Shown here one piece after another: positions 1 to 64,000 of a stretch of 64,000 nt of DNA (positions are counted from its first letter, which is position 1; each line of letters begins with the position of its first letter). Below the pieces are notes generated by a model. That model saw nothing but the letters and a program-made list of their open reading frames with translations, ran no database searches and was not told the DNA's origin. The position numbers and the translations under genes were made by a program. Source of the stretch: Prosopocoilus inquinatus (Eukaryota > Arthropoda > Insecta > Coleoptera > Lucanidae); the NCBI GenBank assembly GCA_036172665.1, contig CM069875.1:21049806-21113805 (forward strand), in the 5' to 3' direction.

Positions 1-28
1 GAACTCATCAATTAATATTAATCCAGTA

Positions 29-573
29 ATGACTAATAATTCTCCTTCTGTTCGTCGACCGAGGACTTTTAATCTACCGAGGACTAATGTTAGTGAATCT
101 GCTAATATTATATCCAATATTCAGAATTTGTCATCTTCACAATCACAACCGGAACTACTTATCCCACCCTCTCAAATTCCACCTTCTCGACTTCAGATTT
201 CACCTTCTCGGCTTGAAATTTCCTCTCCTAGTGTCCGAACCTCTACACCTATTCGATCCCTTTCCTCGTCACAACATGTTATACCCCTTCCTTCACCCTC
301 TCCCAATTTAGTGGGAGTTATCTCAACAGCAGTCCAAAATTATTATGACGGAATTATGCCTGAAGTCAGGACTGTTGTTTAGAGGGTGAGAAAAATCTTA
401 GAAAAGTCACGGATGAGTTGCAATCTTGTCGTGAAATTTTACGTACAGTTCGCTTAAGGTCTCCGACTGACCAGGCTTTAAACGAACAATATAACAAAAT
501 TTCCCTCATTCACAACCGTCTGAGCCTGATCCAAGATTTGTTTCATAATCTTGTCGCAGACATATCTATTTAA
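29..573 (+). pseudogene. Ser/Pro-rich coiled-coil protein of the Polinton-like element, one frameshift
   Basis: An ATG ORF at 29-382 encodes a Ser/Pro-rich, low-complexity protein with repeated PPS and SPSR patterns, ending at TAG 380-382. In the +1 frame from 382 the reading continues for 63 codons to TAA 571-573. That part is a charged amphipathic helix (motif KVTDELQSCREIL) resembling a coiled coil. The two parts look like one protein of about 180 residues broken by a one-base shift near 380. I do not recognise the family. A short unrecognised intron is a less likely explanation, since no good donor/acceptor pair was seen. It is the first visible gene, followed by a spliced small gene in the same direction. 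Confidence 0.5.
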
Positions 574-768
574 AAGATTAAGTTTGATTTAGTGTCTTAA
601 GATTTAACTTCTTCTCTTAAGTAGATATGTCTGTGAATTATATTGTTGTTCAATGGTTTGTTCCTCACATGAAGTTGGAAATGTTGTCGAGGTATTAGGT
701 ATGTTTTCGAGGATATAAAAAATTATTTTTCTTTGTACAATTTTTAATAATTGTTATTCGTTTTACAG

Positions 769-1232
769 ATGAGTTCTTCACCAAACGTGCCTCTTGTGAA
801 GTCAATTTTCATGAGGCAAGTGGAACTGAAAGTGAGTAATCTAATTTGTATTTTACGGTTTACATATGTGATTATTTACTTTTTCAGTTAACGGACGGAA
901 CTCTGATTAATGCAGAAACGGCGGTAGTGAATTATCGCATGGTTCATCCACGTCTCGAACCTTCACCCAGCTACACTCCAACGCCGCTAGCGGCGGCCAC
1001 ACCTAAACGAAGGCCGCCGGTGCAGCAAGTGGCGGCGCCTCAACGCATCCGCCTAAAAAGGAGGGTGTTTGCGCCGCCAGTGTTGGAGCCTCTACCAAGA
1101 CCTTTACCATTAAAGGTGGAGGTGGAGGAGGAAAGGGCAGAGGTGGAAGTCGAATCCACGATGGATGAATCTTGGGTTCGTTATCGTTCATTACATTTCA
1201 ACATTTTAATAACATCTTATTTTTTACAGTGA
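769..1232 (+). CDS. Small spliced protein with basic middle and acidic tail
   Basis: Proposed exons are 769-831, 888-1175 and 1230 onward. Intron 1 (832-887) has GTGAGT and a TTTTTCAG acceptor. Intron 2 (1176-1229, 54 nt, weaker donor GTTCGT, acceptor TTTTTTACAG) is a multiple of three. Splicing joins a TGG codon directly to the TGA at 1230-1232, and reading through the intron reaches the same stop. The product is about 117 residues: a short N-terminus, a Pro/Ala/Arg-rich middle with KRR and RLKRR clusters that could act as a nuclear signal, then an acidic EVEEERAEVEVE tail. A possible 5' UTR intron ends at 768 (TTTTACAG just before the ATG). No family is recognised. The intron calls rest on splice-site consensus and frame continuity only. 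Confidence 0.45.
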
Positions 1233-1262
1233 GGAGCATTAATCAGAGTGGCTGGAGAAGCC

Positions 1263-1352
1263 AGTTAGAAATATTAATTTAGTTAGAGATATTAATTTAG
1301 TTAGAAATATTAATTTAGTTAGAAATATTAATTTAGTTAGGAACATTAATTT
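1263..1352. repeat. 18-bp tandem repeat, five copies
   Basis: Five consecutive 18-bp units (consensus AGTTAGAAATATTAATTT) begin at 1263, 1281, 1299, 1317 and 1335. Only single-base changes separate the units; the last is the most divergent. The array lies between the small spliced gene and the ATPase gene, in their AT-rich spacer. Confidence 0.9.
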
Positions 1353-1526
1353 ATTATATTTATTTAAATAAATAATTTATGAGTTTTAGTAGGAGTGTTT
1401 ATATAGCAGTTGATATTGATAACTACAACACAGTAATAGAGTATCGCGTTTGGTAAAGAGGAAATTAATAACGTGTTGTAAGGAGCAAAAATATTTTGAA
1501 TATTTTTGAAAAATATTATTTTAAAT

Positions 1527-2216
1527 ATGAAGTTTCAACAACAGTCTTTAAAGTTACCCGTACAAAATTTCGACGATGCAATCGCAAATGAAACCTTTAA
1601 ACGTCACAGTGTTCTCTTCGGAGGATCAAGTAAACGCGTTATCATTAGCGGGAGCTCAGGGGCTGGTAAAAGTAATTCCTTAGTGACATTATTAACCCAT
1701 CCGAACGGATTACGTTTCAAAAATTTATACATCTGCTGTAAGACCTTATCTCAGGGGAAGTATAAATTTCTCCGACATTTGCTATCAACAGTGCCCGAAA
1801 TAGGTTACTTTGAAATTTCCGATATTGAAAAAATGGTATCACCTACAACTGTAAAAGAATATTCAGTCGTTGTTTTTGATGATGTTCAGCGTACTACACA
1901 AAATTTAATTAAAGAATTTTTCTCCTTTGGACGTCATAGAAATGTTGACTGCTTTTATTTAAGTCAAACTTACAGTGCAATACCCAAACAAATGATTCGT
2001 GATAATTGTAATTTCTTAATACTATTTCGTCAAGATTTCACAAATTTGAAACACGTTTACGATGATTACGTCAGCGGAGATATGACTATGGACCAGTTTC
2101 GTAATATCTGTTACGCTTGTTGGAAGGAACCGTTTGGTTTCTTAGTTATTGATACCGATTGTTCCATAAACGCAGGGAGATATCGTAAAGGATTCGACAC
2201 GTACATATATCTTTAA
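1527..2216 (+). CDS. FtsK/HerA-type genome-packaging ATPase of the Polinton-like element
   Basis: A P-loop ATPase of about 229 residues. Walker A is GSSGAGKS near residue 43 (about 1650-1674). Walker B is VVVFDDVQ near residue 114. A sensor-like segment (DCFYLSQTY) follows. The length and layout fit the A32/FtsK-HerA packaging ATPases of Polintons, adenovirus-like elements and large DNA viruses, which drive DNA into the capsid. ATG 1527 is preferred because the in-frame extension upstream to 1506 has no ATG. The frame is open throughout, so this is one of the intact genes of the element. It lies in the same direction as the DUF8207-like gene, about 90 bp upstream of it. Function is inferred from family motifs. 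Confidence 0.85.
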   Translation: MKFQQQSLKLPVQNFDDAIANETFKRHSVLFGGSSKRVIISGSSGAGKSNSLVTLLTHPNGLRFKNLYICCKTLSQGKYKFLRHLLSTVPEIGYFEISDIEKMVSPTTVKEYSVVVFDDVQRTTQNLIKEFFSFGRHRNVDCFYLSQTYSAIPKQMIRDNCNFLILFRQDFTNLKHVYDDYVSGDMTMDQFRNICYACWKEPFGFLVIDTDCSINAGRYRKGFDTYIYL

Positions 2217-2305
2217 AACCACTACATTTTACATAGTTCTTTCATTTTTACATAGTTCTACAGTTCTTCAGTACTGTAACAGACGTTAAAGGATGCGGAT
2301 GCACC

Positions 2306-3529
2306 ATGAGTAACAAACTTAAAGCAGAATTAGGCACTGCGCGCGAAAGTTTGCGTACTAAATTAAAAACACTTAAATCCGATATTGCACAAGCAAAACA
2401 TCATGCGGAGCAATCAAAAAAGTATCTGCAGACAACTTATTCACCTATTGTAGAGCCACTCCGAGATATTGTCAATAAGCTAGATGTTCGCAGCGTATTA
2501 CCTATGAAAGAGGAGCAACAGTCATACGAAGCCAGTGAAAAGAGATTGAAAGAGGAGCCAAAGAGTTCTTTCCTACGAAAAAGACCGATTTATAAATTGA
2601 GATCTGATCCTTCTTTCATACGAAGAAGACCGAGTTATAAATTAAAATCCGATCCTTCGTCGCGAATTGGATTGTCAGAGGAGCATTATGTGGGTACTTC
2701 AACACCACTTGGACGTGAAATTAAACAACCTTCCATCTTAGAAGATGAAGAAATTCTTGAGGTTCCTCATGAAAAGTCCACATCTCCAACTTCAAAATCT
2801 GTTTATGAAGAAGCAGAAGAATATGACACCGAAAGCAGTAACCCCCCTGCGGACGAATCCCTGGCTCATGCTCGTACACTTCTAGAAGAATGAAAATCAT
2901 TACTTCGGACTAGATTAGAATCACCGCTGGTCGAAGCTGCCTTAGAATCGTATCATCCGTTAGCACATGATTATGTTACACGATTTGAAACTGATGTAGA
3001 AAATGAATTCGATACAAAATACGGTGTAAGAGAAGAAGATGAGAGATTGTTTGTTGGGAACCAGGAGCTTAAGTTTGACGGTCCCGATCTTGTAATTGGA
3101 GACTTGGCGTATAAGGGTACTAAAGGTTTATACGAGCTGGTTTTTAAAAAAAATCCAGAGAAATTTACGTTTCACGATGTGCGAGACTATAGAGATATAT
3201 TGAGAAGAACTAGTGCGTTTAAAGTTAATTATAATCCCTCAGGGCGAATATCTGCAAGCAGAGGATTTAAATATGTGAATATTATAAAACCAATAATTCA
3301 GGGAAAACCACCAAACGTTTGGTGGGCGCGAAGCTGGAAAACAGGTGGAGCTTTGGAGAAAAAGCTTGTACCTAACAAATGTTTGCAGTATCAATACTGG
3401 GATGATCCTAACGAACTAGTAGAACGATTGCGTTTATTGAACGCATCCAAATCAGCAGGTCACTCCGCACATAACAATGAAATCATAGCGATCATTGAAG
3501 AATTAAAAGTGGCTAAAATTATTTTGTAA
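2306..3529 (+). pseudogene. DUF8207-like protein of Polinton-type elements, interrupted by one TGA
   Basis: One frame runs from ATG 2306 to TAA 3527-3529 (407 codons) with a single in-frame TGA at 2891-2893. The N-terminal part is a lysine-rich coiled-coil-like helix (residues 1-60) followed by an Arg/Lys-rich linker containing a repeated FxRxRPxYKLxSDPS unit. The C-terminal part has the features I associate with DUF8207: a GLYEL segment, a YRDILRRTSA segment and a distal motif of the form WDDPNELVERLRLLNAS followed by AGH and a terminal EIIAIIEEL helix. Such proteins occur beside PolB and F54H12.3-type integrases in many invertebrate genomes; their role is unknown and could be structural or DNA-binding. 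The single stop most likely arose by point mutation. Confidence 0.65.
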
Positions 3530-3597
3530 ATTGTAGTATTTAGTGGAGTGCAAGCGAGCACACATTTCAGTTTCACATAGTTGTTGATTGATTCACA

Positions 3598-3984
3598 ATG
3601 ACTATTGATAAGTTTGGAAGACACGTTCATAAACACACAGTTTTCAAACACATTGCTGCTACACCATTACTTTACGAAACATTATTAGACTTTCAGAGTC
3701 AAGAGCTTAACGCCGAAAGTGTATATTTGCTTTCAAATAGAGGTCACCAAACGACGTATACGATCCAAGAAACTTGCGTTGTTAAAAAAGTACTACTTAT
3801 TCATCGACCTACTATTGTCACCATTACAGTATCCATCAACGCTATAAATTGTACTGATACTTTAATTGGAAGAACGTTGAATGTGGGAGATCAAATCTCG
3901 TTTACTTGCACATCTTCAGTTTGTGCAGTTCCATTATTTGTTGAATTCATCGTAAGAAAACGAGTTCTAACTGAAAATGTCTAA
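3598..3984 (+). CDS. Small beta-rich protein of the Polinton-like element
   Basis: A complete 128-codon ORF with ATG at 3598. The sequence is rich in Val, Ile and Thr in alternating patterns (for example TIVTITVSIN) and probably folds as a beta sandwich. It has no signal peptide or membrane segment. Its stop overlaps the start of the integrase gene by 8 bp (3977-3984), so the two are tightly packed. I do not recognise the family. Position between the DUF8207-like gene and the integrase and the predicted beta structure make a minor structural protein possible, but that is inference only. Confidence 0.6.
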   Translation: MTIDKFGRHVHKHTVFKHIAATPLLYETLLDFQSQELNAESVYLLSNRGHQTTYTIQETCVVKKVLLIHRPTIVTITVSINAINCTDTLIGRTLNVGDQISFTCTSSVCAVPLFVEFIVRKRVLTENV

Positions 3985-4921
3985 TCTATCTTCTAATGTG
4001 AAACGTGATGTTGTTAATGAGTTGCACAAACCAGCAAGGAAAAACTTTCACCGTCGTCGAGTAATAATAAAAGGATTCAGAGATCTCTTCCAAGCAGACT
4101 TAATTGAAATGCTACCTTATGCCAAGATAAACAAAGTATACAAATACATTCTGACAGTGATCAACGCATTTTCCAAGTATGCTTGGGGAATACCATTAAA
4201 AAATAAGACAAGTAAAGAAGTAACCAAAGCTTTTCAATCGATTTTATCTGAAGGTAGAAATTCTGTACCGAAAAATATACAAACAGATAACGGAAAGGAA
4301 TTTTACAATGCAGAGTTCCAAAATTTAATGAAGAAATATAGAATTAATCACTATAGCGCATACTCAAATTTAAAAAGTTCGATAGTCGAAAGATTTAATA
4401 GAACCCTAAAACAAAAAATGTGGAAAGAATTTAGCATGCAAGGAAATTTCGGATGGTTCAATTTATTACCAAAGCTAATTGAAGAATACAATAACACTGT
4501 TCACAGTACGACGGGTTACAAACCCAGCAAGATAAATCAAAGAAATGCGCAAAGTATTTTACAGTCCGTCTACAGCAACCTTAAAATTGTGGATCCAAGA
4601 ATTGCAAAATTTAAAATTGGAGATCATGTGCGCATCAGTAAATACAGACAAGCATTTTCGAAGATGTACACTCCGAATTGGTCCAACGAAATATTTACTA
4701 TTTCGTCGGTGCAGAATACTAATCCCAGAACATATCTAATTAAAGACGCTGATGGTGAAGCCATTCTTGGTGGGTTTTATGAGTACGAGTTACAAAAAGT
4801 AAAACATCCAGATATATATTTAATTAATGTATTGAGAGAAAAAGGTAATAAAGCGCTCGTAAGTTATTTAGGATTGAGTTCTAAACATGATTCATGGATA
4901 CCAAAACGCAATGTTTTATAA
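3977..4921 (+). CDS. Retroviral-type DDE integrase with chromodomain-like tail (F54H12.3-like)
   Basis: A complete 314-residue integrase. The catalytic core shows D in LFQADLIEM (about residue 36), D in QTDNGKEF, and E in SIVERFNRTL, the DDE pattern of retroviral-type integrases. The N-terminal zinc-binding HHCC domain is absent; the protein begins close to the core, as in the family annotated as transposon-derived protein F54H12.3. The C-terminal 60 residues (YELQKVKHPDIYLINVL, then WIPKRNVL) resemble a chromodomain, as in Polinton integrases. It would insert element DNA into host chromatin. The frame is intact although the polymerase beside it is broken. It converges with PolB, with an AT-rich spacer (4922-5028) between them. 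Confidence 0.88.
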   Translation: MSNLSSNVKRDVVNELHKPARKNFHRRRVIIKGFRDLFQADLIEMLPYAKINKVYKYILTVINAFSKYAWGIPLKNKTSKEVTKAFQSILSEGRNSVPKNIQTDNGKEFYNAEFQNLMKKYRINHYSAYSNLKSSIVERFNRTLKQKMWKEFSMQGNFGWFNLLPKLIEEYNNTVHSTTGYKPSKINQRNAQSILQSVYSNLKIVDPRIAKFKIGDHVRISKYRQAFSKMYTPNWSNEIFTISSVQNTNPRTYLIKDADGEAILGGFYEYELQKVKHPDIYLINVLREKGNKALVSYLGLSSKHDSWIPKRNVL

Positions 4922-5028
4922 TAAATATTTATTAACTACAACTGTAAACATACAATACAATACACAATAAATGAATTTTACAAATTAATTTATTTACTTT
5001 CTAACAGAACTTATAAATAAAACATACT

Positions 5029-8000
5029 TTATTTATTTTCTAATTCTTTTTCCAGTTTTTCAATTAGTTCTTTTAGTTTTTTATCTCTTTCTATATCAGC
5101 AATTTTATGGTGACCCCACGCCAGAGTATGAATTTTGTCATCCAAAATATAACGTTTATCGTCTTTAGATGATAAGGCAATTTTATTTTTCAACTCCGTA
5201 TACACCGTATGAAAATCCGAGTGAAACACGTATATCTTTTTAAAAATAAAACCATCTCGTTCAATGATTTCTTTGGAGTCATCTACAGATAAGTATTTAT
5301 CTATAACGTATTTTTTAACACCTTTTGCTTTCTTAGTACATTTTGAAATAAGCTTTACACAGTAGGCTTTCGCACCGGTCCCGAAAAAAGATTCTATAAC
5401 CTGTCCTGCGTATTCGTCTTCAAATCGTCCAATAACTGATTCAGTTCGAGGCATTTCATGTACATTATTCGGTGGGTAATTTGAGGTATCAAATTTATCT
5501 AAATTTTGCTTTGTCATCGTATACATTATCAGTATTAACGGTCAGTATTAAACTATCCGTATCAGTATATAATAAAGCTGCTCTATTGTTATATTTCCGC
5601 TTTATAAAATTGTAATAAAAATCGTACATTACTGTTTTTGATATTTCCAAAACACAAAACCCTACGTATAAAGGTTTATTATAATTTACTTGTACTTTGC
5701 ATAATTCTATTGCGGCCAGGTGATCACTAAAAATTTTACTCGATTTATAGTTGGGTTTAGCTATCAATGATTCAGCTCCCGGTCTTCGATTATGGGTTTC
5801 CCAGCTGGTGGCCAATTTAATGTCGACGCGATTCTCAACATTTTCCATAGTTTTACCGAAAACACTATTATTTAATAATTTGTAAAAAAAAAATTCGAAT
5901 TCGTTTTTAGCTTCAGCTCGTTTTTGTGAATTAAAGTCTATGTATATTTTTAGCCAACGAGATTGCTTAAATTTAATTGCCCTATGAATTTGGTTTAATA
6001 TTAAACCATTTTCCAAACATTGTTTCAGATTTAAATAGTGAATTATGTATTTCCTTTTGTTGTACAGATTTGGAATAAGTTTACCATATTTCGAATTTGG
6101 TGGAATTATGGTTTCCGGACAAAATGGTAATTCGTTGTGGTTGTCATGTAAATGAGTCGGGTATTCCAAATCTACTTCGAATATGTACCCGACATCTGAA
6201 TTTTCTTCTAACTCTGAAATGTTAAGATTGTTAATCTGTTCTGTACACAACCAAGTAAATTCTCCCCACGGAAATCTGGAACACATTGCGTGACCGTACA
6301 GATTTGTAGCATCAAGATATAGTAAATATTTAGTTGCCTTCTTAGAGTCAAAACCATGCACAAATTTATTATTAGCGTTTTCGATTCTTTTAGTGCACAT
6401 ACTCACTCCACCGCGTATACCCATTCTAAAAAAATGTAGCATATCTTAACATTGCATCCCAACTTAATCCTGGAGCGGTGAAAAAATGGCAAGGATCTAG
6501 TTTGTAATTATCAATACAAAGGTCTCTGAAATTTTCAAATACGTCTGCCAACAGTAGAACATCAGATGTTACGTATACATCACTGTAATCACCCATAGTT
6601 TTACAGTTAAATAAATTCCAAACGCGCTGTGCTCTCTCATAATCTTCATCACTTACGTGTTCATCATACAGCACATCATAAAACTCTTTCTTAGAAGGTA
6701 AAGTGGGAAAATCTAATTTCATAAGTGAGTCAATAAAACAATACGGGAAAATTCCTTTTTGACGTATTAATTTAAACATCTCCTCATCGTTAAAATATTT
6801 TCTAATTTCCTTACATTGCCAATCTTCCAAGTATGAGCTTAATTTCTGTAAAGACGATTGCATGAAACGAAAAGAATCTACAAATCTTATTTTGAAATAT
6901 ACTTTACGCTTTTTACCTTTACAGTCTGTCTTATCCCCCACGTGTATTAATTTCGAAAAGGATATATATTTTTCCTTATTTTGTGCGATCACGTCCACAT
7001 CTTCACCTTCTAATGCCATTGTCTTTACAAACAAGTGACTGTCATAATTAGAAAGATTATGAAAAAACACTGGAATAAATTTTGGTATTTTAAAATTAAT
7101 GTTGCACACAGAATGAGCAGCACCTCTAAACGCTCCCGATAAATGTTCGTGATCACGCACCTTCTCCTTAACTTCTAGTATTGGTTTTTCACAAATATGA
7201 CACATTGTTGCACGGTCGTATGCCTCTTTTTCTTCTCGTGTTAAATCAGTCATCGGCTCAATTTTACTTAAATATTTATCGTAAATTTCTTTAATATCTT
7301 TTTCTAACCATTTTATAAACTCAGTGGCGGCATTCCCTCCGCGATATAACTTTAACATTGATAATTAATGAGGTTCGTGTTCATAACACTTAACAGTGAA
7401 AGATTTATCTGGATTTGGTTCTACTCTGTCCAGTGGTTTTAGCAATGCTTCGAAATCGGCATATATAACAAAAGGAAGTTTTAACTGTTTTTCAAAATTT
7501 TCAAATTGTAATATATCTCTGGCAAGGATTCACCATACTTATTTATTTTTAACTCTGTCGATGGTAAAACTGTTTTGATAACTTTACAGTCTTCCCTCTC
7601 GTGTCGTTGCAATTTTTCAATACATGGAAAATATCATCCTTCACAAATATATTTCTCGTGACCGTGATGTGAAGTCTGTTTTGACACTAAACGTGATAAA
7701 TTTTTAATCCAACAATAGTGAGTATTTCCGTTGTTGTCATCAATTAATAATAAGTTTATATGAATATTTTTTCTATTTTTAGTAAAATGTAACGGTCCTA
7801 CAACTTCATCAACCGTAACCTTACCATTATAATGGGAACCGAGTCCGTAGACATTTATAGAAATATTGTTCTTGCTTTCAAATTTCTTCACGTAACAAAC
7901 TTTCAGTGGAAATTCTAGGTCAGTGAAATCCGCTACTGTGTTATAATGGGGATACGAAGACATCCTTTGAGGAAGACCTGTCGGTTGACGTTATCGCCCA

Positions 8001-8419
8001 GGCAAAGCAAGCGTTGTTATTTCTAACATTTATGACAGCTTTCTTCGCACTTATTGAAGACGGTAATGGCATGAAGCTGGATGCTTTCAGTGGATTGTAT
8101 TTATTAATGTTGACTTCCATATATAAAATTCTGCACAAAGTCCATCCTGTAACAATATTTGCAACTTTAAGTTTTATTCTAAACGATTGCACCTATTATT
8201 TGTTTTACCTGAATCTCGCTCCTGAAATTCCGACATTTTTACATGTATTTCGTTTACAAAATCACGATATATATTGTATATATCAGTTCCAAAACAAGTT
8301 ATTTTATTCTTGGTGTTAAAAGATTTTATCTCAGAACTTTCTTTAGAATCTAAGAAATATACTCCGAAAATTTCCACATTCCACTTTATTATAAAACATG
8401 TTTGATTGCAATCAAACAT
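5029..8419 (-). pseudogene. Protein-primed family B DNA polymerase, spliced, multiply broken
   Basis: Reads leftward from 8419. Motifs in order: an N-terminal region ending in FQERDSG; a zinc-finger-like patch (YICEG); exonuclease I YADFE (about 7450-7466); Exo II FHNLSNYDSHLF; palm motif A YLDATNLYG; motif B KLLNNSVFGKT; motif C YTDTDS. These identify a protein-primed PolB of Polinton type, which replicates the element. A 62-nt intron with GT-AG ends (8147-8208) joins the frames in phase. Visible lesions: frameshift near 7990, TGA 7634-7636, frameshift near 7480, TAA 7365-7367, frameshift with a small deletion near 6430, and a one-base frameshift near 5515. The catalytic motifs survive but on separate frames, so no active polymerase can be made. 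Confidence 0.88.
8147..8208 (-). other. Spliceosomal intron inside the PolB pseudogene
   Basis: On the minus strand the coding frame reaches a GTAAAA donor at 8208 and resumes after a TTACAG acceptor ending at 8147. Removing these 62 nt joins RDSG to WTL in a single frame, where the unspliced frame would hit a stop. This explains an apparent frameshift as an intron rather than a lesion. Confidence 0.75.
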
Positions 8420-8429
8420 GTTTTATAAT
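8388..8429. repeat. Perfect 42-bp palindrome
   Basis: The left half (8388-8408) begins ATTATAAAACATGTTTGATT and the right half (8409-8429) is its exact reverse complement, with no spacer. It overlaps the first codons of the PolB reading frame at the apparent right limit of the Polinton-like element. It may be a terminal or replication-associated structure, or a foldback created by repair. Confidence 0.9.
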
Positions 8430-8597
8430 TTTAATAAGCACTATCACGTTCACTACGTTCAATAAGTTGGTAAACTCAATCTGAGGGTCAACCGTCGTCT
8501 GCGGGTATCAAATTAAACATCTCCTTAAATAGGTACATATTCAATAACAGGTTGCGTCAGGGTTATTTCAAAACAATTACATTTGTGTCACCGCGCT

Positions 8598-9529
8598 TCA
8601 AGGTCCGTTACGAGGTCACCTCAGTCATTTTAAGGTCGCCTCAAGGTCATCCCAAGGTCACCTCACGGTCATTTAAAGGTCACCTCAGAGTCATTTCAAG
8701 GTCATTTCAAGGTCACCTCGAGGTCATTTCAAGGTCATCTCAAGGTCATTTCAAGGTCACCTCAAGGTCATTTCAAGGTCACCTCGAGGTCATTTCAAGG
8801 TCACCTCAAGGTCATTTCAAGGTCACCTCGATGTCATTTCAAGGTCACCTCAGGGTAATTTCAAGGTCACCTCAGTCATTTCAAGGTCACCTCAAGGTCG
8901 TTTCAAGGTCATCTCAAGGTCATTTAAAGGTCACTATCAACGTCACCTCAAGGTCATTTCAAGGTCACCTCAAGGTCATTTCAAGGTCACCTCAAGGTCA
9001 TTTCAAGGTCACCTCAAGGTCATTTCAAGGTCATTTGAAGGTCATTTCAAGGTCACCTCAAGGTCATTTCTAGGTCACCTCAAGGTCATTTCAAGGTCAC
9101 CTCAAGGTCATTTCAAGGTCATTTCAAGGTCACCTCAAGGTCATTTCAAGGTCATTTCAAGGTCACCTCAAGGTCATTTCAAGGTCATTTCAAGGTCACC
9201 TCAAGGTCATTTCAAGGTCATTTCAAGGTCACCTCAAGGTCACCTCAAGGTCACCTCAAGGTCATTTCAAGGTTACCTCAAGGTCATTTCAAGGTCACCT
9301 CAAGGTCATTTCTAGGTCACCTCAAGGTCATTTCTAGGTCATTTCAAGGTCACCTCAAGGTCATTTCAAGGTCATTTCAAGGTCACCTCAAGGTCACCTC
9401 AAGGTCATTTCAAAGTTACCTCAAGGTCATTTCAAGGTCACCTCAAGGTCATTTCAAGGTCACCTCAAGGTCATTTCAAGGTCATCTCAAGGTCACCTCA
9501 AGGTCATTTCAAGGTCACCTCAAGGTCAT
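8598..9529. repeat. 11-bp-period array of AGGTCA half-sites (direct repeat, spacing 5)
   Basis: About 930 bp of near-perfect tandem repeat. The 22-bp unit is AAGGTCATTTC followed by AAGGTCACCTC, so AGGTCA recurs every 11 bp with 5-bp spacers TTTCA and CCTCA. Roughly 80 hexamers are present, most preceded by TCA, giving TCAAGGTCA. AGGTCA is the nuclear-receptor half-site, and TCAAGGTCA is the extended monomer site of the FTZ-F1/SF-1 and ERR classes. The array has an open reading frame only because of its periodicity. It lies in the receptor gene downstream of exon 2, in an intron. Confidence 0.93.
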
Positions 9530-9649
9530 GAGCTTGACCTTGAAGCTCATGGTGGGGTCAAGTCAGGATTAGGCCGATTCTGGAACCTCCTCCGACCTTG
9601 ACCTTGAATTTTATTGGTCAAGGTCGGAGGAGGTTCCAGAATCGGCCTA
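9527..9649. repeat. Two hairpins terminating the AGGTCA array
   Basis: A 9-bp inverted repeat (CATGAGCTT, 9527-9535, with 9543-9551) is followed by a perfect 34-bp inverted repeat (9570-9603 with 9616-9649) around a 12-nt loop (9604-9615). The larger arms contain TGACC/GGTCA, that is, array half-sites in both orientations. The strict complementarity suggests recent origin. Confidence 0.9.
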
Positions 9650-9740
9650 TTCCTACTACTGACTCAGCTCTGTCTTCGGTGACGTTTACTTTCCTAGTCT
9701 ATTACGTCGAAGTATACATGTGGAATCCGAACTAACACTA

Positions 9741-10235
9741 GGTGCGTTTTATTGCTACCATTCTAATACTGGTGGTAAAAGGTTTGACGTTTTATTCGTC
9801 TCCAATTCCAATTCTGGTGCAACTTTTGCTTCGATCGCTCGGGACGGTGGAACACAGTGGAAGTGATGGTGGGGGAAAATTCAAATATGAAATCTGTCAG
9901 TTCACTTAAGTACAGGCGTATGCAGGACTGTGTGCAGTATATTGTATTTCTAGAGTAATGTTGAGTTCATACACCGTCAATTTATTACATTAATTTAGAA
10001 TTAATTTCACAATATAACCTGTACACCACACTTTAAGAGACAAGTTTTGATTGAAATTTTCAATTTTCAGATGTTTTGTTTCAGTTTTCAAAGCAGTATA
10101 TTGGAAAATAAGGCTAATCTGCCTTAAAAGTTATCCAATTTAATCAGTGGAAAACTGAAATTCCACTGTCCGTTTTATTGCTACGTTAATTCCGCTTCCA
10201 CTTTCGCCACCGGGTGGAATGCAATAAAACGCACC
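9741..10235. mobile_element. MITE with 15-bp perfect terminal inverted repeats
   Basis: The element starts GGTGCGTTTTATTGC and ends with its reverse complement (10221-10235), flanked by TA on both sides. Subterminal copies of CGTTTTATTGCTA occur inside. It has no coding capacity. The TA flanks fit a Tc1/mariner-type target; the TIR start resembles, but is not identical to, that of the Harbinger element at 22242-27201. Confidence 0.75.
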
Positions 10236-10870
10236 TACTGTTACCAAAAGATTTCACGAATTTTATTTTGGTCTTACTGAAAATTGAACAGCGGCAATTT
10301 ATTTGGTATTTGTTAATAAATTATTTAAATTTGTTCTTAAAATAATTTTGTTATGTTTTTTAGTTGTTCTGCTCAGTTCAACATTAACTAATGACTAAAT
10401 ATTGTTTGTAATGTTTTGAAAATTATTTAGGGCATTCCTATAATAGTTTTGTTTAATTTTCTGGTTGTATTTGATTTTCTGGGACTGGTATTGATCAATC
10501 AGGGTAGAACACGGAAACTTCGTCTTAAATTAAAATAGATCCTGGAGTCTCTTACCTTCTTACTTATTATTAGATGCATCAAGAAATGTCAAATATAAAA
10601 GTTTCAATGATTTAATTACTTTTAAGACTCGAAACCATATTATATCAAACATCTACGTTTTCAGTAATCTTAAAAGAGCAGGATAACGCCTTCGCTACAG
10701 CGTAAAGTTTTTATCTCCGTTTCGATACCCCGACGCAGAAATTTCGCACATAGCGTACTTCGCGCCACGCTTAACATATTTCCAAATATGAAAGGCTTTC
10801 CGGAAATTTGCTTCAGTCTACAGGAAGTATTAAATCCCTAATACAGAGGGAAGCAACATAAGCCACTTAC
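10236..10870. other. Non-coding stretch, start of receptor intron 2
   Basis: AT-rich sequence with no supported ORF. Its right edge is the splice donor of the receptor exon (minus-strand GTAAGT from 10870). Confidence 0.6.
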
Positions 10871-11097
10871 CGCTCGTGTGGAACTTTTTCAGAGGATCTA
10901 CAATCGCGAAAAATCTATCCGCTGATAAAGCAGTGAGCGTGAAAACGGAGACGCCGATAGAAATATCCTGCGCTGTCTCTGAGAGCTTACAGATTGATTC
11001 ACCCCAAGGCCATGATTCCACGGTGTATATTATGGAGGTGAATGGTACGCTGGTTATTAAGACGAGTAAATCACCCAGTGCCAGGGAAAGTATGTAT
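10871..11097 (-). CDS. CCHamide-receptor-like GPCR, coding exon 2 (TM2-TM3)
   Basis: An internal exon of 227 nt between a TTTTTGCAG acceptor and a GTAAGT donor on the minus strand. It encodes TM2 (YILSLALGDLLVLITSVP), the first extracellular loop with WPWGESICKL (the conserved Trp and disulfide Cys) and TM3 ending LSADRFFAIV. The ionic-lock motif is DRF rather than DRY/ERY. Its one-base start completes the split Thr codon from exon 1 at 57665, so the joined frame reads across TM1-TM2 without a gap. The LALGDLL and VPFTSIIYT segments are typical of insect CCHamide (bombesin-receptor-like) receptors. These peptide-activated plasma-membrane receptors act in feeding and growth signalling. Which paralogue (1 or 2) cannot be settled from this fragment. 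Confidence 0.88.
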
Positions 11098-11159
11098 CTG
11101 CAAAAAGAAATTACTTTCATCATTTTGAAATACACTTACGAATTTGAATAAAATTCAAG

Positions 11160-11897
11160 CTTCGTTGACGTTACATTTACTCTTCTTAAAACATAATAAT
11201 TCTAACAATGTACCATGCAGATTAAATCTAAAATTAGACGTGTAAATGCAAAATTTCATTAGTAAATGTCATGCAATAATAGACCCTCATGTTAAGGTTT
11301 TATGCACATCTGCAAGCAAAGTACGGTTTATTGTAATATACTAGAAAACAAGACAATGTGATTATAAATTAATGATGACGATGTTGTTAAATGCATGTCT
11401 TCACGTCGTCGTTATTTTAACCGGCTTTGCAATTAATTAACTCCAGCGCCACTTTTAACGAGATTTTAACGTAAACATCGCGGATTAATAATCGTAATGG
11501 TTTTATTATAGCGGAGCTTTGTTGTTGTCGAAGAGCTTTTTGAAACGCGACGTTGGATGAGATTAAATTAGGAACGAGGCCATATAAAAATCGAAAGCAA
11601 AATAATGCAGCAGAGCTTTCAAAATGTAGGTACAGTGGCGAACAATACAATCCGGGCAGGTTATTTCGACAATATAAACCTGCCATTAATATTTTTAGCG
11701 TTTGATATACCATACACCACTAGTAATTCTGATGCTTAACATAAATTTTACTAATAATATTTCGTACTTATTTTGTACTTTGGCAAGATGTTTTAAGTTC
11801 CGCGTAAAAAATATATGTATTAACTTCTCCAAGTGAAATGTGCATAAATGGAAGAGTTGCCGCGAGATTCCAGCTTATTAAGTTTGACATTTAAAAC
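11160..11897. other. Intronic AT-rich sequence, nothing recognised
   Basis: No supported ORF, repeat or RNA gene. The open frame at 11417-11713 on the minus strand has no recognisable motif. Confidence 0.5.
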
Positions 11898-11910
11898 CTT
11901 TCCTTTTACG

Positions 11911-12083
11911 AACAGATAAAATAGCGACATCTTACGATCGCTTTTTGACCTGACATTGCAGTAGGATAGACAAATTGAAGCGGATTTGCTCCTAATAAGT
12001 CCCCCATGCAAGGCGGCCATGCTTGCTGTCAAAGCATAATGAAAGTTAAATAAAAAAACGATTTGCACACATTTTTTTAAAAA
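11911..12083. mobile_element. Short copy of the hammerhead satellite (retrozyme family) with 13-bp target duplication
   Basis: About 130 bp match the 312-bp monomer of the array at 39751 (shared landmarks ATAAAATAGCGACATCTTAC, GCAGTAGGATAGACAAATTG and GCATAATGAAAG). The tail then switches to the inverted strand of the same family (AACGATTTGCAC). A direct repeat CTTTCCTTTTACG flanks the insert at 11898-11910 and 12084-12096. The hammerhead part of the monomer is missing. Confidence 0.75.
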
Positions 12084-12099
12084 CTTTCCTTTTACGTTT

Positions 12100-13790
12100 T
12101 GACAGACACATAGTTTCAATAAAGATTTCTATAAATACACATATGTCAAATTTTTGTCCAGATTTTAATGTACGCTGCCGTAAGTATCAAAAATATTTTC
12201 TCTAAAAATGAAATCAATTAGCTGCCTACCTTTAAAATATATCTACAACTTTAATATACAGCGACCTCCCAAAAGTTTGCATCACATGGAACTACTATTA
12301 GAACTACTATTAGTTTTTTTTTTAACATTTTGGGCTCAGTTCGATAACCGAATGTAAATAGGGGAAATAGAGTAAACATTTTTTTTAGTATGGCAAAAAT
12401 GGCAATCATTTAAAATTCGAACATTTAAAAAATGTAATGCTTTGGAATTGTAGGAAATTTTTAAAATATGTCGCTTAGTTCTTGGTTCTTGGTTTTTAGA
12501 CATTGGTGGCATAATATTCGAAAAAAAAGGATTTTTTTTCTTTTCTCAGTTTAGTTCAATATTTGAAATAAATAGTAAATGACATAAGTATAGTTTGTTC
12601 TTGGGTTCTTAACTATTATATGCACAAGAAAATTTGAGACGATTTATCCAGTTTCAAATTTCGCATAAGCACACTGAAAATTGCAAGAACTGTATACACT
12701 TTCTATTTTAGATCAGTTTAATATCCGTACTTATAAAATCGACATTTTTCAAGTTAGCTGTGAATAATCTCAGGATATTTGTATGGATATTCACTGTTGC
12801 TTCGTCTCCTGAAACGCGCACGCTCGTCGCCAGTTCAAGAGCGCCCGACTATTGATGCCATGAATATAACAAATGCAAAGTATGCGATCGGGATACCGAT
12901 ATTATGTGCCTACCAAACGTGCCACTTATGAGGATGAGATTGAATTCCATATTTTGATCCGATATTTGGCTATGGATATTGTCAAAAAAGTACTGATATT
13001 TATCCTGAATAAAAAGAGCAAGCGATTCTTGCAATTTTTGGTCCATTTATGCTAAATTTGAATTATTAGTATTGCGGTTTCAAGAATCAAAAAAGGTAAC
13101 ACACAATTTTAGGTACAAAAAACCTCTTTTTGTAAACATGTGGTAATAACAATCTCAGATCCCTTAAGCAGAGTGAAGTAAAAAGTAGAGAAATAAAATG
13201 AATGTTTTAACAAACATTGTTATTAGGTTTGTGCAACAACTCAATTATAAAGTGATTGTTATTTGACATATTTCAATTTCTAAAAATATTATAAATATAG
13301 TCATTATTTTAAAGCATAAAATAAAAATGTAATTATGAAAACAAAGAAGTAAAATAATGAAATAAAAATGTAACTACGTAATAAAAAAGTAACAATGGAA
13401 TAAAAACGCCAGATTTGACATGTCACTCGCACTTGATGATTTAAATTAAAAACTTGTTGAGGTATTGTAAAAAGTAATGCATGAAACTCATTAAAAAGCG
13501 TCTTTTTTACTCGTGAATTTACACTACTCGCTTCATTCCTGTGGTAAATTTCTCGTTCGTAAGCAAAGACATGCTTTATAAACTCATTTTTAATTATCTG
13601 TGGTGTCTGCCCAAAGAGGTCCTAAGTCATAGACTTGTTAGGACTTCAGGAGCGAGAGTGTATTTTTTGTGTGTAAAGTGTTTCATGGCTTTGTTACTTC
13701 CAAACCTCCTCGCCGTTGAAAGGGAAGCAGCGTCGAATTATATCCCCAACACTGAAGCATACCTGAAGTGAGTAACGACCACCCCCGAGA
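12100..13790. other. Intronic non-coding stretch
   Basis: AT-rich sequence. Short open frames at 12849-13055 and 13541-13771 lack motifs and splice context. Nothing else is supported. Confidence 0.5.
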
Positions 13791-13797
13791 AATATCT

Positions 13798-13866
13798 CGA
13801 ACGGGTTGCGAACCCACGGCCTTATGATTGTAAGGCCAGTCCCTTACCACTTAGACCGTTGACATT
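13798..13866 (-). repeat. tRNA-like sequence, probable SINE fragment
   Basis: On the minus strand a box-A-like segment (GGTCTAAGTGGTAAGGGA) is followed by a stem-loop GGCCTTA/TAAGGCC and a T-arm-like segment with GGTTCGCAACC (box B consensus GGTTCRANNCC). No proper 7-nt anticodon loop or acceptor stem can be drawn, so it is tRNA-derived rather than a tRNA gene. Confidence 0.5.
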
Positions 13867-14033
13867 GGAATGTTCCACCTTTCTCTGATTAGGAAATTAC
13901 TACATTTCTGACAGGTTTTTGTCAGTTTGACAGAAAAATTCGTTGGTGCGTTCAATGTTTTGTTGCTGCTTATTTTGCTCCGAATGTTGAAAATTTACCG
14001 TAGTTTTAATTTTCTTGCAGTGAGGATAATTCA

Positions 14034-14165
14034 TATACGTAAGAAATTAATTAGTTAATGTTCGTGGTATAATCAATCGTAGTATAATTAACTTACTGTA
14101 ATGGCTGACATTAGTATTAATAAGCGGAAAATGTCCATTTTTTTTATTTTTCAAAGGTTACTGAA
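14034..14165 (+). repeat. Dispersed repeat, partner of 53600-53727
   Basis: Shares landmarks CGTAAGAAAT, GTTCGTG and ATTAATAAGCGGAAAA in the same order with 53600-53727, at roughly 75-80% identity by eye. In both copies an ATG opens before the INKRK-encoding stretch, but no longer frame is conserved. Confidence 0.6.
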
Positions 14166-15152
14166 CCAAGAATCATTTATAGAAACTCTGTATTATTGCT
14201 TGTATCTTAACGCGTACAACGAGAAGTCAATTTTAAGCTGTCTGTAAAATCATAATTACAATCAATGCGATAAATTTAAGCGGTCAAGAAAGTGTTTTTG
14301 ATTTTAACTTATAATTTATAATCTATTTTTATCCAGAACAAATGTTGGACATTTTTAAATTTAGAAAATCGTAATTGCAAATTTTCTGGAAGAGGTTGAC
14401 ATAGATAAAGCCGAAAGGTGAAGTTCAAGCATTCATTATGAGTAGGGAAAAGAATTCAGGCCACTTAATGTTGAACTTTTTTCACTATTTACTCCTGCCA
14501 TCTTTCCGCGGCTCCGATGCATCGAATTGTTTTCGAGTAGAAGGGAAAGAAGTGCAACGCGAGCGTTCTCTCTGCGTCTTTCGCAGATATTATTGTGAGT
14601 GGGGCTGATACAGCTCGAATACTAAATTTTTTTGTAATGTTCGCGAAACAAGTGGTCCGATTTCTTTCCCTGATTATGAGTATGAAACTTTATATAGCTA
14701 GCAAGTTGAAGGCGTCAATTTCGTACCACTTAAGCCTGTTTTATATTATCACAGAAAATGATACCAGAAAAAGGTACACTAAATTTTAGGCTAGTGTAAA
14801 ATAGTAAAACAAATTATGATACCTCAAAATCGGAAAGAGTCAGATGGATTTGTGTCCGTTTCATAACATTTCTTTGTTAATATTGTTTGGTACTATTTTC
14901 TTGCAGTATAAATTCATGTAATGTAAAACAGCCTTAAGAGTTGACTAGAAAATTCTAAGTACATAAATCGTATGTGACACTGACAGACCGCGTCGAAGAA
15001 GAAATGCTTTCATGGAAATTAAAGTATCGTAAATATATCGGGAAAAAATGATCATGGAATAAAATATGACATCATGTGTCAAATCCACTGATTTCGATTC
15101 AATTTGAGTTTCAGAATACAGCAAATTATATGCGAAAAAGTGTTTTCATACT

Positions 15153-16882
15153 TATACAGGGTGAAAAATTCAAATTTCTAGGGCAAGTAAAAGAGGCTAA
15201 AATAAGACTATTTTATTATACAACATATTTTCGGAAATTAATAATTACTTTTTAAGACTGTGTAAAAATGACTTAATATTGCAGAATACTGAAGAAATTA
15301 TTAATGTACCAAAACGAGGTAATTAAATGAATAAAATTTTTGTTATATAGGTTGTCATAAAAGTTTCCGGGATGTGGTTTACACATAGTTTTTTGATGTT
15401 TTTTGAGGATCATAAATTCTAAAAACTGGAAATTGTATTGAATTTCCCGTTAAATGTTAATCTAGAATGTGTTTGTTTAATTCTATTTTTATTTTGAGCT
15501 AAGAGAACTGTGAATCATCAAAATAAACATGCCACAGTTACGTAAGGTAGGAATGGAGATGATCGACATTGTCGGGGCCAACTGAAGAACTTATTGTCGA
15601 AAGCTAAAAACAGTAGACGAAACAATTTCCTGCAATTATTCTTTCTCAAAATGGTATCGATTAAGAATGACTTTACAGATAACATTTAAAAAAATTGAAA
15701 GATTTCAGATTTAACAACCTTAAGGCTTCGGTAGAATTTATTAATTTGTCTTTAATCAATACCATTTTGAGAAATAATAATTACAAAAAACTGTTTTTTG
15801 TCTACTACTTTTTGCTTTTAACTGTAGCTCATTCGACACCAGTACCAAAACGAAATGGAACTGATCCTAATGTTGAGAGGTACGAGCGAATCTTGGAATT
15901 TTTGAACCCACAAGACAATTATTGATACATCATTGTCAGATGGGCGTGCAAGTTAAGGGCAACACTTTTGAACATACGTTGTAAAATAATCTGAAATTCA
16001 CTAAAAAATCATTTATATTTCGTTTTAGAATGTCAATATTTTTTTATTTCCACCTTCTTAGTAAATAACATTTTACAGGTTAATTTTGTTGTTTATTATA
16101 ATATTTTACGGACTGGTACGAAAGATCTGTAAAATTTTCCAGACTTATAGAAAAGGGGATTGTCTGTTTATATCACCATGACTACGTGTAGGTAGAAATA
16201 ATGTCTTCAATAAAAAGCAAACGTTTTCATAAAAAAAGTAAAGTAAATTAATTAAAAATCGCCATGTGAGGATAAAAATAAAAGTTTGTACGCGGTACGC
16301 TTTGAAATTAATCTTTACTGGGCTCACTGGATTATAGGGCTCACAGCGCATCGTTTTTGCAATATTAAGTAGCTTTTACAGATCATGGTCCGCGATTCAA
16401 ACAGTCTCCCTGAATCACTGTTTCACGGTGTCATAGAAAATAGATTTCTTAAAACCCGTCGTCCGAACAATGTCGATCATCTTCATTACTATCATATGTA
16501 GTTGTGACTCTCTTATTTTGATGATTCACAGTTCTCTTAACTCAAAATAAACAAGGAATTGAACAAACACATTCTAGATTAATATTTAACGGGAAATTCA
16601 ATACAATTAGCATTTTTTAGAATTTAAAATCCCTAAAAAAAATATCAAAAAATTGTCTGTAAATAAATTACGGAAACTTTTATGACACCCTGTATAATAA
16701 AAATTTTATTTATTTAATTACCTCGTTTTGGTACGTTAATAATTTCTTCAGTATTCTTCAATATTAAGTCATTTTTACAATCTTAAAAAGTTTCCGACAT
16801 TATGTTGTATAATAAAAAAGTCTTGCCTCCTTTACTTGCCCTAGAAATTTGGCAAACGAATTTCTCAACACCCTATGTATAT
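15153..16882. mobile_element. Long-inverted-repeat (foldback) element, TATACAGGG type
   Basis: The outer ends are TATACAGGGTG and, inverted, TATACATAGGGTG. Arms of about 430 bp (15157-15587 and 16461-16882) match through many landmarks, including CCAAAACGAGGTAATTAAAT, GATGATTCACAGTTCTC/GAGAACTGTGAATCATCA and GATGATCGACATTGT. The core (about 15590-16450) is unique and holds a short open frame. No transposase was recognised. The TA at each end fits a Tc1/mariner-type target. Confidence 0.75.
15740..15925 (+). other. Possible secreted-peptide exon in the core of the foldback element
   Basis: The open frame lacks an ATG but encodes a hydrophobic stretch (LFFVYYFLLLTVAHS) resembling a signal peptide, then TPVPKR, a dibasic site, and a short charged tail with NGT and YERILEFLNPQ, ending in TGA. 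A TTTCAG lies upstream at about 15704-15709 and could be a splice acceptor. It may be a captured peptide-gene exon, or a chance frame; no family is recognised. Confidence 0.3.
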
Positions 16883-16884
16883 AC

Positions 16885-19860
16885 ATACATTTTTCTCGTC
16901 GTCTTTGGGGCATTACGATATATTTTTTGGCAATAAGCAAACACCCTTGCTGACTAAAATATTGTATAACGATATAGTATGTACTCGTAGTTTAAATAAA
17001 AATTGGTTAATCGAATTTATAAAAAAATATTCCTCAGTTAGCTAAAACTATTTCAGATATTGACATTTCACCAAACATTAACAAATGTCAATATTGAGGC
17101 ATTTTTATAGCTGTAAGTTTTTACATATTTATGATGATGTTCAAGGAGTAAACTACCTGTTACCGTTGTATTTAGAACGTTTAGAGTTTATGAAAGTTTG
17201 TGGATTCCCAATATATCTGTAAATTATGAGCACTTTATTTATTTTATGGTTTGGTAATATAATGCGAAGGTGTGTTGGTTCAGAGACGCAAAAAATATCG
17301 CTAATGTGCTTCAGTGTCTTGAGAAGGCTATGTTACGCCAGATGTCCACTGAACTGATATAACAGGTGATATTACATGTTATTCGAAATAGCACATAGTA
17401 AATATCAATCGTCTTTCATTGTTTTCGCAACTAACACCAATATGACTGACAAAAATTAAGCCTGCGCTCTTTTGTAAACATGCGTGTAAAATCACTTGTC
17501 TTATCAGTGCCATGTCAGTTCAGTGAGAACCCTGCCTAAGGGTACTAGTGGATTAACTAACCTCATGCTTCAGTCCTTCTTTAGCGTACGGACAGCGTTT
17601 ATGCATTCTTAATATCTCAAAAGATAACAGATTAAAGGAGAATTAGACGAATTTACCTATGTCACGCAGCCAGGAAAACCAAATATCCTATTTTTCGCCC
17701 CTTTTGTCCCTAATTCTTTTTAGGAGCCCCATACAAAGCCTGAATCTTAGTAGCCTGGTTTTAGAAGTTAAATCAGAAGTCGATTTCTATTTACTTTGAT
17801 TCTCGGGTTACCGAACGGCGTAACATATTTTTTCAGATTTGTCCAGTTCCTTCTCTTCCTAGCTGTTTGGGTAATCAATAATCAAAATACTGAATATTTA
17901 GATAAAAAATGAAATTAGTGTATAATTGATTTTCGAAGCGAAATTACTATACAAAAGGAAAAATTTATAATTTTCTTAAAATCAATTTGAAGACAGAAAT
18001 ATATGAAAGTATAGATTAAAGATACTAAAACTTTAACAATTAAAACTAAATGAAGCAGATTGACATGAAGAAAGAAAAGGGACGAAGAAATCCGCAAAAT
18101 TTTTAAAGCCTTTGTTAAGTACAAATTTTTTAAGCAGAAGCGATTTTATTTCGTTCAACACATTGATGCAGATCGACAAAGAAATTACGAGCTCCGTTAA
18201 TTATAGGTTCGAACATTTTAACTTTTTGCCTTTTTATCACGTAACTGACCAACGTCTTAATAAGAGGACAGGATACATGTCCACCGTGGACGTGGACGTT
18301 GTTAAGATAACCAAGATAACTATGATACTAAATAGCATTTTGAATCATTTCAGAGAACTAAAGAAAGTTTTGCAATTATTTCAGAGAAGAATAAATTTAT
18401 GTTCTATGAATAACTACTCAGCACGCTTCCTCGACAAGTCGACAAGCTTCCTTAGTTTGGGAATCATGGTGTAAAACAATGTAAAGATAAAGGAGATAGG
18501 AACATTCCTTATTTAACAATAAATCGAAAATAAATTAGCTTTCAGTAGCCATAATATGTTTTAACGAAGAATTAAGCAGAATTGTGTCCGAACCTATAGT
18601 TGACGGGTTCGTAAGACGCGATCAACTATCTGACTGATTTGATTCAAAGGTTCGATCCAATGTTCGGGTTAACGTCTGATGCATCGTGTAGCGCTAGCTT
18701 TAGGGGAGCTTTCTATGAGTCATTAACGAATCAGAAATGCATTTTCTTTGCAAATGCGTTCTAGTGTATAATGCGAGCTTTGCTTTTAAACTCGATACGA
18801 GTATGATCTAATTCTTCTCCTAGACTTCACTCGATACTCACGTACAATCTAAACTGTAATTGTATTAGACACTGCTTAAAAAATAAAAGTAATAGTACTT
18901 TGAAGTTTTATTTTCTTTAAGGCTTCAATTTTTTTTTAGTACAGGCACCGTAAAATAGTCGCTTAGGGGACTATTTTCAGAAAATATACAATATATATAA
19001 ACATTTTTAGCGGCCTAGTACTTAAAGCTGCCATGACAACACTTCAGCGGATTCTTTTTTGAGCAAGTTTCAATGAAATAAATCAACTTTGTGACTTTCC
19101 ACACAGACGTAATTGTATCAAAAACTCGTTGCTAAGATTACCGATCATTGCCATGTCTGAAAAAAAGGGACAATTTAGACTTGCTAATTCGAAATTCGAG
19201 CAATTTAACATTAATCTTGGTGATTTGGCGAGCTGGTACCAAAAAATATTGTATGTACCACGTACGAAAAAAAGTTTTAGGGTACGAATCGTAAGATGAG
19301 TTTCCTTATTTTGCGTACTTGATACATAAACTGCTGTTAAGTACAACATGACATAGCTATAAAGCCATTACTTATTTAAAAAAAATGAATATTACGTTAA
19401 TATTTAAAACTTTTCAGCCCTATCAAATAAATGAGAATATCTGACTTATTTGTTGAATGGGGTATTATCTTAAGAAAACTTATTTCACCCGTAACATCAG
19501 CTATTTCATAAACTTGTTTACGACCAGTGTCAGACACATGTTGGTGTTTCACAAAGAACCCACGTTCAATTAATGTGATTCTTCCGCGTGTGGTATCAAA
19601 TTTTCCATTTACTTATTCATTTTCCATATAAATATCTTGATGGACACGGTAATGAATAATGTACGTCAGGTGTCCTAAACACAAAAACCACTGAATCATC
19701 TTACTGTTTTCATTATTTTTTAAATATTGCATTCGTTTTGAAATAAAACGGATATTATAAATAAGTAGATATTGTCAATAAAGTTTGCAGCGAACCACTA
19801 AACTCAGTTTAACTTTAAACGATACTTAGAATGTGACTGACACAATGGTGTGATACTTGA
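16885..19860. other. Intronic non-coding stretch
   Basis: AT-rich, no supported gene. Open frames at 17915-18124, 18112-18474 and 19083-19349 have no motif, splice support or conserved pattern that I can see. Confidence 0.5.
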
Positions 19861-19865
19861 AAGGG

Positions 19866-20259
19866 GGGGGGGGCTGCATAAAGATTTAAATCAAGATTAC
19901 AAATAAACCTAAATTAGATGTGGCACACAAAATGTTGCCACCTGTAACATTCTAACTCAGGATTCAATTTGTTCCTGGTGTTGGCGAAGGACCATGTAAT
20001 ATTGATTGCTTGCGTTAAAGGAAATTGTTTTGGGAAAGACAAAACGGCTTCTCAATTATGGTTGCTCCAAATGTGCACGTCCAAATGCTGTGGTCTTTGG
20101 AGGCACTTACAAACACAAGTTAAACCGGAAGGTGGTCGGCCAAGGATTGATTTCTCTTGTAAGCACAAAACAGTTTTGCAACTATAAGACACTAAAAATC
20201 ACTAAACAAAAATTCACGCTTGCGTGAACACTTGGCTTAAATCTTTTATGCAACCCAGC
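19866..20259. mobile_element. Candidate MITE with about 20-bp terminal inverted repeats
   Basis: The left end GGCTGCATAAAGATTTAA, preceded by a run of G, mirrors the right end TTAAATCTTTTATGCAACCC with one gap and one mismatch. The interior has no transposase. Target duplication was not resolved because of the poly-G. Confidence 0.45.
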
Positions 20260-20982
20260 CCAATTGTCGTATTATAAACGTCATTAAAATTTAAACTCGC
20301 CTTAAGTATTCGGTGCATTTGGACAACACAATTTTGTATCGGAAATAGAGAAAACTTAAATCGAACAATCTGAAACTTTGCAATGATTTTAGTTCGAGTG
20401 CAAGCGGATATATTGTAAATAATAATTCCAAGCGTTTCTATGTACGAGAAAACGTTCTTAGATTTGTAAAAACCAAAAATTATAGCGACAAACCTAAATT
20501 TCTTGTTCCCATAAATGAATGATTTTTATTCAACCGTTATTGGGCTATTACTTTGGTTCTCAGTGTACTGATGTAGGTCATGAGTCATGACTTATTTAGA
20601 TATGTACAATATGTGCATACTATAATTCTATGGGTTTGTGTGTTTTCTTCAAAGTCAAACCTTCAGATTTTTATAAATTCCTATATTACGCAATTTCCAC
20701 TGAATTACTTCATTTTTTTCTTCAACAAAGCCTTTCAGCTACGTTACAAATTGAGAATAGACGGATTCACGGCCGAAGTAGTAAAAGAGCCGGTTGCCTT
20801 ACAAACAGAATGCAAAATCGTTCATGAGCGATCCGAGCATCCCGAAGTCAGATCTAATCAATATTTACAACCAATATAAGAATTTGATTGAAAGAAAATA
20901 AAACGTGAAATTATTCGATGGGTTGAACAGATTGGTAATAAGCTTTCTATTCATGTTAAACATTTTAAATAGAAATAAGTTT

Positions 20983-21149
20983 TGTTGGAATTATACACAT
21001 CAAGTCATGCTTGGATATGTTGTTTTTTTAGTACAGTAGCAATAATTATTTTTCATGTAATAAGAAGTTCTGTCAAGTTCTATAAAAATAAAAATCCATT
21101 TACAAATAACTCTAACAAGTTATTCGTCACATCCCGCAAATTTCCATCA
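20983..21149 (+). repeat. Copia 5' LTR
   Basis: 167 bp, starting TGTTGGAATT and ending CATCA. It matches 30304-30469 almost fully. It is followed immediately by the primer-binding site. Confidence 0.92.
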
Positions 21150-21164
21150 GGTTATGGGCCCAGT
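21150..21164 (+). promoter_or_regulatory. Copia primer-binding site (initiator tRNA-Met half type)
   Basis: GGTTATGGGCCCAGT directly abuts the LTR. In Drosophila copia the same sequence pairs with an internal fragment of initiator tRNA-Met around the anticodon arm, so a cleaved tRNA half is the expected primer. Confidence 0.85.
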
Positions 21165-21190
21165 AATTCACGCGAGTGACGAGAAGTAAA

Positions 21191-22057
21191 ATGGCTAGTA
21201 CAAGTGTTGTTAATTCAACGCGCATAGAACTATTAACAAAACTTAACTACGATACGTGGTGCATACAAGCTGAAGCTCTTTTGGTCAAGAATGATACGTG
21301 GCAATACGTAAGTGGCGAAAAATCAAAACCCGAGTTATCAGGCAACAATAGTGAAGCTTTTGCCGCAACGCAGGCTGCACTGAACGAATGGACAATTCAA
21401 GACAGGAAAGCTAAAAGTGACCTCATTCTGGCAATTAGTCCTAGTCAACTACGACACCTGCGGAACTGTAACACTTCAAAAGAAGTATGGGATAAATTGA
21501 AATCCGTGTTTGCATCTCAAGGCCCTATGAGGAAAGCAACACTCCTCGAAAAGCTGCTGTTAGAGAAAATGCACGACGGAGATGATATTCGAGATTACTT
21601 ATCTCGCTTCATGGACACTGTGGACAAACTGCAAACCATGAAAATGGATATTAACGGCGATTTATTATCAATAATGCTACTTCATAGCTTGCCCGAAAGT
21701 TTTGACAATTTTTCCTGTGCAGTCAAATCTCGTGACAATCTCCCGGATATTGACATGCTCATGGTCAAAATCATTGAAGAACACGACAGTAAATTGCATA
21801 AGAACAGTGAACCAGGAGTAGATGCCTTGTTTTCTCGACAAATGTCACAAAAGAAACAGTCAAACACATGCGGTCAACGGAAAGTGCAAAATCAAGACGC
21901 CATAAAGAAACCAAGACCGAAGTGTGACTATTGTAAGAAGAAAGGACACAAGACGGAAAATTGCTTCAGAAAACACAAGAATGAACAGAAGGCTAATGTC
22001 GCAAATGAAGATTTCTTTGTACATGAAACCACCCTTGATCTCGCAAATGTGACTTAA
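21191..22057 (+). CDS. gag: Copia Gag (capsid and zinc knuckle)
   Basis: ATG 21191 is the first good start after the primer-binding site. The protein of about 288 residues has a DUF4219/UBN2-like Gag core (LTKLNYDTWCIQAEALL, then WDKLKSVF and the DYLSRF segment) and a C-terminal zinc knuckle CDYCKKKGHKTENC (CX2CX4HX4C). It would form the virus-like particle and bind element RNA. It ends at TAA 22055-22057. The same frame continues into the protease, so this stop is either a loss-of-function mutation of a Gag-Pol fusion or a boundary; copia elements normally have one long frame, which favours mutation. Confidence 0.9.
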   Translation: MASTSVVNSTRIELLTKLNYDTWCIQAEALLVKNDTWQYVSGEKSKPELSGNNSEAFAATQAALNEWTIQDRKAKSDLILAISPSQLRHLRNCNTSKEVWDKLKSVFASQGPMRKATLLEKLLLEKMHDGDDIRDYLSRFMDTVDKLQTMKMDINGDLLSIMLLHSLPESFDNFSCAVKSRDNLPDIDMLMVKIIEEHDSKLHKNSEPGVDALFSRQMSQKKQSNTCGQRKVQNQDAIKKPRPKCDYCKKKGHKTENCFRKHKNEQKANVANEDFFVHETTLDLANVT

Positions 22058-22238
22058 GAATCTTTTACGGACTCAAAATGGTGTCTCGATTCTGGATGTA
22101 CGTCACACCTTTGTAAAGACCCACAATTATTTCTAAATACGAAAAGTGTCAATGGTGGTGTCAAACTGGCTAGCGATGCGACGGCTCGTGTGACAGGAAA
22201 AGGCGATGATCGTGTAACGGCTTTCGACGGTAGTCGTA

Positions 22239-22241
22239 ATA
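22239..22241. repeat. Harbinger target duplication ATA, left copy
   Basis: ATA at 22239-22241 recurs at 27202-27204 just outside the opposite end of the Harbinger element. Deleting the element and one ATA restores the Copia protease frame. Confidence 0.92.
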
Positions 22242-24041
22242 GGGTGCGTTTCATTTGCGCGCTTATACGCTTTGAGCGCTTGTAAGCGTTGCTTAACCTG
22301 TTTCTTTTGGCTTTGCAAATGCTCACGAAGCGCTATCAAACTCAACGGCAACGTCATTGTGACGTCATTGATTTCGCTCACAATCGCTTATTCCATCGAG
22401 GTAGGGCAGCAAAAGCGTAAGCGCTTAAAAACGCCACGTTCCAAACGGAACGCAACAAGCGTAACATACGAAGAAATCAGCTGATCATAGGGTAACGCAA
22501 CATTTAAGTACACAAAACAGAAACCGGTACAGCTGTGTTTAGGTTGATTTGTTATATTCTATAAATAGAAAATGAATTCAAAAGAAAAAGCACTTCTACA
22601 AGATGCCGAAACTAATAGGCTCTACAGTGTATATGTGACTGCAGAAGAAATGATACGTTTAGAAACAGGTAAATGTTTTAAAAATTACTCCTATTCTAAA
22701 ACCTTTCATGTTAAATGTTGTCCTCTTGTGCCAATAATTGCTCTTTTTTCCAGATCTTGTGTTTGCAACTGAAAAATTATTAGAAGCGCAAAAGAATTAT
22801 CTGTCCCTAGAATGTTTATTAGACGGTAATTTTCAGTTTGTTTTGAATTTTAACTTGTGTAATGACTGTACTAACTCTTAAGTCGGGAAATAATTTTAAT
22901 TACTTTGACAAAAATGAAATATATGATTAAAGTATTAAATTAATAGTTTATAGTTCAAAGCAGTTTTTGATTTCGTTAAAGGTGCAAAAACTAAAAAAGT
23001 GTAGTTTACTTTATGTTGATTTTGCTGTATATAGTCCTACTAACAACAAAAATATTTATTTATTTTTCATGATAGATAATAATGGAAGTAGTGCTGCTAA
23101 AGATGTGAATGTGAGTACAACAAATATTACAAGTATTGATGATAATATTGATCAAGGAGAGGATATTTGTGCGACGAATAACAGAAGTAGTGACGATAAT
23201 ACCAATTAAGAAGAGGATATGAGTACCACAAATAATAGAAATGAAGAAGTTGGAGGTAAATACAAATTTGTTAAACCTACTTATTGCAGCATGTATTTTT
23301 GCATTAAACATATTACAGGTATTTTCAAATGGCCTCATGCAGCTATTCTTTTACTAATTGAAGAATACACTTGCAAGCAACATGATTTTAGTACTGGAAA
23401 GCAGTCACAGAAAAAAATATGGTCCTTAATAGCTTCTCAAATGGTGAAACATGGTCACAATGTCACTGGGCCACAATGCCAGTCTAAACTATCAGGCTTA
23501 AAAAGAACGTACAAAGCAATTAAAGATAACAATAACAAGAGTGGGAATGGTGCACGCACTTGGCCATATTTTGAGGTAAATTATTAAAAACAGGAATATA
23601 TAAGGAGTATTGTGACTGGTTGGAATTACAACAAAAAGTAAAGTGTTTCAAGGTATTCAATCAGAGAGACGGATATAAAAACCTTTTTTCAGTAGCACCA
23701 AAAAAAGGTTTTAGATTAAATACCCTAAAACATTTTACTTTTTGCCATAATAGGTTCATTCCTTTTACCAGAATTTCAAATTCTGAATCGTTCAAATTTG
23801 TACTGAGCAAGCATAATGCACGAATCTAGGTATAATTTCAATACTGCATTTAGATAGTTCAGAACTTGAAGTTCTAGTAAAAGACATGTTCTTAAGCAAA
23901 AAGGAAAAGTAAACGTTCACGATTTTGAGTAAATTGACTATGAAAATGTATTTTTCCCATACATTACATACATTAGGGATACAAAATGGAATTGCAGTCG
24001 TTCCAGTTCCACCAAAACCTATTAGAAAGTAAGGCCAGCAG

Positions 24042-24111
24042 TTTGGAGTGGAGAGCAGTTCAATCTCATCCTCATATTGAATATTGAGATTCAGCTGCTC
24101 CACACTCCAAA
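24042..24111. repeat. Hairpin inside Harbinger
   Basis: Arms 24042-24068 (starting TTTGGAGTGGAGAGCAGTTC) and 24085-24111 are almost perfectly complementary around a 16-nt loop. It lies in the intron between exons 4 and 5 of the Myb-like gene. Confidence 0.75.
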
Positions 24112-24640
24112 ACACGCTCTATTCTTGGTATATAGTGTTGGAACTGCTCCAGTTAAATTTTGCATCCCTGATTTAAATGCACTAATAATAGGACTAGAGA
24201 AATAATAATAGATTTTAATTTAAATAAATTCACTCTATAAATAGGAAAACAAACGTATTCTTTTTTTAAAGTAACTTTAAATTTAAAAGGACTTCTGTAA
24301 GTAAAAAAATAAAGTTTAATTTTAAAGTTTGTATTATGAGGATGAAAGCTTGGTGTTTTTGTCATATCGTAGGTCTAAAGGTTGTGAAAGGTGTGCGTAA
24401 TTTATTTTTGTTTATGCATATAATGGTTGGTTCACTGGGTTCCTCGCTGGATAATTGCATGTTTTTTTTAGCATATGGACAATTTACTGCATTCCAAACC
24501 TTTTATGGCACCAGTAAAAACATTATCATCAACTGGTGCTTCTACCAACTCATTTACAGACACTGAACTTTCTAGAGAATCTACATCTGAAGATGACAAA
24601 TCAGTGCAAAGTAAGTTTAGTTATTTGATAATATCTATAC

Positions 24641-25042
24641 TAGGTGTCTCATAACGTACAGAGGAGATTAAAAGGAGCACACATTAAAGCTTTTTTCTTA
24701 ATAAACTTTTGGTAAAAAATAAAAAACTAAAATGTTACACGAGATTAAAGTTAAATTAATTAATACCTGCAATAATATCTTACGTTTTAGTCACGTAAAT
24801 GTTAAGGCTATTTCACTTCTTTTTTTTTTGATAAATTTAGAGTTCATTTAACAATAAAGTTGTAGTTTGTGAAATAAGTTTTATTAATTATGAAGATATA
24901 GGTGAAGAAGTTAAGAAAGTTAAGCTACTGTAACTTTATTATTGGGTTTTGGTCAAAAGTTTATTAAGAAAAAAAAAACTTTATTTTGATCTCCCTAAAA
25001 CTGCCCTTTCAATCTGCTCTGTGCGTTACGAAATACCCACTA
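24641..25042. mobile_element. MITE nested in a Harbinger intron
   Basis: About 400 bp with imperfect inverted ends: TAGGTGTCTCATAACGTACA on the left and its counterpart TGCGTTACGAAATACCCACTA on the right. Deeper arm matches include TTTTCTTAATAAACTTTT. It lies between exon 5 and exon 6 of the Myb-like gene, so it is removed by splicing. Confidence 0.65.
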
Positions 25043-25461
25043 TAATTAGAATAATGTAGGACATAATGCAATCTCTTAATTAGAGAAAGCCCGACAAATG
25101 TCAACTCTTGAAAAAGCATTGGAGAATTTAAGTGAAGAAAGACGTAAATCCGAAGCAGCCATGGAAAGACGTCATAAGGAAAATATAGAATTTAAGCAGC
25201 AGTTATTAAATACTTTTAATGAAATGATAAAGATTATTGAAAAAAAATAATTAGAAAACATTTTTTGTTTTTGAATAGAATACTCCTTTTAGTATATTAT
25301 TGAAAAAACTGTTAAGTTTATTATATCTTAATTAAATCTATTTCATGTTCTAAAGAGAAATAATTTTGTTATTTATTTATTATAGTGATGTTACAAAAGT
25401 TCTTTAAGACTGAGAAATGTGCCTTTATTTTTGTAAAAAGTGTACATATACGTGTACATAC

Positions 25462-27104
25462 TTAAATATTACGTATAATTAAACTATTACAAATTCTATC
25501 TCTTTTATTAGCTCCGGCATTGTGTCCTCTTTGGGGATGTATTACTTGGTTCTCATGGTTTACCAAATCTACATGTAAATCTATATTTTGCAATTCATCA
25601 TTACGTAGTAAACAAATATTATGCAGTACACTGCAAGCCATGACGAATTCAGGTATTAAATCAACACGTTCCATATCGAGAACAGACAGCAAACTTCTAA
25701 ACCTTCCTTTAAGTAATGCAAATGCACGTTCAATAACCATTCGTGCAGAAGAATGACAAAAATTATAATTCTTTTGTCTATTTGATAAATGACCATTGTC
25801 CCGAAATGGTACCATTAAATGCTCATGGACACTGTAAGCTGCATCCCCAATTATATGGCTACCATTAGGAAATTTTTCTGCATTGTCTAAGTAACTATTC
25901 ACTTCTGATAAGCGAAATATTCTCTGGTCATGTACTGAGCCCACGTGCCCAGTGAAACAATGAATAAATTTCCGCTCATGGTCACACACAGCCTGTTAAT
26001 AAAATCCCTTATTGACAAATCATGAATGAAATACAGACAAAAGTTACCTGTAATTGTATGCTATGATGTCCCTTCCTATTGACATATGATTCAGGGTTTG
26101 TATGTGGTGCTTTTATGTTTATGTGAGTGCCGTCAATTGCACCTATTACTTTTGGGAATCCACTAATTGCTGCGAATCCAAGCATAATTTGTTCAGCTTT
26201 GTCTTTATGTGGCCATGTAATAAATATAGCAGACAATTTTACAAGTGCTTTTGTTACTCGTTTTACTGCTCTTAATGCAGTACTTCTTCCGACATTAAAC
26301 TTTTCACAAATGGACCTATATACAGCATTTAGTGAAAAAGAAGATAAAAACAGAAAAAATTTCAATTAGAAATAGATAACACACCGGTAGGAATCTGGAG
26401 TCGCCATTTTCCAAAGAGCAATCATGAATTGTTTTTCAGCAGATATAGTTTTATGTCCAGGAATTTGCCTTAATAGTGAAGGTTTTATCAGATGCAAAAT
26501 ATACAAAAATGTTGCTCTCTTCATTCTAAAAAACAATAAAAAATAATACATTGCTTATACCAAGGACCAAGATATTTTTGTAAATATTTTTACATGAAAA
26601 TAATTAAAGATGAATAGTTGTTAAACTTAAAAGGACAGTATTTAAAATTCGAAGTAGCATTCAACGTTTCACTCCTGACAAAGCTATCAGTTGATAGTGA
26701 AACATTGAGTGCTACTTCTAACTTTAAATATTTCCGTTAAAGTTTAAAAACCATTTATTTACAATTTTCATCAGACGAGAGTTCACTTCACTTATGAAAA
26801 TAAACTAATACCTGAAATGTGATTGGAATTCTTCATCATTATATGATGGTATTATTTTTTCTACGTAATTTTGTAGATGCAATTTTGGCTTCATGATGCA
26901 TTTTTGAAAATATGTTTTTATATGTTCAAAGTCATCGATATTTTCCTCTTCATCGTCAAAAACAAATTCTAATAACGCTAATACTTTAAAGCACAATAAG
27001 CCGATTATTTCATCTCTCTCCATTATTACCATTGATTTTGATTCGTAACCTAACAAACGCAATTCATTACGCACACAACGGCCAAAAGAAACACTTTTGC
27101 TCAT
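25462..27104 (-). CDS. Harbinger DDE transposase (HARBI1-like), four exons, apparently intact
   Basis: Minus-strand exons 27104-26812, 26525-26385, 26315-26048 and 25992-25462, all with GT-AG introns. They total 1,233 nt, exactly 411 codons, with no internal stop. The DDE residues are D in GAIDGTHINIK, D in IIGDAAYSVHEH, and E in VIERAFALLKGRF. The N-terminal part has the EKQFMIALWKMATPDSYR helix and the helix-turn-helix-like VGRSTALRAVKRV. It would cut and paste the element at 3-bp targets. Start choice is uncertain: ATG 27104 lies 98 bp inside the element end; ATG 27023 is also possible. The host gene HARBI1 derives from this family. Confidence 0.9.
26625..26790. mobile_element. Truncated Penelope-type terminal repeat with degenerate hammerhead
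   Basis: An inverted repeat (arms about 26625-26671 and 26697-26747) surrounds CTCCTGACAAAGCTATC, then GATAGTGAAACATTGAGTG. This resembles the hammerhead region of the Penelope element at 33263, but the core reads CTGACAA rather than CTGANGA. The tail ACAATTTTCATCAGACGAGA matches the Penelope tail at about 33353. It lies in transposase intron 1. Confidence 0.6.
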
Positions 27105-30100
27105 ATCGCGTGATGCGACTAAATGCCAAAGGAAACAACAGAAAACAGCGCTTAAAAGCGTAAGCACTTGAAGCGAATGAGCGCGCAAACGAAACGCACC
27201 CATAGACTGATTACGTTTCATGAAACTCTGTGCGTTCCAGAACTAAGAACAAATTTGATATCGGTCGCAAAAATAGTGGACAAAAAGCATTCCGTGACAT
27301 TCAATGACAAATGTGCTTATGTGAAAGACAGTGACGGAAATGTCAAAATGATTGCGGATCGTATTGGGGACTTGTTTTATTTGCGAGAGGGAAATGATAA
27401 GACTTTTAAAACTACAGTTGTCGATTCGAATCTTTCCATGGACTGGCATAAACGATTAGGTCATCTTAATTGGAAAGATATGACACTTATGATTAAATGT
27501 AAATCCGTGCCCGGCGCAACATATAAACCCAATGAAATGCTTCCAGCCTGTGAAACATGTGCAGCTGGAAAAATCACTACTCTTCCCTTTCCTTGACGAG
27601 AAAGTACATCAACAAGCCCGCTCGAAATCGTTCACACAGATATTTGTGGACCCATGCGAACACAATCACTGGGTGGTGCCCGTTATTTCTTGACATTCAT
27701 CGACGATTATAGCCGATGCACTGTAGTTTACTTCTTAAAACACAAATCCGAAGTAATTACAAAGTTCCAAGAATATAAAATTTTTGTGGAAAGTGAAACT
27801 GGCCACAAAATAAAGGCTCTTCAGTCCGACAATGGCGGAGAATTCTGTAATGCTCAAATGGAAAAAATTTTGAAGCAAGCGGGAATCCGACGACGACTGA
27901 CTGCACCATACACGCCGCAGCAGAACGGAGTCGCTGAACGCAAAAACAGGACTCTCGTCGAAACAGCTCGTTGTATGCCGGCGGAATCCGGACTGCCTAA
28001 ATATTTTTGGGCCGAGGCTGTCGCCATGGCAACATACATAAGAAACCGCTGTATAACGAAACCGCTGGGTATCAAAACACCTCACGAGTTATGGACTGGC
28101 AAGCGCCCACGCGTCAGTCACATGAGGGAATTTGGAGCCAAGAATTTTATCCTGGACAAGTCTCTCAGTAGAGATAAATTTTCCCCAAGAGGAATACCAG
28201 GAGTACTTGTTGGTTACTCAGATATTGCGAAAGCTTATCGAATATGGGTGTCTTCTGAAAATAAAATTTACGTAACACGAGATGTCAGATTTATGTCAAA
28301 GTTGGAGTTTAAGGATGAACCACGAGAATTGGAAACAATTCATGAGACGGAAATTGGGGCAAATTATCCCACTCTAGAAGTTCGTGCACCGCAAAATGAC
28401 GTACAAATACTAGACCGTCAAGATGAATTTCCACCGACAACTCCGAATACTAGCGAAAAACGTCAGAGTGACAGCAATCGTCCTCCATTAACTGATTTTG
28501 AAAATAATCAGTCACACCGAGGGCGCGGCAGACCGCGTAAAATCCTGACAGGTAAACCTGAACGTCCGGCGAAACAATACCATATGGTATCCGCAACCCA
28601 AAGACCGGCAGATGAAAACTCATCGAACGAAAACGAACAGGGACAGGAAGATGCTGAATTTGCCATGAACGCTGACGAGATTCAGTTCCAAGAAGCGATT
28701 TCTGGTCCTGACAGTGAAGAATGGTTCGACGCAATTTATTCAGAAATGAAAAGTCTAGTCCTAAATGATACTTTCGACATCGTCACGAGACCACAAAATG
28801 GGCAAGTTATTAAAAGTCGTACAATCCTAAGAAATAAATACGACGCGAATGGAAATCTGAGTCGAAGAAAAGCGCGGGTTGTTGCAAAAGGATATTCGCA
28901 GCGCTCAGGGATCGACTTCTTCGACACATTTGCTCCGGTTGCAAGACTTGGTTCGTTCCGGCTTCTTATGGCATTGGCAGCCAAGGACAACCTAAGCATT
29001 AGTCAGCTAGACATCGAAACAGCTTATTTAAATGGAGACGTTGACACCGACATTTTCATGGAAGTACCTAAATATTTAGATGAAATGCTGAAACGTATGA
29101 TTCACGAAGAGAATCATATTTTATCAAAGAAAGCAAACGCCATATTAAAGGAATTGCAGAAATCGAATGTTGTATGCAAACTCCGTAAAGCTCTGTATGG
29201 CTTACGCCAAGCTGGCCGGCAGTGGCACATCAAGTTAAATGAAACGCTTCGAACCATCGGATTCTATCCAACCGAGGCTGACCCGTGTGTCTACGTAGAC
29301 GATGAAAAATCAATGTACATATTGATTTACGTAGATGACATCTTGATCTTCGGAAACGATAAAATAAAAGAAACTAAAATCAAAGAAAAATTGAAGAATT
29401 CTTTTAAAGTCAAGGATCTAGGTCCTGCAAGATATTGTTTAGGCATTGAAATTTGTCAAACTGACAGACAAGTGTCTGTTTCTCAGAAGAGTTACATTGA
29501 AGGAATTCTGAAACGTTTCGGCATGGAGAACTGCAAGCCAGCAGCAACACCACTCGCTATCGGTGCAAAATTGACAAAAGATCTAACCAACGAAGACGAA
29601 GAGAAAACCAACTACCCGTTCAGAGAATTGGTTGGCAGTTTAATGTACGCCGCTACAGGGACTCGTCCCGATATTATGCATGCCGTCAGCGTACTAAGCC
29701 AATTCAATTCTTGCTACCAGAAGCAACACTGGATGGCCGCAAAACGCGTGTTACGTTACCTTCGGAGAACGGCTAACTTCAAATTAATGTTTTTTCAAAA
29801 CAGTCAAACGTTGGAAGGATTTACCGACGCTGATTGGGGAAATTGCATGATCGACAGACGCTCGTACACTGGATACGCTTTTCTACTCTGTGGTGCTGCA
29901 GTATCTTGGGAGTCTCGAAAACAGCGGACGGTGGCACTGTCGTCAACAGAGGCGGAATACATGGCAATATCCGATGCCGTCAAAGAAGCCATGTATCTCT
30001 CCAGTTTTCTGAAAGAATTGGGACACGAGCACATTACTGATGTGACCGTTTACAGCGATAATCGTGGAGCCAAGTTTCTAGCGGAAAATTCGATGTTTCA

Positions 30101-30283
30101 TGCTAGATCGAAACACATAGACATCAGGCATCATTTTGTGCGACACACACTCAAGGATAAGAGAATAATTCTTTCATATTGATCCACTGATGAGATGATT
30201 GCTGAAGTACTTACCAAGGCTCTACCTAGTATCAAGCATTCAAGATTTTCAAATCTCCTTGGACTACGATCCATTCAACATTC

Positions 30284-30303
30284 AAGCACGATTTGAGGGG
30301 TAG
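30284..30303 (+). promoter_or_regulatory. Copia polypurine tract
   Basis: A purine run (TTGAGGGGTAG) ends directly at the 3' LTR start TGTTG, the expected place for plus-strand priming. Confidence 0.7.
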
Positions 30304-30469
30304 TGTTGAAATTATACACATCAAGTCATGCTTGGATATGTTGTTTTTTAGTACAGTAACAATAATTGTTTTTCATGTAATAAGAAGTTCTGTCAAGTTC
30401 TATAAAAATAAAAATCCATTTACAAATAACTGTAACAAGTTATTCGTCACATCCCGCAAATTTCCATCA
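30304..30469 (+). repeat. Copia 3' LTR
   Basis: 166 bp, starting TGTTGAAATT and ending CATCA. Differs from the 5' LTR at about five sites and one T. It is followed by the target duplication AGTTT. Confidence 0.92.
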
Positions 30470-30543
30470 AGTTTAAGTTAGAAATAAGAATTTAAGTACA
30501 AAGTTTTTTTAATCACAAACCGGACAGAAAAATGAAGAGAACA

Positions 30544-30585
30544 CACTCAACGTTTCGCTATAGATTTATAGCTTCGTCAGGAGTG
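30544..30585 (-). ncRNA. Hammerhead-like motif, left Penelope repeat
   Basis: Identical 42-nt counterpart of 33263-33304, on the minus strand. See that entry for the stem assignment and the extra unpaired A. Confidence 0.5.
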
Positions 30586-30723
30586 AAAAAAAGTAAATAA
30601 ACAAGTCCTGAAGAGAAACGAAAAGGTAACATGATTTTAAACTAAAAACGAGTTGTCCGGAATAAAGAGAAAAGTAACTAGAACTAAATTAAAACTATTT
30701 TTTTTTTAAATTAATTGACAGAT

Positions 30724-33060
30724 CTATATTCTGTTTAAAGAGTCTAGAAAACTACAAAATATGTCATTTAAATTTTCAAAGTCCATATGTTTATTAATAG
30801 AATTTGGAGACATTTTAATTTTACACATTTCTATGAAACGTCTTTTAAAAATATTAAATTCACTGTACAAAATGTCAGTATTATCAAAATCAAAATTATG
30901 ATTATTTACTAATGAATGCTCTACAAGCATTGAATAATTTTGATTATTTTTTTGAATATGATATTTAAGTTGGTCTAAACGTTTTTTTAAATTTTGGCTC
31001 GTTTCACCTATATAAACAGAATTACAATTTGAACATTTGATTTCATAAACCACGTTAGGTTGTTTTAATTTAGGTATTTTGGTTTTTAAATTCGAAAAAA
31101 TTAAATTTAAATTATTCACAGATTTACTGGCTAAAATTAAATTATGTTTTTTGAAAATGTGTTTAAATGTATTGTGTAATGGTTCAATATAAGGCAAAGA
31201 TATATATTTATGATTCGAAGTTTGTCTAATGTTATTAGAGACATTTGAATTTTGTAAGTTTTTAATAGGATTTTTAATTACTGATTCAATAAGATTTATT
31301 AGATAAGAATTTTGAATAAGAGTTTTCTTTATTAAATTTAAGTTATCATAAATGAAAACTGTATCAGAAAGTAAAATAGCTCGATCTGTTAATGAAATAA
31401 TAGTTGCAATTTTATAATTTTTGGGTGTGTACGAGTGAAAATTTATGTACCTACCTGACCAGGTAGGTTTATGAAACCAATTAGTAATTAATTTACCATT
31501 CTGTCTGATAATATTTACATCAAGAAAACTCAATGAATTATTATTTTCTTTTTCTACTGTAAATTGTAATCTATTATGAAAAGAATTAAATTTATTTAAA
31601 ACAAAATCTACCTTATCAGAAGGCAAAATCAGTAAAATGTCATCTACATAACGAAAATATAACGTTAAATCGAATGATAAAGAGTTAATAACAGATTTTT
31701 CTAGTTCTTGCATAACAATTTCAGTTAAAGCCGGAGATAAAGGAGAACCCATTGCTGTTCCAAAAATATGTTTATAACATTTATCAAAACATAAATCAAC
31801 TATATCTAAAAAGTTACCTTTGGAAATATCAGTAAAATCTTTAATCTCTAACCACCTATCATTAATACTTTTTAAACCTAAATCTTTAGGAATGTTAGTA
31901 AATAAACAAATAACATCTAAAGAAATTATAATGCAATTATTTGGTACAGTTATTTGTTTTAATTTTTCTACGAGTTCAAAAGAATTTTTTATAAAATATT
32001 CTGATTTACTAGTAACCTGAGTAATGATTTTTGAAATAAATTTAGATAAGAAATATGGAGAAGAACCAATAGTGGAAACTATAGGACGAAAAGGTGTATT
32101 AGGTTTATGAATTTTTGGAATGCAGTATAATTTAGGAAATATGGGATGTTGTACTTTAAGAGATTTAGCAACAATATTACTAATTTCAACGGATTTCTCT
32201 ATCTTATTAATAATACTGAAAGTTTTACGTTGATAAGATTTGGTGGGATCGTTAGCTAATTCTACATATGTATTATTATCAGACAACATAGTTTGAACTT
32301 TTGAAAAATAATCAGTTTTATCAATTAAAACAGTTACATTGCTTTTATCAGCTGTAGTAACAATAATATTAGGATTATCTTTAAGAAATTTTTTACAAGA
32401 CAAAAGATCTCTAATAAGAATCTTATACTTTGATTTTTCAAAAGTTTTATCAATATTTCTAATATAATTTAAAAAATTAGAACAAAATTTATTTCTTATT
32501 TGTATTTTTGAAGGTGAATCTAAAGATTTAATACCAAACTCTAAGCTACTTAATACTTTTAAGAAATCTACTTGTTGTTTATGAAAATAAGGTAATGAAA
32601 ATTTTTTGCCTAAAGCGAAAATGTATTTTAAATTTGACGGAATCTCAGTTTTTGTATAATTTACAAGCCACTTATTTATTATATTTTGATCAAATTTAAT
32701 GTAAAAATTTTTATCTCTAATAGAAATAAGATTATCTAACTTTTTAATCTGTGTTAATCGAATTTTATTAAAATACCTTTCATTTTTTTGATTTTTAAAA
32801 TTTAGAAAATTAGTCAATGTGATATTATCAAGAAAATTACTTAACTGACCTAAGGTATAATCTAATTTCCAAGTTAATTTGGCAAGAACTTTGAAAGTTA
32901 CCTCTATTTCATATGAAAGAATTTTATTAGCAAAATCTGATACGTATCTGTCAATTTTGTGACATGACATACCGTACGCTCTTTTTAAAGGTTCAATTAT
33001 ATGACGAGGGAAAACTCCCTCTTTCCTACATTTAAGTAAAAAGAGCTTACGATTTTTCAT
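30724..33060 (-). CDS. Penelope reverse transcriptase with GIY-YIG endonuclease, intact
   Basis: A single 778-codon frame from ATG 33060 without interruption. The N-terminal third is basic and helical. The RT core shows KIHKPNTPFRPIVSTIGSSP, then SLDVICLFTNIP (motif A), GTAMGSPLSP (motif B) and YFRYVDDILLI (motif C, YVDD). The C-terminal GIY-YIG nuclease has VYEIKCSNCNSVYIGET with the CxxC that precedes it in Penelope proteins, then NLKKRLDQ. This combination defines endonuclease-bearing Penelope-like elements, related to telomerase RT. It would copy element RNA and nick the target. Low GC and Asn/Lys richness match surrounding DNA. An intact frame suggests recent activity. Confidence 0.95.
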   Translation of the reverse strand: MKNRKLFLLKCRKEGVFPRHIIEPLKRAYGMSCHKIDRYVSDFANKILSYEIEVTFKVLAKLTWKLDYTLGQLSNFLDNITLTNFLNFKNQKNERYFNKIRLTQIKKLDNLISIRDKNFYIKFDQNIINKWLVNYTKTEIPSNLKYIFALGKKFSLPYFHKQQVDFLKVLSSLEFGIKSLDSPSKIQIRNKFCSNFLNYIRNIDKTFEKSKYKILIRDLLSCKKFLKDNPNIIVTTADKSNVTVLIDKTDYFSKVQTMLSDNNTYVELANDPTKSYQRKTFSIINKIEKSVEISNIVAKSLKVQHPIFPKLYCIPKIHKPNTPFRPIVSTIGSSPYFLSKFISKIITQVTSKSEYFIKNSFELVEKLKQITVPNNCIIISLDVICLFTNIPKDLGLKSINDRWLEIKDFTDISKGNFLDIVDLCFDKCYKHIFGTAMGSPLSPALTEIVMQELEKSVINSLSFDLTLYFRYVDDILLILPSDKVDFVLNKFNSFHNRLQFTVEKENNNSLSFLDVNIIRQNGKLITNWFHKPTWSGRYINFHSYTPKNYKIATIISLTDRAILLSDTVFIYDNLNLIKKTLIQNSYLINLIESVIKNPIKNLQNSNVSNNIRQTSNHKYISLPYIEPLHNTFKHIFKKHNLILASKSVNNLNLIFSNLKTKIPKLKQPNVVYEIKCSNCNSVYIGETSQNLKKRLDQLKYHIQKNNQNYSMLVEHSLVNNHNFDFDNTDILYSEFNIFKRRFIEMCKIKMSPNSINKHMDFENLNDIFCSFLDSLNRI

Positions 33061-33262
33061 TCTAGTAATTTTAATTAAATATTAGAATAAATTTTGCACA
33101 GTACCTTATTTTGGTGCCCGTAGTAAAAAAAAAAAAAGTAGCTTTAATAGTTCTCGTTACTTTTATTCCGAACAACTCGTAGTTTAGTTTAAAAATCATG
33201 TTACCTTTTCGTTTCTCTTGACGACTTGTTTCTCTTGACAACTTGTTTATTTACTTTTTTTC

Positions 33263-33304
33263 ACTCCTGACGAAGCTATAAATCTATAGCGAAACGTTGA
33301 GTGT
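33263..33304 (+). ncRNA. Hammerhead-like ribozyme motif, right Penelope repeat
   Basis: Stem I CACTC (33263-33267) pairs with GAGTG (33300-33304). Core CTGACGA (33268-33274), stem II GCTATA/TATAGC (33276-33281, 33286-33291), then GAAA (33292-33295) and CGTT. Stem III would be only A-C/G-T, as in Penelope hammerheads that act as dimers. One extra unpaired A (33275) lies between the core and stem II, so activity is uncertain. Hammerheads in Penelope terminal repeats are established. Confidence 0.55.
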
Positions 33305-33959
33305 GTTCTCTTCATTTTTCTGTCCGGTTTGTGATTAAAAAAACTTTGTACTTACAATTTTCATCGGACAAGAACAAACTTCAATTATAAGGATTTAGTT
33401 GTAACTCAACGTTGTAATTCATTTATTCATTTTAACTTTTTAAATAAAATTTTCAATTTGCTTGACACAAAATAACTTAAAAGTGTATACGCAAAATTAG
33501 CACTAAAGACCTCTCTCCAATGAATTGTTTAATCTTGTTTGTTGTGAACTTGTGCAAATGTCATTACACATACAAAGGTAGTTACAATTAAATGCAATTA
33601 TCCTAGGGTCGAAGCTGTCCCAGATGTTTGAACTGCAACGACTAAATTACGTAACATGATGAAATAACTCGGTCAACTGATAAGTAAATCAACGTTAAAT
33701 TTAACTGAATGTAATCTGCTCGTTCGAGAAAGGAAAATTAAATTTTTGATTTTTGATTTCACTTTTTCGCAAATGGTGTTCAGGGTATTCGATTAAAGAG
33801 GTAGACCCAAAAACTTCTCTTCTGTGCTGAGCTTTTGTTAAAATTTATTAGCTTCAGCATTTAAAGATTAAGTTACGAATTCGTTCTATAACATTGAATT
33901 AACAACAAAATTGTTTTTAATCTTTAACCAGATGATATGAAAATTGCATACAATGCTCA

Positions 33960-34110
33960 ACATTGCACCACCGTTAATAACTTCATCAACCGATAGTGAA
34001 ACGTTTAACATTCTTTGTAATTCCACAGTGTCCAGTTAAAGGTTAAAAACAATTTTTTTTTCAATTTTCATCGGATATAAGAGCCGACTTCAGTTATTAT
34101 TAAATTAAGA
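33960..34110 (+). mobile_element. Penelope-type tail remnant
   Basis: GATAGTGAAACGTTTAACATTC, GTCCAGTTAAAGGTTAAAAA and TCAATTTTCATCGGAT recur in the order seen at 26690-26780 and near the Penelope right end. The hammerhead core upstream of GATAGTGAAAC is lost. Confidence 0.55.
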
Positions 34111-34159
34111 TATAATAATAAACGTATGTAATGTAAGAGGAAAATTCCGAAATATAAGT

Positions 34160-35600
34160 GCATTTAATGTGCGTGCCACAACGAAAGAGAAAAGTATAAC
34201 TGTGAAAGAAGAATTTTATAATGAACTTAATAAAAAGTATGATAAAATTTCAAGTTATAACTTGAAAGTTGTGGTAGGGGACTTTAATGCAAAAATGCAG
34301 TTTACATGAAAAGGCATCCAGAATTCCTTCAGCAGAAAATGGAGCTCTGTTAATAGATGTCGCAGAAGAGAAAAATATGGTAATAAAAAGCACAGCTTTT
34401 CAAAGAAAAGAGATACATAAAGGAACGTGGATGAGTCCAGATGGCAGGACAAGAAACTAAATGAATCACGTATTAATAGAACAAAGTGAAGGATAAATAA
34501 ATAATAAATAATAAATAATAAAAATAAGAAGTTATAGAGGTCCTGATATGAACTCTGAGTTAAAATAAAATAGGTTATTCCGATAAAGAAAGCCAAAAGG
34601 AATACGAGAAACTGCTAAACAAAGAAATGGAGAAGGTAAAAGGAGAGGGAAACATAAATGAAATATGAGAAGAAGTGAGAACAAAAATAATGCAATGTGC
34701 AGTAGAATGCTCAGGAAAGAAGGAGGAAATTGAGAAAAAGTGGTTTCACAAGATCTGCAATTCCAAAGTGAACGAAAGAAATAGTGCAAGATTAGAGATG
34801 ATCGAAAAGGGTACGAATGAAAATAGACGAAAATACCATAAAAAGAGGAACAAGTGTAGAGAGATACTAAAAAAAGGAATCATCTAGAGCAGAAGATAAT
34901 GGAACTAGAAGAAAATTTTAAAAATAAGGAGATTAGAAAGTTATATAGAGGATAGAGGAGGAAAAACTGAGAATATGGAACGAAAAAGAAATGTCGTCGC
35001 CATCTAAAGAAGAAATTGAGGAAATTATTAATAAGCTAAAGAACAAAAGTGCAGGAGGGGATGAGATAACAACAGAAATGATAAAATAGAAGGAGGACAA
35101 GGATTGTAGCAGGGAACAAATGCCTGGATGCGCTAAAACAAAAGACTATCAAGGAAATTGAAAGTAAGATTCCACGACACTGTACTCGGACCGAATTGTA
35201 ATATTTAGAAGCGAAGTATGGACCTTTAAGAAAGAAGATGATCTCCAGGTATGAGAAAGAAAGATTCTGAGAAAAATCTTTGCAGGAAGGATAGAAGATG
35301 GCGTATGGAAAAAAGAACTAATCAAGAGGTAATGGTCTTTTCAATGAATCAAACATATTAGGTCTGGTGAAAGCGCAGCGCATTAGACGAATGGGTCACG
35401 TAATAAAGTGCAGTGCAACTGAATTCCAAAGATGATGCTGACACATAGTATTGGAGGAAGGAGTCAGACCAAGACCAAGATGGTAGAAGGAAGTAGAAGA
35501 AGATATAAAAAAGATGAATATCAGACAAAGGATAAGAGAGAATGGAAGAAGATCGTAAACCAAGCTATGGTCAACTAGACCTGTAAAGCTTCACATAATA
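34160..35600 (+). pseudogene. RTE-type LINE remnant (endonuclease, partial RT, C-terminus)
   Basis: Conceptual translation in shifting frames gives an endonuclease block (VKEEFYNELNKKYD, VVVGDFNAK), a pre-RT helix block (KEYEKLLNKEMEKV), an RT-entry block (KEEIEEIINKLKNKSAGGDE) and C-terminal blocks (GSEVWTFKKEDD, RRMGHVIK, EEDIKKMNIRQR). The order is that of RTE-clade elements often annotated as craniofacial development protein 2-like. Many stops and frameshifts interrupt it, and most of the RT palm is deleted between about 35090 and 35170. Confidence 0.75.
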
Positions 35601-38600
35601 AAAAAGTAAAGGTATAACAATTGTCATCACCTCATCACAGTTCATAATAGTTACTTTAGAACATGGCAAAGTTGAAATAAAACATTAACCATTTACCACT
35701 GAAAACTGAAGTACAGGAAAATCACGAAACTAAATTCAACAAGTGGACATTTCTTAAGGTGCATGTGTAGATTAAATGACAGTTATCGGTGGCAAATTTT
35801 AAATGGTATTAATTACTTTTGAATTCGAAAAATGCATCAAAAATTCATGAGATGAATTTAAATTAAATTAAATTTCGAATGTCATATCGGAAATTCTTGA
35901 ATTTGAATGTCTTTTTCTTATATAATATATTTCTAGAAACAAACGACAATGTTGGGCTAAAGCATTACAATCTAAACTTTTTTTGAAATATTTTGTTATT
36001 ACTCATTTTTATTTCAATGAAATAGTAAAGTGTACTTTATATTTAGAAATTGATGTTCTTTTATTTGACAATAAAAGTTTTTGAACGTTCGGTCAAAGAA
36101 AACTAGAAGTTTTTGAAAACATAACTCGCAATTGCTTCTCTCGTATGATCACATGGTATGGCAATCCTGAGTGACAGTAGTCTGCTTAAAACGAGTGAAC
36201 TTAACCATATTTAAAAAAAAATTAAAGAAAGTCAAGTGTTGAGAGCCACTGAGTGCTAAAGAAATTAAAAAAAAAATACATTGTTATAGAAAGTATCTTT
36301 CAAATTTATCACAAAAATATTCGTTTTAGCTGCCAATGTATTTGTAGAAGGCACTATTCAGTAATATCTAAATATTTTTAGTATAATTAGTATTCACTTT
36401 TTCTTTTAACCCAACAGTGCGAGTCAAGATTAAAAACTAGGCTTTTTCATTCCTATATCAAAGCTGAGATACTAATCTAGAAAGTTATATTAGAACCACT
36501 AGATATTTTTGGGTAAAAATTCATTTTCATAAGTGCAGTGCATTATTAAAATAACGATGCAGAAAAACTTTAAATAGTTTATTATAATTTACATTATAGA
36601 GTTACATATTTATCTAAGAATTAAATTTGAAATTATGTGTTCAATAAAATTTTCATATAAAATCTGAATTATTTAAGGTTCAAATTAATATCAACTATTA
36701 AGTGTGATACATCATTGTAATCAGGAGAAAAAATGCTATCGAATAGAAATAAAAAGACATAAGTTGTGTTTAATTCATTCTCTCAATGGATACGAATTAG
36801 GCATTGATTCGTGCAACTTTTCTTCCATTTAACCGAATTTGTATCTCTTACGGTTTAGGAGATCCCTTCAGTGCACACTCAGTTTGAAACAGCCGGTATA
36901 TGGTCTGTCCAGAAAATATACAGGAAGAATAAAATGAAAACTGTAACTACTAGTGTTTGAATTTCTGATGAAACAGACGACAGATTTCTGCCGAAAAATT
37001 TAATAATAATTATATAATAATAATAATTTCTATACACAATACATATATACAATAGTTTCCCTGTTATAAATTATTCATTTTTTCAGTTAGTTTAACATTA
37101 TTAACATTCAACATTTTTGTCGTTTGTTTGTTAGGTTCTTTGAAAAACATGATTTGACAGGTAAGTACGCTCTCAGTAAATAGATAAAACAATGTTTCGA
37201 AAGAAACTTACAGAAATTTCAAAATTCTGGAAATATTCTTAATTAGCGATATTTGAGAACAGGCAACTACTTACTGAATCTTTCTTGATCTGGAAACGAT
37301 TGATTCGACTGAAGATGTTATTCTTAAAGGGGAGAACCCTTTCCGTAAGTATCTTTATTTAACATTATAAATAAATTTCACTCCTCTTACTTATTTCCAT
37401 AACTTTGGTTTAATGTTCCTTCTATACAATATCTACGTGACAGAATGATGAGAGCTCATAATGATCGTCGATTTGCTTTTCGGTCCATTTTCTACATGTA
37501 AATAAACTGTATCAAATTTATGTCGTTAATTCTTATTTTATATTTACTTGTTCTCCTTTTCTCTCTTAATTTCTTAATTCCACACATAAATTTTATTTTT
37601 CATATTTGCTCGGTATTTTAACCTGTTGACCCAACCGTCCAGTTTCATTGATAAATAAGTAAATAAATAAATGACTATTGAAAATGCAATAATTAAGAAA
37701 TACAGTTTTCAAAAATTGGACGAGAAAACATTCAATACTTGAATATAAATTTTTGGAACTTGACTATTTTGCATGAACTAAACAAATAAATAATTATAAT
37801 ATAATCAGTTTAAATTCATTAGTTTACTAATTGTAAAATTCGAAAAAAAGATCAGTTTACCAATTGTGAAACATCGTAAAATAATTTATTTCAAAATACA
37901 TAATTGGACAAAATAATAAAAAAAGACTTTCAAACTTTGCGTGTTGCTAGGCGCCTGGAATGTAGCAATGACCAGTGTTTCTAATTTATGAGTTTGCAAA
38001 AAACTTTTTTTGTCGTTACGAATTAGTATAAACAACATCGCGATGCCGGCATTCGTGTTCAGCGAAAGAAATTTAGACTTTTTAACAACGACTCCCACAC
38101 AGAGCAAATTAATTGACAGGGGTGCGTCTAACTTTCCTCGAGCTTTATTCAGTTTCAGTTAACTTTTTCTTGAACATTATAAGCTGACAGATTTAATATT
38201 AATTTCATTGAGAAACTAAATCTGAAAAGAATTTCCTTTTTTTATACTTGAACAACGAATATGCATTTGTTCAAATTTTATTCATATTTATGATTTGTCG
38301 TGTATTTGATTAATATTTAACTTAGAAAATTTAGTAAAACTTATCTTTGACTTCACCACTAAAAATTAAATCAATATTTTCAGCTGGTATTAAAGTGTCT
38401 TTTATTACAAGTCCCTTTTCATACATACAGCATCAGTAAATACCGATGACATTAAAGTATTGGTTAAGATAACTTTCACAGAAAAAGACTAAACTAGTTG
38501 TTTTTCTTCAATTATTCCATTTCCATTCCCAAATAATAGTGCGTAGCTGGGGAAATCGGGCATAAAACTTCTAATTCTAGACAACACATTCTTATGGAAT

Positions 38601-39737
38601 TTTCCTGTGTATTTTAAAATAAAATCACTTCACTGTTAAGCTATTCTTTATTGGTGTCCACGTGGTATACCGTAAAAGATAAATATCATCTGTTATTTCT
38701 CAATTTAATTTCAAGAATGTAGAAGCATGCTGCATCAGTAAAATTTAATATAAATCGATTTTAAAGAAGAGACGTTAAACCGGCAACAAACTTTCCAGCA
38801 TTGTGGCTAAAGTCAAGGCCTACCTATCAAAAAATTCAATATTCTGTTTTGAAAATCTCTGCAAGTGTCGATAAAATATTAATAGCAGAACATAAGCAGC
38901 AGCGAATTCTGTTTGGTTTATTAAATTATGTTATATGTGTGGTATGGTGAATATATGTATGTGTATTATTTGTTTACACAAATTAGTAAGCTTACCTCAA
39001 GACAAACTTAGGTGTACATCTGACTTTAGCTAAGAAGCTAAACTTGCTAATTTTTGTAAAACGAGTAAGCCTGTAACAGATGTGTTGGCTTTAGACTTTA
39101 GACAAATTAGACTGATGCCAAACTTAGTTAGATGCCTAATGATAAATATGCAAAGCGAATACCAGTTTAAGTAAGCTTGAGCCAAACTTTTAGTTCCGAG
39201 ACACCTTGTGTTTTTACTTTTCACTTCCTTTGAAAATTCAAACCGTTCATATTGAACTCGTTTTCTCTTTCGTTTTTTGGATCCAGTGCCTTTTGAGATG
39301 AGAAATCTCTACGACGATTGTACATACCTTCCTTACTTCATAAATTAGAGTAAAATGTGGTACACACAGCAGTAAGGTGTTATCAATGCGTCTGTTATTT
39401 TTTTTTTAATTTAAATTTACAAAAATATCACAAATGCGCGTTGTTAACAAAAGAACCTTTCCAAATAAGCTAAACTTGATAATGGGACAGAGCCTGTCGC
39501 TTATAAGAGATGGTTTATAAAAATCGGTGAATTTCATGAAAGTACTACCGCAGTCACAAAGCAGAAATCATTTTTGACACACCACTCAAAATGTTTCGGT
39601 TTAAATCCAACTTTGAATACAGACAATAAACCTATTTTTGCTTATTCGTAATTCATCGGAAATTGCTCGTATGACACTATGATTCACTTTTTTCTATTTT
39701 TGTTCCTCGGATAATTATGGCATTTTTAAGTACCCAA
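35601..39737. other. Intronic AT-rich stretch, nothing recognised
   Basis: Over 4 kb without a supported ORF, transposase or RNA gene. The open frames at 37886-38107 and 39030-39224 (minus) lack motifs. Confidence 0.5.
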
Positions 39738-39750
39738 TATAAATTTTTAC
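39738..39750. repeat. Target duplication TATAAATTTTTAC, left copy
   Basis: The 13-mer is repeated exactly at 41178-41190, immediately outside the hammerhead array. Confidence 0.85.
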
Positions 39751-39918
39751 ATATAAAATAGCGACATCTTACTATCGCTTTTTGACCTAACATTGCAGTA
39801 GGATAGACAAATTGAAGCGGGATTTGCTCCTAATGAGTCCCCCATGCAAGGCGGCCATGCTTGCTGTCAAAGCATAATGAAAGATTTTAGAAAAATTTTG
39901 TGCAAATCGTTTTTGATT

Positions 39919-40007
39919 GCAGTGAGAACCTCGAGCAGCCTCTGGACAGCTGTTTCAGCCCTGCTTGGGGCTTCTTCAGCAGAAACGTAGCTCGACATTC
40001 CCACTGC
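39919..40007 (-). ncRNA. Hammerhead ribozyme, satellite unit 1
   Basis: Minus strand: extended stem I (GCAGTG/CACTGC, GAA/TTC, TCGAGC/GCTCGA, TCTG/CAGA with internal loops), core CTGAAGA, stem II AGCCC/GGGCT with loop CAAGCA, GAAA, palindromic ACAGCTGT stem III, cleavage triplet GTC. All invariant core positions are present. Confidence 0.85.
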
Positions 40008-40230
40008 ATACCAAAAACGACTTGCCCAATTTATTCGCAATTGCGATGTAAGAGTGATGAACATATAAAATAGCGACATCTTACTATCGCTTTTTGACCT
40101 AACATTGCAGTAGGATAGACAAATTGAAGCGCGATTTGCTCCTAATGAGTCCCCCATGCAAGGCGGCCATGCTTGCTGTCAAAGCATAATGAAAGATTTT
40201 AGAAAAATTTTGTGCAAATCGTTTTTGATT

Positions 40231-40319
40231 GCAGTGAGAACCTCGAGCAGCCTCTGGACAGCTGTTTCAGCCCTGCTTGGGGCTTCTTTAGCAGAAACGT
40301 AGCTCGACATTCCCACTGC
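40231..40319 (-). ncRNA. Hammerhead ribozyme, satellite unit 2, core mutated
   Basis: Same stems as unit 1, but the core reads CTAAAGA instead of CTGAAGA. The conserved G5 is lost, so this unit is predicted not to cleave. Confidence 0.8.
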
Positions 40320-40542
40320 ATACCAAAAACGACTTGCCCAATTTATTCGCAATTGCGATGTAAGAGTGATGAACATATAAAATAGCGACATCTTACTATC
40401 GCTTTTTGACCTAACATTGCAGTAGGATAGACAAATTGAAGCGGGATTTGCTCCTAATGAGTCCCCCATGCAAGGCGGCCATGCTTGCTGTCAAAGCATA
40501 ATGAAAGATTTTAGAAAAATTTTGTGCAAATCGTTTTTGATT

Positions 40543-40631
40543 GCAGTGAGAACCTCGAGCAGCCTCTGGACAGCTGTTTCAGCCCTGCTTGGGGCTTCTT
40601 CAGCAGAAACGTAGCTCGACATTCCCACTGC
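40543..40631 (-). ncRNA. Hammerhead ribozyme, satellite unit 3
   Basis: Canonical core CTGAAGA, stem II AGCCC/GGGCT, GAAA, ACAGCTGT and GTC, with the extended stem I of unit 1. Confidence 0.85.
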
Positions 40632-41061
40632 ATACCAAAAACGACTTGCCCAATTTATTCGCAATTGCGATGTAAGAGTGATGAACATATAAAATAGCGA
40701 CATCTTACTATCGCTTTTTGACCTAACATTGCAGTAGGATAGACAAATTGAAGCGGGATTTGCTCCTAATGAGTCCCCCATGCAAGGCGGCCATGCTTGC
40801 TGTCAAAGCATAAAGAGGCTGCTCGAGGTTCTCACTGCAATCAAAAACGATTTGCACAAAATTTTTCTAAAATCTTTCATTATGCTTTGACAGCAAGCAT
40901 GGCCACCTTGCATGGGGGACTCATTAGGAGCAAATCCCGCTTCAATTTGTCTATCCTACTGCAATGTTAGGTCAAAAAGCGATAGTAAGATGTCGCTATT
41001 TTATATGTTCATCACTCTTACATCGCAATTGCGAATAAATTGGGCAAGTCGTTTTTGGTAT

Positions 41062-41150
41062 GCAGTGGGAATGTCGAGCTACGTTTCTGCTGAAGAAGCC
41101 CCAAGCAGGGCTGAAACAGCTGTCCAGAGGCTGCTCGAGGTTCTCACTGC
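41062..41150 (+). ncRNA. Hammerhead ribozyme in the inverted satellite unit
   Basis: Plus strand. CTGAAGA at 41090-41096, GGGCT then GAAAC near 41108-41117, ACAGCTGT followed by C at 41124 as cleavage residue. Stem I strands 41062-41089 and 41125-41150 pair through four helices. Confidence 0.85.
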
Positions 41151-41177
41151 AATCAAAAACGATTTGCACAAAATTTT

Positions 41178-41190
41178 TATAAATTTTTAC
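41178..41190. repeat. Target duplication TATAAATTTTTAC, right copy
   Basis: Exact repeat of 39738-39750. Confidence 0.85.
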
Positions 41191-42560
41191 GTTTAAAGTA
41201 CTTTGAGACCAGTTTAGACTAAAAGAAACCATCTTGTCTAAGCTAATTATTGAAGAAAATACAGCCTTTTACTGATTTTTTATTTATATAGGAGTCGAAA
41301 TGTTGAGACCTTACTCCGGGACGCACTATTTTCTTTCTGGTTATGACGAGTACTGTTCTTAGACTCTTTAGGTCTCGTTCGCACGAGCTTGTTTTAAAAC
41401 GAAAAGCTGAAAAGCTGTATGTGAGCATGTCACAAAAAGCACTTCAAGAGAATTATGTCTCTTTTAAGAAGTAGCATCACCCGCTACTACTATTTATGGA
41501 GCAGATATTTACAGTTATAATTAATACCAATGATACATACAGTGCGTACGTAATGTTTGGATAATCAAAATATAACGTAAACTATTGATTAACCAATAAC
41601 TAATTGATACAATACAGTTATCTCAAAGGAAATCTTCAAAATGCCCGACAACAACTGCTAAATTAAAATACTGGCAATTTTATTGCTCTCAAAACCAAGT
41701 AAAATATACTTGAAATTTTAATTGTTTACTCTATAAATCAAACGAACAAGATTTTAGTAGCTGTTTGAGTGCCTCAATTAACCTAACAGTAACTTAAATT
41801 ACAGCTGATTTAGTTTTCACAAACATTGGTTAGCAAGTAAACAGGTTTCTAGGACACGCTATATGTCGTCAACTATTACGTCACTCCCAAAATAAATTGC
41901 CAACCAGTTACGTTGTTGGTACTTGCTCGTCGTCGGAGACACGGTCGACACGCTATCCCTTATTTCGTTACTTAAAAGTTGCTGGTTGGCAAGGAAAGGG
42001 GCTGGTAATAAACGTGGTAAATTGGGAAGAAAGAACAGCTACAACGTTACTTAAAAGTTGCTGGTCGGCAAGGAAAGGAGCTGGTAATAAACGTGGTAAA
42101 TTTTGAAGAAAGAACAGCTACAACGGTTACTTGTCAGGAACGTACAAAGCTGCGGGCGATAAAAAAGGAAGTGGTGACAAAAAGCCGAGACTCTATAAGC
42201 CTGAGAGCAGAGATATTAGATACGGCTCTATTTCAATATCTGCATATCTTTCACTTTTTAAAAATGCACCAAATAGTACTGGCGTCGAAAGAGTGGTCTG
42301 CAAAGTTGTATTCGTTTTGTCTACACATACAAATAAACTCTCCAAACTCAAATTATCAATACGAAACGAAACACAACTACGCTCTTTCACCATTTGCCCA
42401 AGTAATGAGAATGCCGGAATGGACGCCGGTAGTGCGCAATTCAGAACACTACGTGCGATAATAAGTAGGAAAATATGCTCGGAAGAATACGCATGCGTGT
42501 GCGTTAGAAATGTGCGAACCTAAGAATAAAGAAGTAATAGATATTGTCGACTTCACGGAA
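41191..42560. other. Intronic stretch with one tandem duplication, no gene
   Basis: Mostly AT-rich. Overlapping open frames at 41897-42523 cover the 79-bp duplication and show no family motif. I make no gene call here. Confidence 0.45.
41967..42124 (+). repeat. 79-bp tandem duplication
   Basis: 41967-42045 and 42046-42124 share GTTACTTAAAAGTTGCTGG through AAGAAAGAACAGCTACAAC with only a few changes (GGTTGG/GGTCGG, GGGGCT/GGAGCT, TTGGGA/TTTTGA). Confidence 0.85.
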
Positions 42561-43109
42561 TAGAAGATATGAACTATCACTTGTGAAAGTTACGATATTG
42601 CAAAGGCACCTGTAACATTTGGATTTGGAGTAGCAACCAAGGCAGAAATTAATTCGGTTTCCAAAAATTCTAGGGATTACCCTATATTCTGTCAGCGAAA
42701 ATTTCTATACATATTAAGTTCTTGGGGATATTCTGGTTTACGTTCTTGGAACCAGGGCGAATTAATTTGTGCCCTTCGTTCTGATCGTCTTTTTGACACT
42801 TGCAGACACTTTATTAAGCTACAGATTTTTTTTGTAATTGAGATTAAAATTAACCACTTACTGAAACTTTGAAGAAGTGAATGAAGGACATTTGGAATAT
42901 TTACGTTCCGTTAATTTTTTTCCTTTGCGTTACTTTATAAGCTATAAAATAAAACTCCACTTTTCAGTTTTCATTACTAATTTTCTCGAAAATCTTCTTA
43001 TGGAAGGTGTCAAAATTTTTATAGCATGAGGCGTGTTCTTTTTGCCACAAATCTCTTCTCAACTCAGATAAACGTCATTTCCGTTGGCATGAACAAGTAA
43101 GTATGAACT
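42561..43109 (+). repeat. 541/549-bp direct repeat flanking the LINE, left copy
   Basis: Runs from TAGAAGATATGA to GTATGAACT. Nearly identical to 45979-46519; it differs at about six bases and an extra GATCGTCT near 42784. It ends precisely at the LINE poly(A) side. Confidence 0.9.
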
Positions 43110-45978
43110 TTTTTTTTTTTTTTTTGAGAGGTCGGGGAATCTTCAAAAGACGTCCGGTATTCCGCCGGACGTGCTGGATTCACTAGACTCTTGTCCGGTG
43201 CCTACCAGCTAAACCCCTATCCTCTTTGTGAATTCGAGACGGGGGGAACCGCCTTTCGGCATTACTTCCTCCGCCCCTTTTGTCCTCCCTTCTCAGCCCT
43301 TCATCCCCTTCATTCTTCCTTCTCATCCTCCTCTTCCTCCTCTTCCTTCCACTTCCTTCCTCCTCTTCATTCTACCTCTTAATCCTTCCTCTTCATCCTT
43401 CCTCTTCCTTCCTCCTCTTCTTTCCTCTTCTTTTTCCTCTTCGCCCCCTTCATCCTCTTCGTCCTCTTTCTCCTTTACTCCACTTCACCCCTCTCCTTCC
43501 TCTATGTCGCCATCCTCGGCAATTCTTTTCTCATCAGCAGTTTTCTGTGTCATGATGTTCCTCATCAAGCCCGTAATTGCCATGAAGTCCTCTTTGCTCC
43601 TCAGGAGGATGCCAGCTACATTTCTTTTGGTTAGCTTTTCTCGGACTGTGAGTTCCGCACGCAGTCTGTACCCTTCCCATCTCGGGCACTCAAACAAAGT
43701 GTGCTCGGCGTCGTCTTCCGTTTTTCGCAATACCAACAGGCGGCGGTCTGTTTTCTTCTAATGTCCCTTAAATAGCTGCCGAAAACCCTGTGGCCGGTTA
43801 TCATCTGGGTGACAAAATAGTCCACTTCTCCCGTCTTCCTGTTACACCAGGCCTCGATGTTGTTGATGAACACCCTCGCCCATCCCTGGTATTCCTCCCA
43901 TGCGGTTTGCCATTTGCGGTACAGGTCTTTCCTGGCTGCAGCCTTCACCGAGGTGCCTTGCTCGTAAATCATCGTTCGCTCCTCTATCTGGAGCTTGATC
44001 GGTGGAATCCCCGCGACAGCCAGTACTGCCTGGGTGGAGACAGTTCTGTACGCGGACGCCACTCTAATGGCAGCAAGTCTGTTTATCCTTTCAAGCTTTT
44101 TTTCGTAGAGGTTGAACCTAGTGGCCTTCCCCCAGATTGGCGCCGCGTACAGCAGTATGGACGACAAGACGGCAAGGACTTTCCGCTTCTTTGCGCCTGG
44201 TCCCCCGACGTTCGCCATGAGTCTTGCTAAGGCATTGTAGGCCTTCTGGGCCTTTGCACAGGTTTTGTCAACGTGCTTCGTCATGCGTAGGTCGGGATCC
44301 AGGTGTACGCCCAGGTACTTGATTGAGGGATAGTTCCTGATATCTGTGTCGTCCACTCTCAGGGTCAATTCCTTCAGATTCCTCTTTCCTGCGAGGATCA
44401 TTACTTCAGTTTTGCCCGTTGCCAATTCTAGCCCGATTTGGTCGAGCATGTTTTTCACCCTGTCCACTGCGAGTTTAGCTCTTTCCTCCATCATCACAAC
44501 CGTCCTCCCGCTGACTATTAAGGCCAGGTCATCCGCGTAGCCTACAATGGTAACTCCCGGTCCGACATCCAAATCCAGGACCTGGTTATACATTACATTC
44601 CACAGGGTAGGTCCCAGGACAGATCCCTGTGGAACTCCACAGGTAATGCTCCTCAGTTTTCCCCCAGGCGTTAGGATGCATCTGTCTGTGAGAAAGGATT
44701 CGACCATAGTGGTGAGTTGCCGGTCTATATTGTGCCTGTATAGTTCTTTGATAATCTCCGGCCACGGTGCGGTGTTGAAAGCATTTTTGATGTCTAAGGC
44801 CACCATCACGCAGTAGTGTCTATTTTTATCCGCCATGCGGCGTATTTCGGCAACTATGTCTCCCACCTGTTGGAGGGCCGTTAGGGTCGATCTACCAGAT
44901 CTAAAACCATGTTGCCTATCACTGAGTGTCCCCTTTTCCTCTAATTCCTTGACCAGCCTGTTTTTAAAGAGCGTTTCCAGGACTTTCCCAGCTACATCCA
45001 GGAGGCACAAAGGTCGGTACCCAATCGGGTCATCAGCGTTTTTCCGAGGTTTTTCTACGAGGACTAACCTCGCCCTCTTCCATATTTCAGGAAAAGTACC
45101 CGACCGCCAGCAGTCGTTGTAGATTTGGAGGAAAACGTCAGGCGTCGTCGACGCCGTCGCCTTGACCACCTCCGGAGGTAATAGGTCCGGGCCAGTCGCC
45201 CTTCCGACCTTGATCTTTCTGATGGCCTCTTCGAGCTCCTCTTCGCCAAAAGGAGCGCTCTGCCCCCCCTGGTTTCCCTTTGCAGGTCTCCATTTCCCAC
45301 ACTGTTTTGTGGGGAAGAGCTTGTCGGCTATTTTCCCCTCTTCCTCCGCGCTGAGTCGCGTGGTGGCTCTCAGATTTAGCTTTCTCGTGGCTATTTTATA
45401 GGCCTGTCCCCATATATCGTTCTCTAGTTCGTCTCTTAGGGAGTCCCAGCAGGCAGCCTTTCGCTTAGCAATTTCCTTTTTGAGGGCACGTCTGGCGGTC
45501 TTATATTCATCCCAAGCCACGTTTCTTGCCTCCTGAGTTTTCCTATTTGCCCTTGTGGCCTCCCTCCTCTTGCGTACACATTCTTTGCGCATTTCAGATA
45601 TCTTTGCCGTCCACCAGTACACCGGGGTGCCCCTGTAGGTGGCTTTCTTCTTTGAGAGAAACTTGTTGCATAGCTCCTGCATGGCCCTTATTAGTGAGAC
45701 CGGGGTCTTCGGCTTCCGTGTGGTGCTTTGTTTCCACTCATTTGCCAGGCTTTGGATTCCTTCAGGGTTTGTCCTCCATCCTCTCGCGACATCGTCAGAA
45801 CAACGCTTCATCCCTTGGTCGCTAATTTCGAACAGGATTATCCTGTGGTCACTGAGGCTTTCCGCGTCTGTCGCTACCCTCCAGTGCCTGATTTTTCCTC
45901 CAATTCTAGTTGTCGCAAGGGTTACATCAATAATTGAGTGGCCTCTGGCATTTGAAAAGGTCGGTACCGATCCGCTGT
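43110..45978 (-). mobile_element. R1-like non-LTR retrotransposon, 5'-truncated
   Basis: Minus-strand LINE with a poly(A) tail (poly-T at 43110-43125 on the plus strand). Its 5' end at 45978 is truncated inside the endonuclease domain. The 3' UTR includes a CTTCCTCCTC-type low-complexity stretch (about 43265-43500). It is bordered on both sides by the 541/549-bp direct repeats. Confidence 0.9.
43485..45978 (-). pseudogene. LINE ORF2: endonuclease C-terminus, reverse transcriptase, zinc knuckle; one frameshift
   Basis: Reads leftward from 45978. First the endonuclease tail (HSIIDVTLATTR, SDHRIILFEI), then RT: ATGPDLLPPEVVK, PIGYRPLCLLDVAGK, HGFRSGRST, VALDIKNAFNTAPW (motif A), GVPQGSVLGPTLWN, and VGYADDLALIV (motif C). 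The thumb and tail follow with WCNRKTGEVDYFVTQMITGH. A C-terminal zinc motif (CWYC, then HTLFEC) is split by a one-base shift near 43730: the frame to 43631 and the frame 43736-43485 are its two parts. R1/TRAS-like RTs have this order. The domain copies element RNA at a nicked target. Truncation and frameshift make this copy inactive. Confidence 0.9.
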
Positions 45979-46519
45979 TAGAAGATATGAAGTATCACTT
46001 GTGAAAGTAACGATATTGCAAAGGCACCTGTAACATTTGGATTTGGAGTAGCAACCAAGGCAGAAATTAATTCGGTTTCCAAAAATTCTGTGGATTACCC
46101 TATATTCTGTCAGCGAAAATTTCTCTACATATTAAGTTCTTGGGGATTTTCTGGTTTACGTTCTTGGAACCAGGGCGAATTAATTTGTGCCCTTCGTTCT
46201 TTTTGACACTTGCAGACACTTTATTAAGCTACAGATTTTTTTTGTAATTGAGATTAAAATTAACCACTTACTGAAACTTTGAAGAAGTGAATGAAGGACA
46301 TTTGGAATATTTACGTTCCGTTAATTTTTTTCCTTTGCGTTACTTTATAAGCTATAAAATAAAACTCCACTTTTCAGTTTTCATTACTAATTTTCTCGAA
46401 AATCTTCTTATGGAAGGTGTCAAAATTTTTATAGCATGAGGCGTGTTCTTTTTGCCACAAATCTCTTCTCAACTCAGATAAACGTCATTTCCGTTGGCAT
46501 GAACAAGTAAGTATGAACT
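45979..46519 (+). repeat. 541/549-bp direct repeat flanking the LINE, right copy
   Basis: Starts at the LINE 5' truncation point. See 42561-43109. After its end the host sequence continues uninterrupted. Confidence 0.9.
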
Positions 46520-46660
46520 GTGATTTCGATTTCCTACCTTGTCACTCGTGCACTCCTATTGGTTGCCAGGTTGGAATACACATTCAAACTCACTTGTTCG
46601 CGCGAACGGAAATGACGTTTATCTGAGTTGAAGTGAGTTTTGCGGTAAAAAGAATACACT
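46440..46660. repeat. Imperfect foldback, arms about 72 bp
   Basis: 46440-46512 pairs with 46589-46660 through ACGGAAATGACGTTTATCTG and flanking matches, roughly 80% by eye. The left arm lies in the repeated segment flanking the LINE. Confidence 0.7.
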
Positions 46661-46949
46661 TAATAGGTGTGTTCTTTTAACTCAGCGGCACTAAGTAACC
46701 TTGGAAATTTGTATGTCTTTTTACACGCTCGTTGGTGAGATTTTGTGAGCTACCTCCGAATCAATCAAATAGGGATTTAGGTTAGAATGCGTGTTTATGT
46801 AATAGCCGGATGTCTCTTTTGACATTTGCGCGATGTCAGTGGAATTAACTTGTTTTTTAGAACGTTTTAACTCAGCAAAACTCACCTCACTTCTTATATT
46901 TACTGATCTCAGTCGAAAGCAAAACGAACACACCACACCTATTATTTCA
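46660..46949. mobile_element. Candidate short MITE
   Basis: Inverted ends AATAGGTGTG and CACACCTATT, with partial continuation (GTTC and TTTT blocks). No coding content. Confidence 0.4.
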
Positions 46950-47080
46950 GCAGTCGCGGGTCCTACGAAAATATCATCTCAAATTTGGCGAATGTCATTA
47001 AAAAATTAGGGATATTCAGTAAACAAATAGATTAATTATAATCGGATCGAACAGATTTAAATCGTTTCATAAACACACTA

Positions 47081-47735
47081 GGGGCATTCAACAAATAAAT
47101 CGATTAATTATAAACGTCAATGGTTTGTCGTGACAGAGGACCTATAACCTCTAATCAGCAATAGTAAAAATAAATTTAAATTTAAGCCATTTATTATCCC
47201 CTACATTGCTGATTTATTATCCCCGACATTGCTGATTTGGGTATCGATTTTTCTATGATTGCTACTTCTGTTTCCACCAATGAGCTGATACCGCTTTCTG
47301 CAGCACTGCGCATGTCTCAAAAGAAGCATTACAGGCTGAGGAATCCCATAAAACTGGAATAATAGCACTTGTAAATGATGTATTTCTTCATAAGGTACAA
47401 ATATAGTTATTTGCACAAGGTATAATTTCACAATTTATTCCTTAATCTAATGCGGCTGATGTCTTCTGAGCATTGCGCCAGAAAGCTTTTTAATTCCTAA
47501 TTCCTGAGGTCCAAAGAGAGCTAGTATCTTTTTACTTTTACTTATTTTTTAAATAAACCACCAACACACTTCTTATCTTTGACAACAAATGACACCATAT
47601 TTAATCGCATCGCATTGCATCGATTGTTACGATTAAAAATTTAAAAATTGATGTTGAATCGATTCATATGCGTTAACGCTAAACTGTATGTAATCATAAA
47701 TCGATTGTGAATCGATTGTATCCGTTGAATGCCTC
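47081..47735. mobile_element. Candidate MITE with 12-bp inverted ends
   Basis: Left GGGGCATTCAAC, right GTTGAATGCCTC (one mismatch), each next to TA. ATCGATT-rich subterminal sequence occurs at both ends. A partial second copy of the left end lies just upstream at about 47005. Confidence 0.6.
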
Positions 47736-47939
47736 TAATGTCAATGTAACATTTAATGTCATTTAAATCAAAAATTGACCTTTTTTTGGGAATTTTCTTA
47801 AAAATCATTAATTATCATTTTTAAATGATTATTCCGAACTTTACATTCTCACTGTAGATAATGCAGCATTTGTGTCAATATTACAAACCGCATTGAAATA
47901 ATTTTTAATTTTGATCATTAATCTTGAACATTTTTTATT

Positions 47940-48370
47940 CAAATTTTTATCACATACTTTTCACAAAAGAACAGTAAAAAGTTTGGAAGCTATTACTGTC
48001 GCCGACAAAAAAATACGTGAACACTTTTTTGACGTAAATTTAATAATGCCAAGGATTTTACTGGGTCGATGTAATTATGAATTGACACTTATGGATGACA
48101 GCATAATTAATAAAGGTCAGTCATTATTTCTATTTGGAAAAAATTGGCTCGTATTAGCCACAACAGATAAAGCAAATGGAAAATGAATTTATCTTTAAAA
48201 AAGTTTATTTGTTTGTCAATTGCAAATGACAGTTCATAATTACAGCTTTCCAGCAAAAGTTTTAGTAGTGTTAAATTTATGTCTAGATAAGTGTTGGAGG
48301 CGACAGTAGGTGTGAAACTTGACATTTCAATTATTTCCTTTTGTTCGAGTTTTTGTAGTCGTAAAAGATA
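47940..48370. repeat. Old imperfect inverted repeat
   Basis: The segment around 47985-48115 and that around 48210-48330 are inverted relatives (landmarks ACTGTCGCC, GTAAATTTAA, GTAATTATGAA), about 60-65% alike by eye. Open frames on both strands here are by-products. Confidence 0.55.
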
Positions 48371-48752
48371 GGTTTTATTTTCCTTGAATGACGTCCGCAT
48401 AAGTTTCATATATAATCTGTTTCAATATGTTTTGGAAGTGTAGTAATTGATCTGGCGTCCACCAGTGCTCCGGGGCACTCTTGTCTTTGCAGACTAAAAT
48501 GTCCCTCGAGAGACACGGAGGTATCTTTTAAACATACGATATACATAATTTACCAAGTCAAACAGGCATTGTACCTTGCGTTATACTTCTTGTTCAGAGC
48601 TATCTTATTATATTTACGCCTCTGTATATGGTGTTAGAATGATTACTGGGTTTTAGAAACATTTTAAAAACATGTAATCCATTCTCAAACGTCCCGTGGC
48701 GTTTCTATTTTCAATTCGAAAATTCTAATATTTGATAAATAGTAATTGTTAT

Positions 48753-49637
48753 TGTCACGTGGTTAGGGGTAGGTAGCGGGTTCTCAGTGGTAGAGCTTGA
48801 AAACACAGTTTACCAAAACAATGTATACCTTTATTAAATGAATATTTTTATCTATCGGCGGACGATCTTTAAATGTGCGGGGGTGCCTTTTCGTAATTAT
48901 CGGAAATCGCGACGGGTCGGCTGCGACAGCGAGGATGAGGAATCCCTCCGTGCTGGGGTTGAAGAGACCCGACGATTCGACTAACCGGATCCAGGGCAAT
49001 CTCGAGGGCTGCAACAATTGCGATGAGATGTCCTGATGAGCACGGCGTCGGTGAGGATGCCTCCGTGGAACGGGCAGCGTCCTGATGAGGGTGGCGGCGG
49101 CAAGGCGTCGGTGAGGATGCCTCCGTGGAACGGGCAGCGTCCTGATGAGGGTGGCGGCAACAAGGCGTCGGTGATGATGATCCTTCTTGGGAACGGCAGC
49201 GTCCTGATGCGGGTGGCGGTTGCACGGCGTTGGTGAGGAAGGTCCTCCTGGGGAAGTTGGCACTAGGCCTACTTGAGTCGACGGCTGGTTCGACTGCGAG
49301 GGCGGCTGCCCTTCTTACAGTAGGCACTAAGCCTACCGGAGTCGGGTTCGACTGTCTTCCCATCTTCTTCCGCACGTTATATAGGCGAAAATCTGTCTAT
49401 TCGACTGTTATCACATGTTTCTGTGTTCTCCTTTCGTCACCTGTTGTATTAATTTGTCCCACATATAGCGCATGCCACCGATGTTTTGTTATGAAACGTG
49501 AACTGCTTATAACTTAGATTTCGCAAGATTGCTGTCTTAATTGTTCTACTTTATTCCTCGCGGAAATATTTCGTCGCGACTCCTTTACATTTTATATTTA
49601 TTACTTTTAGGCTAAAAATTAAATCCTTATCGTGACA
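48753..49637 (-). repeat. LTR, 3' copy of the young element
   Basis: 885 bp. Contains a TATATAA box (minus strand, about 49377-49383), an AATAAA signal near 48833-48838, and a 60-bp GC-rich tandem unit. No difference from the other LTR was noticed in the stretches compared. Confidence 0.9.
49044..49223. repeat. 60-bp GC-rich tandem units inside the LTR
   Basis: Units start at 49044, 49104 and 49164 with GGCGTCGGTGAGGATG-type starts; the third is degenerate. The same structure repeats in the other LTR at 51860, 51920 and 51980. Codon-like frames here are by-products. Confidence 0.85.
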
Positions 49638-49651
49638 TTTCCCTCCCCTTT
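49638..49651 (-). promoter_or_regulatory. Polypurine tract of the young LTR element
   Basis: On the minus strand AAAGGGGAGGGAAA directly precedes the TGTCACG start of the 3' LTR. It fixes the orientation. Confidence 0.8.
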
Positions 49652-50058
49652 AAGCTTGTGCGTCCCCGCACAAGAATAACTCGCGTCACGCGGAAAACTG
49701 TCTGTTGCGTAAGGTCACGAAACAATTCCCGCGCGTTGCACTTGAAAAAGAAAACCGTTGAGTTTGCTAAAGTTTTATAGTTCGCGGCGCGTACTTCTTA
49801 TATTACATAGTATTTACCACCTTGACATTTAATTTTTTCAATGTTCTGTTGAAATAAAACGTAAGCATAAGTCATTTAATGATACCTTGGTAATTTCTTC
49901 ACCTCCGTTTCGTATTTCAGCCAGGATTTGGGATGACGATTGGCTTGGCAGGGAGCATGTTCGTTTTGGTTTTCTGACGGCACATTTTCTTCTATATCTA
50001 TATCTTCTATATCTTCGTATACTCATTCTAATGTTGATTGCTTCTTTCTTCGGAGCGT

Positions 50059-50307
50059 CTAATGGAGTTTCCCAACCTTGTGGCTCAAGGAGGACTTGGC
50101 ACGATCCAGAGGGTCTTTTCCTTGATGCAGCTTATGGTTTGGTCCATTTAATGCGTCTCCTTTTCTTTCACAGGATGGCCCGGTCCTGTTTCTTCGAGTT
50201 TCTTCTCTTCTTTTTCTGCCTAGTAATCTCTTTAACAACATTATATTTAAAGCAATCATAATAATAACAAATGCAATTGTAGCGACATATACTACTACTT
50301 CGTGCAT
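50059..50307 (-). other. Membrane-segment ORF inside the young LTR element
   Basis: 82 codons from ATG 50307. A single transmembrane segment (VVVYVATIAFVIIMIALNIM) is followed by a basic cytoplasmic-like tail (LLKRLLGRKRREE). Its position just before the 3' LTR and this layout suggest the C-terminal anchor of an envelope-like protein, as in errantivirus-type Gypsy elements. The preceding ORF at 50372-50635 (87 codons) may belong to the same remnant. This is inference; no env motif was confirmed. Confidence 0.35.
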
Positions 50308-51315
50308 CTCTTAAAAACAGTGGACTGGCGTTGCCGTAAATGCTGTAGCAGTTCTTTAAATAACATAATGTTCAATTCTTAGCATAACTCACATATTTAA
50401 ATTCTTCATCTGCTGATTTACTCGTTGTTATGATCCTGAGGCTCCAGTTTGAATTGATACATCCGGACAGGTTTGTGTATACAGGTTGTATCCAAGAAGT
50501 CGGCTTCATCACAAAAAATTTCAACGTTGTCCAAATGGCCAGGAGGATGAGTGCACTTTCTATTCCTTTAGGCCGGGACAAGGGAATCTTGTCGAAATCT
50601 TCTTCTTCTGTAGACAGGATATCCGAGTGCTTCATCGAGCTACCTAAGATATGAATGTTTGTTTGTGATGTGTGGTGTTAGATAGCTTAATGCTGGAATT
50701 TTCCATGTTCCTATCTGTGTCTTCAACTGTCTTACTTCTTGCTAATTTGTTTTTGAATTGGTTCCAAATTCCTGTAATTCTGCCTGTAGTCCGAAAGTCA
50801 ATTTCTTGACAGTCCTTCGAATATCATCATCTTCTGCCATTTACTCGTCCAACTGTTGCTGTGTGGCATTACCACAATAAAAAAATCGAACGTTTCTAAT
50901 CTTCTCCGTCATTACTTCAAATTTTCCTTCTCTCTTTGCTCCATTCTTCTATCCATTGTATTTTCTTTCCTGCATGCTGAAATCTGGCTTCGAAGGTTTC
51001 CATTCTCCCTTGGTTGATGGTTATTTCCTTAACTTAAAATATCTAATAATAACTTAGTATTACATATAAGATTATGTTACATAGGATCATTATTTAGTTT
51101 CTTCTTCTTCTAATATTGGTAGTTACATCTATTTACGTAATTATACTGCCTATCTCTAATTTTGCTGTTTTGAACTCGCCCATTTCATCATTTCCCTGGA
51201 CTCTCGTTATTTCACCGCTCCTAATTCTTATTTCCTTGATTATTATAAATATTATTTTCATACCTAGGCTGTTTGTTTTCTTTCTTGTACACGTTTCGTC
51301 TCTCCATGCAACTTC

Positions 51316-51516
51316 TTACAAAATGTTCATTGAACGCTTCTGAATTTGTTGTTGGCCATTTTCTCGCTCGGTGGTTTCCTTCCTCGGTGACCTTGAGAGT
51401 GCTATTTTGGGACTAAAAACTTCCTTTTCTTCGTATCCGACTTCTGTACTGCGATGAGGTGGATGAAACGGTGATTCCTTTGCTGCGTTTGATCTTGTTT
51501 GGTATGGACCTGGCAT
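51316..51516 (-). other. Short ORF after the PBS of the young LTR element, possible gag start
   Basis: 66 codons from ATG 51516, about 50 nt downstream of the 5' LTR (minus strand). Polar and basic, with a Pro/His patch (SPFHPPHRS). Its place fits the first codons of gag, now fused to unrelated sequence by internal deletion. No Gag domain is recognisable. Confidence 0.3.
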
Positions 51517-51549
51517 CCCCTTCTTATCGTCACGACGTATTATTTTGGG

Positions 51550-51568
51550 ACTTTAGGCGCCTCCACCA
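51550..51568 (-). promoter_or_regulatory. Primer-binding site of the young LTR element
   Basis: TGGTGGAGGCGCCTAAAGT starts at the LTR border on the minus strand. TGG matches the tRNA CCA end; the tRNA is not assigned. Confidence 0.6.
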
Positions 51569-52453
51569 TGTCACGTGGTTAGGGGTAGGTAGCGGGTTCT
51601 CAGTGGTAGAGCTTGAAAACACAGTTTACCAAAACAATGTATACCTTTATTAAATGAATATTTTTATCTATCGGCGGACGATCTTTAAATGTGCGGGGGT
51701 GCCTTTTCGTAATTATCGGAAATCGCGACGGGTCGGCTGCGACAGCGAGGATGAGGAATCCCTCCGTGCTGGGGTTGAAGAGACCCGACGATTCGACTAA
51801 CCGGATCCAGGGCAATCTCGAGGGCTGCAACAATTGCGATGAGATGTCCTGATGAGCACGGCGTCGGTGAGGATGCCTCCGTGGAACGGGCAGCGTCCTG
51901 ATGAGGGTGGCGGCGGCAAGGCGTCGGTGAGGATGCCTCCGTGGAACGGGCAGCGTCCTGATGAGGGTGGCGGCAACAAGGCGTCGGTGATGATGATCCT
52001 TCTTGGGAACGGCAGCGTCCTGATGCGGGTGGCGGTTGCACGGCGTTGGTGAGGAAGGTCCTCCTGGGGAAGTTGGCACTAGGCCTACTTGAGTCGACGG
52101 CTGGTTCGACTGCGAGGGCGGCTGCCCTTCTTACAGTAGGCACTAAGCCTACCGGAGTCGGGTTCGACTGTCTTCCCATCTTCTTCCGCACGTTATATAG
52201 GCGAAAATCTGTCTATTCGACTGTTATCACATGTTTCTGTGTTCTCCTTTCGTCACCTGTTGTATTAATTTGTCCCACATATAGCGCATGCCACCGATGT
52301 TTTGTTATGAAACGTGAACTGCTTATAACTTAGATTTCGCAAGATTGCTGTCTTAATTGTTCTACTTTATTCCTCGCGGAAATATTTCGTCGCGACTCCT
52401 TTACATTTTATATTTATTACTTTTAGGCTAAAAATTAAATCCTTATCGTGACA
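51569..52453 (-). repeat. LTR, 5' copy of the young element
   Basis: 885 bp, apparently identical to 48753-49637. A TATATAA box lies at about 52193-52199 on the minus strand. Confidence 0.9.
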
Positions 52454-52457
52454 TTAT

Positions 52458-55400
52458 TTTCTTTTTGAACTGTATTTAACGGTTACTAGTATCATATCAT
52501 AATTATCGTTAGATACCTTAGAACTTATCAAAGACACCCAAAATTTTCAGTATGAAGTTTTAAACGTCACGGGAGTTTAAAGAACGGACATAATACTTTC
52601 AGTTCTTGCTACAGTCATAAAACGAGTTTTATTTCAGTTCAACAGAGTTGGTCAACACTTGATGTATAATATACTGCATTCAATTTAACCGAAAGTCGTA
52701 AATATGTTATTATGCTTATAAACAGATTGCGATTCGTAACGAATAATTAAATTTACAATGGCATTTTAAAAGTTTAAAAATTATTAAATTATTTTGATAA
52801 CACACATAAATATTCTGTTTATATGTATAAATTAAACGTGGAAAATTAAACTTTATAACGGAGTTAAATACTATAATAACAATAACCTCTTAATGTTTTT
52901 AAAGTACAAGAATGCTGATTGTAAAGTTATTAAGATTATTAAGGGTCACCGATAGCAATCTATTTTACGACCATAATAGGATACCGCTTATTTTACGATT
53001 TCGATTCTAGATGTGGAGATTTATTTTATTTACGTTTTGCTGGCAATCAATCCAATTTCCGCAGCGCATAGTCTAGTGATTTATGATTACTTCTTTTGAA
53101 TCGCATGTAATATTATTATTGTCTATTATGTTATTTTTGTTTATTGCGTTAGATACACACTGATTTTTATACCGTTGTTTTCGAGTATGCAACCGGCCCT
53201 GCGGTCGATATTATCAACATTTAAGCAACTTTTAAATTTAAGTCATTTTTAGAATAACATTTTATGTGGGTTAATTAAAACGTCAGACATATTTTAACTG
53301 ACACATGAATAAAATTTAAGTGTGTGACAGACTGTGATTGATGTCTAAATGTCACATTCTGAACACGATCTAAATTTAAGTATTGGTAAAACCGGCCGTT
53401 AAATATTTTTTTTTGAATAATACAAAATAATCATAAATGATTCATCAGTCATAGCAGGCCTTGATATGTTTCGTCTTTTCCAGTTAGTGAAATTAATAAA
53501 TATTTGTTAGATGACTGTCAAATTATCAAATTATCTTTCGTATTGCTGTTTGTTTTACTGGAAAACTAATTTTCCTATAGCGGCCACAATTCCAGATCGT
53601 AAGAAATCAATCAGTTGGTGTTCGTGAATAGTAAATGCATCCGTTTAGATTATTATAATGACTGATACTATTATTAATAAGCGGAAAACGTTAATTTTCT
53701 TATTTCATAAGGGTCGCTGTACCAATGAACAACTTTATCGGGCCTTCAACAAAAAGCAACTCGAGTTAGACTTGGAAAAAAAAATCATAAAGCGTAGCTT
53801 GCACAATTAATTTTTTAGATGTCAAAAAATAATTAACCTTAAAATGCTGGCTCACATATCGACAATAAATAGTCTGAATTCAGCTCCTTCGCATAACCTA
53901 AATTTAATATTTTGACAGTTCTTGCAATAATCACTGTACGTGTACATTTAAACTACGATGTTTACTTTTGTTTCCAAAGCTAACTCAAAGTGTTTTTTGT
54001 TGAAATCTCGATATACAGTATGTCCTCGGATTGAGTTTACAAGAGGAAAAAAGTTTATTTTTAATTTAAAAAAAAAAAAAGTTTTGCTTGATTTAACTAA
54101 CGTAATAAAAATTTCAATATTAATAATGTGTGCAAACAATATCATTTTAAATTATTCGATTAAACTACTGCCTCTTTCAGCACATTATTTAATTTTAAGT
54201 CATAGTTCCCCGTAAGAGTTGAATTTTTAACTACTTTTCAACACGATAGTTATCCTGTCACGTTTGAAAGTTTATTATCAAAATTCGTTTTTTTTTTTTT
54301 TGAAACAACACAGAAATTAATTGACAAAATTCCATAGTGAGCATTTCGCAAATACGGGCATCGATTTAATCGCCGCGGAAATTGTATAGTATGATTTATT
54401 GACTTTTGCTTAACTTGCAAATCAAAGTCCTTTTCGCCAGATGAAACTTATGCAAAATTAACGTTCTAATAGAGGGAATTCCATACTGACAAATGGACTT
54501 ACTTAGGAATAAGCGGATCATATCATAATGCAACTAACGTGCTCGCAGGTTAGCGAAACGCTGACAATTTTTTGGTACACGTGTCTTTGGACTTGGTCTT
54601 TTAGAATTCTACCAGAAAAGCTCTTTGTGACAACCTGCGCGAATAGTATAAAAAGGAAAATTTGTAACACAAAATGATCAGTTCGATTAGTTAGTAAATC
54701 AATCAGTTAATCAATTCAATACAGTACGTCGGATAGTTAATTCGTGACGTATTTTTAATGTGACGTAGTGGAAACATATTTTAATAGAGAAGTTTTTAAA
54801 TACCGGAAAATATAATTAACTTTTCTCTTTCGTTTATAAAAATATGATCTATTATTCTCGTATTAATTGGCTAACTCGCAAATTTGGATTCTATCTGCAG
54901 AAGTGGTCCAGTTTTACAGTTACCAGGGAGTCCTGACTTAATAATTTCACATTTTTATTTTTAGGGCCGTTTAAAACATATTTATAAGGAACACTTATCT
55001 AATAATGTGGAAATACTGAATTATTGGATAAGAGCGTCAATTACAATTTACAATTTATCCTTAATAGTTACAAGGAACTACATGTAAACTTGAATTATGT
55101 GCCGGATGGGATCGAAAAGTTTAAAATATTGATTTATTTTTTTTTCTTTTCGATTTTAAGAACATACTGTATTAATATTGAAATACTAACTACAGATATG
55201 TTCGCTATACATCAAGCAAAACTTCTTTTTCCTTTGGCATTTTGTTGAAAAACTAAAAATATTTTTTTTCCCTCTTGTAAACATAACTCTTCTCACAATT
55301 AGTAATAAAATTTATTTTTGTTCAGAAAATGAACGCAATAAATTTATTTTTGCAAAGTATTGTTATCGTTTTGATAAATGCATCATTGATATCGTTTTGA

Positions 55401-57660
55401 TAAATGCATCATATTAAAAGTAGAGAATAGTTTAACTGACCATTACTGAAGCAATTTTATTGGTAATAAAATAAATTTGTTGCGCATAACGCAATATTTT
55501 GCTAGTAAATCTGTAATAACGAGTTTACAATTGAAAAGTTCATCACACAGATTTAGATTTTTTTATGAAAAAAGAGTGAAAAATAGATGACTTCAAAAAT
55601 TATTGAAGCTTGACAGATGGTGGTTGTCAAGTTACCAAGTGGTTTTACTGTATAATTACAATTTTTGTCCGTAATGGATTTCACTATGGAATATAAGGCT
55701 TTTTTGTCGAAAGTTATTTTCGAAATGTACCTACCAAAGTGCATGCAGTTTGACATTAATCGGTACAAAATTCCATGAAAGAGTTTCAAGCAGAATTTCT
55801 ATATTTTGCTTAGATTAAATGCAATTAAAAAAAATTGGACGGGAGTGAGGTTTTTAAATAAATTAGAGCACTTACGTATTAGTTCTTTTTTTGACAAAAA
55901 CGAATGAATGTAATGTAAGTGTTAAATGACTGCATGCAGAAAAAGTAAGATGAGAATTAAGATTTTCAAATACGCAAATACGACAGAAATTATCATAAAG
56001 AATAAAATTTTCTGAGAAATCAGCATTAAAAAGTTTTTCCTCTTGTATCACCATTCAGTGAGCAGCACAAATTAGAAGAACACCAAAATCCATTTTTTTA
56101 ATGCTTGTTTTATATTTTTTTTGGATTTGCACTGAAAAGTTTTCTTCTTGTATCAACTATCCGTAGACACACTGTATGTTGTGTACCAAACAATAATTTT
56201 ACTAGTCAATAAAAGCGAACAAGTAGCTTCCATATATATATATTTTTCAATAATCACTCAGCAACTCACAATCAGTAAGTATCAATGACGAATGATTCTA
56301 TATTCTAAAAATATTGAATTTGCAATATTAGCATTTATGCTGTTATTTATATAATTATTTACGAATCAATATTAAACGATACATTAGTTAAAATAATAGA
56401 TCAACTAGAAAACAAAAACACACAAGATACTCACTTATTGGCAGGATTTTGAGATAAAATGTAGAAATTCTTTTATGTTCATGTTCCACCACATATTATA
56501 TTACTGTGTTAGTATCTAATAATATGTTGATCTAGTTTCATAGACCATTTGGTTTATTTTAGGTTTAAAAATTTAAATATATCTCGTTGAGATAAATTAG
56601 TGTACATTTACATAGATCAAAAACTTTATATCTCAGTTAAAAAATGCCCTCTCATAAAATGGTAAATCAATTTTCCCGTTGATCTGCTTCATACGGTATT
56701 CTGGGAAAAATTGATCTCATTAGTCTACAAATGTTATATTCTATACACACTATTATCAAATATATCCCCGGCTGTCGTATATTTTTTGGCTAAACTAAGT
56801 TGTGTTTAAAACCCGAATGGCACGGCAATATTTTTTGTGATTTTATGAACTGACAGAAGTGTCGAATTAACCAATAAAAATTCACCATGGTAATCTGTCT
56901 TTACCTCTTTAAATAATTAAAATATCAAAGCAATGTATGGTACATTGGGATTGTTGATTTGCTTAATTATTTTTTTCTTTCGTTTGAGTTGAATTAAAAA
57001 ATTATTTAATAGCGCTTCCAATAGTTAGTAGTGTAACAAATATATCGCTGAAGGCGATAAAATATGTTTCAAGTTTTCATGTTTTCAAAAGATTAAAAAA
57101 ATGTAAACGTTATTTAAGATTTTCGTGGCTTCTTACCATTGAAATTTCGCGAACTAAGAAAGTCTTAGATACATTTATCCGAAAACTTTAAGAAACATCA
57201 AGTACTGCATAACGTACCTATTCAGATATTTCACCGAAAGAAAAAGAAATGTATTTTACTTGCTAAGTTACGATACAATCGAGTTAAAATTCATAGTTTA
57301 ATGAACAATTGTATTTAATGAACTTATAAGACCTAGCGAACTCGAAATCCTCATTTTTTACAGGAAATTATAATATTCCATAATCACTTCAAAAGTGTTA
57401 ATTGTTAATTGTCAATGCAAACGGAACAAGTTTGTAATGCAGAGTTAAATATTGAAATGTTTCCGAACTTAGGGCGCAATTTGCATAAGAACGATGGTCC
57501 GAATTAATTAAAACTAGTTTTTATAGAACTGCCTTTTAACTTGCAGGAAATGAACGTATTTTTAAAAACTGTTATGGAAGTGAAAATGCAAATGGCCTGA
57601 ATATTTTATTAAACAATGAACTCGCGGTTAAATGTAAATTTTCAATTTCGTGGTTTTTAC
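52458..57660. other. Intronic AT-rich stretch
   Basis: No supported gene. Contains the dispersed repeat at 53600-53727. Open frames at 53958-54215, 55024-55248 and 55553-55789 show no motif. Confidence 0.5.
53600..53727 (+). repeat. Dispersed repeat, partner of 14034-14165
   Basis: CGTAAGAAAT, GTTCGTG, and ATTAATAAGCGGAAAA appear in the same order and spacing as in the partner. Confidence 0.6.
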
Positions 57661-57664
57661 TTAC

Positions 57665-57867
57665 GTGTTAGGAACATTCCTCATAGTCCTGTGTCTAAGA
57701 AATATTACTACAAGGGTTCCATTCCCGAGCACCCCCACCACAAATATAAGGAAGAACAACACAGGAACAAAGTAAGTTTCCGGTCGCTTGTCGTACGGAA
57801 TGTAATCGTGTGACATGTTGAAAACCGATTCGTTGTGAGTTATATTATCATCCATTATTTCGTTCAT
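57665..57867 (-). CDS. CCHamide-receptor-like GPCR, first coding exon (N-terminus and TM1)
   Basis: From ATG 57867 to a GTAAGT donor whose G is at 57664. The 67 full codons encode an extracellular N-terminus with three N-glycosylation sequons (NIT, NES, NMS), the motif YDKRPETYFVPV and TM1 with GVLGNGTLVVIFL, then the start of intracellular loop 1 (RHRTMRNVPN). The exon stops in phase 2; the missing base of the next codon is supplied by the exon at 11097. YxKRPETY and the GNGTLV segment match insect CCHamide receptors. No signal peptide is needed in this class. A minus-strand acceptor-like TTTCTGAATTAG lies about 14 nt upstream of the ATG, so a 5' UTR exon may exist further upstream. Ligand assignment comes from family resemblance. 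Confidence 0.88.
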
Positions 57868-58981
57868 TTTCTCGAATTCAACTAATTCAGAAACTCAACA
57901 CGAAATCTTTCAGGTAAGTGTTTCTGGTCCTCTCTTTTGGATTCGACTCGACATTTCTGTTGGCGAAAAATTCGTAGGGTGGACCTGAAAACAAATCTCT
58001 CGTTATTATGATTCATGTTTTTCGGCAAATTATCAAGTTGTAATCAACATTCTCATTTGCATACCAGATGAAATTATGACGTAAATACAGACCGATTATA
58101 TTTATTGTTAAATATACGAAACATTTATAAACGCACTATCTATTTTGCGGAAAGTAACATTATGTAGAAGGAAGCAAAACTTAAACATTTGAGACATTTT
58201 ATTTTTCACCATAATCTTTTGAAAAGTAAATAGCTACATATGAAGTATCGATGGCAAATGGCTTTGATATTTTAGGAAAATTCAGCAGTAATTGAATCTT
58301 CATAAATAGAAAAATGAGTTCTATGTAAATGTAAACAGTCTTGAAACGGAACGGCTTTGCGAGCAAGTTTATAAAAATACCGTATTTTGTTTTTAGGTAT
58401 TTTTTTATCACAGTAATTTACAAGAATAATTTACCGTAATAAATGAAGATTTATAATTTTCTTTTTAATTTGCCATCAGAATAAGACACGGGTATTTTTG
58501 TACCAATTATTTACATTGGTTCAGTGACCTTAATGTTGTCATATGTGTTTTAATTCTGTTTATTTCTAGATTACTTGTGTCACTATTTATTTGACGATCC
58601 ATATGCATCTAATTCGGTCCCAAAGTTGTTAATAATGATAGTCTCAAGCATCACAATAACCTAAAAGCACGCAATTGCTATTCACGAAGATGAAAACTGA
58701 AATTAAAATATTAGTTTTCAAAAGCTTTCACTGCAAAACAAACAGTAACAAAAACGCGGTATATGAACGAAAACCACTGGAAAACTGACGGATATTTACT
58801 AATTTCACAATCTGGAAAAGGTGGATCCTTTCGAGGTCCACTATTTCCATGAACCGTTTGTAAGTACTCTGTATACGAAACACAATGGGATACAAAACAT
58901 AACATAAAGAGAAGAATATGTTAGTGATTAAATAAATTTAATACGAGGAACGAAACATTAGCACAAAGACAGAAAAATTCT

Positions 58982-59051
58982 GTCACTTTTGGGCATAAAT
59001 CCGGGTCTCACAGTATCGAGCCAAGTGCTTTAACCAGTAAGCTAAAGTGAC
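58982..59051 (-). repeat. tRNA-like sequence, probable SINE head
   Basis: Minus strand GTCACTT ... AAGTGAC form a perfect 7-bp acceptor-like stem. A D-arm-like GCTTACTGGTTAAAGC follows. The anticodon and T arms are degenerate, so no tRNA is called. Confidence 0.5.
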
Positions 59052-59092
59052 ACTGAAGTTCGAAGGTATTAATCTAATAATTAAATATGATA

Positions 59093-59160
59093 CGTCGCGA
59101 TCAAGCGATAGTGAAACGTAGAGTGCCCATTCTAATTTAAACAATGTCCGGTTAAAGGCT
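59093..59160 (+). repeat. Penelope-type tail remnant
   Basis: GCGATAGTGAAACGTAGAGTG then TGTCCGGTTAAAGGCT follow the order seen at 26690 and 33985. The hammerhead core is absent. Confidence 0.45.
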
Positions 59161-59263
59161 GTGCTAATGTCCGCAGCAATAAATCTCAAATTAAAGGATT
59201 CGCTAGTGCTGATTAAATTAATTTACTACGACGAAAGAAATACTAACAGGAGACAAAAATTCC

Positions 59264-59312
59264 GTCACCTTCGAGAATTGAGAGAGACCCGGGTTCAATT
59301 CCCGTAGGTGAT
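59264..59312 (+). repeat. tRNA-like fragment with perfect B box
   Basis: GTCACCT at the start can pair with AGGTGAT at the end. GGGTTCAATTCCC provides a box B (GGTTCAATTCC). The D and anticodon arms are missing. Probably derived from the same SINE or tRNA family as 58982-59051. Confidence 0.5.
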
Positions 59313-59580
59313 ACAATTTTTCAGTCTTACTGTTAGTGTAGGGTAGAGATAGCAGTAGGTTGCAAGTAGTAAATATTGGATAAAAAGAATTCCACTACTT
59401 CAAAAAAAAAAAAAAAATAGCCGAAATTTTCGTGGAATCCTAGTTGGTGAGCTCTTATGCCTCCATCCATTCTGTATCAATGATTCTCTCCCTAGAGCGT
59501 GTTCGTACACCTCTGTGTTGCTTGGGTAAGATTCTTTCTCTCTCATGTAAATGATTTTGCATATCTTGCTTGTCATGTTA

Positions 59581-61624
59581 TATACAGGGAGATTCAGGCA
59601 ACACGTTCATTAAAAGTTTACGGACTTCTCCTTTGAATTTCTGTTTCATATTTTGCAGTTATAAGTTAACGATATGGATCTATCAAAATTTAATATTTTC
59701 AAATTTCGGACACTTCCGCTTATACCGGAAGTTGCTGTCAACTTATTTTAAATGGAATACCCCAATTTTTAATGCATTTTTGAAATCTTCATAAAATTCT
59801 AAAAATATTTTGTGCAACATGTGATACAAGAAAAATTAACCGTTTCCGAGATATTTTCAGTTTTTAAAAATAATTCAGACTTGAAGAACCTTGGTTATGA
59901 TTCTGCCATCTTTGTGCAACAAAAACCATGAAACCCATTTTTGGCCTGTAGTAGGCTACAGTAACATTCTTTCAGATCATGTCCAGTTTTGCACTTGATT
60001 GCTTACAGGCTGGTTGAAAACTAACTTCTATTCGAACTAATTTCAACTGTCGAAAAGTCATGTTTTTTAAACGGAACGGCTAGTATATTTTTATACCATG
60101 TGATTCAGGATTAAATGTTCTTTCGTCCTATATTAGCATTCCCTATACCTATCTCTTAAAGTTCACTCGTTATCGATGATTTCTTTCTAATTTTTTTCCA
60201 TTTTTCGGTATTATTTTTAAACAGTGGGCTATGAAAACTAGAGCAATTATAATTTTTGAAATCATGTGTCTAGTAGGAATTAAAAAAAATAATTTAATCG
60301 CTATGAAGAACCAAAAAGTGAATAATCAAACACAGACATATAAAAGGTATTTGATGATAAAAAATCGACAATTCAAAAAGTCAATAAAAAAAGTTGTTAA
60401 CGAGGAAAATGCGTTATTACTTAGATACAGTAGAAAGTTATTACTAATAAATAATAGCCGAGAACAACTGAGAGACAATATTATAACCAACAATTTGTGT
60501 ATTATTTTTAATATTTCTGATTTATTTATTAGTTTTCATAAAATTTTGTGTTCTAAGTGTAAATTTCTCCTTGTAAATGTGTAAATAGTCATACCAAGAA
60601 TTCTAATACAGGCGGCATATGTAAACAAAAAGTTCAGATTATAGATGTGTATTTAAATATTATTTGTCGGTTTTTAAAATGAAATTGAAATTACAGTCAG
60701 AAATTAATATAAAAAACCTTAGTTTGTTAAATTTTCATAGCACGCTATTCAGGAATAATACTGAAAAGTGAAAAAATTGATGTGTCAAAGAGAAAATCAT
60801 GAATAGAAAGAGAAAGGTGAGAGATGGATATAGGGAATGATAATATAGCTCGAAAGAACATTTAATCCTGATTCCTATGGTATAAAAATATACTGGGTGT
60901 TCTATTTAAAAAACATGACTTTTCGACAGTTGAAATCAGTTCAAATAAAAGTTACTTTTCAACCAGCCCGTAAACAATTTTGTGTAAAATTAGGTATGAC
61001 CTGAAAGGTTATGAGCATAGCCTACTATAGGCCAAAAATTATGGCTTTTGTTACACAAAGATGGCAACATCATAAACAAGGTACTGCAACTTTGAACTTC
61101 TTAAAAAATGTAAATACCTCTAAAACGGCTAATTTTTCTTGTATCACATGTTACACAAAACATTTTTAAAATGTCATGAAGATTTCAGAAATGCAATAAA
61201 AATTTGGTATTCCATTTAAAATAGAAAAGTTGACAGCAACTTCCGGTACAAGCGGAAGTGCCCTAAAGTTGGAAATGTTGAAATTATGGCTTTTATTACA
61301 CAAAGATGGCAGCATCATAAACAAGGTACTGCAACTTTGAACTTTTCTTAAAAAATGGAAATATCTCTAAAACGGCTAATTTTTCTTGTATCATATGTTC
61401 ACAAAATATTTTTAGAATTTCAGAAATGCAATAAAAAATGGGGTATTCCATTTAAAATAAGAAAGTTGACAGTAATTTCCGGTACAAGCGGAAGTGTCCG
61501 AAAGTTGGAATTATTATATTTTAATAGATCATTATCGCTAACTTATAACCGCAAAATGTGAAATAGAAATTCAAAGAGGAAGTCCGTAAACTTTTAATGA
61601 ACGGGTTGCCTGAATCTCCCTATA
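59581..61624. mobile_element. Long-inverted-repeat (foldback) element, TATACAGGG type
   Basis: The ends ACAGGGAGATTCAGGCAAC and GTTGCCTGAATCTCCC are inverted and lie next to TA. The left arm (about 59583-60215) and the right arm (about 60750-61622) match through TTCCGGTA, CGGAAGTG, AAAGAACATTTAATCCTGA and others. The right arm contains an internal duplication of about 240 bp (61041-61285 and 61286-61512). The core holds a small ORF. It shares end type and layout with 15153-16882. Confidence 0.8.
60231..60584 (+). other. Basic 117-codon ORF in the core of the foldback element
   Basis: ATG 60231 to a TAA/TAG-free end at TGT AAA region (stop by 60584). The translation is rich in Lys, Asn and Ile with a charged helix (EENALLLRYSRKLLLINN). 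No transposase motif. It is the longest frame in the unique core; low-complexity AT-rich DNA could also produce it by chance. Confidence 0.3.
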
Positions 61625-64000
61625 AAACCCAGTCTAGAATTTTATACACTTTTGAATATACAGATATACCACTACAAATTAAAATTAATAAATCTTAAAT
61701 GAAACAAGACAGACACTTGAAATTGTCGCTGAATATGTAGCTTAAGGCTGTATGCTCGCTTACAGCTGAACTCGATTTCAAATGGGCGTATCACTATTTT
61801 TCGCATATATTTAGAAGAAACATACGTTCAACATGTGTTCCTGCATTTTTACACACAAACGAAAAGAACAGAGAACAGAATTACCACCTAAACATTTTCC
61901 TTGTAATTTATGACTCTGCTGTCACTGATCTTTATTTTTGATTGGTTTACGTGTCAGTTTGACACACCCACAAGAGAATATTCCGATAAGGCCTCATTCA
62001 CATGGCTACCGCCCGCGGCCTCCTGCAAATTCTAAGGTCGAGCGCACACTCAGATGAGTAAATTTTTTTATGTAAAAGTGATGTAAATAAAAACGGCGAC
62101 CTGATCTAACACAGAAACTATGTAAAACTCGGAAAATAAAACTACGTCTGTCGGAATGTGAAAGTTTATCAGAATTGAAACGACACAAAAAAAACGCATA
62201 GCATGTTCCTCTGTAAATCAATAACGTCATTTTGTTGTTTCATTACCGTTATTATTACCCCTATAAAATTGTTTTTTTTTTTTTAATTTTACGTGGGTTG
62301 CTTTTTTATCTAGACTACACTAGACTAGATCCTGCACTAAAATTAGGCACAATGACGTATTGCGGTTTAAAGTGGACGTAAAGAAAAAATATACATTATA
62401 CAGAATAATTGTGCTTATGATTATTGGAATAGGAATTAATACTGCTCTAATGTACCGACGCTCATAGAGCAAGTTAATGCGTTAAAAAAGGAGGATAATT
62501 CATTGCCCTAAGCACGTAATCGGCGATCATTCTGATTGTGACGTTTATTTTTGCACCGGGTTCAAAGATAATGAAATTAATTCAGTTCCAGACTTAGTAG
62601 AATGTGGATGACTTCATGATATTATTGCTTGCTGCAATCATTTGACGCATATTGCACAGTTTACTTTTAAATATGAACATTAATGCAGCGGTGACGTACA
62701 TTTCAATTGTTTCAAAATTTGTTGGTGGAAAAAGAGTTAACTTCTCTTTGAAAAATAGCTACGAAGTGAAATGCCACGCTGCGAGCCTTTCTTAAAATTT
62801 CAGTGAGCAATATCACCACCGCATTTATAAGAGAATGATCGGGAAAAGTCCAGGCAAATATACCAAAGTATACAGTGTGCCCGGATACGTAGGGACAGCA
62901 TGGGTAACTTCTGTCTTTGAAGAGATAGAGAGATGATTAAAGTAGCAAAAAGATGCAGGTTCGAGAGCTCATTAAGAATCCATTTTCAAACTTACTTGTC
63001 ATGGCCAACTTGGTTAAAATTTTACTAAAACCAATATCTCCTCATTTCTTTTATTTGCCGTAACTTTCTTGTTATTTAAGATATTGAGATGCGGTTTGAA
63101 CTAGTTTGCATGATAATTTAATTACTTTTATGGGCACTTATTAAAACTAATCTCATTTTTACAAATTTTCAATAATCTAACCTAACCTTAAAATTTTAAA
63201 TTGGTACTCCCTAATTTTCTTGACCTTTATAAGAGAAAATTTATTTCTGAATGCAATGATGTAGCACACGATATGGAGACTTCTTCAGAATTTTGAAAAA
63301 CCGAACTTATTCTTTTTACGAACAGAAATCGCTAGTGCCATGATCACAGAAATTTTGCTTTTTGTTTATCAAGTTATTCTGCAGTGGCACTGATCGATTG
63401 CAGCCAATGGTGAGCGAGCCATTAAAATTTTAAACCAATATCACATCAGCTAGGGGTATGATGTGCCAAAAAGATAAGAATTTCATTGGTCTAAAATTTT
63501 AATCGCTTGTACACGATTGTCCACGAACGATCAGTGGCACTGCAGCTTCATCTGTGTAGCCTTTTCTGGATACTGAGCTTCGTATATTTCACGAGTAAGT
63601 TCTACGTTCTTGTAGCACTTGGTATACGTATAGTCGCAATCAAGTGAATCGAGACCTATTTAAAGTTCTGCAGTCCTTAAGGAGTGCTTATATTACATAC
63701 ATGTCTTCAATAAATTCAAAAACAAATCTTTACAAAACTGTCGACTTGTCGCATACAAATCCTGATGAATCTTTAGCACAAGTCTTCGACAAATACTAGC
63801 ACAGGACATCGTTTACACTATGTGACCTGTTCGCTACATATCTAGTATTTAATAATAAGAAAAAGTATCGTTCGTGAAAGATGACAATCAATTTTTGTTT
63901 TTGGCCGCGGCAGCATAATATTACTATGCTCTTTTTGGATCACTCCATCGTCACAAACCATCAGATCGCTTAATAGTTTAAAACAGCTAACTATTCTGCA
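61625..64000. other. Upstream non-coding stretch
   Basis: AT-rich, no supported gene. Contains a candidate small MITE at 63381-63544. An ORF at 62006-62230 (minus) is without motif. Confidence 0.45.
63381..63544. mobile_element. Candidate hAT-like MITE
   Basis: Ends GCAGTGGCACTGATCG and, inverted with one mismatch, CGATCAGTGGCACTGC. Inner arms ATTAAAATTTTAAACCAAT and ATTGGTCTAAAATTTTAAT are also inverted. CAGTGGC-type ends are common in hAT elements; no 8-bp target duplication is seen. Confidence 0.5.

Follow-up and report, generated by a model that had tools for sequence, protein, structure and literature searches.

A non-coding hammerhead retrozyme in Prosopocoilus inquinatus inserts as head-to-head arms with two fixed ends, resembling a Penelope-like element of the same genome

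The locus at 39738-41190 of the window (the whole 64,000-nucleotide stretch of Prosopocoilus inquinatus DNA that was analysed) raises the question of how a hammerhead-bearing repeat came to lie between short duplications, and which enzyme put it there. The enzyme that moves animal retrozymes is an open question, for which PMC7229834 names Penelope-like elements (PLEs) 'a strong candidate' from co-occurrence and shared features. Here the insertion scars of both elements can be compared in one genome. On this evidence we consider it very likely that the repeat is a non-coding metazoan retrozyme copied in trans by a PLE reverse transcriptase (RT)/GIY-YIG protein, with both strands of the target priming. 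Feature coordinates are given in Table 1.

Table 1. Features of the retrozyme and PLE-family insertions in the window. Unit position 1 is the base 3' of the predicted ribozyme cut.
Feature	Position	Strand	Remarks
Target-site duplication, left	39738..39750		TATAAATTTTTAC
Arm A	39749..40813	-	3.4 retrozyme units of 312 bp; outer (3') end lies at site 2, unit position 196
Hammerhead core, intact	39945..39979	-	H17 at 39945
Hammerhead, core CTAAAGA (G5 to A)	40257..40291	-	H17 at 40257; probably dead
Hammerhead core, intact	40569..40603	-	H17 at 40569
Arm B, inverted	40814..41177	+	364 nt, from unit position 2 through position 53 of the following unit; outer (3') end lies at site 1
Hammerhead of inverted copy	41084..41130	+	predicted cut after 41124; Rfam Hammerhead_1 below gathering
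Target-site duplication, right	41178..41190		TATAAATTTTTAC, then GTTT
Second retrozyme insertion, more diverged	11911..12077		two arms
Second insertion, left duplication	11892..11910		TAAAACCTTTCCTTTTACG
Second insertion, arm A	12045-11910	-	unit 62-198, 96%
Second insertion, arm B	from 12054	+	unit 31 to about 54
Second insertion, right duplication	12078..12096		one mismatch to left
Whole PLE insertion	30495..33386		ends inverted; tail on the right end only
PLE ORF	30724..33060	-	778 aa, uninterrupted; RT (PF00078) and GIY-YIG (PF01541); candidate machinery
PLE duplications	30484-30494 / 33387-33397		one mismatch
PLE minimal hammerhead, right end	33267..33298	+	CTGACGA ... GCGAAACGTT; predicted cut after 33298; assigned from core motif
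PLE minimal hammerhead, left end	30580-30549	-	motif as at 33267..33298
Short head-to-head PLE-family insertion, tailed	26604..26793		duplication ATGAAAATAA
Short head-to-head PLE-family insertion, tailed	33903..34098		duplication ATT[G/A]AATTAA

A preliminary description of the locus had reported a 312-bp tandem repeat lying, with an inverted copy, between exact 13-bp duplications. Both statements hold: TRF finds 3.4 copies with a 99% match in arm A, and the two flanking 13-bp words are identical and absent from both strands of the rest of the window. Among random pairs of points, 2 of 19,929 shared a word of at least 13 bases. The G+C content of the element is 0.43, i.e. under 50%. Its span of 39738-41190 contains no ORF of at least 150 aa and lacks the RT and GIY-YIG coding region by which a PLE is recognised, and no LTR-like direct terminal repeat was seen apart from the units themselves. 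An Rfam match to the microRNA MIR8742 (40768-40926; 72.1 against a gathering threshold of 130) was rejected, as it corresponds to the palindrome at the junction of the arms.

The hammerhead is made up of stem I, the core CTGAAGA, stem II (AGCCC/GGGCT), GAA, ACAGCTGT and a final C. The array units carry it on the minus strand; the inverted copy has it on the plus strand. Its stem III has 2 bp with a palindromic tetraloop and the ribozyme is of type I. Stem II is closed by an A10.1-U11.1 pair; in natural hammerheads this is usually G-C. A generic hammerhead descriptor matched three times in the 64 kb, always inside retrozyme units, and over 100 Markov-1 control windows its strict form gave 0 matches and its loose form 0.05 per window. 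The core, stem II and palindromic stem III described earlier are confirmed; the earlier statement that every unit folds into a hammerhead applies to three of the four sites in the insertion and fails for the one at 40291-40257, which reads CTAAAGA. In the covariance-model search proposed in the same description, Rfam hammerhead models had no match at the gathering threshold over the whole window and none at E<=10 over 38000-43000; with an isolated stretch of 141 nt, covering the plus-strand copy only, RF00163 (Hammerhead_1) matched 41084-41130 at E=5.6e-4 and 23.8 bits, below the gathering threshold of 34.

From these motifs the hammerhead is predicted to cleave itself. Variable positions amount to 8/1080 in the core, 42/6699 in the ribozyme region and 227/24715 in the rest, so that the core is only slightly less variable. 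The 35-nt hammerhead with A, C or T at H17 has 12,917 copies in the genome, and that with G at H17 has 39; a count by eye of 100 listed genomic places gives 13 with A and 87 with C at H17. The presence of A in 13/100 places, set beside only 39 copies with G, suggests that a tolerated base spreads and a forbidden one does not.

The genome-wide search for copies that had been suggested returned a large family. In the host assembly (650 Mb, 173 contigs) the exact 35-nt pattern occurs at 6444 + 6473 places, a high and dispersed copy number, against 0 for the reversed control, and the sampled insertions carry flanking duplications. Similarity searching of the same assembly found 112 candidates; the 40 that were scored gave 101 matches, spread over 12 contigs. 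A query with the second window copy returned 0 candidates, presumably since very common words are skipped. Viral contigs scanned for one exact hammerhead string gave 0 matches.

Insertions were studied in two samples. For the similarity-ranked sample 35 loci were taken and their arms mapped, which gave 22 insertions in the arm tables. Dropped from the counts were L060 and L061 (flanks and duplication identical to L057), five single-arm cases (L047, L051, L053, L064, L065) and, as complex or diverged, both complete clusters of L033 and L063, L040, L058 and the second cluster of L034; clusters cut by the end of a stretch were left out (L049, L050 with two, L055, the first of L033, L038 and L057, and the second of L064). 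L037 enters the duplication counts and is absent from the arm tables, and L038 enters the arm tables and the duplication-score control and, having no duplication found, is absent from the length table. Because this first sample was ranked by similarity, a systematic sample was taken from 20 stretches around the first 21 listed hammerhead places on contig C1. It comprised 22 complete insertions, one partial cluster of L087 being left out.

The insertions follow a common rule: two arms stand head-to-head, with one outer end about 54-60 nt beyond the ribozyme cut in the downstream direction and the other about 194-200 nt beyond it. In the similarity sample 21 of 44 outer ends fall at unit 49-71, 22 at 190-210 and one elsewhere, and 21/22 insertions have one end of each kind. 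The lone exception is the second copy in the window, whose end maps to unit 81 because its flank resembles the unit and the alignment runs on; its outer ends are otherwise like those of the first window copy, and no 5' end lies at the cut. The target of this second insertion, at 12076-12110, resembles unit 56-81 beyond the duplication, with a score reached by 10 of 4000 random stretches. The systematic sample contained 16/22 two-arm insertions with one end of each kind, two with one odd end (L087, L104) and four with a single arm, each of which had one fixed end. Where two of the 100 listed places were neighbours on opposite strands, no more than 1.5 kb apart, 18 cases were head-to-head and 0 tail-to-tail. 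Two complete insertions, L033 792-1869 and L063 690-1380, carry 200-type ends on both sides and stand outside the counts as complex.

The ends are bordered by duplications. A duplication score of at least 10 was reached by 22/23 two-arm insertions compared with 13/506 mixed-flank controls, and by 15 of the 16 regular two-arm insertions in the systematic sample. The median length is 13 bp (12-14 bp in 18/22; 10-15 bp in 20/22), the sequences differ at nearly every sampled locus, and T is the second base 3' of the duplication in 18/22. The two insertion sites of the window have TTTTACGTTT in common, which is absent elsewhere in the window. The target shows a likeness to the RNA immediately past the start at site 1, with the true register the best of 312 (5.45/10 against a mean of 2.77), and at site 2, in contrast, there is no such likeness. 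As the duplications were maximised, part of the site-1 likeness is microhomology, and we take it as a hint only of target-RNA pairing.

The window itself holds a candidate for the machinery, a PLE with an uninterrupted ORF, whose named relatives among the 120 best listed are insects. Its right end has an extension of about 33 nt (a 'tail'), and the Rfam hammerhead model had no match on the PLE end at 33220-33360. The three PLE-family insertions in the window have duplications of 10-11 bp, two of them with one mismatch. PLEs elsewhere are built alike: their pLTRs are inverted and mostly head-to-head, with a tail at one (PMC3846280), and tails are described for PLEs of rotifers (PMC3846280) and Anolis (PMC11167929). 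A 90-nt PLE end used as a query gave 1175 candidates genome-wide, of which 40 were scored. From these we assembled 14 compact copies, 11 picked for two closely listed arms and three from a set of 8 loci, excluding the window copy (L066), copies whose other end lay outside the stretch (L067-L070) and the complex C8:10487224-10487687 group. Twelve of the 14 are head-to-head; their BLAST ends, counted from the PLE cut, fall within +51 to +66 at one side and within +88 to +90 at the opposite side, and their duplications measure 12-14 bp. The 12/14 share is no rate because the choice favoured two-arm copies; the ends and duplications were unchosen. Of the others, L083 has two tailed ends with a duplication not found, and L084 is complex. 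The PLE duplication at L047, ATTAAACTTAAC, was read by eye, a script aimed at the untailed end having found none.

Further elements share the window. Polinton/Maverick-like pieces lie at 1506-7358, with one ORF matching PF04665 and further ORFs that we take to be integrase and DNA polymerase. About 930 bp at 8597-9529 consist of 11-bp TCAAGGTCA-type units, which to our eye resemble extended nuclear-receptor half-sites. An Rfam R2_retro_el match on the minus strand (43127-45811, 45.7 bits) lies downstream of an RT ORF that is presumably R1-like rather than R2. Identical overlapping ORFs with 60-bp tandem units occur in two copies 2.8 kb apart (48784-49375 and 51600-52191). The named relatives of a copia protein in the window, among the 120 best listed, are insects except one nematode, Trichuris suis.

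The retrozyme and the local PLE agree in the order of their arms, in having two start sites, one per end, and in the length of their duplications. These matching scars indicate that the PLE machinery most likely mobilises the retrozyme in trans, and the earlier suggestion of movement in trans thereby gains structural support. The retrozyme is also like PLEs in general in its head-to-head inverted ends with a second start site at one end (PMC11167929, PMC3846280), its duplications, its AT-rich target and a hammerhead upstream of the start sites. It is unlike them in having no ORF of 150 aa and a unit that is circularly permutable. Against the comparison, the second start site lies about 140 nt from the first in the retrozyme and about 33 nt in the PLE, and by eye there is no clear sequence likeness between their start regions.

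These data allow us to propose a mechanism, in which the PLE protein is the putative mobilising enzyme. The 312-nt unit RNA would fold into a long rod, with its type I hammerhead at the base, and be taken as a template, in trans, by the PLE-type RT/GIY-YIG protein. This enzyme would cut the two strands of the target at points 12-14 bp from each other, frequently immediately ahead of GTT. Each 3' end so released would act as a primer for reverse transcription, which would start near unit position 53-60 from one end and near 194-200 from the other. Joining of the two cDNAs would leave arms pointing outward between target duplications. A precedent exists in Anolis, where both strands are cut and extended by the PLE protein, which begins copying at internal RNA sites (PMC11167929).

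A different route to inverted arms is twin priming, a LINE-type, target-primed insertion using one linear hammerhead-cleaved RNA, in which the inverted arm reaches the RNA 5' end at the cut and the other arm stops at the second primer. This was our first reading of the window copy, whose arm B begins one base off the cut and whose arms abut in RNA terms with 13-14 nt missing between them; the 13-nt duplication matches the missing stretch at 9/13, as only 2/312 registers do. The sampled insertions speak otherwise. Of 44 arm 5' ends, 2 come within 6 nt of the cut (1.8 expected), 42/44 arms cross it (the two that stop short both belong to the second window copy, whose arms are short), and arm 5' positions generally do not abut. 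Chance twin priming, moreover, does not predict that both 3' ends are fixed. With no excess of 5' ends at the cut, twin priming was dropped as a general mechanism, and we hold it to be improbable. The crossing arms instead point to uncut or religated RNA as templates.

The template under the PLE-driven reading may be a circle or a multimer. In 22 insertions, divergence was 0.8% between the arms of one insertion, 0.8% between repeats within an arm and 1.8% between loci, and the low arm-to-arm value suggests that both arms usually share one RNA source. At L032 and L045, units that differ in their subfamily bases are combined in one arm. Single circles can therefore not have been the only templates, and one circular template per arm was set aside as a full account. 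In the predicted circular fold both start sites fall in unpaired stretches, in one terminal loop of the long rod (mean unpaired values 0.79 and 0.78 against 0.36 overall; equalled by 0.7% of random position pairs). Arm 5' ends cluster at unit position 248 (10/44 against 1.0 expected; e.g. L046, L048, L051 and window 40009), and 5/34 remain after removal of five loci with shared junctions. This position is a bulged A of the predicted rod and might mark where the RT stops, where the RNA is nicked at the bulge or where joining is favoured. An arm junction of 213/248 with a shared base change recurs at L048, L052, L056 and L059 between four different duplications, with the end types swapped between L048/L056 and L052/L059, and such composite insertions seem to have been copied again themselves.

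These composites bear on the idea that the repeat is a DNA transposon or a fold-back element in which a hammerhead just happens to lie. A near-constant duplication length and the recurrence of the 213/248 composite between different duplications are what such an element would show, but the two ends are unlike each other, with no terminal inverted repeats, some arms contain additional complete 312-nt rounds, the junctions are variable, and the 213/248 composite is seen with its end types swapped; we regard this explanation as very improbable. Even less credible, to the point of being negligible, is ordinary satellite DNA or a segmental duplication with incidental hammerhead and duplications. 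The units do stand in tandem, and L057, L060 and L061 have flanks and duplication in common, yet copies lie on 12 contigs among the scored candidates, between duplications that differ at nearly every locus, and have two fixed outer ends in head-to-head order. A reading that keeps the PLE as mover and makes the hammerhead an inactive passenger fares better and is still unlikely. Ribozyme mutants of the Anolis PLE left in vitro insertion unchanged (PMC11167929), and the core here is barely more conserved than the rest of the unit; the bias at H17, with 12,917 copies reading A, C or T (A in 13/100 listed) and 39 reading G, argues against it.

Within the favoured account of PLE-driven copying, we lean slightly towards a stricter version, in which the retrozyme spreads by obligate two-site Penelope integration. 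Its two start sites, on one terminal loop of the rod, would imitate the PLE end and tail, one per cut strand, and the ribozyme would supply circles or multimers that are intact across their own cut. Points against PLE-driven copying at large are the single-arm insertions, the 200-type ends on both sides at L033 and L063, the two tailed ends of the PLE copy L083, the slight difference in variability between core and rest, and the Rfam score below threshold.

The class assignment and the novelty of the family, both suggested earlier, are supported. As in the metazoan non-LTR retrozymes of PMC7229834, the element is a tandem non-coding unit of 150-450 bp (here 312 bp) with a type I hammerhead and a very short stem III (2 bp), a G+C below 50%, duplications longer than 4 bp and a highly self-paired RNA, and it coexists with hammerhead-bearing PLEs. 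It is a new family of this class. Abundant linear and circular RNA of unit length, with self-cleavage, is characteristic of metazoan retrozymes; for the present element 312-nt RNA of these forms is predicted. Unlike described metazoan retrozymes, it inserts as two arms placed head-to-head, whose outer ends are fixed; the words 'inverted', 'head-to-head' and 'orientation' are absent from the main text of PMC7229834, and no report of such scars for retrozymes was found among the titles and abstract openings listed in searches of the non-subscription literature, including PMC7229834 and PMC7761336. Hammerheads inside satellite repeats also occur in pDo500 of Dolichopoda cave crickets (PMC2837043) and in newts (PMC7229834). 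What is new here is the insertion anatomy of the retrozyme, the element itself being a new family of a known class. To our knowledge, a two-ended PLE-like insertion is not known for pDo500 or the newt hammerhead satellites.

Given that the scars agree, the proposed partnership of retrozyme and PLE can be tested in vitro using one protein and two RNAs. Two-site scars also offer a cheap genomic signature to seek in other animals. If obligate two-site integration were general, all animal retrozymes would be parasites of PLEs, recognisable by their scars.
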